The notes beneath the pieces were generated by a model, which searched no databases, was not told where the DNA came from, and saw only the letters and a program-made list of their open reading frames with translations. Position numbers and translations under genes: made by a program. DNA of 64,000 nucleotides from Ornithinimicrobium sp. INDO-MA30-4 (lineage in GTDB: Bacteria; Actinomycetota; Actinomycetes; Actinomycetales; Dermatophilaceae), in the NCBI RefSeq assembly GCF_021535045.1, contig NZ_CP091056.1, positions 2,480,001 to 2,544,000 of the forward strand, in the 5' to 3' direction. Shown piece by piece: positions 1 through 64,000 of this stretch. Position 1 is the stretch's first letter. Every line of letters starts with the position of its first letter.

Positions 1-1437
1 GCGCTTCTGCACCGGGATGCCCGCACGACCTGAGTCATAGATCTGGCCGTCACCGGCGTAAATCGCCACGTGCCAGGCGGGGCTGCCCCAGAACACCAGG
101 TCGCCCGGCTGTGGGTTGGACACTGGCGTTGAAAAGGCTTGCTGCTGAGCAGCCGTGCGTGGCAGTGAGATGCCCAGTTGAGCGTGCACGTACTGCGTGT
201 AGCCAGAGCAGTCGAAGCCTGCTGGAGTCTCGCCGCCCCAGACGTACATGATGCCGAAGTACTTCTCAGCCTCACGCAAGACGGCGTTCGAGCTAACGCT
301 GCTGCTACCACCGGAGCTCACATCGTCTCTCGAAGCCGACGACTGCGGACGGCTGGAGGTGAGGATGACGCTGGAGATGTAGCGGCCGTTGCTCATCTTG
401 AGCCAGCCGTTGGAGGTCATGGTGCCGGTGACCTTGGTGTCGCGGCTCAGTGTGCCGACGACGCGATAGCCTAGGCCAGCGCCGGAGCGGACGTTGCCGG
501 CGCCTGCGGTGACGTATCGGGTGACGGTGGAAGAGCTGCTGGACGAGCCCGAGCTGCTTGAGTTTGAAGGGCTGCTTGAGGTGAGGATGACACCGGAGAT
601 GTAGCGGCCGTTGCTCATCTTGAGCCAGCCGTTGGAGGTCATGGTGCCGGTGACCTTGGTGTCGCGGCTCAGGGTGCCGACGACGCGATAGCCCAGGCCG
701 GCGCCGGAGCGGACGTTGCCGGCGCCTGCGGTGACGTATCGGGTGACGGTGGAAGAGCTGCTGGACGAGCCCGAGCTGCTTGAGCTTGAAGGGCTGCTTG
801 AGGTGAGGATGACACCTGAGATGTAGCGGCCGTTGCTCATCTTGAGCCAGCCGTTGGAGGTCATGGTGCCGGTGACCTTGGTGTCGCGGCTCAGGGTGCC
901 GACGACGCCGTAGCCCAGGCCGGCGCCGGAGCGGACGTTGCCGACACCTGCGGTGACATAGCGCGTCACCGTCGAGGAGCTGCTGGACGAGCTTGAACTG
1001 CTGGACCCCGAGCCGCTGCGCAGGACCGAGAGTCCGATGTAGCGACCGTTGGATGTCTTGAGCCAGCCGTTGACGATCGTGCCGGTGACCTTGGTCCCGC
1101 GGCTGACGGAGCCGACAACAGAGTTCGACATGCTTGGACCGGAGCGGACATTAGCCATGTAGACGTCGACATAGCGAGTCACCGTGCTCGGTGCCGTCTG
1201 GATCGGAATCGTCGGCAGGTGCCGCGCTGGCGCAACTGCGGGCGTCGCAGCGATGCCCGCAGCCGCAGTCTGGCCGAGGGCCGGATGCGTGGCAGGAACG
1301 TTCACAAGGGCAGCCTGGGCGGGTGCAGCGCCGGCTACAGGGATCACCGCAGCAGCAAGAACCATCGCAGCGCGTCGCATGTCGCAACGTTGCCGGGAGG
1401 TGGGCAGGCTGGCTGCAGGCGTGTTCTCAGCAGTCAT
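1..1437 (-). CDS. Secreted NlpC/P60 peptidoglycan endopeptidase with four SH3 repeats (C-terminus cut by window edge)
   Basis: Probable cell-wall hydrolase cleaving peptide cross-bridges of peptidoglycan outside the cell. The frame is open from ATG at 1437 to position 1 (479 codons, no stop). Residues 1-45 form an Arg-containing n-region, a hydrophobic stretch and an APAQA-like signal cleavage region. Four SH3-type cell-wall-binding repeats follow, each ending in VTRYV...NVRSG...NGWLK...NGRYI and separated by Ser-rich linkers. The catalytic NlpC/P60 domain has FDCSGYTQYV (nucleophile Cys about residue 410) and AWHVAIYAG (His about 456). The last three SH3 units are almost identical at DNA level with a 222-bp period. 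No frameshift is apparent. A Crp/GlxR-like palindrome lies about 120 bp upstream. Family confident; exact substrate inferred. Confidence 0.9.
   Translation of the reverse strand, partial: MTAENTPAASLPTSRQRCDMRRAAMVLAAAVIPVAGAAPAQAALVNVPATHPALGQTAAAGIAATPAVAPARHLPTIPIQTAPSTVTRYVDVYMANVRSGPSMSNSVVGSVSRGTKVTGTIVNGWLKTSNGRYIGLSVLRSGSGSSSSSSSSSSSTVTRYVTAGVGNVRSGAGLGYGVVGTLSRDTKVTGTMTSNGWLKMSNGRYISGVILTSSSPSSSSSSGSSSSSSTVTRYVTAGAGNVRSGAGLGYRVVGTLSRDTKVTGTMTSNGWLKMSNGRYISGVILTSSSPSNSSSSGSSSSSSTVTRYVTAGAGNVRSGAGLGYRVVGTLSRDTKVTGTMTSNGWLKMSNGRYISSVILTSSRPQSSASRDDVSSGGSSSVSSNAVLREAEKYFGIMYVWGGETPAGFDCSGYTQYVHAQLGISLPRTAAQQQAFSTPVSNPQPGDLVFWGSPAWHVAIYAGDGQIYDSGRAGIPVQKR
340..1005. repeat. Three near-identical 222-bp tandem repeats inside the NlpC/P60 gene
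   Basis: The landmark GTGAGGATGA recurs at 359, 581 and 803, exactly 222 bp (74 codons) apart, with only a few substitutions between copies. Each unit encodes one SH3 domain plus its Ser-rich linker. The fourth SH3 copy (about 1010-1190) is clearly diverged. Recent in-frame duplication is the simplest reading, and copy number may vary between strains. Confidence 0.85.
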
Positions 1438-1556
1438 AGTCCGTTCCAAAAATCGGGGAGTGAAGCAAAGACGAGTGAAGCCCACAAAGGCACCCTGTGC
1501 AACCCCTTTCACTCGAGTCACATCAGCGACACGCGAGAACTACATCGATGTGATTA

Positions 1557-1572
1557 TGTGATCCTGATCACA
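1557..1572. promoter_or_regulatory. Crp/GlxR-type binding site upstream of the NlpC/P60 gene
   Basis: TGTGATCCTGATCACA is a perfect match to the TGTGA-N6-TCACA palindrome bound by Crp/GlxR regulators. It sits about 120 bp upstream of the NlpC/P60 start codon. A GlxR-like regulator is encoded at 63188-63874 in this window. Control of cell-wall hydrolase genes by GlxR/Crp is known in corynebacteria and mycobacteria (rpf genes). Binding here is inferred. Confidence 0.6.
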
Positions 1573-1699
1573 GGCTCCCAGGGATCTCCCAGGTCAGCCG
1601 TTCGCTGACAAGAATCCCATCGTTGTGACTCAAAGGAATTGTTCATTTGCTGGGTCAAAAGGGGTCCCTGTGGCTGGTGAGGGCACCTTGGGAAATGGC

Positions 1700-1733
1700 G
1701 AAGGGCCGCCCTCGCAGTGAGAAGCGGCCCTTC
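1700..1733 (-). terminator. Hairpin terminator after the sunset-domain gene
   Basis: A perfect 10-bp inverted repeat (GAAGGGCCGC at 1700-1709 and GCGGCCCTTC at 1724-1733) lies 17 bp beyond the stop codon of the leftward gene ending at 1750. There is no strong T tract. The rest of 1438-1749 holds the NlpC promoter region and no credible gene. Confidence 0.6.
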
Positions 1734-1749
1734 ATGTTGTTGCGGGTGT

Positions 1750-2999
1750 TTAGCGGCGCTTGCGGTCCCAGTGGACGAAGCCAGCGGCCTTTGCGCTCTC
1801 TTCGGAGTCGAACCAGACGTCTCCGCGGGAGCTGTCGAAGTTCGGTGACTCTGCGGTGTGGAAGAGCATTGAGCCCTGATTGCCCTTCACCGCGTAGCCG
1901 GCCGGCTCGGAGCCGTCTTCGTTGGCCAGCGCGGAGCCTGAGCCGTATGGGCCCTCCACGATCTCGCCTTGAGCGGGAGTGGCCTCTGCCTGGTCGAAGT
2001 GTGGCGAGTCGGGCTCTTCCCCGTGCCGTCGCTGTGCAAGGTCGGCTCTTCCGGCATCGGCTCATCCGCGGTCGGCTCGTCCGAGAAGGGCACCGTCGCT
2101 GATTCGTCTGCGGCGGGTGCGTCATATGCAGGAGCCTCCGAGATGGGTGCGTCGGCTACGGGAGCCTCTACAAAGCCAGCCTCCGTCGCATCGGCTGGAA
2201 TGTCGTCGGCGTCGTCCCACTCCGTTTGTGCCGGGGGCACGACCGTCGGGCTTTGGCTGACCTCGGGCGCCTCGACGCTCTCGACCGAGTGCTCAACGCT
2301 CGGCTCGCCGCCCTGCTCAACCACTGGCTCAGAGTCAACGGGCGTCCAATCACCGAGGGCGTCTTCCTGCCCAGACGGCTCTTCGGTGGTCTTGTCGATG
2401 GGGGCATCGTCGCTCGGCGCAGCCTCAAAGCTCGCGGGAGCCGCATACGTGGTTTCTTCGGCAGCCGGGCTTGGCTCGCCAAAGGTCACTGACCGCGCTG
2501 CGGCCTCTTGTTCTGCCTCTTGCTCCTCAATCGGGCTGACGGGGGCTTCCTCGACGGCCTGTTCGGAGTCGACATCAGGCTGGTCCACGACGGGCGTTGG
2601 CTCTTCGCCAGTGGCGTCGGAGACGGGCACCTCATCGCCGCTGGCCGTATCGACATACGAGCCTTCGTGGGCCTGATTCTGTGGCTCACCATCCGCAACC
2701 GGCTCATCTACGCCCTCGGGCTCGGGAGTCTCCGAGGCGACTGGTGGCTCGACGGCTGACGCTTCTTGGTCGAATGGCTCGGCGTCGCCGTGTGGTCTAG
2801 CGTGCTTATCGACCGTGCCAGCGTCACCGGCGGCAACGTGCGAGCCGCCGGGGGCGTGCGTATCTTGGGTCGTCGACGCGTCATCAGCGCCGTTGTCGGC
2901 CTTGTCCCGGCCGCCGGACGGGCGACGAGTCAGCATGTAGGCGATGGCTGCGACGATCAGCACCACCAGAATGATCAGAAACCACTGCATCGGATCCAT
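1750..2999 (-). CDS. Membrane-anchored acidic protein with C-terminal sunset domain (frameshifted)
   Basis: The start at 2999 gives an N-terminal membrane helix (residues about 5-22, MQWFLIILVVLIVAAIAYML). This is followed by about 290 residues of low-complexity Asp/Glu/Ala/Pro/Ser sequence, presumably disordered. The C-terminus, encoded in another frame at 1750-2040, reads YAVKGNQGSMLFHT and VWFDSEESAKAAGFVHWD, typical of the small sunset domain that often ends actinobacterial proteins. Restoring one G in the G-run near 2020-2023 (GTG-EEPDSP) joins both parts. The long serine-rich frame on the plus strand is only its shadow. The function of this architecture is unknown; the N-terminus suggests one membrane pass with the acidic region exposed. 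Confidence 0.75.
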
Positions 3000-3219
3000 A
3001 GTCGGTCCATCCTCAAAACTGTCGCAGCTTGGACGCCGCGAATGTTGTCTGGGGCTCTCAAGCCACCCCTGTCACCTCCACCGTAGTGGGAGGGGCCGAC
3101 ATACTGTTGGCATCCGGCCTGTTGGGCCACGTCAGGCGATCTCAGCGGGCCCTCAGCAGATCAGTGCCAAAATGGTCTACGGCTCCGATCTGGCAGCCAC
3201 CTCAATCTAGGAGTACGGC

Positions 3220-3861
3220 GTGAGTAGTGGCAGTGAACTGACTGGAGTCGCGGGCTGGGCGGTCAACTTGATGGAGACCCTGGGCGGTCCTGGGGCTGGC
3301 CTGGCGATCGCGTTGGAGAACCTCTTTCCGCCGCTGCCCAGTGAGATCATCTTGCCGCTGGCAGGGTTCACCGCTAGCCAGGGCTCGTTCAGCCTGGCCG
3401 GAGCTATTTTTGGACCACGCTTGGCTCTGCCGTCGGCGCGCTTGCGCTGTATGGGTTGGGCGTCGCTTTGGGGCGTCAACGCTTGCGGGCCATTTGGGCC
3501 CGGATCCCGCTGACCAACCTCAATGACCTAGATCGCACCGAAGCCTGGTTCGAAAAGCACGGCCGAAAAGCAGTTTCTTTGGCCGGATGATCCCGATCTT
3601 CCGCAGCCTGATCTCGATCCCGGCGGGCGTCGAAAAGATGTCGATCGTCACCTTCACGCTGCTGACGACCGCTGGCAGCCTGATCTGGAACACGATCTTT
3701 GTGCTGGCTGGTTTCTATCTTGGCGAGCGGTGGACCGAGGTTGAGGCCTACACCGGAGTTTTCCAAAAATTGTCATCGTCGTTGTCGTGGGCCTCTTCGC
3801 TTGGTGGCTGATCAACCGACTGCGTAATCCAGAGCCCAAGATCACAGGTCGGGCGTTGTGA
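3220..3861 (+). CDS. DedA family membrane protein (frameshifted)
   Basis: DedA/SNARE-associated family integral membrane protein, related to undecaprenyl-phosphate or phospholipid translocases. It starts at GTG 3220. The hallmark N-terminal ENLFPPLPSEIILPLAGF stretch is present, later FGRMIPIFRSLISIPAG, then C-terminal hydrophobic helices ending ...LINRLRNPEPKITGRAL. Three single-base deletions break it: in the T-run at about 3408-3412, the T-run at about 3573, and the A-run at about 3770. Each is repaired by adding one base to the homopolymer. The stop overlaps the next start (GTGA), so it is translationally coupled with the methyltransferase. Family assignment is firm; the lipid substrate is not determinable. 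Confidence 0.85.
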
Positions 3862-4549
3862 GCGAGGCCAACGCCGACGGGGCACCGGTCGGCGATGAGC
3901 AGAAGCAAGAGGTCGGGCTAGGCCCATGGAAGGGTCCGTGGCCAAGCACGGAATCGGGAAACCTGCCTGAGCGCTACGACCCTGAGTTGCTCACCAACGG
4001 CGATCGGCGCAATGTGGTCGACGCCTACCGCTACTGGCGGCAGGAAGCGATCATCGCCGATCTCGATGGACGGCGGCACGGGCTGCACATCGCCGTCGAA
4101 AACTGGGGCCACGACTTCAATATCGGCTCGGTGATCCGCACCGGCAACGCCTTCAACGTCGCGGCCTTTCACATCGTGGGCAAGCGTCGCTGGAATCGTC
4201 GCGGAGCCATGGTCACCGACCGATACCAGCACGAATACCACCACAGTAGCGTCGCGGACCTGCTCGAATGGGCCAGTTCTGTCCCTGGAGGTATGCCGAT
4301 CATCGCCCTCGAGATCGGCCCGGGTTCGACGCCACTGGAGGAGGCTTACCTGCCTCGACAAGCGTTGATGATCTTTGGCCAAGAGGGCCCGGCCTGAGTC
4401 CTGAAGCCCTGGCCGCCGCCGACCAGGTGCACTCAATTGCTCAGTTCGGCTCGACTCGCTCCATAAACGCTGGCGCCGCTGCGGCCATCGCCATGCACGC
4501 CTGGGTCCGCCAGCATGTCTTCGGGCAAGTGCCGCCGTCTGCATCCTGA
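3858..4549 (+). CDS. SpoU/TrmH family RNA 2'-O-methyltransferase (frameshifted)
   Basis: SAM-dependent SPOUT-fold RNA ribose methyltransferase. The start GTG 3858 overlaps the dedA stop. Recognisable motifs are GLHIAVENWGHDFNIGSVIRTGNAF (motif 1, Arg and Asn of NIGSVIRT), LMIFGQEGPG (motif 2) and GSTRSINAGAAAAIAMHAW (motif 3). The last two lie in different frames because one G is missing from the GGGCCCGG run near 4387-4392. Restored length is about 230 residues, normal for the family. The target (tRNA or rRNA position) cannot be assigned from sequence. Confidence 0.88.
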
Positions 4550-4691
4550 GAGACCCACTGCGAACGCGTCTCGGTGCCATCGACTGGATTTCACCGGCTG
4601 GTTTGTCCTGCCATTGAGCGATCTGTGGAAGCATAAGGACTGAGCCAATCGCTGTTCCCGGTTTGTATGCCGGGGCCCATGAGGAGGATTT

Positions 4692-5719
4692 ATGCCCATC
4701 GCAACCCCCGAGGTCTATTCGGACATGCTGGACCGGGCCAAGGCTGGCCGGTTCGCCTACCCCTCGATCAACGTCAGTTCTAGTCAGACGTTGAACGCCG
4801 CCATCCGCGGATTTGCCGAGGCCGGTAGCGACGGCATCATCCAGGTTTCGACCGGTGGCGCGGACTACCTCTCTGGCTCGACAATTAAGAACATGGTGTC
4901 GGGTTCGCTGGCGTTCGCGGCTTACGCACACGAAGTCGCCAAGCACTTCGACGTCAACATCGCGCTGGCTACTGACCACCGCCCCAAGGACAAGTTGGAT
5001 GGCTTCGTGCGTCCGCTCCTCGCTGCCTCAACTGAGCAGGTCAAGAGTGGCGGACTGCCCATCTTCCAGCAACACATGTGGGATGGGTCTGCTGTCCCGC
5101 TCGAAGAAAACTTAGAGATCGCCGAAGAGCTCTTGGGTCTGGCGGCCGCTGCCAAGATCGTGCTTGAGGTTGAGATCGGTGTTGTTGGTGGCGAAGAAGA
5201 CGGAGTCGCCAACGAGATCAACGAAAGCTATACACCACGCCGGAAGACGCGATGGCCACTATTGAGGCTCTCGGTGGTGGCGACAAGGGCCGCTACTTGA
5301 CCGCCCTCACCTTTGGCAACGTCCACGGCGTCTACAAGCCGGGCAACGTCAAGCTCCGCCCCGAAATCCTGAAGACGGCCCAGGAGGCTGCGGCCAAGGA
5401 ATTGGGTCTGGGATCCGACGCGCGGCCGTTTGACCTGGTCTTCCACGGTGGCTCTGGCTCGACAGCCGAGGAGATTGCCGAAGCAGTCAACAACGGCGTC
5501 GTGAAGATGAACGTTGACACCGACACCCAATACGCCTTTACCCGCAACATCGCTGGCTACATGATGGCCAACTATGACGGCGTCCTGAAGATCGATGGCG
5601 AGGTCGGCGCCAAGAAGCAGTACGACCCGCGCGCCTGGGGTAAGGAAGCTGAGGCCGCCATGGCTGCCCGTGTTGTTGAGGCATGCGAGCACCTGAACTC
5701 CGCAGGCAAGCACCAGTGA
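4692..5719 (+). CDS. fbaA: Class II fructose-bisphosphate aldolase (frameshifted)
   Basis: Zn-dependent glycolytic/gluconeogenic enzyme interconverting fructose 1,6-bisphosphate with DHAP and glyceraldehyde 3-phosphate. A strong Shine-Dalgarno (GAGGAGG, 4681-4687) precedes ATG 4692. The N-terminus MPIATPEVYSDMLDRAKAG is typical of actinobacterial FbaA. Zinc/substrate motifs include LATDH, EVEIGVVGGEEDG, NVHGVYKPG and FHGGSGS. One A is missing from the A-run near 5224 (NEINE-K-LYTTPEDA), which breaks the frame. Restored length is about 343 residues, as expected. Overlaps the next start by GTGA. Confidence 0.95.
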
Positions 5720-6122
5720 TCGGCAACGACCTGCTGGGCATCCCCGAAACCTTGCTGCCGGTTGACCCGGCGGCGGCCAGGTTGGAGGAGGGCGTCGACC
5801 CTCGCCAGGTTGCGGCGGCAGCTCCCACCTCGAGTATGGCGTGGGCAGTGCTGGCAGAAGATGCTCTAGAAGACGGTCTCGACGTTGAGGCGTATGCGTT
5901 TGCCCGCACCGGCTATCACCGTGGCTTGGATTCGCTGCGTAAGGCTGGGTGGCGCGGACAGGGACCAGTGCCGTGGAGTCACGAGCCTAACCGTGGCTTT
6001 TGCGCTCGCTGGGCGCTTTGTCGAAGGCGGCAGAGCGCATTGGCGAGACGGAAGAAGAGCGGCGTTGCGCTGACTTCTTGCGGGCCTCGTCCGCGGATGC
6101 TGCACGCGAACTGAACCTTTAA
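5716..6122 (+). CDS. DUF3151 family protein (frameshifted)
   Basis: Conserved actinobacterial protein of unknown function that commonly follows class II aldolase. GTG 5716 overlaps the fbaA stop by GTGA, implying an operon. Conserved stretches visible are LLPVDPAAARLEEGVDP, AAPTSSMAWAVLAEDAL, YAFARTGYHRGLDSLR and GPVPWSHEPNRGF. One T is missing from the T-run near 5998-6001. The correct C-terminus in the other frame reads ...LGALSKAAERIGETEEERRC...ELNL and stops at 6122. About 135 residues. Confidence 0.8.
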
Positions 6123-6128
6123 TGTGGT

Positions 6129-6170
6129 TGTGATCGGCGCCAAGCCTGCACCGACAAGGCGCCGATCACA
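6129..6170 (+). terminator. 13-bp inverted repeat after the fbaA-DUF3151 operon
   Basis: TGTGATCGGCGCC (6129-6141) and its exact complement GGCGCCGATCACA (6158-6170) flank a 16-nt loop just after the DUF3151 stop. There is no T tract, so this is a hairpin terminator candidate or a dyad site before the next regulator. Confidence 0.5.
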
Positions 6171-6177
6171 CCCCTGA

Positions 6178-7266
6178 GTGTCAGACTGCGCGTCCCCTGC
6201 GGTATGCCCGACGAAACCCATGCAATCACAGAGATTTCCCCAACGTTGGCCTTTGTATGCCAGTGGCAGTAAGTTGCATTACGTGAACGACCAATCCAGA
6301 CTCGCCGAGTTGCCCGATGACGCGCTTGCCCTTCTCCGCCATGTGCTGCGCTCGCAGCCGTGCCCTACGACTGGCCATGCCGGGGCCATTGGTTGGAGTC
6401 AGCAGCGGACCCAAGACGTGGTAGCCGCACTCGAGAGCCGTGGTTTGGTGCGCATTGGCGCTGATCACGTGGTGCGTGCGCTCGATCCGAGGGTGAGCAT
6501 TGGCCGCTTACTGGACCGGGCTGAGTCAGACATCGAGTCCCGACGATCCCAGATCGCCACGATGCGGGAATCAATCGACAGCCTGGAGCGAGATTTTCGG
6601 CAAGGTCAGCAAATCGACGCCCCAAAATTGCCACTCTTTGAAGAAGTGACTACTGCCCATGCCCCTGAAGTTGTCGAACGGCTTGATCGGATGACCACGG
6701 GCGCGGTTCTGCAGGTCACGGCCCAAATCGAGGTTGGTCCCGGCCACGACCCCGGCGTCTCAAGGCTGCGTCGAGACAGCCTGCTACGTGGGCGTGAGGT
6801 GAAGTCCATTTTCAGCATCGAGGTCTTGCAACACGCCCCGGCTAGGGCTATCGCCGAGGAGCGGGCTAGTGCCGGGGAGCGCCAACGCTTCCTGGATGCT
6901 GTTTCGGTGCAATTCGCGGTGTTCGGGGATGCGGGAGTGCTAATGAATTCTGGTGATGACAGTCCTGCTGAATACCTGCTGGTGCGCTCGGCTGCCCTGG
7001 TCCAAGCCTTTAAGGAACTGTTCCAAGAAATGTGGCGACGAGCCGAGCCGCTGGATGAATTCGCCCCAGCTCAGCAATCGACACGCATCATGGAGTTGAT
7101 GGCGCTGGGGTTTAAGGATGAAGCGATAGCCAGACATCTCGGGGTGGGGCTGAGAACCGTCCGGCGTCGCATTTCGGACGAAATGAGCAACCGAGGCGTC
7201 GACACTCGGTTCCAATTGGGTCTCGCTGCTGGGCGAAGTGGCGTGATTGATCAACGCAAGGGATAA
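6178..7266 (+). CDS. TrmB-like/LuxR-type two-HTH transcriptional regulator
   Basis: Intact 362-codon frame. The N-terminal 100 residues resemble a winged-helix module ([11 protein letters not shown]...[20 protein letters not shown]). A helical linker and an effector-like middle follow. The C-terminus is a LuxR-type [23 protein letters not shown] then [16 protein letters not shown] and FQLGLAAGR. The same architecture is found in the gene at 14902-15958. It lies directly upstream of purA and reads towards it. Start uncertain: GTG 6178 or ATG 6220; neither has a clear Shine-Dalgarno. The signal and regulon are unknown; control of purine or neighbouring genes is only a positional guess. Confidence 0.75.
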
Positions 7267-7319
7267 CCCCCGGTACGCTGGGGTTGTCCGTTTTACGTAC
7301 CGCTGAAGGTGAAAATCCT

Positions 7320-8617
7320 ATGCCCGCAATTGTTTTGATCGGCGCCCAATGGGGCGATGAAGGCAAGGGAAAAGCGACTGACTTGCTTGGTAGCCGCGTT
7401 GACTACGTTGTGAAGTTCAACGGTGGAAACAATGCTGGCCACACTGTTGTCATTGGCGACCAAAAGTACGCGCTTCACCTGCTGCCCAGCGGTATTCTCA
7501 CCGACTCAGTGACGCCGGTGATCGCCAATGGTGTCGTCGTCGACCTATCCGTGCTGATCGAAGAGTTGGACGCGTTGGAGGCCCGTGGGGTCGACACGTC
7601 CAAACTGCGCATCAGCTCGAACGCGCACGTCATCCCCCGTACAACCGGGTGCTCGACAAGATGGCCGAGCGATTCTTGGGCAAGCGCAAATTGGGGACCA
7701 CCGGCCGTGGCATCGGCCCGACTTATGCGGACAAGATGAACCGCGTCGGCATCCGGATGCAGGATCTCTTTGATGAGTCGATTTTGCGACAGAAGGTCGA
7801 GGCTGCCCTGGAGGTCAAAAACCAGACGCTGCTGAAGATCTACAACCGTCGCGCAGTGGCAGCGGAAGAGGTCATGGAGGAGTTGCTCGCCCACGTCGAG
7901 CGCGTGCGCCCCATGGTTCTCGACACGTCGTTGGTGCTGAGCGATGCACTCGATGACGACAAGGTTGTCCTGTTCGAGGCCGGTCAGGCCACGTTGCTTG
8001 ATGTCGACCACGGGACATACCCCTTCGTCACATCGTCAAACGCCACCTCCGGCGGGGCCTGCACCGGCTCTGGTGTGCCCCCGACGCGGATCGACCGAGT
8101 GATCGCGATCCTGAAGGCATACACAACGCGTGTTGGCGAGGGGCCGTTCCCGACCGAGTTGGAAGACGAAAACGGCGAATTCCTGCGCTCGCAAGGCGGC
8201 GAGTATGGCACGACGACTGGCCGCCCGCGTCGCTGCGGCTGGCTGGATGTTGTCATCGGGCGTTACGCGCAGCGGATCAATGGTGTGACTGACTTCGTCA
8301 TCACCAAACTCGACATCCTCACGGGCCTCGAGACGATCCCGGTGTGTGTTGCCTACGACGTGCACGGTGAGCGCTTCGATGAGATGCCGGTCAACCAGTC
8401 AGACTTCCACCACGCCAAGCCCATTTATGAAGAGCTGCCTGGCTGGTCGGAGGATATTTCTAAGTGCCAGACCTTTGATGAGTTGCCGGCCAACGCGCAG
8501 GCGTATGTCTTGCGAGTCGAAGAGCTGATCGGCGCCCGAGTGTCGGCGATTGGTGTTGGCCCCGGCCGCACCGAGACCATCCAGCGCTTTAGCCTGTTGG
8601 GCGAAGACGACGTCTAA
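7320..8617 (+). CDS. purA: Adenylosuccinate synthetase (frameshifted)
   Basis: Catalyses GTP-dependent condensation of IMP and aspartate to adenylosuccinate, the first AMP-specific step of purine synthesis. ATG 7320 gives [18 protein letters not shown] with the N-terminal GTP-binding P-loop. NNAGHTV carries the catalytic His, and [30 protein letters not shown] and [11 protein letters not shown] are family signatures. One C is missing from the C-run near 7633-7637 ([17 protein letters not shown]), splitting the frame. Restored length is about 432 residues, normal. It faces the purL operon convergently. Confidence 0.95.
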
Positions 8618-8629
8618 CCACGGAGAGCG

Positions 8630-8662
8630 GGCCTCGCCCTGTCAGCCTCGCCCCTGTCAGCC
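8630..8662. repeat. Short tandem repeat downstream of purA
   Basis: CCTCGCCCTGTCAG and CCTCGCCCCTGTCAG lie side by side (about 8633-8661), followed by a partial third copy CCTCGCC. They lie in the 301-bp gap between the converging purA and purL genes, which contains no credible ORF. Confidence 0.5.
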
Positions 8663-8704
8663 TCGCCTGGTGAGCGCCGGCTGGTGAGGTAGCTCCTGCC
8701 CCGG

Positions 8705-8787
8705 CAAAAAGTGCGATTCGCGCTTTTGTGCGCTGTTCGCATGTTTAAACACGCGAACAGCGAGATTTTCCGCGAATCGCACTTTTG
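8705..8787. terminator. Nested palindrome, probable bidirectional terminator between purA and purL
   Basis: The outer arms AAAAGTGCGATTCGCG (8707-8722) and CGCGAATCGCACTTTT (8771-8786) are perfectly complementary over 16 bp. Inside them sit CGCTGTTCGC (8731-8740) and GCGAACAGCG (8753-8762), enclosing the perfect palindrome TGTTTAAACA (8742-8751). The A/T runs at the outer edges serve as T tracts in both directions. This suits the convergent ends of purA (8617) and purL (8919). The left arm alone is also a quasi-palindrome. Confidence 0.65.
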
Positions 8788-8918
8788 CTGACCGGTGGGG
8801 ATGGTCACTTCGCAGATGAAATGCACCCGGGCGGGGACCAAACAGCACAAAGTGAGGGGCTGCACACCAATCGGCGTGCAGCCCTCACTCATGCCCAGCG
8901 AACTAGTGGCTCAGCGAA

Positions 8919-11209
8919 CTAGTGGCTCATCGCCGATTCAATGACTCCGGTGTGAGCCGAGCGCAGATCTTCGATAGCCAGCGTGAACTGACCTTCAACT
9001 TTGAGATGATCCCCGCCAGTTGTGCCGATCCGAGCAAAGGTTTGACCCTTGTCGCTCAGCACAGCCTCAAAGGCTTCAGCATCGCTGGCCGACACGCTCA
9101 CGATGGCGCGCGCAGTCGATTCGCTCAACAGCGCGACAAAGGCATCGACTCCATCGCGTGAAGCCACCGACGACAAGTCAATGCTGGCGCCAACGCCGTG
9201 TCGCAGCAATGACTCCGCGAGCCCAGCGGCCAAACCGCCATCCGACAGGTCGTGTGCCGAGGTGATCAGGCCCTGATCGGTGGCAGCCAACACAGCACTG
9301 GCCAACGTCTGCTCTGCTGCGAGGTCGACGGTTGGAGGCAGGCCGCCGAGGTGACTGTGCGCTACCTCAGCCCATGCGGAGCCATCAAGCTCATCGCGGG
9401 TTTCGCCCAACAGATAAATCGCGTCCTGAGCATGAGCCCAGCCCGAGCGGTTGCGCTTGGCAACATCGTCGAGCACGCCAAGCACCGCCACAACCGGAGT
9501 GGGGTGGATCGCGATGTCCCCAGTCTGGTTGTAGAACGATACGTTTCCGCCGGTCACCGGGATACCCAAGACGGCGCAGCCATCGGCCAGGCCAGTCACA
9601 GCCTCAGAGAACTGCCACATCACGCCTGGGTCTTCGGGGGAGCCGAAGTTTAAGCAGTCAGAGACAGCCAGCGGTGCTGCACCGGCGACGGCTACATTGC
9701 GATAGGCCTCCGCCAACGCCAACTGTGAGCCTGCATACGGGTCCAGTTTGGTGAAGCGAGGGTTGCAGTCGGTCGACAGTGCCACCCCGCGACCAGTCTC
9801 TTCGTCAACGCGGACCACGCCAGCGTCATCGGGCATGGCCTGCGCCGTGTTGCCGCGCACATAACGGTCGTATTGATCCGTCACCCACGAGGCATCACAC
9901 ATATTCGGCGATGCGATGAGATCCAACACCGTGCGAGCGAGGTCGTCGCCTGTGCTGGGCCGGTTGAGGTGAGCCGTGCCGTCGGCCTGCAAATCATCCA
10001 GGTATGCCGGGCGCTCCAGCGGGCGCCGATAGACCGGGCCGTCGTGGGCCACCGAACGCGGCGGCACCTGCACCAGCAGGTCATCGCCCCAGTAGACCTC
10101 GAGGTTTTCGCCGTCGGTGACCTCGCCCAAGACGCTCGCTTCAACGTCCCACTTAGCCGCGATCGCCATAAAGGCATCGAGTTTGCCTGGCTCGACGACG
10201 GCCATCATCCGCTCTTGGCTCTCCGACATCAGGATTTCTTCGGGGAGAGCGACGAGTCACGCAGCGGCACGCGGTCGAGGTGAATCTGCATGCCGCCATC
10301 GCCGTTGCTGGCCAACTCGCTGGTCGCACAGCTCAAGCCAGCGCCACCGAGGTCTTGGATGCCAGCGACCACGTCGGCCGCATAGAGGTCGAGGCAGCAC
10401 TCAATGAGCACCTTCTCGGCGAACGGGTCGCCAACCTGGACGGCAGGCCGCTTGGCCGGGCCAGTCGAGTCGAAAGTCTCGGACGCGAGGACCGAAACGC
10501 CGCCGATGCCATCGCCACCGGTCTTGGAGCCAAACAGGACGATGAGATTGCCCACGCCGGTCGCATTCGCCAGGTGGATGTCCTCGGTGCGCATTGACCC
10601 CACGCACAGAGCGTTGACCAGCGGGTTGCCCTGATAGCAGGAGTCAAAGTTGATCTCGCCGCCGATGTTGGGCAAGCCCAGTGAGTTGCCGTAGGTGCCA
10701 ACGCCCGAGACGATCCCGGGCAAAACCCGTGCGGTGTCAGGGTGGTCCAAGGCGCCAAAACGCAGGGGGTCCATCACAGCCAACGGGCGTGCGCCCATGC
10801 TCATGATGTCGCGGACGATGCCACCGATGCCGGTTGCAGCGCCCTGATGGGGCTCGATATAGCTGGGGTGGTTGTGGCTTTCGATCTTGAAAGTCACGGC
10901 CCAACCATCGCCGATGTCAACGACGCCGGCGTTTTCGCCGATGCCGACGAGCAACTTCTCTTTCATCTCATCCGTGGTCTTGTCGCCAAACTGACGCAGG
11001 TGGACCTTGGAGGACTTGTAGGAGCAGTGCTCAGACCACATCACCGAATACATCGCCAACTCGGCGCTGGTCGGGCGGCGGTCCAGGATCTCGCGGATCT
11101 GCTGGTATTCGTCGCTCTTCAAGCCCAATTCGGCCCAGGGCTGCTCAGCCTGCGGGTCCTGGCTGGCGATATCGACGGTGTCGCACTTGTATGCGGGCAG
11201 ATTGCTCAT
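8919..11209 (-). CDS. purL: Phosphoribosylformylglycinamidine synthase subunit PurL (frameshifted)
   Basis: Synthetase subunit converting FGAR to FGAM with ATP and ammonia supplied by PurQ. The N-terminal part shows [32 protein letters not shown] and GRP-type [14 protein letters not shown] motifs of the ATP-binding AIRS fold. The second half shows [23 protein letters not shown] and [10 protein letters not shown]. One C is missing near 10243 ([19 protein letters not shown]), dividing the gene in two. Restored length is about 763 residues, typical of small-type PurL working with separate PurS and PurQ. The start overlaps the purQ stop by ATGA. Confidence 0.95.
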
Positions 11210-11877
11210 GCGGAAACCACCTGACGCAGCACGGACGTGAAGAATGGCAAGCCTTCGAGGCCAGGACCAAACCCAGGCTCGACGCAGTGTTCGGGGTGTG
11301 GCATCAAGCCGACGACGTTGCCGGCTTCATTGCTGATGCCCGCAATCTCGCGCCGGGAACCGTTGGGGTTGCCACCGAGATAGCGAGCCACGACACGGCC
11401 TTCGGCCTCAAGCATGTCCAGGGTGCGCTCGTCGGCCATGTAGCCGCCCTCGCCATTCTTCAGGACGATGGTGATCTCTTCGTCCTGGGCGAAGTCGCCA
11501 GTCCAGGCAGTGTCGACGCGTTCGATGCGCAACTTTTGGTCGCGGCAGATGAACTTCTGGTGGTCATTGCGCACCAAGGCTCCGGGCAGCAAGTGTGACT
11601 CGCACAAGACCTGGAAGCCGTTGCAGATGCCCAAAACAGGCAGGCCATCCTTGGCGGCCGGGATCAGGGCATCCATGACCGGCGCGAACCGGGCGATGGC
11701 TCCAGCGCGCAGATAGTCACCGTAGGAGAACCCGCCAGGCAGCACGACGGCGTCGACGCCCTGCAGGTCCGCAGTGCCGTGCCACAGATGCACAGCTTCA
11801 CCACCGGCCAACTCAATGGCGCGAGCGGCGTCGTGATCGTCTAGCGACCCGGGGAAAGTGACGACACCGACCTTCAC
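11206..11877 (-). CDS. purQ: Phosphoribosylformylglycinamidine synthase, glutaminase subunit PurQ
   Basis: Class I glutamine amidotransferase supplying ammonia to PurL. Intact, 223 residues. Visible are [26 protein letters not shown] (oxyanion region), [10 protein letters not shown] with the nucleophile Cys, and [10 protein letters not shown] carrying the His/Glu of the triad. The start overlaps purS by 4 bp (ATGA) and the stop overlaps purL by 4 bp, giving a tightly coupled purS-purQ-purL operon. Confidence 0.97.
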
Positions 11878-12152
11878 GAGGCGTCCTCCTGGGCATCAGC
11901 GGCGGCATCAGCATCGCGAACCGACACGACATCTTCGATGACGGGATTGCTCAGCAAGGTCTCGGCAGCCTCTCGGGCTGCAGCCAAGACCTCGTCGGTG
12001 ACCTCGCCAGCCACCTCAAGGGTGAAGCGTTTGCCTTGGCGCACATCGGTGAACTGGCTCAAGTTGAGGCGCCGAAGTGCCCCCACCACCGCCTGGCCCT
12101 GGGGGTCCAGGATCTCTTGCTTGGGCATGACATCAACAACGACAGTTCCCAT
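11874..12152 (-). CDS. purS: Phosphoribosylformylglycinamidine synthase subunit PurS
   Basis: Small subunit bridging PurL and PurQ. Intact, 92 residues. [22 protein letters not shown] and [11 protein letters not shown] are characteristic. The acidic Ala-rich C-terminal tail ([13 protein letters not shown]) is beyond the usual fold. It is first in the purSQL operon; its promoter should lie in 12153-12284. Confidence 0.95.
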
Positions 12153-12284
12153 AGGGGTCCGCCACTCCTAGATTGAGGTGAGAAGTCAGATCTCATTCTA
12201 TCCAGGAGCGGGGACACTCCTGACCGTCGTCACATGAGCCTCGTGCGTTGCCTTGCGAGTCTCAGTTGGATCGCCTGGAGGGCG

Positions 12285-13300
12285 TCACGAGGGTGGGTTA
12301 AACGGTGCTCCGGTGAGAGCCTCAAAGGCTTCTAGATAGCGCTCGCGGGTCAGCAGGACCACGTCCTCTGGAAGAGGTGGTGGTGGGCCGTCGTCAGCGC
12401 GATCCCAACCGCTGGCCTCGGTGCTGAGCCAATCCCGCAAGACCTGCTTGTCGTAGGAAGTCTGCGGCTGTCCCACTTGCCACTGGTCTGCTCGCCAAAA
12501 GCGCGAGGAGTCAGGGGTGAGCACTTCATCCGCGAGGATGAGTTGCACGTCGTCAGGATCCAAGGACGACCACTCGATCGGGTCGTCGATGTCGAGATCC
12601 AGGTCTGCTGGGTCAACGCCGAACTCGACCTTGGTGTCGGCAATCAAGATGCCTCGATCGCTGGCAATCTCGTTGGCGCGAGCCAAAATCGCGATGGTCA
12701 GATCACGGACACGGGCGGCCAACGGCTCGCCCAGCACCTCGCATACCTGATCGAAAGTCATCGGCTCGTCGTGCTCACCAGCTGGTGCCTTCGTCGATGG
12801 TGTGAAGATCGGGGTCTCCAGCCGAGATCCGTCCTGTAGGCCTGCGGGCAAGGGCACGCCGCTCACGGTGCCACTGGCCTGGTATTCCTTGAGCCCGCCG
12901 CCGGTCAGGTAAGCGCGGGCGATGCACTCGATAGGCAGCATAGACAGGCGTCGAACGTAGACCGCGCGGCCCGAAACGGCGTGGGGGACGTCGGTGGACA
13001 AAACATGGTCGGGAGCCAGGTCGCGTAGTTGCTCGTTCCACCAGAGAGACATCTGGGTGAGGATGGCGCCCTTGTCTGGAATCGGACTGTCAAGCACGAA
13101 GTCATAGGCCGAGATCCGGTCACTCGCCACGAGGAGCAGAGCCTTTTCATTGACGATGCCGGTGTTGGGGTCCAGCGGCGCGTAGAGGTCTCGGACCTTG
13201 CCCGAATAAATCGGCAGGTGGTGCGGCAGGCTGGTGTCGCGGTCGATGGCGGCCTGGGTGGTGTTGCTGACCGAGGCTGCGCCGGGGCCGAGATCTCGCC
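12285..13300 (-). CDS. purC: SAICAR synthetase PurC (no separate start; possibly fused to PurD)
   Basis: Condenses CAIR with aspartate to SAICAR. Core motifs are IYSGKVRDLY (ATP loop, seen by reading 13210-13180), LLVASDRISAYDFV, IPDKGAILTQMS, PIECIARAYLTGG and DTKVEFG, ending at 12285. In the PurC frame upstream of SGKVRDLY there is no ATG, GTG or TTG as far back as the PurD-coding part. PurD has no stop before it either. Adding one G to the run at 13299-13302 joins PurD to PurC in frame through a linker of about 28 residues (GRDLGPGAASVSNTTQ...). This could be a real bifunctional PurD-PurC or a junction hidden by sequence errors. Confidence 0.85.
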
Positions 13301-14570
13301 CCGGGCAGCGCTTGCGGCGATGTCGGTGCGGAATTGGCCACCGCTCATTGAGATCTTTGAAAGCCCTTCGTAGGCGCGCTCGCGGGCCTGACTCAGGTCA
13401 GCGCCCAGGCTGGTCACGGACAGCACGCGGCCTCCACTGGCGATGAGCTCTCCGGCGTCGTTCAGTGCCGTGCCGGCGTGCAAGACATCTGTGTGGTCGG
13501 GCTGTGCCGCTTCTTGCCAGCCAATGATGGTGGCACCGGTCTGCGGGTCAGCCGGATAGCCCTCGGCGGCGAGCACAACGGTGACTGAGGCGTCGTCGCG
13601 CCAGGTCAGCGGGGGCTCCTCGTCAAGTCGCCCCTGCGCGGCGGCGAGCAGGAGTGTGCCCAGTGGCGTCTGCAGGCGAGAGAGAACTGACTGGGTCTCC
13701 GGGTCGCCAAACCGGGCGTTGAACTCAATGACGCGCGGCCCCTGGGGCGTCAGCGCCAAGCCGACGTACAGCACACCGACGAACGGCATATCGCGACGGC
13801 GCATCTCGTCGATCGTGGGCTGGGCCACTCGGTCAAGGACGAGATCAACGAGGTCGGGCGTCACTTCTGCGAGCCAGGGCAGTGGGCTGTATGCGCCCAT
13901 CCCGCCGGTGTTGGGGCCGGCGTCGCCATCGTGGAGGCGCTTGAAGTCTTGAGCGGGGGCTAGCGGCACGACGGTGCGGCCATCGGTGAGGCAAAGAGTG
14001 AGACCTCCGGGCCATCAAGGTATTCCTCAACGACGACGGTGCCGGATGGCTTTGAGAAGCAATCAGCTCCATGCGCCAGTGCTTGATTTTCGTCGTTAGT
14101 CACCACCACGCCTTTGCCGCCAGCTAGGCCATCGTCTTTGATCACGAAGGAGCGCCCGTGGCGTCCATGGCGTTGCCGAGCTCGTCTGCGTTGCCGCACA
14201 CATAAGCGCGGGCGGTCGGCACCTCAGCCGAAGCCATGATCTCTTTGGCGAACGCCTTGCTGCCTTCGAGTTGAGCGGCTGCAGCCGAAGGGCCAAAGCA
14301 CGCAAAGCCTGCTGCGCGGACCTGATCAGCGACCCCAGCAACGAGGGGTGCCTCGGGGCCGATCACCACGAGGTCGACGGCATGATCTCGAGCAGCGGCG
14401 ATCACGGCACTGGAGTCGGTCACGTCCGAAACGCCAGGCAGGCAGGTTGCCGTGAGCGCCATCCCCGGATTGCCCGGTGCAGCGATCACCTCGGCTACTT
14501 CAGGGCTGCGCTGAAGCGCAGTCACGATCGCGTGTTCACGGGCGCCGGAGCCAATCACGAGGATCTTCAC
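13301..14570 (-). CDS. purD: Phosphoribosylamine-glycine ligase PurD (frameshifted)
   Basis: ATP-grasp enzyme making GAR from phosphoribosylamine and glycine. The start GTG 14570 gives VKILVIGSGAREHAIVTAL, the family N-terminus. FVIKDDGLAGGKGVVV is the ATP-grasp glycine loop, then VVVEEYLDGPEVSLFAL, NTGGMGAYSPLPW and VIEFNARFGDPETQ. C-terminal ISMSGGQFRTDIAA marks the usual end. Deletions near 14150 (APSFVIKDD) and 13970 (SLFALTDGRTVVPLA) break the frame. No stop follows before PurC. Two hairpins lie in the leader. Confidence 0.93.
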
Positions 14571-14633
14571 AGAGTGAAGCCTACAGAGAAGGTCGGACAG
14601 CAGGGGCGCGAGAGAAGAGGAGAAAGAATGGGT

Positions 14634-14678
14634 GTGGCCCTCCTGGGAGGCAGGGGGGCATTCCCCCAGGAGGGCCAC
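14634..14678. terminator. 14-bp inverted repeat upstream of purD
   Basis: GTGGCCCTCCTGGG (14634-14647) pairs perfectly with CCCAGGAGGGCCAC (14665-14678) around a 17-nt C/G-rich loop. It lies 64 bp or more upstream of the purD start, inside the 331-bp gap between purD and the divergent regulator. It could be a leader hairpin or attenuator for purD, or a terminator. Confidence 0.5.
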
Positions 14679-14694
14679 AAGTGGAGCAGGGTCT

Positions 14695-14722
14695 GACGGT
14701 TCTAGGGGGGGTAAGAACCGTC
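14695..14722. other. Second inverted repeat upstream of purD
   Basis: GACGGTTCT (14695-14703) and AGAACCGTC (14714-14722) form a 9-bp perfect dyad with a G-rich 10-nt loop, 16 bp beyond the preceding hairpin. It may be a hairpin or a protein-binding dyad. The remaining 14723-14816 is comparatively AT-rich and may hold the divergent promoters. Confidence 0.45.
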
Positions 14723-14816
14723 GACACGCACATCCCCACATCAGCGCGAACGCCGATAGTTGAATATAAACACATATCTGGCGGATCGCCAAGAGGAATG
14801 GTGTCGGGATAGCGTC

Positions 14817-14836
14817 AATGACGCATTTCCGTCATT
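14817..14836. promoter_or_regulatory. Operator-like dyad upstream of the second LuxR-type regulator
   Basis: AATGACG (14817-14823) and CGTCATT (14830-14836) form a 7-bp dyad with a 6-bp centre, about 65 bp upstream of the regulator start. The size and position suit an autoregulatory operator. Purely inferred. Confidence 0.35.
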
Positions 14837-14901
14837 ATTGAAGCAGGAGCAGGTTTGCTGAGACCTGTTGTGGGCATCATGGATAGCACCAGGGGACACA
14901 G

Positions 14902-15958
14902 ATGAGTGGCGACGACGCAAATAACGATGGGACGTCTGGCGGGCGAGGCAACCAGCGCAGCGTTGCGCCAACTAACGACCTGCCATTGATGACCGAGTCG
15001 GAGTTTGAGGCCGAGGTGGCGCGCGCATACCTGGCGATGGTGCATATGGGGCAGCCCACGCGTGCGAAATTGGAAGGTGAGGGGATTGAGCCAAGCACCT
15101 TGCGCTACTTGACTCGGGTCCTCGAAGACCGAGGTTTTGTAACGCCGACCGGCCCAGATACGTGGGCAGTCAACCCTCCGGAACAGGCAATGTCGGCCTG
15201 GGCCAACAGCGTCGAGCGTCGAGCGCAGGAGTCTCGTGTTTTGGCGGCCTCATTGCAAGCGATGTGGGAGTCCGGCCGTGCGCCGACGATGTCTGGCGAG
15301 CATGGGGTCGTGTGGTTGGACACCGTCGCAGACGTCGCGCGTTCGATGCATGAGTTGGTCCGTAGCGCGACTCAACAGGTATGGGCCGTGCATGACACGT
15401 CGCCAGCTTCTTTAGCATTGTTTGACCTAGCACTCGAAGCGCCTGGGCCCTTGGCGGCTTCAGGGGTCAAGGTGCGGATGTTGGTTGATCGCGGGCTGCT
15501 TGAGCGTCCCGGCGTGCTCAATCTGCTGGAGCGACGGGTGGAGGAGGGTATGAAGTCAGGCTGGCGTCCAAGCTGATCTTCAGCGCCATTTCGGTCGATA
15601 CCCGCGCGATGGTCGTTGACCTGACCGCTCATGACCCAGATTCTCCGGGCTCCTTTGAGATGCGCCGCCCACGCCGGTGGCCGCGGTTCGCAAGTGGGCC
15701 AAGGTCCTCTTTGAATACGGAACGCCGCTGAGCCCGGCCCTGGTCCCGGTCCGAGAGACTCGATCCCGCGGGCTGAGCCCCCGTGACCAGCGCATATTGA
15801 GCATGTTGGCGACCGGTCTCTCCGACCAAGTGATTGCCCGACACTGTGGTTGCTCCACCCGCACAGTGGAGCGTCGGGTCAGGTGGCTCTCGGACCGGCT
15901 TGGTGCCAGCTCTCGCTTTCAGGCCGGCGCCGAGGCCGTCCGCCGCGGTTGGTTGTGA
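14902..15958 (+). CDS. TrmB-like/LuxR-type two-HTH regulator, second copy (frameshifted)
   Basis: Same plan as the regulator at 6178-7266. An N-terminal winged helix (FEAEVARAYLAMVHMGQPT...STLRYLTRVLEDRGFVTPT) is followed by a middle domain (SATQQVWAVHDTSPASLALFD...VKVRMLVDRGLLERPG). The C-terminal LuxR-type HTH reads LSPRDQRILSMLATGLSDQV, then IARHCGCSTRTVERRVRWL and FQAGAEAVRRGWL. Two deletions break it, at about 15548 (EEGYEVRLASKLIFS) and about 15665 (RRPRPVAAVRKWAK). Restored length is about 352 residues. The middle resembles the effector part of TrmB-type sugar or antibiotic sensors, but no ligand can be named. Confidence 0.78.
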
Positions 15959-15979
15959 GGCGAGTAAAGTAGTTCCTTG

Positions 15980-16014
15980 GCCCGATTCCGACCGTGACCT
16001 CGCAGGAGTCGGGC
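15980..16014 (+). terminator. Imperfect hairpin between the regulator and the HelD-like gene
   Basis: GCCCGATTCC (15980-15989) pairs with GGAGTCGGGC (16005-16014) with one mismatch (9 of 10). It starts about 20 bp after the regulator stop and ends 20 bp before the TTG start of the next gene. It could be a terminator or a leader structure. It does not match the rifampicin-associated element known upstream of some helR genes. Confidence 0.4.
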
Positions 16015-16034
16015 AATGAGAGAGGACTTCGTTT

Positions 16035-18282
16035 TTGAGTGCTGACCAGCAGGCCGAGCTTGCGGCAGAGATCGCGCACGAGCAGTCGCATGTTGACCGG
16101 GTTTATACCGAGTTGGCTAAGGCGGCGACCCGTGCTGATTTAGTGCATGCCGAAGGCATGGTGCAGGGGCAGACAGAGCGGGCGGGCACAGGTGATCCTC
16201 GCGAAGAGGAGATGGCTGGCCTCTTTCAACGCGATGCCCTTGTCTCACGGCTAACCGCCGCCGCGCCTCGCTGGAGCAGCAGCACGAGGGGCTGGTCTTT
16301 GGCCGCCTTGACCTCGATGCGACGGCTCGCGAGCAAGAACGTGGCGAAACCGGCGAGGTGCGCTACATCGGTCGGCTGGGGTGCGGGACGACGAGTATGA
16401 ACCGCTCGTCATTGACTGGCGAGCGCCCGCAGCGTCGGCCTTCTATCGCGCCACGCCGGTTGAGCGGCACGGAGTGATTCGTCGCCGAGTGTTGCGCAGC
16501 CACGCACAGAGCGTGATCGGCATCGAGGACGACCTGATGGTCGCCGAAGCGCCCGACGACATGGTCGTGGTGGGTGACGGCGCTCTGATGGCCGCTCTGA
16601 CGCGGAGCCGTGGACAGCGCATGCGCGACATCGTGGCCACGATCCAGCAGCACCAAGACGAGGCCATCCGGGCAGTGGCAAGAGGAGTCACCGAGATCAC
16701 CGGTGGTCCAGGAACTGGCAAGACTGTCGTCGCGCTGCACCGTGCCGCATACCTGCTGTATTCAGAGCGCCGCCGTTTTGAGGCTGGCGGAGTCCTGGTT
16801 GTTGGTCCCTCGTCGGCCTACACCGCATACATTGAGCGTGTTTTGCCCTCGCTGGGCGAGGAAAGTGTCACGTTGCGCTCGCTGGGTGACGTCGTTGGGG
16901 GTATGACGGCAGTCCGCGTCGATTCCCCAGAGGCTGCGGCTATTAAGGGCTCTCTGCGGATGCGCCCGATTTTGGGTCGGCTGGTCAAAGAGCCAGTGCC
17001 CGATGCGCCGACGGTGTTGCGAGCGTTTATCGCCGGTCACGCGATCCGGTTGGACCCGCCACAGTTGGAGCGGGCACGCCGCCAGGTGCTGCGCAATCAC
17101 CAACGCAACGTCAGCCCCGCTGCGGTCATCCGCGCCCTGGCCGAGATGGCGTGGAACCAGGTCAAGACGGGGGAGCGGCCGGAGTTCCTCGACAAGTTTG
17201 AGGACTCGCGCGATGTCGAGGCCTTCGTTAAGCAGTGGTGGAGGCCCGTTGATCCACGCGAAGTCTTGCTGTGGCTCTCTGAAGACGACAATGCCGTGCG
17301 GTTGGCCAGCCCCGAACTGACCCCGGCGGAGGCCATCACGCTCGCCCGCTCGATGCAGGTCGCCCTGCGCACCGGGCAGTGGTCGGTCGCAGACGTTGCG
17401 TTGATCGACGAGTTGCAGTCACGACTGGGCCAGATGGTCGAGATCGATAAGGAAGAGCGCGGCTTCTACGAGATCGAGGAGTTAGACGACGTTTCGCAGT
17501 ATGGCGTCGCAGCAGTTCGCAGCGGTCGCTCCGGTCACGGCGGTAGTTCCGATGACGAGCCCACCTCGATGGAGCCAGAGGCAGAAGCCAACACCTCTGC
17601 TCGCGTCCCGCACGAACCGCGCGCCATGCTGATGAACGCCACGGTGACCCCGAGTGATTCTTATGCGCACGTGTTGGTCGATGAGGCGCAAGACCTGTCG
17701 CCGATGCAGTGGCGGATGCTGGCTCGGCGTGGCCGGGGCGCGTCATGGACGGTCGTCGGCGACGACGCTCAGTCTTCGTGGCCCGACCTGGCTGAATCGG
17801 CCGTAGCTCGGGAGGATGCGTTTGGCCCAGCCCGCAGGCAGAGCTTCCACATGACGACGAACTACCGCAATGCGCGAGAGATTTTCGACGTCGCACGCGA
17901 TCTGATCTCGGCAGTGGTGCCCGATGCTGATATCCCTGAAGCGGTGCGCGAGACCGGTAACCACCCAGTTGACACGGCCGTTTCGGCAGCGGATCTGGCA
18001 GATGAGGTGCGCTCCGCCGTGCATACGTTGTTGGAGCAGGTCGATGGCGCCATCGCGTTGATTGCTCCCGCCAAGTGGTGGGATCTCGCGGTGCAGGTGT
18101 CAGATTCATTGGAGGCTCGTGTCGGCGTCGTCGATCCGCTGTCGTCAAAGGGACTTGAGTATGACGCCACCGTCGTCATCGATCCCGATCAGATTGTGTC
18201 GGAGTCACCAGGTGGTGCCCGGGTGCTCTACGTCGTTTTGACTCGTGCCGCGCACCGAATGTCGATTGTGCGTCCGGAATAG
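16035..18282 (+). CDS. HelD/HelR-like UvrD-family ATPase acting on RNA polymerase (frameshifted)
   Basis: Superfamily 1 ATPase of the actinobacterial HelD class, which dislodges stalled RNA polymerase and in some species confers rifamycin tolerance. TTG 16035 has a good Shine-Dalgarno (AGAGAGGA, about 16020-16027). The N-terminal helical region (QQAELAAEIAHEQSHVDRVY) matches the HelD coiled-coil arm. YEPLVIDWRAPAASAFYRAT and GGPGTGKTVVALHRAAYLLY (Walker A) follow, then LVDEAQDLSPMQWRML (Walker B), VVGDDAQS, and C-terminal GLEYDATVVIDP and YVVLTRAAHRM. Frame breaks near 16255 and 16380 leave about 748 residues once repaired. An acidic, Ser-rich insert precedes Walker B. Confidence 0.85.
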
Positions 18283-18311
18283 TCTTGGTATGTGCTGTCG
18301 CAGCCAGCTCG

Positions 18312-18737
18312 TCACTCGCTTGTCACCGGACGTCGCTCGACTGGCAACCCGCGTTGTTCAAGGTTGAGTGAAAAGCGATCGGCACGGGAGGCCTGGTCGC
18401 TGTAGAGCTCGGCGGCGAGGGAATCTGCTGAGGTGACGAATTCGCCATTCTTGAGGTAGATCACCAGGTGGCGCATTGCCTTCATATTTCCCCGAGGGGT
18501 CCGGGAGGTCTGGACTTCTACCCAGTCGACGTGCTCCCAGGGGATTCGTTTGGGGTGGGTGGAGGATGAGACCCGGATGCCCTTGTCGCTGACGACGACG
18601 CGTGGCCAGGCGAGCCGGGTGAGGGAGACAACGGCATACAGCGAGATGACTGTCACCGCCGTGGCAGCGCCCGGGAGGGGAATGCCGATCGCGATCGGCA
18701 CGATGAAGACGCCGAAAAACAAAGTGGCGCTCACCAT
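18312..18737 (-). CDS. PH domain-like membrane protein
   Basis: About 141 residues. Two hydrophobic N-terminal segments (SATLFFGVFIVPIAIGIPLP and TAVTVISLYAVVSL) precede a bacterial PH-like domain (RVVVSDKGIRVSSS...IPWEHVDWVEVQTSR...HLVIYLKNGEFVTSADS). This is the common small actinobacterial PH protein. The start is uncertain. The sequence just upstream (18738-18857) encodes MATTTTDVVQTCDRCLNY in another frame, so a missing base may hide a longer N-terminus. It is transcribed divergently from dnaX. Confidence 0.65.
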   Translation of the reverse strand: MVSATLFFGVFIVPIAIGIPLPGAATAVTVISLYAVVSLTRLAWPRVVVSDKGIRVSSSTHPKRIPWEHVDWVEVQTSRTPRGNMKAMRHLVIYLKNGEFVTSADSLAAELYSDQASRADRFSLNLEQRGLPVERRPVTSE

Positions 18738-18878
18738 TGCCCCCGCGATCCATACCCTGATGCCGGCCTATGGTGGTGATTTTCTCCTGGGTCTTTGGGT
18801 AGTTCAGGCAACGGTCACAAGTCTGCACAACATCTGTCGTCGTCGTCGCCATGTCAGTGACGGCGGCTAGGGTCAAGG

Positions 18879-21307
18879 GTGAGTACCGCTTTGTATCGAC
18901 GCTACCGGCCCGAGACGTTTGCCGACGTGATCGGTCAAGAGCATGTGACCGCGCCACTGATCCAGGCTCTGAAAACCGGCCGCGTTAATCATGCCTACCT
19001 CTTCAGCGGCCCGCGCGGTTGTGGCAAGACCACCAGCGCCCGAATCTTGGCGCGTTGCCTCAACTGCGAGCAAGGACCAACACCCACCCTGCGGGGTATG
19101 CGAGTCGTGCGTGGCATTGGCCCGCGGGGGTAGCGGGTCAATCGACGTTATCGAGATTGACGCAGCCAGCCATGGTGGTGTCGATGACGCGCGTGACCTG
19201 CGTGAGCGGGCAGCATTCGGTCCAGCTCAATCGCGTTACAAGGTTTACATCATTGACGAGGCGCACATGGTGACCTCACATGGGTTTAATGCCCTACTCA
19301 AGGTGGTCGAAGAGCCGCCAGAGCACGTGAAGTTCATCTTTGCCACCACGGAGCCGGAAAAGGTCCTGGCGACGATTCGATCGCGGACTCACCACTACCC
19401 CTTCCACCTGGTGCCACCGCAGCGGTTGACCACCTACCTCGAAGAGTTGTCTGAGGCCGAAGGCGTTTCGTTGGAGCCTGGGGTGCTTTCTTTCGTGACG
19501 CGTGCCGGCGGCGGGTCCGTGCGCGACTCGCTCTCTGTTTTGGATCAGTTGATTTCGGGCGCTGGGGACGAAGGCCTGACGTATGAGCGCACCGCTGCTC
19601 TGCTCGGCTTCACCGACACCGAGTTGCTCGATGCAGTTGTGGAGGCCGTTGCCGCCACCGATTCAGCCACCACGTTCGCCCAAATCGACCGGGTGATGGA
19701 GTCAGGCCACGATCCGCGCCGGTTCATTGAAGACTTGCTCGAGCGCTATCGCGACTTGATCGTGCTGCTGGCCGTTGGCGATCGTGCTGGTGGACTGCTG
19801 CCCGGCCTCCCGGCTGATCAGGTCGAACGGATGCGTCGTCAGGCAGGCAGTTATGGCCCGTCCGCGTTGACCCACAGCGCCGACGTCGTCAGTCGCGGTT
19901 TGGCTGAGATGACTGGTGCCGTGTCCTACCGTCTGGTGTTGGAGTTGACCTGCGCACGCTTGCTGCTGCCAACGGCAGCGGGGGAGCAGGGTATGCGGCA
20001 CGCCTGGACCGCATTGAGCGTCGCCTGACTGCCGCAGGCCCAGCGCCCACGGAGGCACCGGAGCAGGCTCGACAGGACCGACCGGCAGTTGCCTCTGGCT
20101 CCCGGAGCATCCGGTTGCCGCTCAGCGATCAGCCAACCGGTCCACCGCGCCACCGACCAGTTCGGTCGCACCCCATTCGACACCGGCCACGTCGGCGCAG
20201 CCCACCACAGAACATGGGTCTGCAGGCCAGCGGCCCTCAACGCCGGACCAGCCTGCAGCTGAGCAGGAGCCGAGCCAGGCAGGCAGCGGGCTAGGCCGCG
20301 AAAACCAGGCGGGGCACCTCGATACGGGTGCTATTCGGCGCCAATGGGATGAGGTGCTCGACGCCGTCAAGAAGATTCGCCGTGTGACCTGGAGCTTCGT
20401 CTCGGTCAATGCCAAGGTGGTCGACTTTGACGGTGAGCGCATTCTGCTTGAAATCGCCACCCAGGGCATGGCTGACACCTTCCGGCGTGGCAACCACGCC
20501 GAAGTGACAAGGCAAGCGCTGATGGATGCGCTCGCCTTGGACGTCCGCGTTGAGGCCATGGTGAAGGGCGACCCCATGCCAGCCTCGCGGCAGCAGGCAT
20601 CGACAACTCAGGCACCGCAGCCCTCGGCGCAACCACGTCCGCAAGAGGGCGGGGCCAGGCATCGCGACCGCAATCGTCCAATGAGCCGACACGGGAATCG
20701 AGCGGTCGACGTGGGTCAGACCTGCGCAGAGCAGCGGCTGAGCGAGATGCGGAGAAGGCGCCAGAATCCCCGAAGGCCGCTGAGCCTCAAGGCTCCAGAG
20801 CAGCGGCGACCAGCTCAGCGTGACGATGGGCCGCCACCGATGGAAGAGCCCTACTCAGATGAGCCTCAATGGAGGAGCCGCCGCCGTACGAGCCACCAGC
20901 CGACTGGCAGAGCACCGCGTCAAAGCCCGCGCCCACTTGGGCCAGCGAGCCGGAGGCAAACGCGTCGGCCAAGTCAACGTCGGCTAAGACAGCACAGGCC
21001 GAGCCAGCAACAACCGAGCCAGCACAGGCCGAGCCAGCGCGGGGCGAGCAGCCGGAGCCAAGAAGCCCAAGCTGGTCGGTGCAAAACTGCGCGGAGCCGA
21101 CCTGCGCCGGGCGCGTAATCCCGAGCAGCCAGCCGAGCCGGTGGCAAAGGTCAGGACTCCGCCCAAACCACCTGCGGCAGCGCCGGGTTCAGACATGCCT
21201 AGCGACGATGATGAAGATCTCGACACGTCGAGTTCCTTGGGCAACCTGTCATTGAGAGCGTCCTCGGCGGTACGGTGATCGCTATCAACGACGACTCCGT
21301 CAGCTGA
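18879..21307 (+). CDS. dnaX: DNA polymerase III subunit gamma/tau (multiply frameshifted)
   Basis: Clamp-loader ATPase of the replicative polymerase. The start gives [20 protein letters not shown]. Motifs are [22 protein letters not shown] (Walker A), CGVCESC zinc ligands, [10 protein letters not shown] (Walker B), [11 protein letters not shown] and [10 protein letters not shown] (sensor region). After domain III comes a long Ala/Pro/Glu/Gln-rich tau linker, a folded segment ([20 protein letters not shown]), then a C-terminal tail [18 protein letters not shown] ending at 21307. Single-base losses occur near 19085, 19993, 20150-20290 and several places in the repetitive linker (20690-21260). 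Linker breakpoints are approximate. I see no A6G-type slippery site, so programmed frameshifting is not indicated. Confidence 0.92.
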
Positions 21308-21319
21308 GGAAGGCTGCTA

Positions 21320-21987
21320 GTGCTCTATCGCATCTTGCACTTCACTGTTCGTCCGGCGGCCCTCGGGCTATGGCGGCCAGAGATCATTGGGACCGAGAAT
21401 GTCCCCTCAAGTGGCCCAGTCATTCTGGCTAGCAATCACCTGTCGTTCGCCGACAGCGTCGCTATCCCGCTGACCGCTCCTCGACAGGTGGCCTTCTTGG
21501 CCAAGTCGGAGTACTTCACGGGCAAGGGTGTCAAAGGCTGGGTGAGTAAGACGTGGTTCACCTCAATCGGGTCTATCCCTGTTGAGCGCGACAGTGCTCG
21601 AGCAGCCCAGGAGTCATTGGATCTCGCGTTGGACCACCTTAAAGACGGTGGCGCCTTTGGTATCTATCCGGAAGGCACTCGTTCGCGCGACGGCCGACTC
21701 TATCGTTTCCGCACCGGAGTGGCTTGGCTCGCGCTGGAAGCAAAATGCCCAGTGGTGCCCGTGGCGTTGAGGGCACCGATCAACTGCAGCCAGTTGGCTC
21801 TGCTTTGCCCAAGGTCCGCAAGTTCACCGTTGAGTTTGGCAAGCCGATCAATGTCGCCGAGAAGTATGCGGGCGTCCCGGCTGGCAAGGCCCGCCGAGCG
21901 GTCACCGATGAGATTCAAAATGCGGTGCTGGCGATGACGGGGCAAGAGTTCGCCGACGACTACAACCAGCGCCCGCCGAGCGCCTAA
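21320..21987 (+). CDS. plsC: 1-acyl-sn-glycerol-3-phosphate acyltransferase (frameshifted)
   Basis: PlsC-family acyltransferase of phosphatidic acid synthesis at the membrane. GTG 21320. The catalytic H-x4-D motif is in [14 protein letters not shown]. The substrate motif is [18 protein letters not shown], followed by [20 protein letters not shown] missing base near 21765 shifts the C-terminal third into the frame reading [13 protein letters not shown]...[15 protein letters not shown]...[12 protein letters not shown]. Restored length is about 223 residues. It lies 12 bp after dnaX. Confidence 0.88.
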
Positions 21988-22078
21988 CGACACCGAGAGC
22001 GTCGGCTCTAGGGCTCATTAGTCAGGCCAGCGCGAGCCGCATTCGTTGCCAAGCCCACGCCCGGCATACAGTCAGAGT

Positions 22079-22692
22079 GTGTATGAAGGCGTGGTCCAAG
22101 ACCTGATCGATGAGCTAGGGCGATTGCCCGGTGTCGGTCCCAAAGCGCGCAGCGAATCGCGTTCCACCTGCTCACCACCGACGGTGAAGACGTCGAGCGG
22201 TTGGCGCAAGCCTTGATGCAGATCAAGGACAAGGTGCAGTTTTGCGCCACCTGCGGCAATGTGGCGGAAGCCGAAGAATGCCGGATCTGTCTTGACCCAC
22301 GACGCGACACTGCCCTCATCTGTGTGGTCGAGCAGTCGCAAGATGTCGCTGCCATTGAGCGGACGCGCGAGTTCCGCGGCCGCTATCACGTGCTGGGCGG
22401 CGCAATTAACCCGATCGGTGGGGTTGGGCCCGAAGACCTGCGGATCGCCGAGTTACTACGGCGGTTGGCCGATGGCTCGGTCACCGAGGTCATCATTGCC
22501 ACCGACCCAAACCTTGAGGGCGAGGCGACTGCGACATACCTTTCGCGTCTGATGAAAGACATGGGGGTCAGCATCTCCAGGCTGGCCTCCGGGCTGCCCG
22601 TTGGTGGCGACCTGGAGTATGCCGACGAGGTCACCTTGGGCCGCGCCTTTGAGGGTCGCCGCCTGGTGCAGCGGGCTAGCCAACCAAGCTAA
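22079..22692 (+). CDS. recR: Recombination mediator protein RecR (frameshifted)
   Basis: RecF-pathway protein that helps load RecA at gaps. GTG 22079 gives [20 protein letters not shown] with the HhH region. One A is missing from the A-run near 22143 ([13 protein letters not shown]). A four-Cys zinc finger (CATC...CRIC, two residues between each pair) and a Toprim domain ([55 protein letters not shown]) follow. Restored length is about 204 residues, normal. Usual dnaX-recR neighbourhood, here separated by plsC. Confidence 0.93.
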
Positions 22693-22746
22693 ATTTCACC
22701 CGCCGCATCCCAGACAACTGATGGGTGAGCGGGTTAGAGTTCAAGC

Positions 22747-23361
22747 ATGACGACGTCATCGCGAGCCCATGCTGAAGCGGCCCAGGACTACGACTACGAA
22801 GAGTTGGTGTCCATCGGCACTGAAGCGGCGGGGCAGGCCCGCACCTTCCTTGTGGCGCTTCGCGAAGTTGCCTTTGGCCAAGCGCCACAAGCAGCCTTGC
22901 CGCTGACCTTGTTGGCGGTTTCGCAGGTGCAATTAGCGGGTGCCAAATTGGGCGCCATGGTGGATGTCGTGCCGGCTGAGCAGTTTGAGCCTGACGATGG
23001 CCCTGACCCAGACCTCGATGCCATCAGAGAAGGCCTACAGACACTCTTTTCTGGTGTCGACGACTACTCCGAAGTGGCTGACCCGGTCTTAGCCGACGAA
23101 GTCGTGCAGGGGAGCCTAGCCAATGACCTCGCCAGTATCGCTCAGGACTTGGCTCATGGGTTGCGACACTGGGAGGCCGGGTCAAAGACCGAGGCTTTGT
23201 GGTGGTGGCAGTTCAGCTATCTGTCTAACTGGGGCGAGCGCTGCGCAGCCGCCCTGCGGGTCTTGCTCACGTTGTTGGCGCACGTGCGTCTAGACGTCGA
23301 CGACGAGACCGCCATGGAAGCCGAGCTTGCCGCTCTGCACGCAGAGCCACAAGGCAACTAA
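22747..23361 (+). CDS. DUF5063 family protein
   Basis: Intact 204-residue acidic, largely helical soluble protein. DUF5063 members regularly follow recR in actinobacteria, as here (55 bp downstream). Recognisable stretches are TFLVALREVAFGQAPQAALP, SLANDLASIAQDLAHGLRHW, and WWWQFSYLSNWGERCAAALR. No catalytic motif is visible and the function is unknown. Confidence 0.8.
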   Translation: MTTSSRAHAEAAQDYDYEELVSIGTEAAGQARTFLVALREVAFGQAPQAALPLTLLAVSQVQLAGAKLGAMVDVVPAEQFEPDDGPDPDLDAIREGLQTLFSGVDDYSEVADPVLADEVVQGSLANDLASIAQDLAHGLRHWEAGSKTEALWWWQFSYLSNWGERCAAALRVLLTLLAHVRLDVDDETAMEAELAALHAEPQGN

Positions 23362-23425
23362 CTCAAACTCCTGCATCGTCGCCCCCAACCGAGTCCAGGA
23401 GGGCTCAACGGGGTCGGCTCTCAGG

Positions 23426-23800
23426 TCACGGAAGGTCTTGGTGCGTCCGCTCTGGACGATCAGCCAACTCGTTCGGTGAGGTGTCGGGGTCGATGGGCGC
23501 TCCAGAGCGATAGGTCGCACGGCCCAAAGTGTTTGATGCCACCGAGGACATGATCACGAATCCAGCGATGGCGACGATCGCCTTGAGCAAGATGATCACG
23601 TCGAAGCCATACTCGCTAAAGTCGTAGACATAGGCCGCCGCTACCAGCATGGGCAGGCCCAAACCCGTCGCAGGGCTCAGGACGTTGATCCGGCTAATGG
23701 CATCGTCGACGCGCAGCATCGCGATCGCGCTAATCAGGACGAACAGCGCGCCGCCGATGGCCAGGACGCCCACGATGGTGGTCACAATAATGTCGGTCAT
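23426..23800 (-). CDS. mnhG: Mrp Na+/H+ antiporter subunit G
   Basis: Small subunit of the multisubunit cation/proton antiporter that exports Na+ and supports pH homeostasis. Intact, about 124 residues. Three membrane helices are visible (TTIVGVLAIGGALFVLISAI, LGLPMLVAAAYVYDF, VIILLKAIVAIAGFVIMSSV), with RVDDAISRINVLSPATGLG between the first two as in other MnhG proteins. Last gene of a leftward mnhA-C-D-E-F-G operon; its start overlaps mnhF by 4 bp. Confidence 0.9.
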   Translation of the reverse strand: MTDIIVTTIVGVLAIGGALFVLISAIAMLRVDDAISRINVLSPATGLGLPMLVAAAYVYDFSEYGFDVIILLKAIVAIAGFVIMSSVASNTLGRATYRSGAPIDPDTSPNELADRPERTHQDLP

Positions 23801-24057
23801 CGTCGTCCCCTTGTCAGGATGCGTGACAGTGCCACGGTTGCCAGAATGCCCAGCAGCGCTGAGATGGATGCCACGTCAAAGAGCACGGATGATTCCAGCA
23901 GGGCAGCAACCATGATGAAAATGCCGACCGCCGCGAAGTAGACCATGTCGCTCACAGCAGCAGCCGAGGCTTCGTCGGTGACGGTCAAGAGTCGGATGAC
24001 GCCCAAGATGGCTGCGAGGCCCAGGAGCCCGACAGTGACCCACACAATGACGGTCAT
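23797..24057 (-). CDS. mnhF: Mrp Na+/H+ antiporter subunit F
   Basis: Intact 86-residue integral membrane protein with three predicted helices (VIVWVTVGLLGLAAILGVIR, AAVSDMVYFAAVGIFIMVAA and VLFDVASISALLGILATVAL). DMVYFAAVG and DVASISALLGILATVALSR are MnhF-like. 4-bp overlaps with mnhE upstream and mnhG downstream indicate strict co-translation. Confidence 0.9.
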   Translation of the reverse strand: MTVIVWVTVGLLGLAAILGVIRLLTVTDEASAAAVSDMVYFAAVGIFIMVAALLESSVLFDVASISALLGILATVALSRILTRGRR

Positions 24058-24404
24058 GATGCCGCCTCCTTTCGGGTGACTTTGAGCAGCCGACGCTCCA
24101 TATCGCGCAAACCTTCCAGGACCTCTTCAGGGGTCTTGCCATACATCGAGTGCACGAACAAGGTGGCTGGCGCCGGGCCCGTGCTCGGCGCAATGCCGAC
24201 GGTGATGGTGCCCGGCGTGATCGTGATTGACGATGCCATCGCGGTGATCTCAAAGTCGGTTGTGCACTGTAGCGGATACTCCACGATCATCGGCGTGGCA
24301 CCTTTGCCGGAGGTCAGCGCATCTGCCCCTACGGTCAGCGCACCAGTAAAGACTTCCTTAGCCACCCACCCGGTGTAGATCAGGGCTTGAATTGGATAGA
24401 TCAT
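24054..24404 (-). CDS. mnhE: Mrp Na+/H+ antiporter subunit E
   Basis: Intact 116 residues. The C-terminal cytoplasmic MnhE domain is clear: IVEYPLQCTTDFEITAMASS, ITITPGTITVGI, LFVHSMYGKTPEEVLEGLRD. Only one short hydrophobic segment precedes it. The protein is about 40 residues shorter than many MnhE subunits, which have two N-terminal helices. It may be a naturally short form. ATG 24404 overlaps the mnhD stop (ATGA). Confidence 0.87.
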   Translation of the reverse strand: MIYPIQALIYTGWVAKEVFTGALTVGADALTSGKGATPMIVEYPLQCTTDFEITAMASSITITPGTITVGIAPSTGPAPATLFVHSMYGKTPEEVLEGLRDMERRLLKVTRKEAAS

Positions 24405-25910
24405 CCCAGCACCGCCTCAACGTAGGGCTGAAGTTCCGTCAGGGCAGTTGCCGCCCGCAGCATGTATGGCAGCACGGCACCAGCGAAAATAAAGATGCCG
24501 AGCTGCACCAGCATCAAGACCGCGCCGGGTGCCGCAAGGTGGAGTGGAATCTTGACATCCTTGGGCAGTGGCACCCGCCGCCCGCGGCCCGCCCGGGGCT
24601 ATCAGGTCGGTAGTTCTCCATCTGTGGGCCCCAGAAGACACCAGACCACAGTTTTTGCATAGCGATCAGGCTACCGATGGCGGCCACGATGATGACCGTG
24701 ATGAAGGTCCAGGCCTGCCAGGCTCCCGCGGAAGCAGAGGCTTGGACGAGGCCAATCTTGGCAAAGAAGCCAGCCGAAGGTGGGAAGCCCACGAGGCTAA
24801 TGAGTGACAACGCATAGACCGCCGCAACCCAGGGGTCGCGCCGGGCTGGCCGGCCAGACGTTCGTAGCGCCCCGACCCGTACGTCTGCTCAATGGCGCCC
24901 GAAGTCAAGATCAGAGAACCCATGGTGATGGTGTGGTGCACCATGTAGAAGATTCCGGCGGCGATCGAGAACTGCGTGAACAGCGCCAAGCCGATCAGGA
25001 TGTGCCCGACACCGCTGACCATCTGCCAAGCCAGAGCGCGACGCATGATGTGCTCGCCGAAGGTCGAGTAGGCACCGATGAGGATCGTTGCTGCGACGAC
25101 GATGACAAGAACGGTCGACCAGGGGCAGCGCCCTGGAACGTGATCGAGTAGATGCGGTAGATCGCATACAGCGCGACCTTGCTGTGAACGAACGAGAACA
25201 GGGCCATGATGCCAGCCGAGGTGGCGGGGTAGGACCGGGGCATCCAGCCGTGAACGGGCACGACACCGGCCTTGATGGCCAAGGACAGCAACACGACCGA
25301 AACCGCGAGGCTGACGGTCGGGTTGTCCTGAGCCACACCAGCCAACTCGGCAAGGTTGACAGTGCCAGCCGAGGCATACACGAAGCCCACGCCCACTAGC
25401 AAGATCGTGCTGGTGGTGAGATTCACGATGACGAAGAGGCGACCGATGCCAAGACGGCGCCACGTTCCGGTGATGGCGATGAGCGCATACGACGGCAGCA
25501 GCATGACCTCCACGAAAACGAAGAGGTTAAAGAGGTCTCCGGTCAGCAGCGCGCCGTTGACACCAGCAATCAGCATCAGCGCCAGCGCCGGCACAAATCT
25601 GAATCGGTCCTCGCCGGTCTGGGTCAGAAACCACAGGCCAATAGCCACGGTCGCTGAGGTCACGAAGATCATCAGCGCCGTGAAGGAGTCTGAGACAAAC
25701 GGGATCGACACCCCGCCGGGGAAGGCTCCGACGTTGTCGGCGATTACCGGTGTCGCGGTGCTCTAGGAGCAGCCACAGACCACCCAGCGAGGTGGTGATC
25801 GGCGAACCGATCATCAGGATGCGCTGGGGCAGCGTGGAGCGAATCATCACGGCGAGGGCGGCCGCGAGCAGTGGCACCGCCACGAAGAGGGGAAGCATGG
25901 ATGGGTTCAT
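24401..25910 (-). CDS. mnhD: Mrp Na+/H+ antiporter subunit D (multiply frameshifted)
   Basis: Proton-pumping NuoM/NuoN-like membrane subunit. The start overlaps mnhC. Recognisable pieces in order: MNPSMLPLFVAVPLLAAALA; FVSDSFTALMIFVTSATVAI; LLTGDLFNLFVFVEVMLLPS; IKAGVVPVHGWMPRSYPATSAGIMALFSFVHSKVALYAI split over helices 7-8 with the conserved Lys and His; GHILIGLALFTQFSIAAGIF; LISLVGFPPSAGFFAKIGL. Single-base losses near 25742, 25125, 24845 and 24590 move it between frames. The repaired C-terminus ends ...ALTELQPYVEAVLG at 24401. About 500 residues. Confidence 0.88.
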
Positions 25911-26245
25911 CGGTCGTGGAACTCCCCGGTCGAAGGCATGCGCTTCGTGTCGTCGTTATGCCCGATCACAGCAAGCGACAACATCAGCACCGTGACCGCC
26001 AGGGTGATCACGATGGCCGTCAGCACGAAAGCTTGAGGCAGTGGGTCGGCAGCGGTGGCCACATCCATCCGGTCAGCCAGCGGTTCGCCGCGCCAGGCGG
26101 TAACGCCGATGGTCAGCAACATCAAGTTTGCCGAGTGGCTCAGTAGCGCCAGGCCAAAGATAATCCGGACCATGCCGCGCTGCAGCATCAGATAGACGCC
26201 ACCGGCAACGAGGACACCGACCGTGATGGGCAGGATCGAAGTCAT
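25907..26245 (-). CDS. mnhC: Mrp Na+/H+ antiporter subunit C
   Basis: Intact 112-residue NuoK-like subunit with three helices (LPITVGVLVAGGVYLMLQR, IIFGLALLSHSANLMLLTIG, QAFVLTAIVITLAVTVLMLS). The NuoK-type segment DPLPQAFVLTAIVI is characteristic. Overlaps both mnhA and mnhD by 4 bp. Confidence 0.93.
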   Translation of the reverse strand: MTSILPITVGVLVAGGVYLMLQRGMVRIIFGLALLSHSANLMLLTIGVTAWRGEPLADRMDVATAADPLPQAFVLTAIVITLAVTVLMLSLAVIGHNDDTKRMPSTGEFHDR

Positions 26246-29217
26246 GAGTCGTCTCCCGTCCTGCTTGGCGCATTGCCAGATGACAAGTGTCGTGTCCGAG
26301 GTTTGGCCATGACCGGCCGCTCACCACGAACCGTCTCCAGTGGAGCCATCAACTCTCCCTCGTATGCCTCGTCGGCACGTTCTCGCGCACCCTCATCAGA
26401 GTCGGTGGTGGCGCCCAGCAAGTTGAAGGCCGCCATCACCAGGCCGAGCACGGCCGAGTAGACACCGAGGTCGAAGACCATCGCCGAGGAGAGATTTTGC
26501 CCAAACGCGTAGCCGTGGAGCGGTTGCAGGAAGGATCCCTTGGCGATCAGGCCCCAGAATCCAGTGCCCAATGCCAGCAGGATGCCGACACCAATCAGGA
26601 AGACTGGAAGCCGAGGCCGACCAATCTGATGGTCGCGGTTGCTGGCCAAGTAGATCAGCGCAACGATGGAAGATCCGACCAGTGCGGCGATGAAGCCACC
26701 ACCTGGGGAGTTGTGTCCGCGCAGGAACAAGATCGCCGAAATAGCGGCGAGCAGTGGCACGGTCACCCGAATCAGCAGCTGCAGCGGGACTGCGTTGCCC
26801 CAGCCTTCCATGATGGCCCGGGATGCCGTGGAGCCTGCAGCGCGTAAGGGCACCTTTGGCGGGGGAACAAAGTTGCGGTCTTTCTCCGGTGGTGGGTCCA
26901 TCGTGGAGTGTCGGACGGTGGACACGACGGCGATGATCGCGATCCCAGCCATACCGAGCACGCTCAATTCACCCATGGTGTCGAGTGCACGGAACTCCAC
27001 CAGAATCGTGTTGACGATGTTGGCGCCACCGGTCTCTTCGTAGGCCTCAGTCAGGTAGTAGTCGGCCACGGGGGTTAACTCACGACGACCTGTCAGCGAC
27101 CAGACCAAAAGGCCAGCGGACAAACCTGCGCCTGCAGCGAGCAAAGCGGCCCACTTTTGTCCATAACGCGGTCCGCGCCCGAACTTCAGCGGCAGTTTTT
27201 GCAGAACCAACATGATCATCAACACGGTCAGTGCCTCAACCAGCAGTTGCGTTAGCCCGACATCTGGAGCGCCAAGCGCGAAGATCTGCACAGTGACTGC
27301 GATACCGACGGTGGACAGGGCCACCACCGCCGCGAGCCGGGACTGTGAGGTCACCACGCCGTACACGCCCCCGATCACAATGATCATGATGACGACGTCG
27401 ACGGGGCGCCCGAGGTTATCCTGAGCCGGGTCAAGACCCGAGGTATTGAGGATCGTCAGGACGCCACCAATGGCGACTGCACAGAAGACCACGAACTGAG
27501 CAGCGACGTGTCGCGTGGGGTTGTCGGCTCTGACAGTGCTGACCAAAGTGCGGCCAAAGTTGCTGAAAATCTTGACGATGCGCATCATGATCCATGCGCC
27601 ATCGACGGACAGCGTGTCATGCGCCATCCACTGCAACAGGCGCTTGCGGTTGAAGATCAAGATGACACCGATCGTGACGATCAGCGCGGACATGGCCAAC
27701 TCAAGGTTGAAGCCGTGCCAGAAGGCGAAGTGAACCTCGTGGTGCTCGCCGCCTTCAGCACCTTCCTCGACAACAGGAAGGCCGCCTTGACGGCTGCACC
27801 CACGGGTGTGTCAAGCACGCCGACGAAGAGTGCCAACGGCAGACCGACGAAGATCGGCAATACGGCCGGGATCAGCAGCGACGGCTCAGCCTCGTGCACC
27901 TCAACGTCGGTGCGCTTGCCATCAATGAAGCCCCCGAAGACGATCTTGGCGCAGTAGGCAAAGGTCAGAACCGCGCCACCGACAGCACCAAAGAGGGCAA
28001 CCCAGCCCATCCAGGCACCACCAGGTGCATCCTGCATCGCGACGAAGATTTCTTCCTTCGAGACGAAGCCCAACATCGGCGGCAGGCCCGCCATGGAAGC
28101 ACAACCTAAGACCACTGCTGCGAACGACCACGGCATCTTGCGCCGCAACTCTGGCAGCCGTCGGATGTCTCGGGTGTGCGCCGAGTGGTCGATGACGCCA
28201 ACCATCATGAACAAGCCCGACTTAAACAGGGCGTGCGCGATGGTGTGCAACGTTGCGGCAGCCAGAGCCTCTTCGGTGCCGATACCGATAGTGGCGACAA
28301 TGAGGCCCAACTGGCTGACCGTGGAGTAGGCCATGATCTTCTTGAGGTCGGTCTTTTGCAGCGCAAACCAGGCGGCCATGGCGCCGGTGAAAAGGCCGGT
28401 GAAGATCAGCGTGTAGTTCCAGACCGGCGTCTCGTGGAAGGCCGGGGTGAAGCGCATCAGCAAGAAGATGCCGGCCTTCGCAACCGCTGCCGCGTGCAGG
28501 TAGGCGCTGACCAGGGTGGCCGCTGCCATCGCGTCGGGCAACCAGAGGTGGAATGGGAACTGGGCGGACTTGGTGAAGGCCGCAATCAGGATGAGGACAG
28601 CCACGGTCCCGGTGAAGCCAGCGTCTTGCGTCCACACCGGGTGGGCTAGTGCTTCGGTGACGTTGGTCGTGCCGGTCTTGGCGATGATCGCCGTGGCACC
28701 AGCCAACATTGTTAGACCACCAACGAAGGTGATGATCATCGTTCGCAGCGAAGCGAGCTCACCGCCATACCCAGAACGGGCGATCAGCAGGAAGGACGCC
28801 AGTGACGTGAGCTCCCAGGTGCCGAACAGCAGGATGAGGTCATCGGCCAGCACCAAACCGACCATGGAGAGCGTGAACGCCGCCATGACCAGGTAAAGCT
28901 GGTTTGCCTGCCGTCGTGGAAGTAGCGGGCCGAATAGGCGAAGACAATGGCGCCGATGATCAGCGCAATGTAGGTGAAGACCACCCCAATGCCATCGGCT
29001 TGGGTGCGAAATTGAGATCAAGCGCGGGGACCCACGGCACGGAATACGTGACGTGCTCCCCGTTCATCACCTTGATCGCGGCTGGTGTGAATACCGCCGC
29101 GGCGACCAGGTAGATCACTGCAAGCGGATATCCAGCGTTTCGCCCCAAATATCGGGTGAATACTGGAGAGGCCAGGACAGAGACCACGAGGATCAGGAGA
29201 GTCCCTAACAGGCTCAC
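26242..29217 (-). CDS. mnhA: Mrp Na+/H+ antiporter subunit A fused to MnhB (multiply frameshifted)
   Basis: Large NuoL-like proton-translocating subunit. N-terminus MSLLGTLLILVVSVLASPVF. Core motifs are LFGTWELTSLASFLLIARS, FTKSAQFPFHLWLPDAMAAATLVSAYLHAAAV, THTIAHALFKSGLFMMVG-like region, and FVSKEEIFVAMQ. The C-terminal third adds a DUF4040-type region (GGVYGVVTSQSRLAAVVALS, GAPDVGLTQLLVEALTV) and an MnhB domain (HNSPGGGFIAALVGSSIVAL, ALGTGFWGL). MnhA/MnhB fusion is usual in actinobacteria. Frame breaks near 28985, 28907 and 27770 are each one base. About 990 residues. First gene of the operon; the promoter should lie in 29218-29383. Confidence 0.9.
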
Positions 29218-29383
29218 CGGCTCCCACCTTCCTTAAACGGGGCGTGCGGACGCGGTGTCGATGGGGCCCCTGGCATGCGCCGTACTCTAGCAATCGGTAT
29301 GCCCCAGGTCACATGTCGGCTTTCAGTCGTCACCAACCTGACATCTACTGGGTGCCCAGGGAACTGATCTGTGGGTATGGGCA

Positions 29384-31048
29384 TTAGTCGAGTTCGCTCA
29401 GGTGGCCGTCGGCCACGTGCCAGCGTCGAGTCGTGCGGACGTTGCTCCGCATTCGGCGGTCGTGGGTGACGAGCAGGACGGTCCCAGCGAAGTCTTCCAG
29501 CGCCTCCTCCAACTGCTCAATGGCCGGCAGGTCCAGTGGTTGGTCGGCTCATCAAGGACCAACAGGTTGATGCCTTCGGCTTGCAGCAGCGCCAGACCGG
29601 CACGGGTCCGCTCGCCGGGAGACAGTGAGTTGCTAGCCCTGGTGACGTGATCACCGCGCAACCCAAACTTGGCGAGCAGTGTGCGGGCCTCCGCCTCTGA
29701 CCAGTCCGGCAATGCGTCCAGGAAGGCCCGGCCCAAGGATGTGTTTGAGTGGAACGCATCTCTGGCCTGGTCAATCTCGCCCAGGCGGATGCCGCTGCCC
29801 AGGTGTGCCATGCCAGCCTCGGGTTGTATCTGGCCCAGGATCAATGCGATCAACGTCGACTTGCCCGCGCCATTGGGCCCGGTGACCACGATCCGGTCTG
29901 CCCACTCGATCCCCGTGCTGATCGGCCCCAGGGTGAAATCGCCGCGTTGCACCGAGGCTCCGGCGAGGGTGGCGACCACCGAGCCAGAGCGTGGGGCGGG
30001 AGCGATCGTCATCCGAAGGTCCCATTCCTTGCGTGGTTGCTCGACCACTTCAAGGCGTTCAATGGCTCGGTCCAGTTGGCGGGCCTTGGCTCCCTGCTTT
30101 TCACTGACCGCCACATTGTGGTTGCGCACATGCTTGTCGGGGTCGGACGCCTTCTTTTTGCATTCGAGACGCCCTTGTCGGTCCACTGCCGTTGTCGGAT
30201 GGCGCGGCTGGCAAGATCATCTTTTGCTGACGCATACTCCTCAAAGCGGTCTTGAGCAGCCTGTTTAGCCAGCGCTCGCTCTTGCAGGAACGAGTCATAA
30301 CTGCCCGCGTAGTAGTTGGCCCGCTGTTGCGCGAGGTCTAACTCCAGGACGGCGTTGGTGGTGCGAGCCAAAACTCGCGGTCATGGCTCACCATGATGAC
30401 CGGCGCTCGGAGGCTGATGACGAACTGCTCCAGCCGCTCCAGGCTGGCCAAGTCGAGGTCGTTGGTCGGCTCATCCAGCAAATAGATGTCATAGCGAGAC
30501 AGCGTCAGGGCCGCCAGGCTCACCCGTGCTGCTTGGCCGCCAGAAAGGCTGGACATCTTGGTGTCGAGGCCAACCGTGATGCCGACCGCGGCCAACGCGT
30601 CGTGGCTGCGCTCTGCCAGGTCTGCGCCGCCGAGCGAGAGCCAGGTTTGCAGCGCGATCTCGTAGCGGTCGGCTGCGCCCGGGGAGGCATCGCCGAGGGC
30701 GTCGGCAGCCGCATACATTTCGACTTCGGCTGGTCCGACTCCCGTGCGTCTGGCCAGGTAGGCCTCGATATCGGGGTCAGCAAGTTGCTCGTGACCATGG
30801 TTGGCGGGGGAGCGGCGCGGCTCTTGTGGCAGGTAGCCAATGGTTGCCGAAGCAGGGCTGACCTGGACTCGACCGCTTTCAGGCTCCAGCAACCCAGCCA
30901 AAATGCGCAGCAAGGTCGACTTGCCAGCCCCGTTGGCGCCGACCAGACCGACGAGGTCGCCGGGGGCCAGGTTAAAACTGAGGTCGGAAAAGATGGTGCG
31001 GCTGCCAGGGCTAGCGGACAGATCGCTGACGAGAAGATGTGCAGACAT
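29384..31048 (-). CDS. ABC-F family ribosome-associated ATPase (frameshifted)
   Basis: Soluble ABC protein with two nucleotide-binding domains and no membrane part; ABC-F proteins act on ribosomes, some giving antibiotic resistance by target protection. NBD1: GLVGANGAGKSTLLRILAGL, LSGGQAARVSLAAL signature, IYLLDEPTNDLDL Walker B, VSHDREFL. The Lys/Arg-rich linker (RAIRQRQWTDKGVSNAKKKA) is typical. NBD2: VVTGPNGAGKSTLIALILGQ, LSPGERTRAGLALLQ, LLVLDEPTNHLDL, VTHDRRM. Breaks near 30372, 30165 and 29535. Ends HLSELD at 29384. About 555 residues. The subtype cannot be fixed from sequence alone. Confidence 0.87.
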
Positions 31049-31111
31049 GAGGGACCTTCGATGAGCGTGCGAGTGCGGCCGGGGTTAGCTCAGAGATCCA
31101 TGGAGCAAATG

Positions 31112-31969
31112 CTATCCCAGGTATGCGGTGTGCAGCGCGCCGTCGATGCCCGGTTGCGGGTCGCTCAGTTCCTTTGCTGCGCTGGTGATGAAGAGTGTCT
31201 GGCCGTCCGCACCGCCGAGTGCGCAGGCGGTTGGCTGCGTGGCCCCGACCTCGACCCGAGTCAGGACGTCGCCCGTGGCGGGGTCCAACTCAATGACAGC
31301 GCCACCGCCATAAAGCGCGATCCACAGGTGGCCGAACTGGTCGATATCGATGCCATCCGGGATGCCGTCGATATCGGCAAAGGACCAGGTTTGGCGCTGC
31401 TGCGGCAACGACTCGAGACCGGAGGTGTAGTCGAAGACATAGAGAGCCTCGTCGCCGGAGTCCACCCAATACATGGTGTCGCCAGCAGCGTTGAAACGCA
31501 GGCCATTGGCGATGGTGGTGCCCTCGCGCAGGCGCAATGATGGCAGGCCAGGCTGCGCCAGCCAGAGCGAGCCAGCACCGCGCTGCCCGTCTAACTCCAT
31601 GGTCCCGATGAGCAATCGACCCGCTGCGTCGATCCGTCCGTCGTTAAACCGGTGATCCTCGGGCATCTCGATGGTTGTCGGCGCGTGGTCACCCGGCCAG
31701 CGGATCTCATTGCGCAGGCAGGACACTTCGCAGTGCAGGCCAATCTCGCGAAAGGTCGCGAAGGTGTCGTGATGCTCGACAACGTGATTGTTGAGTGCCG
31801 ACCCATCCCAGGCCGCCCGGTGAAACTCGCCCGCGAGCACGTCAACCCAACTCAAAGTGGCAGTGGGCGCATCCCATCGTGGGCATTCGCCGAGCCGCTG
31901 AGCCAAGGGCAACAGCGGAGTCGCAGAAATCGTCCGGAGATCAGGGCTGATCGATATGGGCTTCATCAC
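31112..31969 (-). CDS. SMP-30/gluconolactonase/LRE family protein
   Basis: Intact, 285 residues, six-bladed beta-propeller lactonase family (sugar lactone hydrolysis). The family metal-site pattern is visible: LGECPRWDAPT (Glu), HRFNDGRIDAAGRLLIGTM (Asn), TTIANGLRFNAAGDTMYWVD (Asn) and DIDGIPDGIDIDQFGHLWIA (Asp). GTG 31969 or ATG 31966 can start it. It sits 3 bp after the kinase-like gene. The substrate is unknown. Confidence 0.88.
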   Translation of the reverse strand: MMKPISISPDLRTISATPLLPLAQRLGECPRWDAPTATLSWVDVLAGEFHRAAWDGSALNNHVVEHHDTFATFREIGLHCEVSCLRNEIRWPGDHAPTTIEMPEDHRFNDGRIDAAGRLLIGTMELDGQRGAGSLWLAQPGLPSLRLREGTTIANGLRFNAAGDTMYWVDSGDEALYVFDYTSGLESLPQQRQTWSFADIDGIPDGIDIDQFGHLWIALYGGGAVIELDPATGDVLTRVEVGATQPTACALGGADGQTLFITSAAKELSDPQPGIDGALHTAYLG

Positions 31970-31972
31970 ATA

Positions 31973-32545
31973 TCAATCATGACTGGGGTTCTGAGTAAGT
32001 TTGGCCAACCACTCGCGGTTGTCCGCGTTGCTCGTGAGTCACACCATCGAAAGCGCCGGGCACTCATCGCTCAAAGTGTCCATTCGCTGGGCCGGTTGGT
32101 GGGGGATGCGCCAAGCCCAGCGCAGCATCTGGTTGGGCTCGGTCAAGACCGTGTGCAGGGGTGGCTGGATGTTACCGGCTTCGAGTTAGGTGTGGTGAGT
32201 CTGGAGCGAAAGAGTGCGCGCATCCAGTTGGCGCAACACGGTTGAGCGGGGCAGATCAAGCCAGACCATGAGGTCATCCCGCGCGGTCAAAATGTCTCTG
32301 ACCTGGTCAAACTGCCACTCGGTGACCCAGCTGGGTTGGCTGGCTAACTCGCCAACATCCGCGTGAAAACTGGGCCGCATGGTCCAGTTATGCCCGTGCG
32401 CCAAAGCGTCCATCTCGACATACCGGATCTGTAGTGCGCTGGCGATGGCTTGAGCCAATGTCGACTTGCTGCCTCCAGGCGAGCCCTCACTCAGGATGCG
32501 GCGGGGCCGTTGAGGCAGTGGGCCGGTGGAGCGCAAAGTCGGCAT
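31973..32545 (-). CDS. P-loop kinase of the adenylate kinase/topology-modulation type (frame broken)
   Basis: N-terminal half reads RRILSEGSPGGSKSTLAQAI (P-loop variant), IRYVEMDALAHGHNWTMRP and WVTEWQFDQVRDILTARDDLMVWLDLPRSTVLRQL, matching small nucleotide-kinase-like proteins annotated as AAA or topology-modulation proteins. The frame meets a stop near 32188. The likely remainder in the same frame continues LEAGNIQPPLHTVLTEPNQM, then LRWAWRIPHQPAQRMDTL, with a second break near 32043, ending at 31973. RWAW plus the trailing basic region is typical of the family. It could be a sequencing artefact or real decay; unlike most breaks here it needs two changes. Confidence 0.55.
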
Positions 32546-32744
32546 AAGGGGGTGTCGGGTGTCTGATCACATGGGTGGATGCTGTCACCGCAGAGCGGCT
32601 TGGCGTCAGCGTGTTTAGATCGCCGACACAACATAACGAAAACTATTGGAATAGGTTTCGTCTCGTTTGGGGTTGGCGTGTTTGAATCACATCGCATCTT
32701 TGTCGGGCAGCCTTGCCCGGCACGTCTTCGAAAGGCCATCTCTT

Positions 32745-33560
32745 ATGTCTCGCAAGCTCATCCTCGGGGTCTCCGCCATCACTGCCGCTTTCACGCTGGC
32801 TGCCTGCGGCGGCTCTGACTCCGACTCGGGCAGCGACGCTGCAGGCTCAACTGCAGCGGGTGAATACGGCACGATCTCCGACGGCACGCTCGTCGTCGCC
32901 ACCGAGGGCACCTACCGCCCATTCACTTATCACGAGGGTGGCGCTGGCGACCTGACCGGTTATGACGTCGACGTTGTCACCGAGGTCGCTGACCGTTTGG
33001 GCCTGGAGGTCGAGTTCGAGGAGACCCAGTTCGACGGCATCTTCGCAGGCCTGGAAGCCAACCGCTTTGATGTGATCGCCAACCAGATCTCGATCAACGA
33101 CCAGCGCGAAGAATCCTACCTGATGAGCGACCCCTACACGGTGTCGCCGGGTGTTGTCGTGGTGGCCGAGGACAACACCGACATCACCAGCCTGGCCGAC
33201 CTGGATGGCAAGACCACTGCCCAGTCGCTCACCAGCAACTGGTTCACCGTTGCAGATGACAACGGAGCCAACGTCGAGGCTGTTGAGGGTTGGGCCCAGG
33301 CCATCACGCTGCTGGAGCAGGGCCGCGTCGACGCCACCGTCAACGACAAGTTGACCTTCCTGGACTACGAAACCACGAACCCCGAGGCCGGCATCAAGAT
33401 CGGCGCGGAGACCGACGAAGAGTCACTGAACGCGTTCGTCTTCACCAAGGACAAGGAAGACCTCAACGAGGCTTTCAACGAGACCCTGGTGCAGATGCAG
33501 GACGACGGCACCTTGGCTGAGTTGGGCGAGAAGTACTTCGGCCAAGACGTTTCGCAGTAA
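32745..33560 (+). CDS. Amino-acid ABC transporter substrate-binding lipoprotein
   Basis: Intact 271 residues. Lipoprotein signal MSRKLILGVSAITAAFTLAAC with lipidated Cys21, then a Ser/Gly/Asp linker. The family 3 periplasmic-binding fold shows LVVATEGTYRPFTYHE, GYDVDVVTEVADRLGLEVEF, FDVIANQISINDQREESYLM and DATVNDKLTFLDY. Pattern and gene order (binding protein, permease, ATPase) resemble cystine/polar amino acid importers of the TcyABC/FliY type, but the ligand is inferred. GAAAGG at about 32730 serves as ribosome binding site. Confidence 0.92.
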   Translation: MSRKLILGVSAITAAFTLAACGGSDSDSGSDAAGSTAAGEYGTISDGTLVVATEGTYRPFTYHEGGAGDLTGYDVDVVTEVADRLGLEVEFEETQFDGIFAGLEANRFDVIANQISINDQREESYLMSDPYTVSPGVVVVAEDNTDITSLADLDGKTTAQSLTSNWFTVADDNGANVEAVEGWAQAITLLEQGRVDATVNDKLTFLDYETTNPEAGIKIGAETDEESLNAFVFTKDKEDLNEAFNETLVQMQDDGTLAELGEKYFGQDVSQ

Positions 33561-33569
33561 GCCCCAGAC

Positions 33570-34235
33570 GTGAGTGAGAACGCGCAACTTTTCCTAGACT
33601 CCCTCTGGCCCATTGTCGAGGGTGCCATCAAAGGCACCATTCCGCTGGCGCTGATCTCGTTTGCCATCGGTCTTGTCATCGCGCTGATTGTGGCGTTGAT
33701 GCGACTGTCCAAGAGCAAAGTGCTCTCAGTGCTGGCGCGGATCTACATCTCGATCATTCGGGGCACCCCGCTGTTGGTGCAGCTGTTCGTGATCTTCTAC
33801 GGGATGCCGTCCGTGGGGATCACGTTGGATCCGTGGCCGAGTGCCATCATCGCGTTTTCGCTCAATGTCGGCGGTTACGCCGCTGAGGTTATTCGCGCGG
33901 CCATTTTGTCCGTTCCCCGCGGCCAGTGGGAAGCCGGCTACACCATCGGTATGTCGCAGACCCAGCAACTAGGCCGGGTCATCCTGCCCCAAGCGGCCAG
34001 GGTGTCAGTGCCACCGCTGTCCAACACCTTCATATCGTTGGTGAAGGACTCGTCACTGGCATCGTTGATTTTGGTGACCGAGACTTTCCGGGTGTCCCAA
34101 GAGATCGCGGCCTTCAGCCAAGAGTTCATGCTGCTCTATATCGAGGCCGCCCTGGTCTACTGGGTGATCAGCACGTTCCTGGCGTTTGGTCAGTCGATGT
34201 TGGAAGAAAGGCTGGATCGCTATGTCTCAAAATGA
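33570..34235 (+). CDS. Amino-acid ABC transporter permease
   Basis: Intact 221-residue HisM/GlnP-type permease starting at GTG 33570, 9 bp after the binding protein. TM helices include [20 protein letters not shown]. The conserved [18 protein letters not shown] and the cytoplasmic EAA loop ([37 protein letters not shown]) are both present. Partner of the flanking binding protein and ATPase. Confidence 0.94.
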
Positions 34236-35071
34236 TGCCGACTCTGGGATCAGGGGAAACTCCGGCTCTCAGTCGCAGCCCGGCGCGATGAAACGCAGCG
34301 ATATGAACCAAGGCGACGTGCTGTTTGACGTCCAAGGGTTGAGCAAAAGCTTTGGCGACCTGCAGGTCTTGAAGTCGATTGACCTGACGGTGCGCAAGGG
34401 CCAGGTGTCTGTGTTGATGGGCCCGAGCGGCTCAGGCAAGACCACGGTGTTGCGCTCGCTCAACAGCCTGGAAAGCCCCGACGGTGGCACGATTACCTTC
34501 ACCGGTGGGCCGAGTTTTGACTTCGGCAAGGCGCAAAGAAGTCTGAACGCGCTTTGCTGCGGGACCAGTCAGCCATGGTCTTCCAACAGCACAACCTGTT
34601 TCCGCACCGGACGGTCCTCGAGAATGTCACCGAGGGGCCTATCCATGTGCAAAAGACGCCGAAGGCACAGGCGATCGCTGAGGCAGAGGCGCTATTGGCT
34701 CGAGTTGGGTTGGCGGATAAGCGCGACGTTTATCCCTTCCAGCTCTCTGGCGGTCAGCAGCAGCGGGTAGGCATCGTTCGGGCGCTCGCGCTCAAGCCGG
34801 ATGTCTTGCTCTTTGATGAGCCAACCTCAGCGCTCGACCCTGAGCTAGTCGGCGACGTCTTGGCCGTGATGAAGGAGTTGGCTGACGAGGGCTGGACGAT
34901 GGTTGTCGTCACCCACGAGGTGTCCTTTGCCCGCGCGGTCGCGGACCAGGTCATATTATGGATGGTGGCGTTGTCCTGGAGGCTTCAGCGCCGTCGCAGA
35001 TGTTTAGCAATCCGCGGCATCGCCGGACTCGGCAATTCCTCGATCGCATCCTCAACCCGCTGGGCGAATAG
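34222..35071 (+). CDS. Amino-acid ABC transporter ATP-binding protein (frameshifted)
   Basis: ATPase driving the importer. ATG 34222 overlaps the permease end by 14 bp. Walker [21 protein letters not shown]-loop [19 protein letters not shown], signature [19 protein letters not shown], Walker [18 protein letters not shown]-loop [19 protein letters not shown]. Breaks near 34537 and 34957 (T-run, [19 protein letters not shown]) are each one base. The repaired protein ends [11 protein letters not shown] at 35071, about 283 residues. A 25-residue N-terminal extension before [10 protein letters not shown] is unusual and may point to a later start (ATG 34303). Confidence 0.92.
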
Positions 35072-35102
35072 CCACAGAGGTGCCGCTGAGCGCGTGGGCG
35101 AC

Positions 35103-35902
35103 TCAGACGACGAGGACGCGGGTGCCCATCGACATGATGCCTTCGTTCCAGAACATGTCCATGGCCGCCGACGAGAGGCGAGAGCAGCCGTGCGAGGCCG
35201 GGTAGGGCGGGATAAATGCCGACCCGTGGATGGCGTAGTTGCCGGAGTAGTACATCGGCCGATACATCTCGCCGAGTTCGCCGTCCTGCCAGCCTGATGA
35301 GTAGGTGTACCAAACGTTGAAGTCGCCGGTGGGCGTGCGGGCGGTGTAATCGCGCCCTTCAAACTCGTATGGCTCGCCGTTGGCTGTCGAGGTGTTGAAC
35401 GTCATGCTGGTTGCGCCACTGCGCACCACGAGCAGGATCTGCCGGGCCTTGTTGACCTCGATGTAGTCGCCGCTGGAAGCCGGCGGGTGTCGATAGCCGC
35501 TGTTCTAGCGCGGCGTTGACGTTTGGCCCAACAACACCGTCTCGGTAGAGGCCGTTGGCCTTTTGGATGGCAAAGACTGCCTGCTCGGTGAGGTGGCCAT
35601 AGAAGTTGTCTTGGGCTCCACCAATAGCCGCTCGCAGCCAGTCTTTGCTGAATGTTGCCGACCGCATCGCCGGAATCTCCGCGGCGGAAGACTGTCTGCA
35701 CCGGTTCGGGCTCTGGCTCGGGTTCAGGCTCAGGCTCCGGCTCGGGGGCCGGTTCTGGTGCGGGCTCAGGAAAGCTATTGCCGTCGTCGACGACGCCGCC
35801 CAAGGTCGCGCCCAAAATGAGCACACCTTTGACGACCTCACGCCGTTGCAAGCTCACACGGCGGACCGGGAGCGCCCCCATACCTAGTATTTGTCTGCGC
35901 AT
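35103..35902 (-). CDS. L,D-transpeptidase with peptidoglycan-binding domain (frameshifted)
   Basis: Exported enzyme forming 3-3 cross-links in peptidoglycan. N-terminus with Arg-rich region and hydrophobic [15 protein letters not shown] segment, then a (EP)n repeat linker, which may span the wall. The peptidoglycan-binding domain follows ([57 protein letters not shown]). The YkuD domain shows [31 protein letters not shown], with the His, Ser-His-Gly-Cys nucleophile and Arg. Breaks near 35655 and 35495. Convergent with the ABC transporter, 31 bp apart. Confidence 0.85.
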
Positions 35903-35994
35903 TTCCTAAACCTCATTTCAATTGCCCGTCAACGATTAGATGTCATTGCCCGGCAAAAATTCACTACCGGGGGCAACCGAAGCCAAACTGTGAC

Positions 35995-37252
35995 CTAATC
36001 TTTAGCGTCAGCTGGGCTATTTCCGCTGGTCCCGTCACTGCCGTTGAGCACCCCGAGGCGTCGAGCCACCGGGATTTGGGTCCATCCTTGAAGTAAGACC
36101 GAAGCAACAACAACAAAGAAGACGACGCTAAAGAGGTCGCTTGCTGCGGCAACACCCACGGTGGCCGGGAAGGTCGCCAGCACAATAGGCACGGCGCCCT
36201 TGAGGCCCGCCCACGAGACATACCCCATCTCTTTGCGGTCGAAGCCAAGGGGCCAGGCAAAGGAAAGCGCTGGCGGGTCGGCCGACGAACATCAAGACGA
36301 CTGCAACAGCAATGCCAACCGGCGCTACGTCAATCAGATCCGAGGGGAAGATCAGCAACCCCATCGTCAAGAACATCGCGATCTGCGCAAGCCATGCCAG
36401 GGCATCGTTGGACTGGATGATGACGGTTCTGCCCGCCGTGACCCGGTTGCCGATCAAGAGACCGCAGACGTAGACCGCCAAGAAGCCATTGCCGGTCACC
36501 AACTCGGCCAAGCCGTAGGCGGATAGACCGAAGGCAAGCGCAAGCACGGGATAAAGGCCGGACGCACCAAGCCTCACTCGATCGATAGCCAGTGCGCCAA
36601 CTACGCCGACTGCCCACCCCACGCCGACGCCCAGCAGCAACCCGGTGGCTAACCCAAAGAGTGCTGCGCCAGGCCCTGCCGTCTGAAAGGTAATCAAGCC
36701 CAGCAGCGTCGTGGTCAGGATGACTGCCATCGGGTCGTTAGTGCCCGATTCGAGCTCGATGAGAGCGCGTATGCGCGGGCGGGGCAATGGACCACCGCCG
36801 CGAAAGAGCGTGAAGATTGCGGCGGCGTCCGTGGAAGCCACGATGGCCCCGAGCAGCAAGCCTTCTGGCCAACTCAGGCCGTCTTGGCCCAGGCTGAACT
36901 CCGTGAACGAGGCAAGCAGCCACCACGCGGTCGTGCCGACGATCAAGGTGGTGATCAGCACGCCGACGGTCGACAGCACTAGGCCGGGCGTTAGCACCGG
37001 GCGGACCGTTGACCATTCCGTGTCGAGTCCGCCGCTGAAGAGGATGAGGACGAGCGCGACCGTCCCGATGGCTTGGGCTAAGACGGGGGAGTCGAACGCG
37101 ACACCGCCTGGGCCCTCGGAGCCGACCAGCATGCCAAGGCCGAGAAACAACAGCAGGGCCGGGACTTTAAGGCCCTCAGAGAGCCGGGCGGCCGCCACGG
37201 AAATGAGCAGCAGCAATCCCACGAGCAGGATCGCGAGCGTTGTAGGTGGCAT
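35995..37252 (-). CDS. CPA1-family K+ or Na+/H+ antiporter (frameshifted)
   Basis: Monovalent cation:proton antiporter of the NhaP/CvrA type, about 418 residues with roughly 12 helices. Clear family segments: LILFSGGLDTEWSTVRPVL, GAIVASTDAAAIFTLFRGGG and ALIELESGTNDPMAVILTTT (ion-binding Asp in the ESGxNDP motif). One base is missing near 36250, after which the C-terminal GYVSWAGLKGAVPIVLATFP, typical of helix 11, is in the other frame. Ends ...SPADAKD. The cation is not predictable. Confidence 0.87.
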
Positions 37253-37349
37253 GTCACCTCCATGCGCTGAGTGGCTAGAGCCTTAAGAATATGGGAATGC
37301 GCTGAGTTGCTCCTGGATGTAGGTCTTGCGGGAGCCGGAGACACAAAAA

Positions 37350-37379
37350 GCCCTGGCGAGAGAAACCTCTCACCAGGGC
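37350..37379 (-). terminator. Intrinsic terminator at the left border of the element, reading leftwards
   Basis: On the minus strand GCCCTGGTGAGAG (37379-37367) and CTCTCGCCAGGGC (37362-37350) form a 13-bp stem with one G-T wobble and loop GTTT, followed by TTTTTGTG. No minus-strand gene now ends here. The bases just upstream on the minus strand resemble a tRNA 3' end (see the left attachment-site entry), so this may be the original terminator of the tRNA-Pro gene, displaced by integration. Confidence 0.7.
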
Positions 37380-37383
37380 ACAA

Positions 37384-37398
37384 CTGTCCGGGTGACAG
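37384..37398 (-). other. Candidate left attachment site: tRNA-Pro 3'-end remnant
   Basis: Minus strand CTGTCACCCGGACAG resembles the 3' end of tRNA-Pro (CTGTCACCCCGACCA, 55423-55409): nine identical bases CTGTCACCC plus GAC after one mismatch. An intrinsic terminator follows, as after an intact tRNA. The IS481 copy begins immediately to the right and would have removed the rest. Short match, so moderate confidence. Confidence 0.4.
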
Positions 37399-37502
37399 TG
37401 TTGTGGTTCAGGACATCGGCGACACATGTCTCAAGACATCAGCGACACCCTGTCTCGCGTCATCGGCGACACTCTGCGGGCCGGTCGTGGTGATGCTCAT
37501 AA

Positions 37503-38693
37503 ATGTCGAAAGCGCGCTTGGTCATCGCTGCCCTGCTCACCGAGCACCTCACCCCTACCGAAATAGCCACTCGGTACGGAGTTCACCGATCCTGGGTTTA
37601 CCGACTCAAAGCCCGCTACGACGACATCGGTGACGCAGCATTCGAGCCACGATCTCGCCGGCCTCACCACACCCCGAACACAACAAACCCAGAAACCACC
37701 GCACGAGTCCTCGAGCTGCGCGAAACCCTCACCGACCAAGGCCATGACGCAGGCGCTGACACCATCCGGTGGCACCTACAACATGAACACCACACCGCAC
37801 TTTCCCGCGCGACGGTCCACCGGATCCTGGTCCGCAATGGGGCCATCACCCCAGCCCCTTCCAAACGCCCCAAAGCTCATACACCCGCTTCGCAGCAGAA
37901 CAACCCAACGAAACATGGCAATCAGACTTCACCCACTACCGCCTCCCAGGCGGTAAAGACACCGAGATCATCACCTGGCTAGATGACCACCCCGCTACGC
38001 GCTCCACATCAGTGCCCACCGCCGAGTCACCGCCAGCATCGTGCTAGCCACCTTCACCAAAGCCGCGGACCAGCACGGATACCCCGCATCCACGCTCACT
38101 GATAACGGGATGGTGTACACCACCCGCTTCGCGGGCGGGCGAGGCGGGAAAAGCACTTTCGAAGTCGAACTCAGAACCCGTGGCATCACCCAAAAAACGG
38201 GAAACCGAACCATCCAACCACCCAAGGCAAAGTCGAACGCTTCCAACAAACCCTCAAAAAATGGTTGCGAGCCCAACCCGCTCAACCCACCACACCAGCC
38301 CAACTCCAACAACGACTAAACCAGTTCCGCCACGAGTACAACAACAACCGGCCCCACCGATCACTGCCACACCACACAACCCCAACAACGGCCTACACCA
38401 CACGCCCCAAAGCAACCCCAGGAGACCGCAGCCAGGACAACCACTACCGAGTCAGAGACGACCGCGTCAGCAAAACCGGATCAGTGACACTGCGCTACAA
38501 CAGCAAACTCCACCACATCGGAATCGGCCGGACCTACGCCGGAACCTACGTTCGACTCCTCATCCAAGACCTCAACATCACCATCATCAACACCGCCACC
38601 GGAGAAATCCTGCGCGAGCTCACCCTGGACCCCACCCGCGACTACCAACCAAAAACCCCCAAACAAAACAACAGTGGCCCTACGTCTCCGTAG
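37503..38693 (+). CDS. IS481 family transposase (frameshifted)
   Basis: DDE transposase. N-terminal HTH: ALLTEHLTPTEIATRYGVHR, SWVYRLKARYDD. Second helical part: DTIRWHLQHEH and LSRATVHRILVRNGAI. Catalytic triad: D in WQSDFTHYRLPGG, D in STLTDNGMVYTTRF, E in GKVERFQQTLKKWL. Late conserved YNNNRPHRSLPHHT. Single-base losses near 37870, 37995 and 38197. About 397 residues repaired, normal for IS481. The stop lies within the 3' hairpin. If the breaks are real the copy is dead; errors are more likely. Confidence 0.85.
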
Positions 38694-38700
38694 GGCCACT
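38673..38700 (+). terminator. Hairpin at the 3' end of the IS481 transposase
   Basis: AGTGGCCCTACG (38673-38684) and CGTAGGGCCACT (38689-38700) form a perfect 12-bp stem with a 4-nt loop overlapping the transposase stop codon and abutting the right terminal repeat. Such hairpins at IS ends can stop read-through. Confidence 0.6.
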
Positions 38701-38724
38701 GTCGCCGATGTCCTGAGACATCAC

Positions 38725-39051
38725 ATGGTCGCCCTGGCCTCGGTGACCCTCAACACCTCTGTTGTGCGGTCGGTCCCTGCCGCTCGGTCACGCCAGACCA
38801 AGACGGTCAAGCGCCGCCTGACGAACAGCGACCACGCCCGCATGGTCGAGCTGTACGAAGCAGGTGACAACGCTCAGTCCGTGGCCGAGCAAGTCGGAGT
38901 CGCCAAGTCCACAGTCCTCCGAACCCTGAAGGCTCGGGGAGTGCAGGTTCGCCCGCGGGGACTGCACTACCAGACGGCGCTGCCCAGAATTACAGAACGA
39001 GTTGCGCTTTGGCACGAGCCAGACCCAAGGCAAAGCGAGGTGTCGGCTTAG
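38725..39051 (+). CDS. Helix-turn-helix protein, possibly a serine-recombinase C-terminal remnant
   Basis: About 108 residues from ATG 38725, which coincides with the right IS end. The centre reads KRRLTNSDHARMVELYEAGD, NAQSVAEQVGVAKSTVLRTL, KARGVQVRPRG. This resembles the HTH that ends some site-specific serine recombinases and small stand-alone HTH proteins. No catalytic domain is present on either side of the IS, so it may be a 3' fragment cut off by the insertion. The start codon may be fortuitous. Confidence 0.5.
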   Translation: MVALASVTLNTSVVRSVPAARSRQTKTVKRRLTNSDHARMVELYEAGDNAQSVAEQVGVAKSTVLRTLKARGVQVRPRGLHYQTALPRITERVALWHEPDPRQSEVSA

Positions 39052-39890
39052 CCGGAAGCGAGTCCGACGGTTGCCATTATCTCGATCTGCCGAGTCGCGA
39101 GGTCGCTTCCATCTTCCAGAAACCGAACCATGGCATCCTCCGCCGCCCAGCAGGACCAACAGAGAAGAAGTGCAGTCTCAGTCCAAGACACCGGGCGGGG
39201 CGCGGCCGGGACAGGCTGTCCGGACCGTGCTGCCTCGAATATGTACGGTGTCGCACTGGCAATTGCAGCATGCGTTGCTTCGCTGAGTTGGCTGTAAACA
39301 GTGTGCAGGTGTCGTCCGTTGGGCAACCCATCGAACAACCCCTTCGTGGTCCCGAGATTCGGGTACTCCTTACTGCGACTCACGGCGGAGTCGGCGTGAC
39401 TGCTGGCCGCAGCCTGAAGAAGGGCTGCGTTTTCGCCTCCACCGCTGTCGTCAAGTTCCTGTAGATACGCGAGTTGCCGACCCGACCGCTGCTGTGCTCG
39501 ATAGGCGAGCTCACCGACGAAAGAGCCGATCGTGCCCTCATCTGCGGCCTGCGATAGGCGCTGAAGCGCGATGGCATGCTCGATTGCCACTCTGGCGCTC
39601 GCTTGCGCCTCGACGCTGAAATCGTGCTCAATCAGAATGATGACAGCGCGGGCATGCCTAAAAACGATATGCCGCCAGCCGGCGGCCAGGTACGCAGCGG
39701 TACCGTGCCGCGAATCCAGTGCGCGCTCGTGGACAGAAGATGGAGGTGACACCTGTTCAGATAGGGCAGCGATCAATTGATCTGTTCCGACGCCGTTGCC
39801 AAGAACATCTTCAGGTGGATTTTCCTGCAATGCTCTGATTTCCGATGGGAGGTTTGAGAGAAACGCCGTCCATGCCGACTGGGGGTCCAT
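39048..39890 (-). CDS. Uncharacterised helical protein, DUF5677-like
   Basis: Intact 280 residues, no signal peptide and no confident membrane segment. The middle (AVIILIEHDFSVEAQASARV, AIEHAIALQRLSQAADEGTI) recalls DUF5677/DUF6988-type all-helical proteins with a conserved Arg...Glu pair (here ARVAIEH). The C-terminal half contains THAAIASATPYIFEAAR, also of that style, like the SEATH/SxxxH segments of that group. These families have no known activity. First of three leftward unknown genes in the element cargo. Confidence 0.55.
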   Translation of the reverse strand: MDPQSAWTAFLSNLPSEIRALQENPPEDVLGNGVGTDQLIAALSEQVSPPSSVHERALDSRHGTAAYLAAGWRHIVFRHARAVIILIEHDFSVEAQASARVAIEHAIALQRLSQAADEGTIGSFVGELAYRAQQRSGRQLAYLQELDDSGGGENAALLQAAASSHADSAVSRSKEYPNLGTTKGLFDGLPNGRHLHTVYSQLSEATHAAIASATPYIFEAARSGQPVPAAPRPVSWTETALLLCWSCWAAEDAMVRFLEDGSDLATRQIEIMATVGLASG

Positions 39891-39969
39891 GTCTGCTAAG
39901 CCTGATACCCGTTTGAGAGCGAAACCTGCGAATCATCTGGACCCAGCTCGTTGCCCAGATCCCACTCGC

Positions 39970-40874
39970 TCATTTCATTGAAACCTCTGCACGGACCCAG
40001 ATCCGCATCGCAATTGAGGTCGCCTCGCTCCGCAGCACTCGAAACCGTGGGTCTTGCCCGGCCAGACCCATTTCCTGCTCCATCTCGACGATGCGAGCCT
40101 GTGGGTAGCGAGGTCGCGCAACGAACGAGACCTCGCGTGCCTTTACGTTACGAGCTTCGGCGTACGCCTCCACCGAATGGGTTTCACCCTCAGTGTGTTC
40201 GCAGTTGATAGCTCCGCAAAGTGAGCACGCGCCTTCGTCGTCGCGATGAATTTGTTTCGAGTAAAACTCACCCATCTGATGGTCGCAGTCCTCGACCAAC
40301 TGGCCGCAAACGGAGCAGCCGAAGTCGCTCACCAGACCAGCAGATACTCCCATCCTCAGGTGAGAGACCTTGATCGGGCAAGCCGTCCAAAATCCGTCAT
40401 CGCGTAGGACAATGGGACAACCTAGAAGCCCCCGTTGCACGAATGCGGCCCGGTGGATCGCTTCATGGGCAGTCTCCCGAAGGGGATGATCTTCAAGGTA
40501 GTTGAGCGCCGCGACGGCCGCTGAGACTGACTTTGTGATGTGCGGCGCAATGGCGCTGATGGTCTTGCGATCCAGTTCCGCAGCAACTGGCCCCACGCGT
40601 CGCGCTTCTCGTTCTGAATCTTCGACCGCAGGCCTTCATCATTCTCCGCCAACTGCTTAGGAGCGATGGGCATTCTTGCGCCGGAAGGACCAAGAACGTT
40701 AAGAACGTGGGCGTAGGCGTCGTCGGCGTCCTTGAGCGATTCGCGTCCGTGGTGATCTAGGTACCGCTCACGGTTAGGCCCGCCGGATGGGGGTATGGGC
40801 CCGGACTTTAAGACGAGGAGCTTGAAACGCGGACCTCTGCTCTTAGGCACCTCGGTCATCTTCTGTCGCGCCAC
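39970..40874 (-). CDS. Uncharacterised protein with Cys/His zinc-finger-like cluster (frameshifted)
   Basis: About 301 residues when a base is restored near 40578 (DAWGPVAAELDRKTI). The N-terminus is basic (MARQKMTEVPKSRGPRFKLL). The C-terminal half has paired metal-ligand-like motifs: CSVCGQLVEDCDHQMGEFY and CSLCGAINCEHTEG, two CxxC...C-x-H units. The very end (FRVLRSEATSIAMRIWVRAE) looks like a beta strand region. No recognised family. It overlaps the upstream gene by 32 bp, suggesting co-translation. Confidence 0.55.
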
Positions 40875-41355
40875 GGCGGAGGATTCTCAGGGCTTCGAGG
40901 ACCTCTGAGCCGCTACCCTCGATCTGCCAATTCCTAAGGGTCCCGGTCTCCGAGATCAGCACCTTGAGTGGCAGCTGCTCCGCTTGTTCTGTGGTCCAAC
41001 CCTGCAGATCTGCGCGGTGCGCGATGAAGAGACTTACCGTCAGAATGAGCCAGTCATTCGCCAGACTTAGGAAGGCGAGCCCCAAAGACCATGTCTCCGG
41101 ATCGACGCCGAACTCTTGAACGTAGTGTCGCCCACCCTCTGGCTGCGAGAACTCAACCGGCAGGTTCTGAAGACGCGCAGCCTTGGGCAGGTAGCGAACG
41201 TTGTCGGGGTAGTAGAGCTCGACGCGGTCCCTGGTGTTGCTTCCGCCGGATGTACGAGTGGGGATCACGTAAACTCTGCCGACTTCTGTAGCCTGCGGCA
41301 ATGCACCTTGCAGCGGCTCCCACTGGTCGTTCGAGACTCGGGCTGTCATGGGCAC
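40843..41355 (-). CDS. Uncharacterised 170-residue protein
   Basis: Intact. N-terminus MPMTARVSNDQWEPLQGALP. A mixed region (GRHYVQEFGVDPETWS) is followed by a hydrophobic helix LGLAFLSLANDWLILTVSLF, which could be a buried helix rather than a membrane anchor. The C-terminus (LKVLISETGTLRNWQIEGSG, SEVLEALRILRRG) is helical. Likely forms a unit with the zinc-finger-like gene it overlaps. No family recognised. Upstream 41356-41599 contains only a weak dyad (AGAGAT/ATCTCT, 41575-41595). Confidence 0.5.
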   Translation of the reverse strand: MPMTARVSNDQWEPLQGALPQATEVGRVYVIPTRTSGGSNTRDRVELYYPDNVRYLPKAARLQNLPVEFSQPEGGRHYVQEFGVDPETWSLGLAFLSLANDWLILTVSLFIAHRADLQGWTTEQAEQLPLKVLISETGTLRNWQIEGSGSEVLEALRILRRGATEDDRGA

Positions 41356-41599
41356 AGGATACAGAGTAGGAGGCTCGAAGCGGCGCGACAGTGACGATCG
41401 TAGCCGTGATCAAGTGATAGATGGACAATAAGTGGCCTCAATGCGAACCCCCGATTGCTCTTGACCCTCAGGCCCTTAACATGAGACTGGTAGAAATGCT
41501 GGAACATCGCCAAGCTAACTGAATCGGTTGCGCCTAAGTCACCTGCCACAGGGGGTCCAGGTTAGTCACAACTTAGAGATACCGCCAAATCTCTACCGA

Positions 41600-42226
41600 T
41601 TACTTTCCACGTGTCTGCGTCATGATACACATGAGGTACGTCCGAAAAGGTCGTGGTCGGCGGTCGAAAAACTCTACTTTGGGCGAGGTCCGGCTGTTCT
41701 CGAAAATTAGGGTCATAGCGGGACCGGTGCAGTCTTTCGCTACAGAATGAATTAACCCGGAGGTTCGACTATAGTGCACACCTGCGGCTATCTGGGTTTC
41801 GCCCACAACTTCTAATGAAACGCCTTGCCGATTGATTTGAAGTGCCTTCGTAGAATCAGAAGAGCCGCAACTGTACTCGGTGAATTCCTGCGTGCCTGAG
41901 CGCTCTTCGTAGATGCGCTCAGACAGTCTGCCGACCAGTACATGGCTCGTGAAGTTCCATCGATGAGTATGCGGGTCCTCAGCAACTCCAGGCAGATCGG
42001 CACTTGGCCACACATGCACGGCTAATTTCGCCCCATTAGCAGCCATTGCAACCGGGAACTTATAGAACCCGTTGCGGTGCTGAACGGGTAGAGACAGCCC
42101 TGACTGTAGGAAATATCCATTCGCGAGCCACGAGCCAATGGCTTCGCGAGCCTCCAATTGAGAATCTAGATCAACGGAACGAAGCGCCGCCGGTAGTTTT
42201 AGCTCGTCAAATTTGTCTTTGAACAT
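41600..42226 (-). CDS. Cupin-like metal-binding protein of the cyclase cluster
   Basis: Intact 208 residues. The centre reads AVHVWPSADLPGVAEDPHTH, RWNFTSHVLVGRLSERIYEE and later GVHYSRTSGLIHSVAKDCTG. The HTH pair plus a later H...H is the pattern of a cupin/double-stranded beta-helix metal site, such as in cysteine-dioxygenase-like proteins. No enzyme class can be fixed. ATG 42226 directly follows the repaired stop of the cyclase gene (TAG-ATG), so the two are likely translated together. Confidence 0.5.
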   Translation of the reverse strand: MFKDKFDELKLPAALRSVDLDSQLEAREAIGSWLANGYFLQSGLSLPVQHRNGFYKFPVAMAANGAKLAVHVWPSADLPGVAEDPHTHRWNFTSHVLVGRLSERIYEERSGTQEFTEYSCGSSDSTKALQINRQGVSLEVVGETQIAAGVHYSRTSGLIHSVAKDCTGPAMTLIFENSRTSPKVEFFDRRPRPFRTYLMCIMTQTRGK

Positions 42227-43581
42227 CTATTTCGCCCACTTCTCGAAGCTGAATATTCTAACTTGGAACTGCGACTCTTTCGAACCAACTTCCAGGAGTC
42301 CCCGCCAAAGCCATCCAAGACCTTCGAAAAGGTGTCATCGACGTCGAGATCAGCATGAACAGCTAGATAGTGCCGTGAGCCATCAGGCGCAAGAAACCAC
42401 TGATCTAAGAACTCCTCTGGCAATCCTTTCTTAGTCGCTAATGCAAGCCCCTGCTCAATTCTAGCCACATCCACAACAGAAGCACCATCAAACGCCGGCC
42501 TTGCGCTCTCGGGGCCAGCGATCCTCCCGAAAGAATATTGTCCACTGACAATAGCTAACCTGGAGCCGACCCTCAAGTCCGGCTCGCGAATTGCTCCATT
42601 GAGCGCGCTAACTGAAGAAAGGACATTCTCCCACTCATGAAGTAGATCGGCTAAGGCGTTCTGCCAAGGGCGCAACGTCCGAGACGGAAAGCCCGCCAGA
42701 AAACCGTCACCCGCCGTTTGAATCTGGGTAGTGCCTGCTCTTCGCGCCATGCGTTCGAAAGCGAGTAATACACTCCCGCGGAAATGTGTTTCAATTTCGT
42801 TGACCGTAAGGTTGAAGGTATGCATGTTCTCGCGCGTGTATTTAAGAACTTTTCCATAGCCAGCTAAATCACCCACCGCTAAGATGCCCTGCTCGTCATA
42901 GTGGAAAGCGCTGCTAGGCACGGAGATACTTGAATCAGATATGCGCGTCCGCTCTCTCGGATCATCTACTAGTCGCTGAATGTTCGTCATGATGGGCTTA
43001 CCCCAGGGCGAACGGTGGCTTCGACCATGTAGCTGGCTAAATAATTCCGGCGAATCTTCGACATCATCGAGCGGCAGAAACACGAAACCGTGCATGGCTT
43101 CAGGATCAGCTATATTCCTGAGGCAGCTCCGATCAATTGATGTGACTAGAAAACGTTCAATTGAGAACGCCTTTACGACGCTGGGTGTTCTTGGTGAGGA
43201 CTTGATTTCAATAAAGCCCGGTATGCGTGTCAGTTCGACATCACGTAGGCCTAGCGTGTATGCCATCTGTTGGACTTCTGCCTCCAAATCGTAATTGTTG
43301 CAGGTTGATTCAATAAGTCGCTTCAGAGACCCAACGGTAGTAGGAGGCGAAAATTTCATCGGCACAGGAATTGCAAAGTTAGGCAGACACCAGTAGCCGA
43401 CGTCTAAAGCCTCGCCTGGGGATCCTATGAGAGGATAACTTGCCTGTTGCATAACCAGGTAGGTGCGCTCGGCGCCTTCCACTCGCACTGCTAGCTCGAG
43501 CGTAGCAAGATGCCAAACCGCCGCCAGCGTGCCATCGAGTAGCTGACTGTCGGGATGGTCAGCTTCGAATATCTGATACAA
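42227..43581 (-). CDS. Divergent class III nucleotide cyclase (Pycsar-type cyclase candidate)
   Basis: About 452 residues; TTG 43581 follows the upstream stop by 3 bp. Residues 1-225 are an unrecognised N-terminal domain. Residues about 232-400 look like a cyclase homology domain: GILAVGDLAGYGKVLKY (first metal Asp, D238), TTQIQTAGDGFLAGFPS (second metal Asp, D292 in GDG), RVGSRLAIVSGQYSFGRIAG, and FDGASVVDVARIEQGLAL (transition-state Arg, R374; the usual Asn is Asp). An A is missing near 42275. The corrected tail reads ESQFQVRIFSFEKWAK and stops next to the cupin start. No membrane or TIR effector domain is seen nearby. The product could be cAMP, cGMP, cCMP or cUMP. Confidence 0.65.
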
Positions 43582-43584
43582 GGG

Positions 43585-44165
43585 TCACTTGACCATATCG
43601 GGCAGTTCGAGCACGTTGCTCGCAAAGGTGCGTCCACGTACAACCGTATCGCGATTGATGGCAATCTCTTCTAGCCGCGACATAGATATCCAAAGGATGG
43701 TGCTTCAGTTGTTGCTCCAATGCTCCGTGCGCTGCGGTACTCGAAACGGTATCCGGTATAGCTATCTGAGGTCTTCGAAAACTTCAGCGAGTAATTGAGG
43801 CCAATTGCATCGCCTAACTCCAGAGTTCCCCGCGGGAAGACGTTGTTGATATGGTCGTTCAGTGCCTGTTGGTATTCATCGCGCTTGTCTGCCAAAAGGG
43901 CATCAAGCGCCTTCTGGACGTCGAGAAGCGTTGATTCAGTGTCGAGGGCTGAGAGTGCTTTCTTTGTGATGGGGTCGCTATCTAGTATAAGTGACGAATA
44001 TGGAAGCATCCACTGTTTCCACGACCCATCAGCGTGGGGATCTACTAGCAACACGTCATCATCGTCATTGGTCACAACGAAAGCGCATGTCAAGGCTACC
44101 CTGCGCGGCGCAGAATCCCCCAAGGCCTTAGTCGTGTCGTCGTCTTTGGTCCACACTGCGTCCAT
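43585..44165 (-). CDS. NUDIX-like protein of the cyclase cluster (frameshifted)
   Basis: About 193 residues. The N-terminal beta strands read ALTCAFVVTNDDDDVLLVDP, HADGSWKQWMLPYSSLI, as in NUDIX-fold openings. The C-terminus reads FWISMSRLEEIAINRDTVVR, GRTFASNVLELPD after restoring one T near 43692, also NUDIX-like. However the canonical G-x5-E-x7-REUxEExGU box is absent; the intervening part is helical (TLLDVQKALDALLADKRDEY). It may be a catalytically inert or sensor NUDIX fold. It lies between the ParB-like gene and the cyclase, 3 bp before the latter. Confidence 0.45.
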
Positions 44166-44216
44166 CTGCTTCCTGTCTAATATGTTGTTGGTATTGTGCG
44201 GCTGACTATTCCTAAT

Positions 44217-44801
44217 CTATATGTGCGAAGCGAGCCCGTCAATAGTTGAGGCGGAGATGCGGTGTCCGGGACGAAAGAACTGTGGATCGAACGCATCCAT
44301 CAGATTCGGCAGGGAACCGTGTTGTCTACGCTGCTGCATATCACCAATAGCAAGACACGCAGCGGGAGGAGGTTGAGATGAGGAAGTGATTACCGTCCAC
44401 ACGGTGACTTGTTTGGCTGAAGAGGTCATGGCGGCGCGTAGTCTATGAAGTCCGTCTACGACCATGATGCCATCGCGAGTCTGCTCGCAGATGGGTCCGC
44501 AATGCATAGAACTGCCTATTGTTGCAGAGGCTGATGTCTGACTTCTGGGTTCTTGTCTGACACGCACTGGACGAAAGTACTCGATATTCGACTCTAGGTA
44601 GTAGCCCGCATATTCCTGCGCGCTTCTGAGTCGATCCATCGTGTAGCTTGACACGGGAGTCAATAGCACCCGGGGTGACACTGTCTGGAGTTGCGTCTGA
44701 CATGCGCCGCCAATTGGAAAATGGAGTTGGTAGGAAGCCGCCAGAGACTTCGCCATAGCACGAAGTTCATCATCCGCCAGCTGAATCAATGGTCCTGTCA
44801 T
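44217..44801 (-). CDS. ParB/sulfiredoxin-like domain protein of the cyclase cluster
   Basis: Intact 194 residues. GIMVVDGLHRLRAAMTSSAK followed by QVTVWTVI matches the IVDGxHRLxAA...VPVxVV box of ParB/Srx nucleotide-binding domains (CTPases, DndB-like or phage ParB nucleases). The remainder (NLMDAFDPQFFRPGHRISAS) is not recognisable. ATG overlaps the upstream gene by 4 bp, so the set is co-translated. Confidence 0.55.
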   Translation of the reverse strand: MTGPLIQLADDELRAMAKSLAASYQLHFPIGGACQTQLQTVSPRVLLTPVSSYTMDRLRSAQEYAGYYLESNIEYFRPVRVRQEPRSQTSASATIGSSMHCGPICEQTRDGIMVVDGLHRLRAAMTSSAKQVTVWTVITSSSQPPPAACLAIGDMQQRRQHGSLPNLMDAFDPQFFRPGHRISASTIDGLASHI

Positions 44802-45811
44802 TCCTTGCCACCGTAGACCGTGTCTGCCAAATGTTGAGCCGCGACTTGAAGTGCTCTGCTGGTTTGATCAGGTAGTGGTCTCGCCTCAAGAATCTGAGCT
44901 CGCATAAGGCGGTAGAGAGCATCGAAATATTGTCCGGATCGAATGCTCTTCTTGGCCTTAACTATTAGCGCCCACCGGTCGACTGTGCCGTCAGTAGGGG
45001 TAGTTGGCATCCACGTGGGATTTTGTAACACTCCCGTATAGTCGAACAGAATTCTATTTTTAGACCGATGCCGGTTCGGCGCAAACCTAGTAGTGTTAAA
45101 GAAGATGTCAAGGTGGAGGTTTGAGGGTTCGAGACGAACGTTGATGCCCATCCCGTATCCGTCCACAAGTCTTGGCTTCCCGGCTAAGAAGTCTGTCGCC
45201 AGCCAGGATTGAAGTGTTTGGAGCTCGCCTGAAGCGAGTTCCACGAAGACTGGATCGCTACAAATGACGAACAGGTCTACGTCAGAGTCCGTCTGTGGCT
45301 TACCGGCTCCGTGTGACCCGCCCAGGGCTAGCCCTAGTATGCCGTGCTGCTCCGCTCCGCGATCGAAGATTTGACTGACTATGGGTGGGAGATCATTCAT
45401 TGAATCTTCCCTATCACGAAGCGCGCTTCGTTTGCTGACCTGCCGGCATCCCACTGGAGGGCTGGTGGTTTCTGCGCAGGCGCGGTTATCATTGCCATTC
45501 AGCTTGTCTTTTAAAAGTCTGAGTGCCACACCACGACGTCGTATGGTGTTTTCGCTGTAGCCTCGGCGGCGAAGCAAGATCGTGTATTGGCGGACGTCCT
45601 TATCGGATATAGCGAAAACGTCCTTCTCTTGCTTGACTGCCCACTCAAACCAATCCTGGATATCCCCCCAGTACGCGCGCGCAGTGTTGTAGCCATAGTC
45701 AAGCAAGAGGTCCTCGCGTAGGTCGAAGAACCGTTGCCACGACTCGGGGATCTCGTCCGGGTAGGCAGGCGCGAAGTCCATCTCGCTTTCCGGATACCTG
45801 CTACCCCTCAT
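44798..45811 (-). CDS. Nucleotidyltransferase with N-terminal recombinase core-binding-like domain
   Basis: Open frame of 337 codons with two unrelated parts. Residues 10-105 (ESWQRFFDLREDLLLDYGYN, TARAYWGDIQDWFEWAVKQE, IRRRGVALRLLKDKL) look like the SAM-like core-binding domain of tyrosine recombinases, with no catalytic domain. From about residue 138 (internal ATG 45400, MNDLPPIVSQIF) follows a minimal nucleotidyltransferase fold: LGLALGGSHGAGKPQTDSDV, DLFVICSDP carrying GS...DxD. It may be a true fusion or two genes read through. First gene of the five-gene cluster; the start region faces the transfer module. Confidence 0.6.
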   Translation of the reverse strand: MRGSRYPESEMDFAPAYPDEIPESWQRFFDLREDLLLDYGYNTARAYWGDIQDWFEWAVKQEKDVFAISDKDVRQYTILLRRRGYSENTIRRRGVALRLLKDKLNGNDNRACAETTSPPVGCRQVSKRSALRDREDSMNDLPPIVSQIFDRGAEQHGILGLALGGSHGAGKPQTDSDVDLFVICSDPVFVELASGELQTLQSWLATDFLAGKPRLVDGYGMGINVRLEPSNLHLDIFFNTTRFAPNRHRSKNRILFDYTGVLQNPTWMPTTPTDGTVDRWALIVKAKKSIRSGQYFDALYRLMRAQILEARPLPDQTSRALQVAAQHLADTVYGGKE

Positions 45812-45831
45812 GCCTGTGGATAGTAGTGCCT

Positions 45832-45873
45832 AGACCCCGGTTTGTGTCGGAATCCGACTGGGACACAGGGTCT
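45832..45873. promoter_or_regulatory. Imperfect palindrome between cargo and transfer module
   Basis: AGACCC (45832-45837) and TGTGTC (45843-45848) pair with the adjacent GACACA (45862-45867) and GGGTCT (45868-45873), with a 5-nt bulge on the left arm. The loop contains the dyad CGGAATCCG. It lies in the 190-bp gap between the divergent cargo operon and accessory genes. It is a candidate operator, origin of transfer or replication origin for the element's relaxase. Confidence 0.4.
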
Positions 45874-46001
45874 TGGTGTTATCACGCTTATGCTTGCAAC
45901 CTCCTGACCAGGCGTTTTAGCGTCGTTCTCATCACCTTCGCTTCAGAAAGGTGGTCCGAACGGCAGTCGGCGTACTGCTCCTTGGCCAGGAGGCTAGCCC
46001 C

Positions 46002-46322
46002 ATGTCCCAGATCCAGCCCTACACCTCGAACTCCAGCCCCGCACTTTTCTCGCGTCAGTCTCGTGAGGTCTCGCGCATCGTCAACCGCAGCGAACTGGCG
46101 GTCATCAAGACCGCGGCAGCCGCTCACGAAGCGGATGCTCGGCTAGATGCCATCGACCATATTGCTGGCCGGGCGATGCAAGGCGTCGCAATGGTCAGCC
46201 AGCTAGAGCAACAGTTGGCCCAGACAGTCCCCATCGCCGCTAGCCGCTTGCAGGCCGTCGGTGACATCCACGCCCTCGCCAGTGTCAACGAACTCAACGG
46301 CTTCTCTCGGCGGTTGAAGTGA
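46002..46322 (+). CDS. Small conserved element protein
   Basis: 106 residues from ATG 46002 with AGGAGG at about 45988. SREVSRIVNRSELAVIKTAA, AHEADARLDAIDHIAGRAMQ and VAASRL-like IAASRLQAVGDIHALA are typical of a small helical protein common in actinobacterial mobile elements, next to the relaxase and coupling ATPase. Function unknown. Ends overlapping the next start (TGA/GTG). Confidence 0.65.
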   Translation: MSQIQPYTSNSSPALFSRQSREVSRIVNRSELAVIKTAAAAHEADARLDAIDHIAGRAMQGVAMVSQLEQQLAQTVPIAASRLQAVGDIHALASVNELNGFSRRLK

Positions 46323-46567
46323 GTACCTCCGACGCGGTCATTGGTGGCATCGGCGTGGTGCTGCTCATCGTGGCCATTGCGGGGCTTGCGTTCCTACTCT
46401 GCATCCCCATTCGCTCCGACCTGCGCCGCCGCGCCAATCAGCGTGAGCGTCTGCTGAGCGAAGCCCGTGTACAGATGCACACCCATGAAGCCATGAGCCG
46501 CTTGTACGAAGTCGCCCGCCAGGCCCAGAGCCAGCGTCCACGCTCACGGAACGACTCGTTGTGGTGA
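46319..46567 (+). CDS. Small membrane protein of the transfer module
   Basis: 82 residues. One strong N-terminal membrane helix (VIGGIGVVLLIVAIAGLAFLL), followed by a basic cytoplasmic helix (RSDLRRRANQRERLLSEAR). GTG 46319 overlaps the previous stop by 4 bp. Probably one of a set of three small element proteins. No family name known to me. Confidence 0.6.
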   Translation: MSTSDAVIGGIGVVLLIVAIAGLAFLLCIPIRSDLRRRANQRERLLSEARVQMHTHEAMSRLYEVARQAQSQRPRSRNDSLW

Positions 46568-46745
46568 CCGCGGACCAGGGCGCTGGATCGATCGACTGGT
46601 CGGTGCCTGCTTCGGGCTCCTGCTCGCAGCGATGGCGCTCTGGTTCGCGGTCGAGATAGTCCAGTCGATCTGGCTGTGGCTGGCCGGATCGGCAGCGGTC
46701 GTTTCGTTGGTCTGGATCGGCATTTGGCGACGGACTCGCTGGTGA
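46564..46745 (+). CDS. Small two-helix membrane protein (frame broken near start)
   Basis: GTG 46564 overlaps the previous stop (GTGA). With one G restored near 46572 the frame reads GRWIDRLVGACFGLLLAAMA, LWFAVEIVQSIWLWLAGSAA, VVSLVWIGIWRRTRW and stops at 46745, giving about 60 residues with two membrane helices. Supported by codon pattern and tight spacing, not by a named family. Confidence 0.5.
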
Positions 46746-46775
46746 ATTTCGGCAGGGGTAGGGCTGTTCCGGTCG

Positions 46776-46865
46776 CTGTTGTGGAATAGGCAAACTCTCT
46801 TGACCGTCCCGGATCGTGGACGCATAGTGAAGCACAAGCCATTGTCCCGAATGTTGGACACATAG
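46776..46865 (+). promoter_or_regulatory. Repeated operator-like sites upstream of the transfer operon
   Basis: Two 22-bp near-direct repeats, GTCCCGGATCGTGGACGCAT (starting 46806) and GTCCCGAATGTTGGACACAT (starting 46844), match at 18 of 22 positions. Each contains GTCC-N8-GGAC. Further left, CTGTTGTGGAATAG (46776-46789) is repeated exactly at 52402-52415, upstream of the XRE repressor gene. Shared control by the element's XRE/ImmA pair is inferred. Confidence 0.5.
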
Positions 46866-46909
46866 GCGGAAAACCCCATTAACGCAGTAACCACCGAAAG
46901 GAGGGTCTA

Positions 46910-47161
46910 ATGATCATACCCAAAAACAGTGAAGACCTAAGTAAGAACCACGACTTCAAGAGCGCTCGTCGCCAGACCCGCAAGCGTGTACCTCGATCTG
47001 TCTCTCGCCCTCAGCGACGAGGTAACGATCGGCACCTGAGCGTGCGCGGCGAACTACGCAAGCAACCCGACACCGGTCGCATCGCCGAGGCGCTCGTCGC
47101 GTGGGCCATCGCCCAGGCCGAAGCCGAGGCTGCTCAGCAGCAGGAGCCGACCAATGATTGA
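46910..47161 (+). CDS. Small basic element protein
   Basis: 83 residues with a very strong Shine-Dalgarno (AAAGGAGGG, about 46899-46907). The N-terminus is rich in Lys/Arg (KSARRQTRKRVPRSVSRPQR). The C-terminus is an Ala/Glu helix (RIAEALVAWAIAQAEAEAAQ). It overlaps the coupling ATPase start. It may bind DNA as a relaxosome accessory, inferred only from charge and position. Confidence 0.6.
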   Translation: MIIPKNSEDLSKNHDFKSARRQTRKRVPRSVSRPQRRGNDRHLSVRGELRKQPDTGRIAEALVAWAIAQAEAEAAQQQEPTND

Positions 47162-49327
47162 TCTCGCTCATATCGGTTCGTTCACCTGGACACGTCTGTC
47201 GCTGCCTGCGCCAGTCACGCCCGAGACCACCAAGCCGCCTTGCAAGCACTGGCTGGACTGAACGGTCAGCCCCGCGTCGTCCTCGAAGCCGAGGGCAACG
47301 CGGGCGTGATCTCGTGGCGCTTAGGTGCTGACCGCGCGGTGATACCTCGCATCCTTGCCGCCCTACAGGTGGTGCTCCTGGCCTGCGCACAGCAAACGAA
47401 CGCAGCGCGCCAACGGCATCAATGTTGCAGGCAGCCGGAGTTCACCTACCGGGACATCGGCAGCGTCCGGTGCAATCGGATCACATCGAGCCCGTCGCCC
47501 GTGCCGTACTCGGTGCGCTGTCGCAGGCATCTCGCAATGAGCGAGTTCGGCTGCAGGTGATCCTTGGCCCACGACGTCGGCCACGTCGCTTGAGGGATAT
47601 TGAGCCGGACATTCGCCGTGACGCACGGGCCAGGTACGCCCAGTACCGCTTCGGTGCAGTCTTCGTATCGCTGCCAGTGCGGCGACTACGGAACGGACGA
47701 GTCGTCTCGTAGATGGCGTAGCTGCCGCACTACGTGGCCTCGAAACGCCCGGTGCCCGTTTGGCTCTGCGACGTGCATCGACAGGTTCTTTCGACACCGC
47801 TCGGTCGCCCTATCTCTGGCCACTCGAACTCTCGATTGACGAACTCGTCCCGATGCTCGGCTGGCCCGTTGCGTCGAAACCAGACGTCGAACTGCCTGGC
47901 GTGCCTTCGCGACATCCTGTGCAATTAGTCGCAACCAGTGAAGTGCCGAAAACGGGACTTCGTGTCGGCCTCAGTTCGCTCGATGCCACGCGCCCTGTCG
48001 CGATCAAGCCAGTCGATCTCTTGCGGCATCTCCATCTGCTGGGGCCGACCGGTGTCGGTAAGTCCACCGTCATGGGCAACCTGGCGCTCCAAGTCATCGA
48101 GGCCGGACACGGCGCGGTCGTGATCGACCCGAAAGGCGACCTCGTGACAGACCTACTCGGTCGCATCCCCGCATCCCGACGCGACGATGTGGTGGTCATC
48201 GATCCAACGGACCCGTCCCCAGTCGGTTTGGCAGCACTCACTCCACAAGGCCATGTAAGCGCCGATCTGTTGGCGGACACGGTGCTAGGGATCATCCACT
48301 CACTGCATGCCAAGTCCTGGGGCCCACGCACTCACGACATCCTGCACGCCAGTCTGCTGACCCTCGCCCGACGAGGCGATGCATCGCTGGTGATGGTGCC
48401 GTTACTGCTGACGAACTCCGGCTTCCGGCGATCAGTGACTCAGCACGCTGCGAAGGCGGACCCACTCGGTCTGGGCTCGTTCTGGGGCTGGTACGCAGGG
48501 CTCAGCGCTGCCGAACGTGAGCACGCGATCGCACCTCTGATGAACAAGCTACGACCCATCTTGCTCCGCCCTGGTATGCGCGCTGTCCTTGGTCAACGCC
48601 GTCCGCGCTTCGACCTCAGCGATGTCTTTACCAAGCGACGCGTAGTCCTTGTTTCGCTCAGCAAAGGCACCATGGGCCCGGAGGCGGCACAGTTACTGGG
48701 ATCACTCGTCGTCGGACTGCTCTGGCAGGCCGCGCTCGGTCGCGCCGCCGTGCCGCAGAGCCAGCGCCGCCCGTCGTACGTGTTTATCGACGAAGTGCAG
48801 GAATACCTGCGGCTCCCTGGCGACCTATCGGATGCACTGGCTCAGGCTCGTGGCCTCGGCGTCGGATTCGTCCTGGCGCACCAACACCTCGGCAACTCTC
48901 GACACCGGTCCGTGAAGCAGTGCTGGCCAATGCCCGCTCCCGCGTCGCGTTTCAGCTATCGGCCAAAGACGCCCGCGACCTGACCACCAAGACCGGCCTA
49001 GTAGCGCCTGAGGACTTCGCGGCACTTCCCAAATTCGGTGCATACGCCCAACTGCATGTAGACGGCACGCAAGCGCCGTGGTGTTCGCTGGTGACGCAGC
49101 CGCTACCCGCCGCGACTCAGACTGTGGCTGCCATTAAAGAACGTTCACGACAGCGATACGGGCAGCCCCTCGACGAAGTTGAACGCGAACTGGAAAGCCT
49201 CATTGATATACCGCAACCCCCTCGGGCAACCCACTGGGACGAACCTCGCGGCGAGCCAGTTCGACAACAGATGGCCCCAATTCTGGAGCCCGGCCATGAG
49301 TCGGCGCGTCGCCTACATCCCAGGTGA
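47154..49327 (+). CDS. VirD4/TraG-like coupling ATPase (TraM recognition type, multiply frameshifted)
   Basis: Large P-loop ATPase likely to deliver the relaxase-DNA complex for transfer. N-terminus MIDLAHIGSFTWTRLSLPAP then AALQALAGLNGQPRVVLEAEGN in the next frame. The ATPase core reads LLRHLHLLGPTGVGKSTVMG (Walker A), GHGAVVIDPKGDLVTDLLGR, RRVVLVSLSKGTMGPEAAQL, and PSYVFIDEVQEYLRLPGDLS (Walker B). It ends with a TraM-recognition-like FVLAHQHLGQL and REAVLANARSRVAFQLSAKD. Losses near 47235, 47375-47420, 47700 and 48897 split it. About 725 residues. Membrane helices are not obvious. Confidence 0.78.
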
Positions 49328-50255
49328 GGGGCTGCCGCTCGGCATTCCGTCCGAACAGCAACACGAATCGGCATCGTCACAGGTCAACGGCTCAGAAGCC
49401 GATATACGGGGGACGAATACTCCGCCTCTCCGGAGTCCGCTACACCCGAACGTGAGGCACAGCAACGCCGCGTCAGTCGTAAACGTCTAGGCTCACTTAT
49501 TGAACAGATGGTCGACCGTGACCATCAGGTCCTGCGCACCATTGCTGAGCACCGCTTCGTAACATCAATCCAACTTCAGCACCTGATCTTCACGACGCAC
49601 AACAGCGACGCCTCCGCAGCACGCACAACCCGCCGCGTGCTGTCACGGCTAGAACGCTGGTCACTCATCCGCCAACTGGATCGACGTGTGGGTGGCGCTA
49701 TCGGCGGCTCCTCACCACGGGTCTGGCAACTGGCTCCAGCCGGTGCCCGGTTGGTGGCTCATGACGGCGCAACATACCGAGTCAGCGAGCCCAGCCTGCG
49801 ATTCCTGCGGCACTGTCTGGCCGTCGCAGACGTGCATGTGCTCCTTCAACAGCACCGCGCCATTGAGGCAATCGAAGACGTAAAGGTAGAGGTTGAACCG
49901 CAGTCGTGGCGACGCTTCACCGGCCTCGGTGGCGAGCCGCGCTGGTTGCAACCTGACCTGGCGGGGACCGTTCTGACCGCTGACTACGAGGACCGCTGGT
50001 TCATCGAGGTGGACCTGGGCACCGAAAGCCTGCCCGTATTGCTCCGCAAGTGTGGCCACTACGCGGACTACCGAGCCAGTGGTCAGGAGCAAGACCGCCA
50101 CGCCAGTTTCCTCTAGTGCTGTGGCTCTTCACGGATCAGCGCCGAGCCGCCAACCGAGAGCTGCTGTCGCCAGAACGCCGCGACTTACGCCCGAGTTGTA
50201 CCGGTTCGCCACACCCAGCACCATCGCTGAAGTCCTGAGCGGAAGCGCATCATGA
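49296..50255 (+). CDS. Replication-relaxase family protein (frameshifted)
   Basis: Predicted winged-helix relaxase/replication initiator of actinobacterial mobile elements. ATG 49296 overlaps the ATPase end. N-terminal segment SRRVAYIPGEGLPLGIPSEQ, then after a break near 49420 the core: MVDRDHQVLRTIAEHRFVTS, IQLQHLIF, TRRVLSRLERWSLIRQLDRR, VWQLAPAGARLV (wHTH), then HCLAVADVHVLL, WLQPDLAGTVLTADYEDRWF, IEVDLGTESLPVLLRKCGHY. A break near 50098 leads to FPLVLWLF and LTPELYRFATPSTIAEVL. About 320 residues. Confidence 0.8.
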
Positions 50256-51295
50256 GCCGCCCGACAGACACGCAGATCGAGCGCAACACCACCATGCTCG
50301 GTGACGTCCGTGCCGTGCTGCCCACGCTGCCGACAGGCTCGGTAGACACGGTGGTCACCAGCCCGCCGTACTTCCGGCTCCGCGACTACGCGACCGATAC
50401 CCAGATGGGGCTGGAATCAACGGTCGAGGAATGGGTCCGTGAACTCCGAGACATCAGTCGGGAAATTGGCCGAGTAATCGCCCCACACGGCACGTACTGG
50501 CTCAACCTCGGCGACGCCTACAGCACCCACAGCCGCGAAGGTGCGCCACGAAAGAGCCTGCTGGGCGCACCGGAACATCTACTGCTGGCCCTGATCGATG
50601 ACGGCTGGATCGTGCGCAACAAGATCGTCTGGGCCAAGCCCAACCCGATCCCGAGTAGCGTCACCGACCGCCTGGCCTGCACCTACGAGGTCATCTACCT
50701 GCTGACCCGCTCACCGCGCTACTACTTCGACCTCCACGCCATCCGCGAACCACACAAGTCAAGGCCCGAAACCAAGGGCAGCACCTCGCAGCGACCGGGA
50801 GGACGTGACGACCAGACCCGTCCTGCCTGGTTGGGTCCGAACGCCGACGGCGACCAAGGACTGGCCAGCCTGAAACGGCGAGGGCTGGCTGGTCATCCCT
50901 GGGCAAGAATCCGGGAGATGTCTGGAGGATGGCCACCAGCCGTTACCAAGGGCCCACTTCGCGACCTACCCCGCATCGCTCATCGAGCGCATCCTACGAG
51001 CCGGCTGTCCCGAGAAACGTTGCGTCCAGTGTCGTCATCCCTGGACACGGCCACTTCAGCGACGGGGCGACTCTGCAACCCGTCTGCCTATCCGACCGTC
51101 CTGCGACTGCGACGCCGAGTCAGAGCCGGGGCTAGTGCTCGATCCCTTTTGGGTGCTGGCACCACGGCCTTGGCTGCCGAACGGCAAGGCAAAGACTGGC
51201 TCGGCATCGAACTGAACCCTGACTACATCCGCCTGGCCGACCAGCGGCTGACTGACGAACGAAACACGACACCGAAAGGAGGTGACCATGAATGA
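50252..51295 (+). CDS. DNA N4-cytosine/N6-adenine methyltransferase (frameshifted)
   Basis: Amino-methyltransferase with the SPPY catalytic motif early (TVVTSPPYFRLRDYATD) and the SAM motif late (PFLGAGTTALAAERQGKDWL), the beta-class order. TYWLNLGDAY, DDGWIVRNKIVWAKPNPIPS and YYFDLHAIREPH are typical. Breaks near 50900 and 51147 compensate each other; the repaired middle reads GHPLGKNPGDVWRMATSRYQ, YPASLIERILRAGCPEKRCV with a Cys-rich CVQCRHPW insertion. No cognate restriction nuclease is nearby, so it probably protects the element DNA. Confidence 0.87.
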   Translation: MSRPTDTQIERNTTMLGDVRAVLPTLPTGSVDTVVTSPPYFRLRDYATDTQMGLESTVEEWVRELRDISREIGRVIAPHGTYWLNLGDAYSTHSREGAPRKSLLGAPEHLLLALIDDGWIVRNKIVWAKPNPIPSSVTDRLACTYEVIYLLTRSPRYYFDLHAIREPHKSRPETKGSTSQRPGGRDDQTRPAWLGPNADGDQGLASLKRRGLAGHPWARIREMSGGWPPAVTKGPLRDLPRIAHRAHPTSRLSRETLRPVSSSLDTATSATGRLCNPSAYPTVLRLRRRVRAGASARSLLGAGTTALAAERQGKDWLGIELNPDYIRLADQRLTDERNTTPKGGDHE

Positions 51296-51896
51296 ACACG
51301 ACCCAAGAACCGAGAAAGCGACAAACCCCGAGCGGGAGCAAGCACCAAGGCTGCACCCGAAAGTCTGGATCGGCTCCTGGGCCGACTACAACGACGGCCG
51401 ACTACACGGCAACTGGTGCGACGCGGCCGTCGAAACCGAGACGCTCTGGGCAGATGTCCAAGCCATCCTGGCAACGAGCCACGATCTGGCAGCAGAAGAT
51501 TTCGGCATCTTCGACCACGACGGCTTCGGCGGCTACCAGCCGGGCGAATCTGACCAGCTGGAGCACGTCGCCACGGTTGCTCGTGGCATCGCCGAGCATG
51601 GCCCAGCCTTCGCGGCCTACGCCGAACTGCACGACGGAGACCTCTCGATGCTGTCCAGTTTCACCGACGCCTACCTCGGCGAACACGAATCGACCGTTGC
51701 CTGGGCCGAAGCCTTCATGGACGAGTCCGGTGCCAGGGAGACCATCGAACGAATGGCTCAAGAACAGGTCGGGGACCTCGCGCGATACGTTCACATCGAC
51801 ACTGAGTCGTGGGCTCAAGACGCCTGGCTCTCCGGCGACGTGGCAGTTGCCCATCGGCCAGAAGGTGGTGTCTGGATCTTTAGCAGCAACCCATAG
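51288..51896 (+). CDS. ardA: Antirestriction protein ArdA
   Basis: DNA-mimic inhibitor of type I restriction enzymes, used by mobile elements on entry. Intact, about 202 residues, very acidic. Start ATG 51288 is placed by AAAGGAGG just upstream; GTG 51282 would add two residues. Family signature VWIGSWADYNDGRLHGNWCD, then DFGIFDHDGFGGYQPGESDQ, AAYAELHDGD, FTDAYLGEHESTVAWAEAFM. Overlaps the methyltransferase end. Confidence 0.92.
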   Translation: MNEHDPRTEKATNPEREQAPRLHPKVWIGSWADYNDGRLHGNWCDAAVETETLWADVQAILATSHDLAAEDFGIFDHDGFGGYQPGESDQLEHVATVARGIAEHGPAFAAYAELHDGDLSMLSSFTDAYLGEHESTVAWAEAFMDESGARETIERMAQEQVGDLARYVHIDTESWAQDAWLSGDVAVAHRPEGGVWIFSSNP

Positions 51897-52043
51897 CCCG
51901 GGCGTCCCTCGTCGAGGGACTGCAGCCGCTCGTTCGAAACCGCAGCGGTTCGGCGGCTGCACCACCCCGAGGAGGTGGCTCACCGCTATGGCATCTGTCA
52001 TGGCTGGTGAGACAACACCCTCAGAAAGGCAGGTCAGAGTCTG
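51897..52043. other. Intergenic segment with short dyads
   Basis: Contains the palindrome GTCCCTCGTCGAGGGAC (51904-51920) and further short GC-rich dyads between ardA and the ribbon-helix-helix gene. No gene is seen. Could be a weak terminator or an operator. Confidence 0.35.
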
Positions 52044-52307
52044 ATGAAGACCCTGGCAATCCGACTAGAGGACGAGCAACACGCTCTCCTCACGCTCCTC
52101 GCCAAGCTCAGCGGCGAATCGGTCACCGACGTCATCCGCGTCGCGATCGAGAGGCAACTCGAAACCATGGCAGCCAACCCAGAGCTCTCGTCCAAAGCGG
52201 ACGAACTCACGGTGGTCATCGATCGAGAAGCAGCCGAGCAACGCGCCGCTCTCGCGCAACTCTTCGGGACCACAGCGCCACCGCGCAGTCGTTCCAAGAG
52301 TCAGTAG
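52044..52307 (+). CDS. Ribbon-helix-helix DNA-binding protein
   Basis: 87 residues. MKTLAIRLEDEQHALLTLLA, KLSGESVTDVIRVAIERQLE is a typical MetJ/Arc/CopG RHH: one strand, two helices. The tail (LTVVIDREAAEQRAALAQLF) is a charged helix. In mobile elements such proteins act as relaxosome accessory factors, antitoxins or copy-control regulators. No toxin partner is adjacent. Confidence 0.75.
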   Translation: MKTLAIRLEDEQHALLTLLAKLSGESVTDVIRVAIERQLETMAANPELSSKADELTVVIDREAAEQRAALAQLFGTTAPPRSRSKSQ

Positions 52308-52322
52308 AGCAAGGGCGGGAGT

Positions 52323-52366
52323 CCGGAGGATTGTAGCCGCGCTATCAAAGCGCGGCTCTCCTCCGG
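52323..52366 (+). terminator. Two-tier hairpin terminator after the RHH gene
   Basis: The inner stem AGCCGCGCT (52335-52343) / AGCGCGGCT (52349-52357) has a 5-nt loop. The outer stem CCGGAGGA (52323-52330) / TCCTCCGG (52359-52366) extends it. It ends the rightward transfer operon ahead of the XRE promoter region. Confidence 0.75.
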
Positions 52367-52401
52367 CTCCTGCCTATCTAACCCAATAAAGACAGATAAT
52401 C

Positions 52402-52440
52402 CTGTTGTGGAATAGTGAGATATCGTCCACAAATAGGGAC
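52402..52440 (+). promoter_or_regulatory. Putative promoter/operator of the XRE-ImmA-recombinase operon
   Basis: AT-rich stretch with CTGTTGTGGAATAG (52402-52415), identical to 46776-46789 before the transfer operon, followed by GTCCACAAATAGGGAC, a GTCC...GGAC dyad like those at 46806 and 46844. Likely site of XRE autoregulation. Inferred from shared motifs. Confidence 0.5.
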
Positions 52441-52496
52441 AAATGCAATACAATAGAAACCATGGTCAACTTTATAGAACAAAGGATATCCTAAGA

Positions 52497-52891
52497 ATGA
52501 CACAACCGAATTCGAATACCCCACCAAAGACAAGTTTCGGACACCTTATTCGTGCCGCCCGAGAGGCTGCAGGTCTGAGCCTGCGCGACGTGGCTGCTGA
52601 GGCCGACGTCTCGAAGTCCATGCTCGGCAAGCTGGAGCAAGACGAGATTCAGTCGCCCAACCCCCGACTACTCGAAGCGCTGGCTCCCACGCTCGGCATC
52701 GAACTCATCGATCTGTACAGCGCCGCGGGCTATGTACCCGCCAAGGGCCTGCCGAACTTCTCGCCCTACCTGCGCAGCAAGTACCGCGACCTCCCCCAGA
52801 AGCACGGACCGAGATTGAAGCGTCGTTCACCGAGATTGCCAGCCGCTACGGCATCGCTGAACGCGGCCCGGCACCTGGCGAAGACGAATAA
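52497..52891 (+). CDS. XRE-family repressor (frameshifted)
   Basis: About 131 residues. The XRE HTH reads FGHLIRAAREAAGLSLRDVA, AEADVSKSMLGKLEQDEIQS, PNPRLLEALAPTLGIEL. A missing C near 52796 shifts the end; the repaired tail is LPPEARTEIEASFTEIASRY, GIAERGPAPGEDE, stopping at 52891. It is paired with an ImmA/IrrE peptidase 31 bp downstream, as in ICEBs1 ImmR-ImmA, where damage-triggered proteolysis of the repressor induces excision. The same logic is inferred here. Confidence 0.8.
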
Positions 52892-52922
52892 GCGAAGAAC
52901 AGCAAAAGAAAGGAGGCTCCTC

Positions 52923-53596
52923 ATGAACCACTCAACAACACGCCCAACGTCATACGTATCGATCCTTAAACGCGTCCGGGCACTTGCCCCGGTTCGTGAC
53001 TGCACCTTTGCTGAGTCGTTGGTCATCGCCGAGCGTCAAGCCACCCGACTAGCGGCGCTGCTGACGGGTGACGCCAGATCAACCGACGGCATCCAGACGC
53101 ACCACATCGATGGACTACCTCGTATCCGAGTTGTTTTCGAGGCGGCGCTGCCGGTGAGTGGCATGAGCCACTGGAACGGCCAAGAGTGGGTTGTCACCAT
53201 CGCGGGCCGTGACTCACTGGCTCGCCAGCGCTTCACGATGCTGCACGAGTTCAAGCACGTGATCGACCACGGGGCGACGAAGCGGCTGTACCAAAGCACC
53301 AAAAGCAGACCGCCGGACAGCAAGCCGAAATGGCCGCCGATTACTTCGCTGGCTGCGCACTGGTCAGCAAGCGCGACCTCAAACATGCATGGGGCTGTGG
53401 CATCCAGCGACCGGCCGACCTGGCTGCCCACTTCAACGTCAGCGAACCCGCCATCCGCGTCCGACTGGCGCAAACCGGCCTCGATGTCATCGCTGATAGC
53501 AAACCGGTTAGCAGATGCGCTCGACCAGTTCGAACGCCAAGGAACGAAGCGCAGATCTTCCGCTACGCACCACCTCACCGAAGGAGTTACGCATGA
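52923..53596 (+). CDS. ImmA/IrrE family metallopeptidase (frameshifted)
   Basis: Zn-dependent anti-repressor peptidase. ATG 52923 with AAAGGAGG upstream. The active site RFTMLHEFKHVIDHG holds HExxH (His-Glu-Phe-Lys-His). A base is missing near 53308; the repaired part reads AEMAADYFAGCALVSKRDLK, HAWGCGIQRPADLAAHFNVS, EPAIRVRLAQTGL, then ends at 53596. Its stop overlaps the recombinase start (ATGA). Probably cleaves the XRE repressor encoded upstream. Confidence 0.85.
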
Positions 53597-55318
53597 GCAC
53601 AGCCGCAACCGAGACCGCCATCTTGCCGATGGCTGTTGTCTATCTGCGCGTCAGCACCAGGGAGCAAGCCGAGCGCGGCGGTGAGGTCGAAGGCTTCTCC
53701 ATCCCCGCTCAGCGGGAGGCGTGTGTCCGTAAAGCCGAAGCACTCGGCGTGCAAGTAGTGGCCCAATTTGTCGACGCCGGTGAGAGCGCCCGCTCAGCTA
53801 ACCGTCCTCAACTCAAGGCCATGCTCGACTTCGTCACCGAGCACCGCGTCAAGTATGTCATCGTCCACAAGGTCGACCGATTGGCCCGCAACCGTGTCGA
53901 TGACGTCGAGATCAATCTGCAAATCACGACGGCAGGTGCCCAGTTGGTCAGTTGCTCAGAGAACATCGACGAGACGCCGAGCGGAATGCTGCTGCACGGC
54001 ATCATGAGTTCGATCGCTGAGTTCTACAGCCAAAACTTGGGCACCGAAGCCAAGAAAGGAATGCTGCAAAAGCCAAGAGCGGTGGCACCCCCAGCAAAGC
54101 GCCGTTCGGCTACATGAACACTCGTGAGCGCACCGACGAAGGCCGCGAAGTGCGGACGATCACGAATGACCCCGAGCGAGCGCACTGGGTGCCGTGGATC
54201 TTCGACAAGTACGCCAGTGGAGACTGGACCGTCGTCGCCATCCGTGATGAGTTGAACCGCAACGGTGTCAGCACATTGCCCACACCCAAGAGGGGAGCCA
54301 GCCGATAGCCATCTCCCACGTCCACAACATCTTGAAGAACCGCTACTACGTAGGGGTCGTGACGTTCGAAGGCGTGGAGTACAAGGGTAAGCATCAAGCG
54401 CTCGTCAGCGAAGAGTTGTATAAAACCGTTCAGCGCATCCGGGCCGAGCGTTACCAGAGCGGCGACAAGCCTCGCGTCCACACCACGTACATGAAGGGAT
54501 CGATCTTCTGCGGCCAATGTGGTCATGGGCTCTCGTTCGAGAAGTCGCGAAAGTCAAGGGTGACCTATACGAGTACTTCTATTGCCTCGGTCGTCAAGGC
54601 CACAAGAACGGCTGCACCTTCCGTGCCACGCAAGTTCACGTCGTTGAGCAGCTGATCGAGGACTACTGGCAGACCGTCACGCTGACGGAGCACGCCGTTT
54701 CGGAGATCCGGCGGTTGACGCTGGAGCACATCGATCTTGTCCTGCCGAAGATGAGCGATGACCGGTTGGCGGCTGAGGCCGAACTGACGACATTGAACGA
54801 GCAGAGCCATAAACTCATGACGGCACACTATGCCGACGCCATCTCGTTGCCAGACCTGAAACGCGAGCAAGCCACCATCGCGACCAGACGGGCGCTCGCA
54901 GAGCAGCGCATCGCAAGGGCGAATACCGATTCTGACCTGGTGCGGGCCAAGTTGGCTATCGCTTGTGAACTCTTGACGCGTGCGCATGAGCAGTACGTCG
55001 GCGCACCGGACAACCTGCGACGCACACTCAACCGGGCTGTCTTTGAGCACATCTACATCGACGAAGACGGCGTGACTGGAAGTGACCTGACTGAGCCATT
55101 CCAACGACTCATGTCTGACTCGCTGGCCGACGATCTCAGGGTCGAACGGCGACGACACCAAACCAGTCGCACTAGAACTTCTACCCTGCGTGTCGTATCA
55201 GGGGTCACAGCGAGCATGTCCAGGGGTGAGTATCGACCTCATGGAGATCCACCCGGGTCATCCTTCCAAACGTCTTCGGACACCCGGAGGACACGCTTTG
55301 GGACGCATTCACGCGTAA
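53593..55318 (+). CDS. Large serine recombinase (element integrase, frameshifted)
   Basis: Site-specific recombinase for integration and excision. The N-terminal resolvase domain reads MAVVYLRVSTREQAERGGEV (nucleophile Ser), HKVDRLARNRVDDVEINLQI. The recombinase domain reads TPSKAPFGYMNTRERTDEGR and SHVHNILKNRYYVGVVTFEG. The zinc ribbon has CGQCGHGL...CLGRQGHKNGC. A long coiled-coil follows (DDRLAAEAELTTLNEQSHKL). Breaks near 54080, 54303 and 54560. The 3' end is uncertain: the frame as sequenced runs on through the antisense tRNA (GFEPATSSSRTTRATKLRHT, a known type of artefact), while a frame ending ALGRIHA stops at 55318. Start overlaps immA. Confidence 0.85.
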
Positions 55319-55363
55319 AAAGCCCGAGGGGTCAACTTCACGTAAGACAGGGGTCACAAAGAA

Positions 55364-55395
55364 AGAACCCCGATCCATATGAGGACCAGGGTTCT
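55364..55395 (-). terminator. Terminator after tRNA-Pro
   Basis: On the minus strand AGAACCC (55395-55389) and GGGTTCT (55370-55364) with extra GC pairing inside form a stem, followed by TTCTTTGTG. It lies 17 bp beyond the tRNA 3' end, on the element side. Confidence 0.65.
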
Positions 55396-55408
55396 AACGA
55401 AAACATTT

Positions 55409-55485
<77 letters not shown>

Positions 55486-55586
55486 TGGCACGCGCCCTCA
55501 GCAGGCGCGCAGCGTCCGCCACGATATCCCAAGAACGCCGGTTGCACCGAATCGGCTGCCCTGTCTTGGTTGTCGAGACTTTGGCC

Positions 55587-56593
55587 TTACCAAAGCGCGA
55601 AGTCAGCGGGCGCTCTGCTCGGTTTGCCCGTTGAGGGCACGCTCGTTGCCCAATTGGGCCGCTCGCGGGGCATGAGGGTCAGCAGTGCGGCCTCCGGACG
55701 GCAGGCCAAACGCATGGGGGATAGGCGACCGGCGCCCAGGCCAGCCGAGACATGTAGGTAGGCAGCATCTTCTGGCGCAAACTCGCTGGGTGTGCGGCCT
55801 GCACCGGGCCACCATCGAGACAGGCCCTTGGCGCGAGTCCGGTCCAGGTCGCAGTTAGTCACGAGCGCCCCATAGAACGGCAAGCACACCTGTCCGCCAT
55901 GCGTGTGCCCAGCGATCAACAGATCAGCCCCATCGCGGCTCATGGCGTCCAAAACGCGCGTGTATGGCGCGTGGGTCACCCCGATAGTCAGCGCCGCAAA
56001 CGGATCGGCTGGGCCAGCCACCTCGGCATAACGGTCATAGCCCAGGTGCGGGTCATCGACCCCGACGAACTCAAAGTCGAGGCCGCGCAGGCGGGTGCGG
56101 CCTCGCGCGTTTGTCAGGTCAGACCAGCCAGCGCCCACGAAACCGTCAATCAAGTCTTGGGTCGGCAACCGCAGGTCTGTCATCTGCTCGCCACGGCTAT
56201 GCGAATCGTTAAAATAGCGCAGTGGGTTTTTCAACGTGGGCGGGAAGTAGTCGTTGGAGCCCAACACAAACATCCCCGGCCGATCCAGCAACGGGCCATA
56301 GGCCTCCAGCGCTAGCGGCACCGCCTCCATGTGCGACAGATTGTCCCCGGTGCTGATCACCAGGTCTGGCTCCAACGCGTCCAGGCCACGCAGCCACTGC
56401 GCTCGGTACTCCTGACCAGGTGCAAGGTGCAGGTCGCTGACATGCAAAACACGAATCTCTGGCGATCCGGGTGGGAGCACTGCGGCAGCAAATCTGCGCA
56501 AAGCAAAGCTCTTGGCTCGACCAGAGTGCTGTAGGCGAACGCGCCCACGCCCACTCCGGCGGCCACAGCAGCGAGGCGGGGTAGTGACGACAT
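55587..56593 (-). CDS. Membrane-anchored metallophosphoesterase (frameshifted near start)
   Basis: Calcineurin-like phosphoesterase, about 335 residues. The N-terminus is MSSLPRLAAVAAGVGVGAFA, a single membrane helix or signal anchor. After a one-base break near 56505 come the metal motifs: VLHVSDLHLAPGQE (D-x-H), DLVISTGDNL (GDx), FVLGSNDYF (GND-type), GVTHAPYTRV (H) and LLIAGHTHGGQVCLP (GHTH). Actinobacterial homologues are often next to PBP and YqeY genes as here. Substrate unknown. Confidence 0.85.
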
Positions 56594-56650
56594 ACCCCGA
56601 TCATGCCAAAACCAAGCCAGGTGTGAGCAAAGCGGTGAGATACTGGGGGT

Positions 56651-57118
56651 ATGACCGACTCGACTTCTTCACTTAAGGGCACTCTGCAGAGCGACCTCCA
56701 CGACTCCATGCGCGCCAAGGACAAGGTGCGCTCCGGGACGCTGCGGATGGCATTGACCGCCGTCACTAACGCCGAGGTTGCTGGCAAAGAGCACGTTAAT
56801 CTCACCGATGACGATGTGCTCAAGGTGATCGCCAAGGAAGCCAAGAAGCGCAAAGAGTCAGCGGCGGCCTATCACGACGCCAACCGACCGGAGTTGGCCT
56901 CGGTCGAAGAGGCTGAGTTGGAGATCCTCGAGGCCTACCTGCCGGCCCAACTCGATGACGCTGCGCTGGAGGAGATGGCCAAGGCTGCCGTTGCTGAGAC
57001 GGGCGCGACCGGGATGGCCCAGATGGGTGCCGTGATGAAGGTTGTGCAGCCTCAGGTGGCAGGCAGAGCTGACGGCGGCCGAGTCGCCGCCGCGGTCCGC
57101 AAGGCGCTGCAGGCTTAA
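56651..57118 (+). CDS. GatB/YqeY domain-containing protein
   Basis: Intact 155 residues. KGTLQSDLHDSMRAKDKVRS, GTLRMALTAVTNAEVA, KKRKESAAAYHDANRPELAS, LEILEAYLPAQLDDAALEEM are typical YqeY. The family resembles the tRNA-binding tail domain of GatB, but its role is not established. Transcribed divergently from the metallophosphoesterase (57 bp between the starts). Confidence 0.9.
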   Translation: MTDSTSSLKGTLQSDLHDSMRAKDKVRSGTLRMALTAVTNAEVAGKEHVNLTDDDVLKVIAKEAKKRKESAAAYHDANRPELASVEEAELEILEAYLPAQLDDAALEEMAKAAVAETGATGMAQMGAVMKVVQPQVAGRADGGRVAAAVRKALQA

Positions 57119-57150
57119 ACGCGACATCACATCGCTCCACGGGGCATAAG

Positions 57151-57189
57151 AAGAGCGGGGCTGACCATCAACTGGTCAGCCCCGCTCTT
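57151..57189. terminator. Bidirectional terminator between yqeY and the PBP gene
   Basis: AAGAGCGGGGCTGACCA (57151-57167) and TGGTCAGCCCCGCTCTT (57173-57189) form a perfect 17-bp stem with a 5-nt loop. It lies between the converging stops of yqeY (57118) and the PBP gene (57206) and can serve both. Confidence 0.85.
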
Positions 57190-57205
57190 GCGGTTGTGAA
57201 GATCG

Positions 57206-59600
57206 CTAGCCGTCCTCGCCGTCGTCGCCTTCGTCAGGCGCAGCGGGCGCCGTGGCCGGATCACCCGCAATGAAGATGGTCAGCGGCTCACCTGCCCTAG
57301 CGCTCGACCCAGAACCGGGGAGGTATAGAGCACGGTGCCATCTGGCTGCGGTGAAGCCACCGTCGTCGCGCCACCCGAAAGGCCAACCTCGGCCAAGGCG
57401 GCCTGAGCGTTGGACAACGACATGCCCGAAACGTTGGGCACGATCACCGTGGCTCCGGACTGCACTTCATTCGATGGTTGCTCGAACTGCTCGATGGGCT
57501 CGCCCTCGAGGGCCGACGTCATCAGCACCTTCCACATTGGAGCGGCCAACTTAGAGCCATACAACGTGCCTTCGACGAAACGGTCGCCAATGGTGATGTT
57601 CGACATCGTGCCGGAGTATTTGCTGGTTCCAGGCGAGCCAATCCACACCGCGGTGGACACCTGCGGGGTGTAGCAGCGAACCAGGTTTGAAGCGACAAGT
57701 CGTCGGTGCCGGTCTTACCGGCGACAGGCTGGCCGCTATCCAGCGCTGCGCGCCAACCCGAGCCAGAGATGTCGGTCACGCCCTGCATGAGCTCGGCAAC
57801 GCCGGCCGCGACATCGGCATCGATGACGCGCTCACACTCGGGCAGGTCCAGCGGGATCTCTTCGCCCTGCGCGTCAACGATCTTGGTGACCGGCATAGCC
57901 GGGCACTTCACGCCACCCGAAGCGATGGTCGCGTAGGCGTTGGCGACTGTCAGCGGGCTGGCGTCATCCGAGCCCAGGATCAAGTTAGGTGCCGGGCTGA
58001 AGTCGTTCTCTTCCAGGCCATAGACGTCACCGTCAGCACCTAGGAGCCCCAGAGTCGTCATGGTGTCTTGGATGTCGCAAGTGCCGACGTTTGAAGCCAA
58101 CTGCGCGAAGGCGCTGTTGACCGAGAGGCGGTCGCCTTGCGCAGCGTGATCCGCGTGTCAAAGTTTGCATTCTCAGCGTTGCCTGGCGTCCAGCCCTCGA
58201 CGCCAACGGTGCACGCAGACTGGAAGTCAGAAGGAAACCATTGCGTCTTGTTGCGGCCATCGTCGCCGGTGATCGGGGCACGGACAGAGAGCGTGGAGTT
58301 GACCGGCACCCCTTGCTCGAGGGCAGTCACAAGCGAGAAGGCCTTGGCAATGGATCCGATCGCAAACCCGTCGCTACCGCCGTACTTCTTGTCGACGCTC
58401 CAGTTGACGGTCGTTGCTTCAACGCCATCGTCAGACGGGGTCAGGCTGTAGTCAGAGGACTGACCAAAGGCCAACACGTGCCCAGTGCCCGGCTCAACCA
58501 TGGCCGCGGCGGACCCTAGCAAGTAGGGGTTGCCGATGGGGGTGAAGTCCTGAGTGGTCTGGTTGATCAAGGTCGCCATGTCACGGTCCAGGTGGTCGTG
58601 ATGGTCAGGCCGCCGGTGTTGAGTTTCTTTGGCGCTCTTCAACCGTGGCGCCCAAGGCATCCTGCTCTAGCAACCACTTCGTGACGTAGTCACAGAAGTA
58701 GGGGTAGGGCGAGTTCAAACAAGACTGCTGCGAGTCGCGCAACTTCAAGTTCAAGTCCGAGGCGACTGCTTCGTCGTAGGCCTCTTCGGAGATCATTCCC
58801 TGCTCATACATCTTTTGCAGGACGACGTTGCGACGAGCCAGCGATGCCTCGGGGTTGTTGGCGGGGTCGGTGATGCCAGGCGCACGAACAATGCCAGCGA
58901 GCGTCGCCGATTGCGGCAGGTTCAAGTCAGCGGCCTTCACACCGAAGTAGTGTCGGGCAGCGGCTTCCACTCCGTAAGTACGGTCGCCGTAGTAGGCCAG
59001 GTTTAGGTAGCCCTCAAGCACCTCGTCCTTGGTCAGTCGCTCTTCCAGGGTGACCGAGTACTTCAACTCGCGAAGCTTGCGAACGTAGCCTTCGATGCCG
59101 CTGCGCGCCTGCAGAGCAGCCAAAGCCTCCGCATCCCCGGTGGCTCGGGCCTCTTCTTGCAGTGACAACTTCACATACTGCTGGGTCAGTGTTGAGCCAC
59201 CCTGGGTGTCATCGCTAGTCGCGTTGCTCACCAAGGCGCGGGCCAAAGCCTGCAGGTCAAGGCCGCCGTGCTCGTAGAATCGCTCGTCCTCGATAGCCAC
59301 CTGGGCATCGCGCATGACGGGTGCGATGTTTTCGAGCGAGACCACGATGCGGTTTTCGTCGGCCGGTGTCGCAATCAGCGAACCGCTTGCCGTCTCGATC
59401 CGAGACTGCTGCGCCAGTGGGTTGGACTCAAGGTCGCCGGGCAACTCCTCAAAGAGCTTGACCCCTTGAGTTGCGGCGGTGCCAGCAGTCCCCACCACCG
59501 GCAGCAATAGCCCGGCGCCCAGCACCCCCATCAGCACGGCAATAGCCAGGAAGGCGCCCAGGAGCGACGTCGCCTTGGCCCACGCGGTAGCAGTCTTCAT
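57206..59600 (-). CDS. Bifunctional penicillin-binding protein with PASTA domain (frameshifted)
   Basis: Class A PBP making and cross-linking peptidoglycan. ATG 59600; membrane anchor SLLGAFLAIAVLMGVLGAGL. Glycosyltransferase family 51: AIEDERFYEHGGLDLQALAR (catalytic Glu), GGSTLTQQYVKLSL, LEGYLNLAYYGDRTYGVEAA. Transpeptidase: SxxK in FAIGSIAKAFSLV, SxN in LSVNSAFAQLAS, KTG in PVAGKTGT. C-terminal PASTA domain VIVPNVSGMSLSNAQAALAE and an acidic Ala/Pro tail. Breaks near 58620, 58130, 57683 and 57320. About 797 residues. The start is 56 bp from the divergent oxidase start. Confidence 0.9.
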
Positions 59601-59656
59601 GACTCCCAGGCTGGGGAAAACCTGAGAATGGCGTGAAGCGCTGATAGCGTCGCGCC

Positions 59657-60952
59657 ATGTCAGTGCCAATGCAGCCTGCAGAGCCAATTCGCCACGTCGT
59701 GATCGTGGGCGCCGGGATGGTCGGCTTGTCGACCGCGTGGTTCCTGCAAGAACAGGGCGTGGACGTCACAGTCCTGGACCGATCTGGCGTCGCCGCGGGC
59801 TCATCGTGGGGCAACGCGGGGTGGATTACCCCAGCCATGGCCATACCTCTAGCGGAGCCTGCTGTGCTCAAACACGGGTGGAAGGCGTTGAGGGACCCCG
59901 CGGCGCCCCTGCACATACCGGCTGCGGTTGATCCGGAATTGTGGGCGTTCCTGACGAAGTTTGCGACCACCTGCACCCCGCCCAGTGGCGTCGCACGATG
60001 TCGGCTCTCACGCCGCTCAACCACGATGCGCTCGCAGCCTTCGAGCTATTGGATGCCAACCTGCCAGCAGCGGTCCGCAGTCGGCCGGTGCCGATCCACG
60101 CTGCTTTCACGGATGCTGCCGCGCGCCACGCCCTTCTGGAAGAGTTCGATCAAGTCCGAGAAGCCGGCTATCCAGTTGAGTTCACCCCGATGAGTGCGGA
60201 CGACTTCAGAGCAATTGCCCCTGCGGTGTCCAACCAGATCGAAGCGGTGATCCGCATCGATGGCCAACGAACCATCAACCCCGGCCGGTATGTCGCAGCG
60301 CTCGCCGCGCAGGTCCGTGACCGTGGTGGGGAAGTCCGATCGGGAGCCGAGGTCCGCAGGTTGCGGCATGGGCCCGGAGGTGTCGCGGTCGATATCGCTG
60401 GCAACGCACCGATCACGGCTGATGCAGTGGTGCTGGCCACCGGCGCCTGGTTGCCTGAGTTGGCTAAGGCATACGGGGTGCGGACCCGACTGAGGGCTGG
60501 CCGTGGCTACTCGTTTAGCGTGGAGCAGCACGAGGACGACGCAATCAAGACGATTGGGTCTCCGGTCTATTTCCCGCAGCAGCGAGTGGTCTGCTCACCG
60601 CTGCGGGACTCAGGCGGGGAGCCTCTCGGGTGCGAATCGGCGGCACGATGGAGTTCCGCAAGCCCGATGCAGCTTTTGCGCCGGCACGGATTGACGCGAT
60701 CGTGCGGGCCGCAGAGCCTTTGCTGCCGGGTCTAGACCTGCTCAGCCGCACGGATGAGTGGGTGGGCTCGCGGCCAGTCACCGTTGATGGCTTGCCCCTC
60801 GTCGGTCCCACCGATGCTCCTCGCGTTTGGGCACACGGCGGTCACGGCATGTGGGGCATGTGCCAGGGCCAGTGACCTCCCAAATGTTGGTGCAGCAAAT
60901 GATCACCGGCACGGTGGCGCCCGCGTTGAAGCCGTTGGCGCCGACCCGATAA
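59657..60952 (+). CDS. FAD-dependent D-amino acid dehydrogenase-like oxidoreductase (frameshifted)
   Basis: DadA-type flavoprotein oxidising an amine or D-amino acid. N-terminal Rossmann dinucleotide fold HVVIVGAGMVGLSTAWFLQE, VTVLDRSGVAAGSSWGNAGW, the latter typical of DadA. Later AVVLATGAWLPELAKAYGVR and TVDGLPLVGPTDAPRVWAHG, GHGMWGM (FAD closing motif). Breaks near 59975, 60633 and 60868. The repaired end reads SQMLVQQMITGTVAPALKPL and stops at 60952. About 430 residues. Substrate not proven. Confidence 0.85.
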
Positions 60953-61010
60953 CCGCCCAACGTTCGGCCAAAACCTGGACGTGACGAACACTGCGGATAG
61001 AGTCGGTTTC

Positions 61011-61175
61011 GTGACTACCACTAAATGGGAATACGCGACTGTCCCGCTGATGATCCACGCGACCAAGCAGATCCTCGATAACTGGGGTATCGATGGCTGG
61101 GAGCTTGTCCAGGTTGTGCCTGCCCCCGGTGGCGGCGACAACCTGGTGGCCTATTTGAAGCGACCGCTGGCATGA
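61011..61175 (+). CDS. DUF4177 domain protein
   Basis: Small 54-residue protein: TKWEYATVPLMIHATKQILD, NWGIDGWELVQVVPAPGGGD, NLVAYLKRP. This is the usual DUF4177 partner encoded just before a RidA gene in actinobacteria. Start GTG 61011 chosen because homologues begin next to TKWEYAT; GTG 60981 is possible. The end overlaps the RidA start by 4 bp. Confidence 0.85.
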   Translation: MTTTKWEYATVPLMIHATKQILDNWGIDGWELVQVVPAPGGGDNLVAYLKRPLA

Positions 61176-61644
61176 GCGCCGTCGAAGACCGCCTGTCGCA
61201 GATGGGCCTCTCGGTCCCTGACTTGGCAGCGCCTGTCGCTTCATACGTGCCCGCCCTGCAGCAGGGAAACCTGGTCTTTACTTCCGGCCAGTTGCCGTTT
61301 GTTGACGGCAAACTGCCCGCCACCGGCAAGGTCGGCGAGGAGATGGCCTGGTTGACCCAGCCGAGGCCGCCCGTCTCGCGGGTCTGTGTGCGCTCAACGC
61401 CATTGCCGCCGTGAAGTCGGTCATCGGCGACCTGGATCGCGTCGAACGAGTCGTCAAGGTCGTCGGGTTTGTGGCCAGCGATCCAGCCTTCACGGGTCAG
61501 CCCGGCGTCATCAACGGTGCATCCAACCTGTTGGGTGAAGCCTTTGGCGAGGCTGGCGTGCATGCCCGCTCCGCTGTCGGCGTGGCCGTCCTGCCGCTCG
61601 ATACTCCCGTAGAAGTTGAGATCACGGTCGCTGTCCGCGACTGA
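61172..61644 (+). CDS. RidA family protein (frameshifted)
   Basis: YjgF/RidA-type protein, whose best-known members deaminate reactive enamines or imines. N-terminus [20 protein letters not shown], then [21 protein letters not shown] base is missing near 61342-61360; the rest reads [40 protein letters not shown] and [20 protein letters not shown] (conserved Arg of the active site in ARSAVG). About 157 residues. Longer than classical RidA (about 130), like the actinobacterial YjgF subgroup. Confidence 0.85.
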
Positions 61645-61661
61645 CTGCACGAGCACAACCA

Positions 61662-62353
61662 ATGACACAGGTGGGCCAGCCGTATCGGGACTTCCCGATG
61701 CCGCTGGCCCACGTCGCTCGGGCCCAGCGGTGGTTGGCCGACCCCGACGGCGAAGTGGCCAAGCCGCGGTTGTCCGCCAGTGTGCTGCTGTTGCGCGACA
61801 CCACCGATGGGCTGCAGGTTTTCGCCGGCACCAGAGCCAGCAGTATGGCGTTCGCTGGGGGCGTCCTCGCCTTTCCCGGCGGTGGGGCTGAGCCAGCCGA
61901 TATTGACACGCGGGCGACGGCAGCACGAGAGTTGGCCGAAGAGACGGGTGTGGTGCTTCGAGACGGGGCCAGCGCCTTGCGGCCGGTTGCTCGATGGATC
62001 ACCCCGCATACCAACCGATTCGGTTTGATACCTATTTTTATGCTGCCCTCGTGCCCCCAGAGCAAGAGGCCGGGCTGACGTCGACCGAGTTTGTGGACGG
62101 CGGGTGGCATCACCCACACGCGCTGTTGCAGGCCGCTGGCGAGCGACGCATCGTCTTGATGCCACCGACTCGAGTGCTCCTCGAGCGGTTGACGCGCCAC
62201 CACGGCTCCGGCAGTTTCCGAGGGCGGGACTACCGGATGGAGCCCGTGCAATCCTGGCCCCACCACCGTGATGGCCAATGGTGGATGCGCACTTGCGTCG
62301 ACGCCGATGGCGAACCTACCCAGCATGTGAGGGATGACGATGGACTCCGCTAG
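61662..62353 (+). CDS. NUDIX hydrolase (frameshifted)
   Basis: Hydrolase of nucleoside diphosphate-linked substrates. SASVLLLRDTTDGLQVFAGT, FAGGVLAFPGGGAEPADIDT, RATAARELAEETGVVLRDGA gives the NUDIX box with a short insertion between the glycines and REL-EE-TG, as in Nudt8/Nudt19-like coenzyme A pyrophosphatase relatives. A break near 62003 leads to DTYFYAALVPPEQEAGLTST and a C-terminal helix. About 230 residues. Specificity unknown. Confidence 0.85.
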
Positions 62354-63177
62354 CGATGCGTCTGTTCGGCCGTGGACGAGCGGTGCTCTGAATGATCGGG
62401 TGTGGTGTCAGTTATGTCCCAACCCTCCGCGATGACCTTAGATGGCACTAACACCTGGATCTTGCAGGATCCAGGCTCGAATGAAGCCATCGTGATCGAC
62501 CCCGGCCCGTTGCAGGAGGGCCATCTGCAAGATGTTCTGAGCGTGATTGCCGAACGGGACGCACGAGTTGGACTGATCGTGCTCACCCACGGCCACTGGG
62601 ATCATGCTCAATCTGTGGGCCGTTTTGCTGGAGTTGACCGGAGCTCCGGTGAAAGCCGCAGGCCGTCCGCATCGCAACCTTGATCACGGTGAAGTCATCC
62701 GGGCTGCCGGGCTTGAGTTGGTGGTTGTGCCGACACCCGGCCACCGGAGACTCGATGAGCCTGCTCTTGCCGCAGGACCATCTGCTGCTTACGGGCGACA
62801 CGGTGCTTGGCCGGGGCACCACGGTGGTCTCCTACCCCGATGGGCAACTGGGGGCATACCTAGAGAGCTTGGATCGGATCCAGGCGCTCGCAGCTAACGG
62901 TGAAGTCACCAGCATTGCTCCTGGGCACGGCCCTACCGTGCCGGATGCTGCCGGGACGGTGGAGTTTTATCTGCACCATCGCAGGGAGCGCCTGGACCAG
63001 GTGCGGGCCGCGTTGGCGGGAGAGGCCGATGGCACGCTGACCCGCAGACCTGGTGAAGACAAGACTGACTTTGTGATGCGCCTGATCTATTCGGACGTGC
63101 CCCTGAAGGTCTGGCCAGCGGCACGTCTCAGCGTGATGGCGCAGTTGGACTACCTCACAGCACAGGGCAACGACTGA
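62340..63177 (+). CDS. MBL-fold metallohydrolase (frameshifted)
   Basis: Metallo-beta-lactamase-fold hydrolase. ATG 62340 overlaps the end of the NUDIX gene. RPWTSGALNDRVWCQLCPNP joins, after one missing C near 62423, to SAMTLDGTNTWILQDPGSNE, typical of the actinobacterial Rv3677c-type proteins. Metal motif LIVLTHGHWDHAQSVGRFA (HxHxDH), later PGHTGDSMSLLLPQDHLLLT and GDTVLG. Further breaks near 62625 and 62745. About 278 residues. In this group the gene usually adjoins the Crp/GlxR regulator, as here (convergent). Confidence 0.87.
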
Positions 63178-63187
63178 GCGTCGGCAA

Positions 63188-63874
63188 CTAGCGGGCTCGG
63201 CGGCGCAGGCGGTCGATGTCGAGGATAGTGACGGCCTTTGCCCCCAGGACCAGCCATCCACGGCTGGCGAAGTCTGCCAGCGCCTTGTTGACGGTTTCTC
63301 GCGAAGCCCCAACCAGCTGGGCCAACTCCTCTTGAGTGAGGTCGTGGTTGACCTTGACGCCCTCGGAGCTGGGCTCGCCAAATCGGGTGCCTAAATCCAG
63401 TAGGGCCTTGGCGACGCGGCCGGGAACATCGGTGAAGACCAAGTCCGATAGACCTTCGTTGGTGCGGCGCAATCGGCGAGCCAAACCAGCCAGCATCTTC
63501 ATCGCCACAGCAGGGTGCTCAGCGAGGAACTTCTGCAAGTCTTCGTTGCCGAGCGCGATGACGTCGGTTTCGGAGACCACGGTAGCGCTAGTCAGGCGAG
63601 GGCCGGGATCGAAGAGGCTTAGCTCGCCAAACATTTCGCCAGCCCCCAAGACAGCGATCAGACTCTCGCGACCATCCCCGCTAGCCCGGCCCAGTTTTAC
63701 CTTGCCGGCGATGATCACATACAGAGAGTCACCTCGGTCCCCCTCGCTGAAAAGCACGTCGCCCCGGTGCATCGACTGCGGAGTCATTGACGCCACCAGC
63801 GCACTGGCAGTTTCATCGTCCAAGGCAGCGAAGAGGGGCGCTTTCATCACGATCTGTTGGTCCACGTCGCTCAT
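63188..63874 (-). CDS. glxR: Crp/Fnr family cAMP-responsive regulator, GlxR-like
   Basis: Intact 228 residues from ATG 63874 (an upstream in-frame start at 63907 is less likely). N-terminal cyclic-nucleotide-binding domain: GDVLFSEGDRGDSLYVIIAG, KVKLGRASGDGRESLIAVLG, MFGELSLFDPGPRLTSATVV (phosphate-binding cassette with Glu and Arg). C-terminal HTH: FTDVPGRVAKALLDLGTRFG, LTQEELAQLVGASRETVNKA. Strong similarity to corynebacterial GlxR and mycobacterial Crp, which bind TGTGA-N6-TCACA; such a site is present at 1557-1572 in this window. Confidence 0.9.
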   Translation of the reverse strand: MSDVDQQIVMKAPLFAALDDETASALVASMTPQSMHRGDVLFSEGDRGDSLYVIIAGKVKLGRASGDGRESLIAVLGAGEMFGELSLFDPGPRLTSATVVSETDVIALGNEDLQKFLAEHPAVAMKMLAGLARRLRRTNEGLSDLVFTDVPGRVAKALLDLGTRFGEPSSEGVKVNHDLTQEELAQLVGASRETVNKALADFASRGWLVLGAKAVTILDIDRLRRRAR

Positions 63875-64000
63875 CCTGCCACCAAAACGCGCCTCTGGGC
63901 AGGGCATTTAGCTTATTCACAGGGTCGGTTTTTCTGACGGGTGCCAATTGGGCGGCTTTGTGTCGGCTGAGACGCAGGTCACAGTAGGTGCAATCAAGGA
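63875..64000. other. Upstream region of the GlxR-like gene
   Basis: 126 bp to the window edge. No gene is visible. It should hold the glxR promoter. A TTTAGCTTATTCAC stretch (about 63907-63920) is relatively AT-rich, but no firm -10/-35 pair or Crp dyad is seen. Confidence 0.3.

Follow-up and report, generated by a model that had tools for sequence, protein, structure and literature searches.

Pycsar is introduced in PMC11224242 as the combination of a cyclase and a receptor-effector, and that introduction is silent on what activates the cyclase. I analysed a 64 kb stretch of DNA (the window), in which five leftward ORFs include a divergent cyclase gene; a distant relative of this cassette was found in a genome of another family of the same class (G409). 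Among the titles and abstract openings of publications, none was found to be titled or introduced as describing the present cassette. Judging from sequence comparison, it is probably a Pycsar-like cassette for anti-phage signalling, with conserved accessory proteins as an extension. The genes of the cassette and of the surrounding element are:

45811-44798, minus strand: ORF 1
45401..45811, minus strand: integrase SAM-like (core-binding) N-terminal stretch of ORF 1 (Pfam Phage_int_SAM_1)
44798..45400, minus strand: nucleotidyltransferase with a GGSHGAGKPQTDSDVDLFV motif, ~200 aa, likely start ATG 45400
44801-44217, minus strand: ParB-like gene for a ParB/Srx-like protein, VVDGLHRLRAAM (phrog_1033; G409 homologue)
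44165-43671, minus strand: third gene, listed (apparent) ORF
43585..44165, minus strand: third gene, conserved protein (G409 homologue)
43581-42199, minus strand: divergent class III nucleotide cyclase, TTG start (hhalign; G409 homologue)
42442..42894, minus strand: catalytic half of the cyclase, residues 230-380 (alignment)
42226-41600, minus strand: cupin-like protein, PHTHRWNF motif (phrog_4786; Vibrio, actinobacterial and G409 relatives)
47760..49327, plus strand: type IV coupling protein, two ORFs here (broken); TrwB_AAD_bind 1.9e-11, first ORF
49508..50116, plus strand: Replication-relaxation protein (Replic_Relax 4.6e-42)
53515..55200 (end approximate), plus strand: serine recombinase, split over several ORFs; Resolvase 5.6e-32, first ORF; later ORFs by eye
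55409..55485, minus strand: tRNA-Pro (cgg) beside the serine recombinase

The five leftward ORFs at 45811-41600 are real, with corrections to ORF 1, the third gene and the junctions as they had been given in the preliminary description. The genes are collinear, and the frames of the four genes other than the third are open. ORF 1 and the ParB-like gene do overlap by 4 bp (ATGA), and the small gap between the ParB-like gene and the third gene is 51 bp as measured, where 52 bp had been given. The cyclase-cupin junction had been read as TAG-ATG; instead, the two genes overlap by 28 bp, and the TAG is an in-frame stop just before the cupin ATG. The GC content is indeed lower than in the flanks, at 0.514-0.553 in kilobases 41-46 versus 0.576-0.671 in the remaining window.

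As had been noticed before, the N-terminal part of ORF 1 is recombinase-like (Phage_int_SAM_1 at residues 41-98, 5.1e-6 in Pfam), and the same ORF has a motif of nucleotidyltransferases, whose NTP_transf_2 match (0.0016) falls short of the Pfam cut-off. Their fusion into a single protein was not upheld. Since the coding signal of ORF 1 wanes at around 45550-45410 and the ATG at 45400 is preceded by GGGAAG, the two parts are probably two units, the integrase SAM-like stretch being probably a separate fragment outside the nucleotidyltransferase. Across four related elements, tblastn found no match to protein P0001 at five loci. A gene with a nucleotidyltransferase motif is what the cassette shares with CBASS, MntA and HalB. 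It differs from them in its scores against the NCBIfam models, which lie far under the curated cut-offs for both MntA (0.0016; 18.3 bits versus 60) and HalB (0.012; 15.2 versus 190), and in its PADLOC matches, all of which are weak and to the candidate PDC-S09 (best 0.0053).

The labels of the ParB-like and cupin-like proteins were sustained in part. The former matches the ParB-like family phrog_1033 weakly (0.01) and has no Pfam match, and its G409 homologue has no ParB match in PHROGs. The latter matches phrog_4786, 'cysteine dioxygenase', at 3e-4 and has no match in Pfam; phrog_4784 is matched by both the window cupin (0.0017) and the G409 cupin (0.0014). An HxHR motif is invariant across eight aligned cupin sequences, while the G409 cupin, which is outside those eight, has HCHC.

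It was found that the third gene is frame-broken after about 43740 in the present assembly, and the listed ORF ends at 43671 because of this break. Its natural stop is likely the TGA at 43587-43585, which lies 3 bp ahead of the cyclase TTG. The C-terminus (RTFASNVLEL/RTVSSNVLDL) is in the frame of the cyclase gene, with 3 of 2000 shuffles equally high. The break may be either real decay or a sequencing error. A single gene comprising the third gene and the cyclase was considered and rejected, as a stop and 6 bp lie between the two in G409. The protein had been described as NUDIX-like, which did not hold up. In a sequence-profile test with a small Nudix profile of seven sequences, it scored 19.0 with 1 of 60 shuffles higher, and E 0.51 together with its G409 homologue. 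Nor was a Nudix domain found in the N-terminus of the cyclase with this profile (12.4 versus shuffles of up to 27.2; E 0.88 with the G409 homologue), and neither sequence has a Nudix match in Pfam.

A conserved N-terminal domain precedes the catalytic half of the cyclase. By hhalign, the cyclase scored 31.7 against class III cyclases (at most 23.5 in 200 shuffles), and E 5e-6 was obtained when it was combined with its G409 homologue; on these sequence comparisons, it appears to be a divergent class III-type enzyme. In the alignment with class III cyclases and PycC, the metal-binding Asp238 and Asp292 and also Arg374 are retained, as had been stated, and Gln288 occupies the base-Lys column. The supposed Asn-to-Asp change had to be revised: the column of the transition-state Asn is occupied by Val370, and the Asp is one position further. 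This Asn is absent from the window cyclase and the G409 cyclase alike. The window cyclase (P0005) matches nothing in PADLOC at E values of up to 10, PycC models included, and a PF00211 search up to E 10 misses it in its own genome. With the cyclase pair, the best match in a sequence search of the PDB was an unrelated carveol dehydrogenase (0.021); entry 1ybt (entry name lipJ), which I take to be a mycobacterial cyclase, was not significant (0.32).

Is this gene arrangement found elsewhere? In the search of the class, matches came from 17 of 374 genomes, namely the window's own, G409, twelve with the cupin part only and three (G193, G484 and G544) with a weak match to the cyclase part. G409 is the one genome among the 373 others in which the ParB-like gene, the third gene and the cyclase gene lie side by side. 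Four of the five window genes (these three and the cupin) have homologues in its block, in identical order and orientation; the conserved block is thus based on two loci, in two actinobacterial families. The cyclases are 35% identical (3.4e-71), the third-gene homologue is intact (203 aa, 4.5e-20), and the ParB-like homologue was detected at 1.8e-7 in the class search and 2.5e-12 against the window alone. The cupin (4e-4 against the window alone) is the weakest of the links between the two cassettes. The spacing in G409 is, in order, an 11 bp overlap (the ParB-like start is not fixed), a gap of 6 bp and an overlap of 19 bp, and the GC content is 0.479-0.552 versus 0.597-0.690 around. The homologues of the ParB-like, third and cyclase genes thus do not always occur singly, while those of the cupin are often in other contexts. 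The gene at the position of the nucleotidyltransferase in G409 has no sequence relation to the window gene and no match in Pfam, PADLOC or PHROGs.

The G409 cassette, which is intact and has six genes, includes a PycTM effector gene, upstream and in the same direction (Pfam 6.3e-12, PADLOC 8e-33), and its cyclase matches the PADLOC PycC model PDLC00734 (2.5e-5). Matches to the BREX proteins BrxC, PglZ, BrxD and BrxHI adjoin the cassette on the convergent side, and a tRNA-Leu lies about 1.6 kb past the PycTM end. The location of the G409 relative beside known anti-virus genes suggests a new immune-system variant in bacteria.

The window copy resembles Pycsar in its cyclase, which appears from the sequence to be of class III type and has both metal Asp residues; the likeness of G409 lies in the PycC match and in PycTM beside other defence genes. 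The differences are the extra conserved or positional partners (nucleotidyltransferase, ParB-like protein, third gene and cupin), the additional N-terminal domain and the lost Asn of the cyclase, and the window copy's lack of PycTM and of a PycC match. PADLOC found no PycTM or PycTIR among nine window proteins, tblastn with the G409 effector found no PycTM-like sequence in the 64 kb (best E 0.86), and among the genes of the window copy none was recognised as a known type of effector. As there is neither a PycC match nor a PycTM-like sequence and the third gene is broken, the window copy was not filed as Pycsar. The core of the earlier proposal, a defence cassette with a nucleotide messenger and a divergent class III cyclase at its centre, is independently supported by the G409 cassette with its four genes in the shared order, PycTM, the PycC match and BREX; it is weakened by the missing effector in the window.

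An Agrobacterium PycC pair with an E1-E2 protein (L142, L143) was also compared. In a model of both cyclase halves, the first cyclase (L142) was the best-scoring relative compared, with 22.7 bits versus a best of 14.0 among 30 ordinary class III sequences, the former entered full length and the latter as domains; G484 and G544 were compared by model as well. Just the first PycC stands clear, since the second has 4.9 bits, under many ordinary cyclases, and L140, an ORF of no known family, has 12.4. The L142 cyclase matches PADLOC at 7.6e-117 and aligns with 116 residues of the G409 cyclase at 33.6%. Unlike the window cyclase, it has an N-terminus that also aligns to TIR effector models, it retains the Lys and the Asn that are replaced in the window, and it is accompanied by a second PycC and the E1-E2 ThiF protein (L142 was scanned; L143 is by annotation only).

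In further searches, a joint query of 1226 aa found nothing in 185 other genomes of the family. In 296 genomes of the phylum (own included), the cyclase query gave three weak matches besides the window, which were rejected on reading as unrelated ORFs (that of G150 resembles glycerol-3-phosphate dehydrogenase by eye). In the collection scans, which need exact short peptide matches and detect close relatives alone, the window cyclase had no relative in genome contigs, viral contigs, plasmids or phages. The ParB-like protein queried alone had five weak matches in other genomes. No relative was found of the G409 cyclase in viral contigs or phages, of the cyclase pair or the third-gene pair in viral contigs, or of the G409 third gene or the G409 336-aa protein in plasmids; from plasmids, the G409 cyclase retrieved the two Agrobacterium cyclases and no other.

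The cassette had been regarded as cargo of an integrative element, and this was supported by the coupling protein, Replic_Relax and the serine recombinase beside tRNA-Pro as well as by related elements. The slot is filled by other low-GC genes in all four related elements read, where the cassette DNA has no match; the window copy occupies a variable cargo slot. The tRNA-Pro is a possible insertion site, and no attachment repeat was identified. A role in the element itself, in which the cyclase messenger would control transfer or maintenance via the ParB-like protein, would fit the cargo position and the presence of that gene. Against it are the contents of the slot in the four related elements and the fact that neither a coupling protein nor a recombinase was seen among the G409 ORFs read in 19.5 kb (ten proteins scanned), and I consider it highly improbable.

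Decay or truncation of the window copy, from a G409-like cassette to one that does not work, is somewhat unlikely; an integrase fragment would then have taken the place of the lost PycTM end. The frame break of the third gene, the absence of PycTM and the integrase SAM stretch at the site of other genes in G409 point that way. However, the other four cassette genes are open, and a sequencing error fits as well as decay, because element genes nearby (coupling protein and serine recombinase) are split too and the genome assembly, in two contigs, has a completeness of 74.86%; the five best matches to the coupling protein, which come from four other genomes, have open frames of 747-801 aa. A gene set for nucleotide tailoring or small molecules, in which the cupin would be an enzyme of the oxygenase type and a nucleotide substrate would be modified by the nucleotidyltransferase and the cyclase, is distinctly improbable. 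It is suggested by the cupin relatives, which are from Vibrio and Actinobacteria and occur in many contexts other than the cassette. Those outside Actinobacteria were found in Vibrio clusters with genes annotated as dTMP kinase, orotidine-5'-phosphate decarboxylase, acyl carrier protein and adenylation domain, and some actinobacterial ones are accompanied by radical SAM and kinase-like genes. Yet the scanned cassette proteins include no kinase, radical SAM or acyl carrier protein match, and the closest full relative, in G409, has PycTM and adjoins BREX.

If the cassette is a Pycsar-like one with accessory proteins, the cyclase would make a cyclic mononucleotide upon infection; in Pycsar, this is cCMP or cUMP. 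In G409, the messenger would open the PycTM membrane effector, and growth would stop before phage release. By analogy with the ancillary proteins of CBASS, gating of the cyclase or sensing of infection may fall to its N-terminal domain and to the ParB-like protein, the third protein and the cupin. The effector of the window copy could be the nucleotidyltransferase or the cupin, could be encoded elsewhere in the genome, or may have been lost. More tentatively, and on balance unlikely, the two loci would represent a distinct cyclic-nucleotide immunity, with an Asn-less divergent cyclase having its own sensor domain and fixed partners (ParB-like protein, new conserved protein, cupin and nucleotidyltransferase). 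Its effector would be exchangeable, PycTM in one lineage and another in the window lineage, and its messenger possibly chemically modified.

If the Pycsar-like reading is true, the extra conserved proteins, including the domain fused to the cyclase, would be candidate sensors and regulators, and an ancillary layer in cyclase-based immunity, like that of CBASS, would be suggested. Several gene families would also join the list of those to seek in actinobacterial defence islands and mobile elements.

Five leftward ORFs were read in the window, at a GC content of 0.514-0.553 versus 0.576-0.671 across the remaining window.

45811-41600, minus strand: ORF 1 (integrase part and nucleotidyltransferase), ParB-like gene, third gene, cyclase and cupin

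In Pfam, NCBIfam and PADLOC, ORF 1 matches an integrase SAM domain and, weakly, a nucleotidyltransferase, and the remaining four proteins have chance-level matches at most. PHROGs gave weak matches to ParB (0.01) and cupin (3e-4) among the window proteins. In a codon-based scan of the reading frames, for which these ORFs were part of the training set, the expected frames were mostly coding with brief dips, with two notable exceptions, ORF 1 and the third gene. The signal of ORF 1 drops off at 45550-45410, a stretch that separates its integrase part from the nucleotidyltransferase. More leftward genes adjoin the cassette at 39048-41355, encoding a DUF5677 protein (3e-7) and three proteins without a Pfam match; the GC content at 39-41 kb is 0.595-0.596, above that of the cassette.

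Is this gene order found elsewhere? I searched 374 genomes of the class, the window's own included, with the five proteins as a joint query. Matches were found in 17: the own genome, 12 with the cupin only, three with a weak match in the cyclase part of the query, and G409, which belongs to another actinobacterial family. Besides the own genome, G409 alone has the ParB-like, third and cyclase proteins matched side by side, and a joint query of 1226 aa found no cassette relative among 185 further genomes of the window's own family. At the G409 locus (L141), six genes run in one direction, the same as the cassette; tblastn E-values refer to the 64-kb window alone.

12978-12412: PycTM, 188 aa (PADLOC 8e-33, Pfam 6.3e-12)
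12345-11335: 336-aa protein, nucleotidyltransferase-like motif by eye
11419-10769, start approximate: ParB-like (tblastn 2.5e-12 to the window)
10779-10168: third gene (tblastn 2e-20)
10161-8800: cyclase (tblastn 2e-71; PADLOC PycC 2.5e-5)
8818-8096: cupin (tblastn 4e-4)
14663-14578: tRNA-Leu

The cupin pair is the weakest of the four, and both members match phrog_4784 (0.0017 and 0.0014). The 336-aa protein has no sequence relation to the window nucleotidyltransferase (tblastn over the 64-kb window) and no family match in Pfam, PADLOC or PHROGs. The 188-aa protein also matches 2TM effector models of other systems in PADLOC, which assigned the convergent genes next to the cassette to BrxC, PglZ, BrxD and BrxHI; Pfam is in agreement on BrxC/D. 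The GC content per kb is 0.479-0.552 in this cassette versus 0.597-0.690 in its surroundings.

The window cyclase alone is barely recognisable by sequence. The profile used for comparison was built from 30 class III domains of genomes of the phylum. Against it, the window cyclase scored 31.7 by hhalign (200 shuffles, at most 23.5) and 7.5 bits by hmmsearch (1000 shuffles, at most 3.7), and pairing it with the G409 homologue gave an E-value of 5e-6 in the class III comparison. In the alignment, the metal residues Asp238 and Asp292 and Arg374 are all retained. Gln288 lies in the column of the base-contacting Lys, which most class III cyclases retain; Gln is found there in two of the eight ordinary cyclases of the alignment as well. 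The transition-state Asn is replaced by Val370 in the window cyclase and Thr in G409, and is absent also from one of the eight ordinary domains; both columns are intact in Agrobacterium PycC.

The G409 cyclase matched two Agrobacterium plasmid cyclases, each of which is accompanied by a ThiF protein and another cyclase. PADLOC called one such trio (L142, 5383-9896) PycC, PycC and E1-E2; its first PycC also aligns to TIR effector models. When scored with a model built from both cyclase halves, this first PycC came top (22.7 bits, versus a best of 14.0 among 30 ordinary class III domains). The lower scores of this model mean little, since the second PycC reached just 4.9, whereas 12.4 was obtained for an ORF of no known family.

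The coding signal of the third gene is lost after about 43740 and returns in the cyclase frame upstream of the cyclase start. The ORF ends at 43671, but the match to the homologue extends no further than residue 152 of 203. The missing C-terminus sits in the cyclase frame (RTFASNVLEL vs RTVSSNVLDL; 3 of 2000 shuffles scored as high), ending at TGA 43587-43585, 3 bp ahead of the cyclase TTG. Thus, the third gene has a broken frame. Splits also affect the coupling protein and serine recombinase of the window's integrative element; in the five best coupling-protein matches, from four other genomes, the frame is open over 747-801 aa. The window's genome (two contigs) is 74.86% complete. The split neighbours and the low completeness make sequencing error the likely source of the break, which genuine decay could also have produced. 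By eye, split genes or foreign-looking tails occur at window 36128-37252, 47760-49327, 50252-51295 and 53515-55200, fitting an assembly with many small insertions and deletions. The preliminary description had called the third gene NUDIX-like. This found almost no support: alone, one of 60 shuffles scored higher, and with the G409 homologue E was 0.51. Profile comparison of the cyclase N-terminus, alone and with its homologue, gave NUDIX no support.

Among the genes of the window element are those for a coupling protein, Replic_Relax and a serine recombinase, and tRNA-Pro adjoins. The coupling protein has matches in 10 of 198 genomes of the order, the window's own included; four of the nine others were read at the cargo slot (L118, L120, L121 and L122). 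All four have the coupling protein, DNA similarity to the window backbone, and different low-GC genes left of the coupling protein, one of them common to L118 and L122 by eye. Window DNA at 30-57 kb and the ORF 1 protein gave no match to the cassette there. Sequence comparison thus indicates that the cassette is exchangeable cargo of the element. In all four elements, the first gene of the slot points leftward and encodes 267-341 aa.

L118: 12496-13299 (first), 9946-11478 (next)
L120: 10888-11913 (first), 7523-9298 (next)
L121: 9794-10789 (first), 6603-8660 (next)
L122: 11013-11915 (first)

By eye, the first genes of L118 and L120 share the motif SPxSMATxPAxxxLLGxGDP. The next gene encodes a lower-GC protein that has a run of hydrophobic residues around position 400 in L118 and L120 (510 and 591 aa), and a low-GC protein of 685 aa in L121. 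These slot genes possibly form an undescribed conflict system.

The cupin family is wider than the cassette. Relatives occur in 17 of 295 other genomes of the class, and in Vibrio plasmids, a Vibrio ouci scaffold, a Streptomyces plasmid and a viral contig. As their gene partners vary, the cupin alone says little about function. At L056, L059, L060, L061, L065, L066, L068 and L070, the relative adjoins a conserved 333-414 aa protein with N-terminal hydrophobic segments by eye and no Pfam match in the one scanned (L056). At L058 (8347-11596), it lies beside a Macro-domain match below the cut-off (0.0011), with a NUDIX protein and a methyltransferase by eye. L055, L067 and L069 combine a radical SAM protein (Pfam for L067), the cupin relative and a NUDIX protein by eye; L067 and L069 also have a nucleotide-kinase-like gene. 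In the Vibrio loci L032 and L033, the cupin relative is clustered with genes whose annotations read dTMP kinase, orotidine-5'-phosphate decarboxylase, acyl carrier protein and adenylation domain; L104 has a similar Vibrio cluster by eye plus a nucleotidyltransferase-like gene (NTP_transf_2, 0.0024). This is perhaps an uncharacterised biosynthetic cluster.

Three things are direct observations: the genes are linked in both loci, an effector and defence genes accompany them in G409, and the window copy occupies a cargo slot. A tblastn search with the G409 PycTM found no PycTM-like sequence within the 64-kb window (best E 0.86). Thus, the effector of the window copy is not a recognised one, or has been lost; the window copy differs from Pycsar in this respect and is not classed as such. 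For the same reason, it is with moderate confidence, from the sequences of two loci (the window and G409), that I suggest that the cassette works like Pycsar. Infection would lead the cyclase to synthesise a cyclic mononucleotide, which would activate an effector and cause growth arrest, and the partner proteins may have a regulatory or sensing role.
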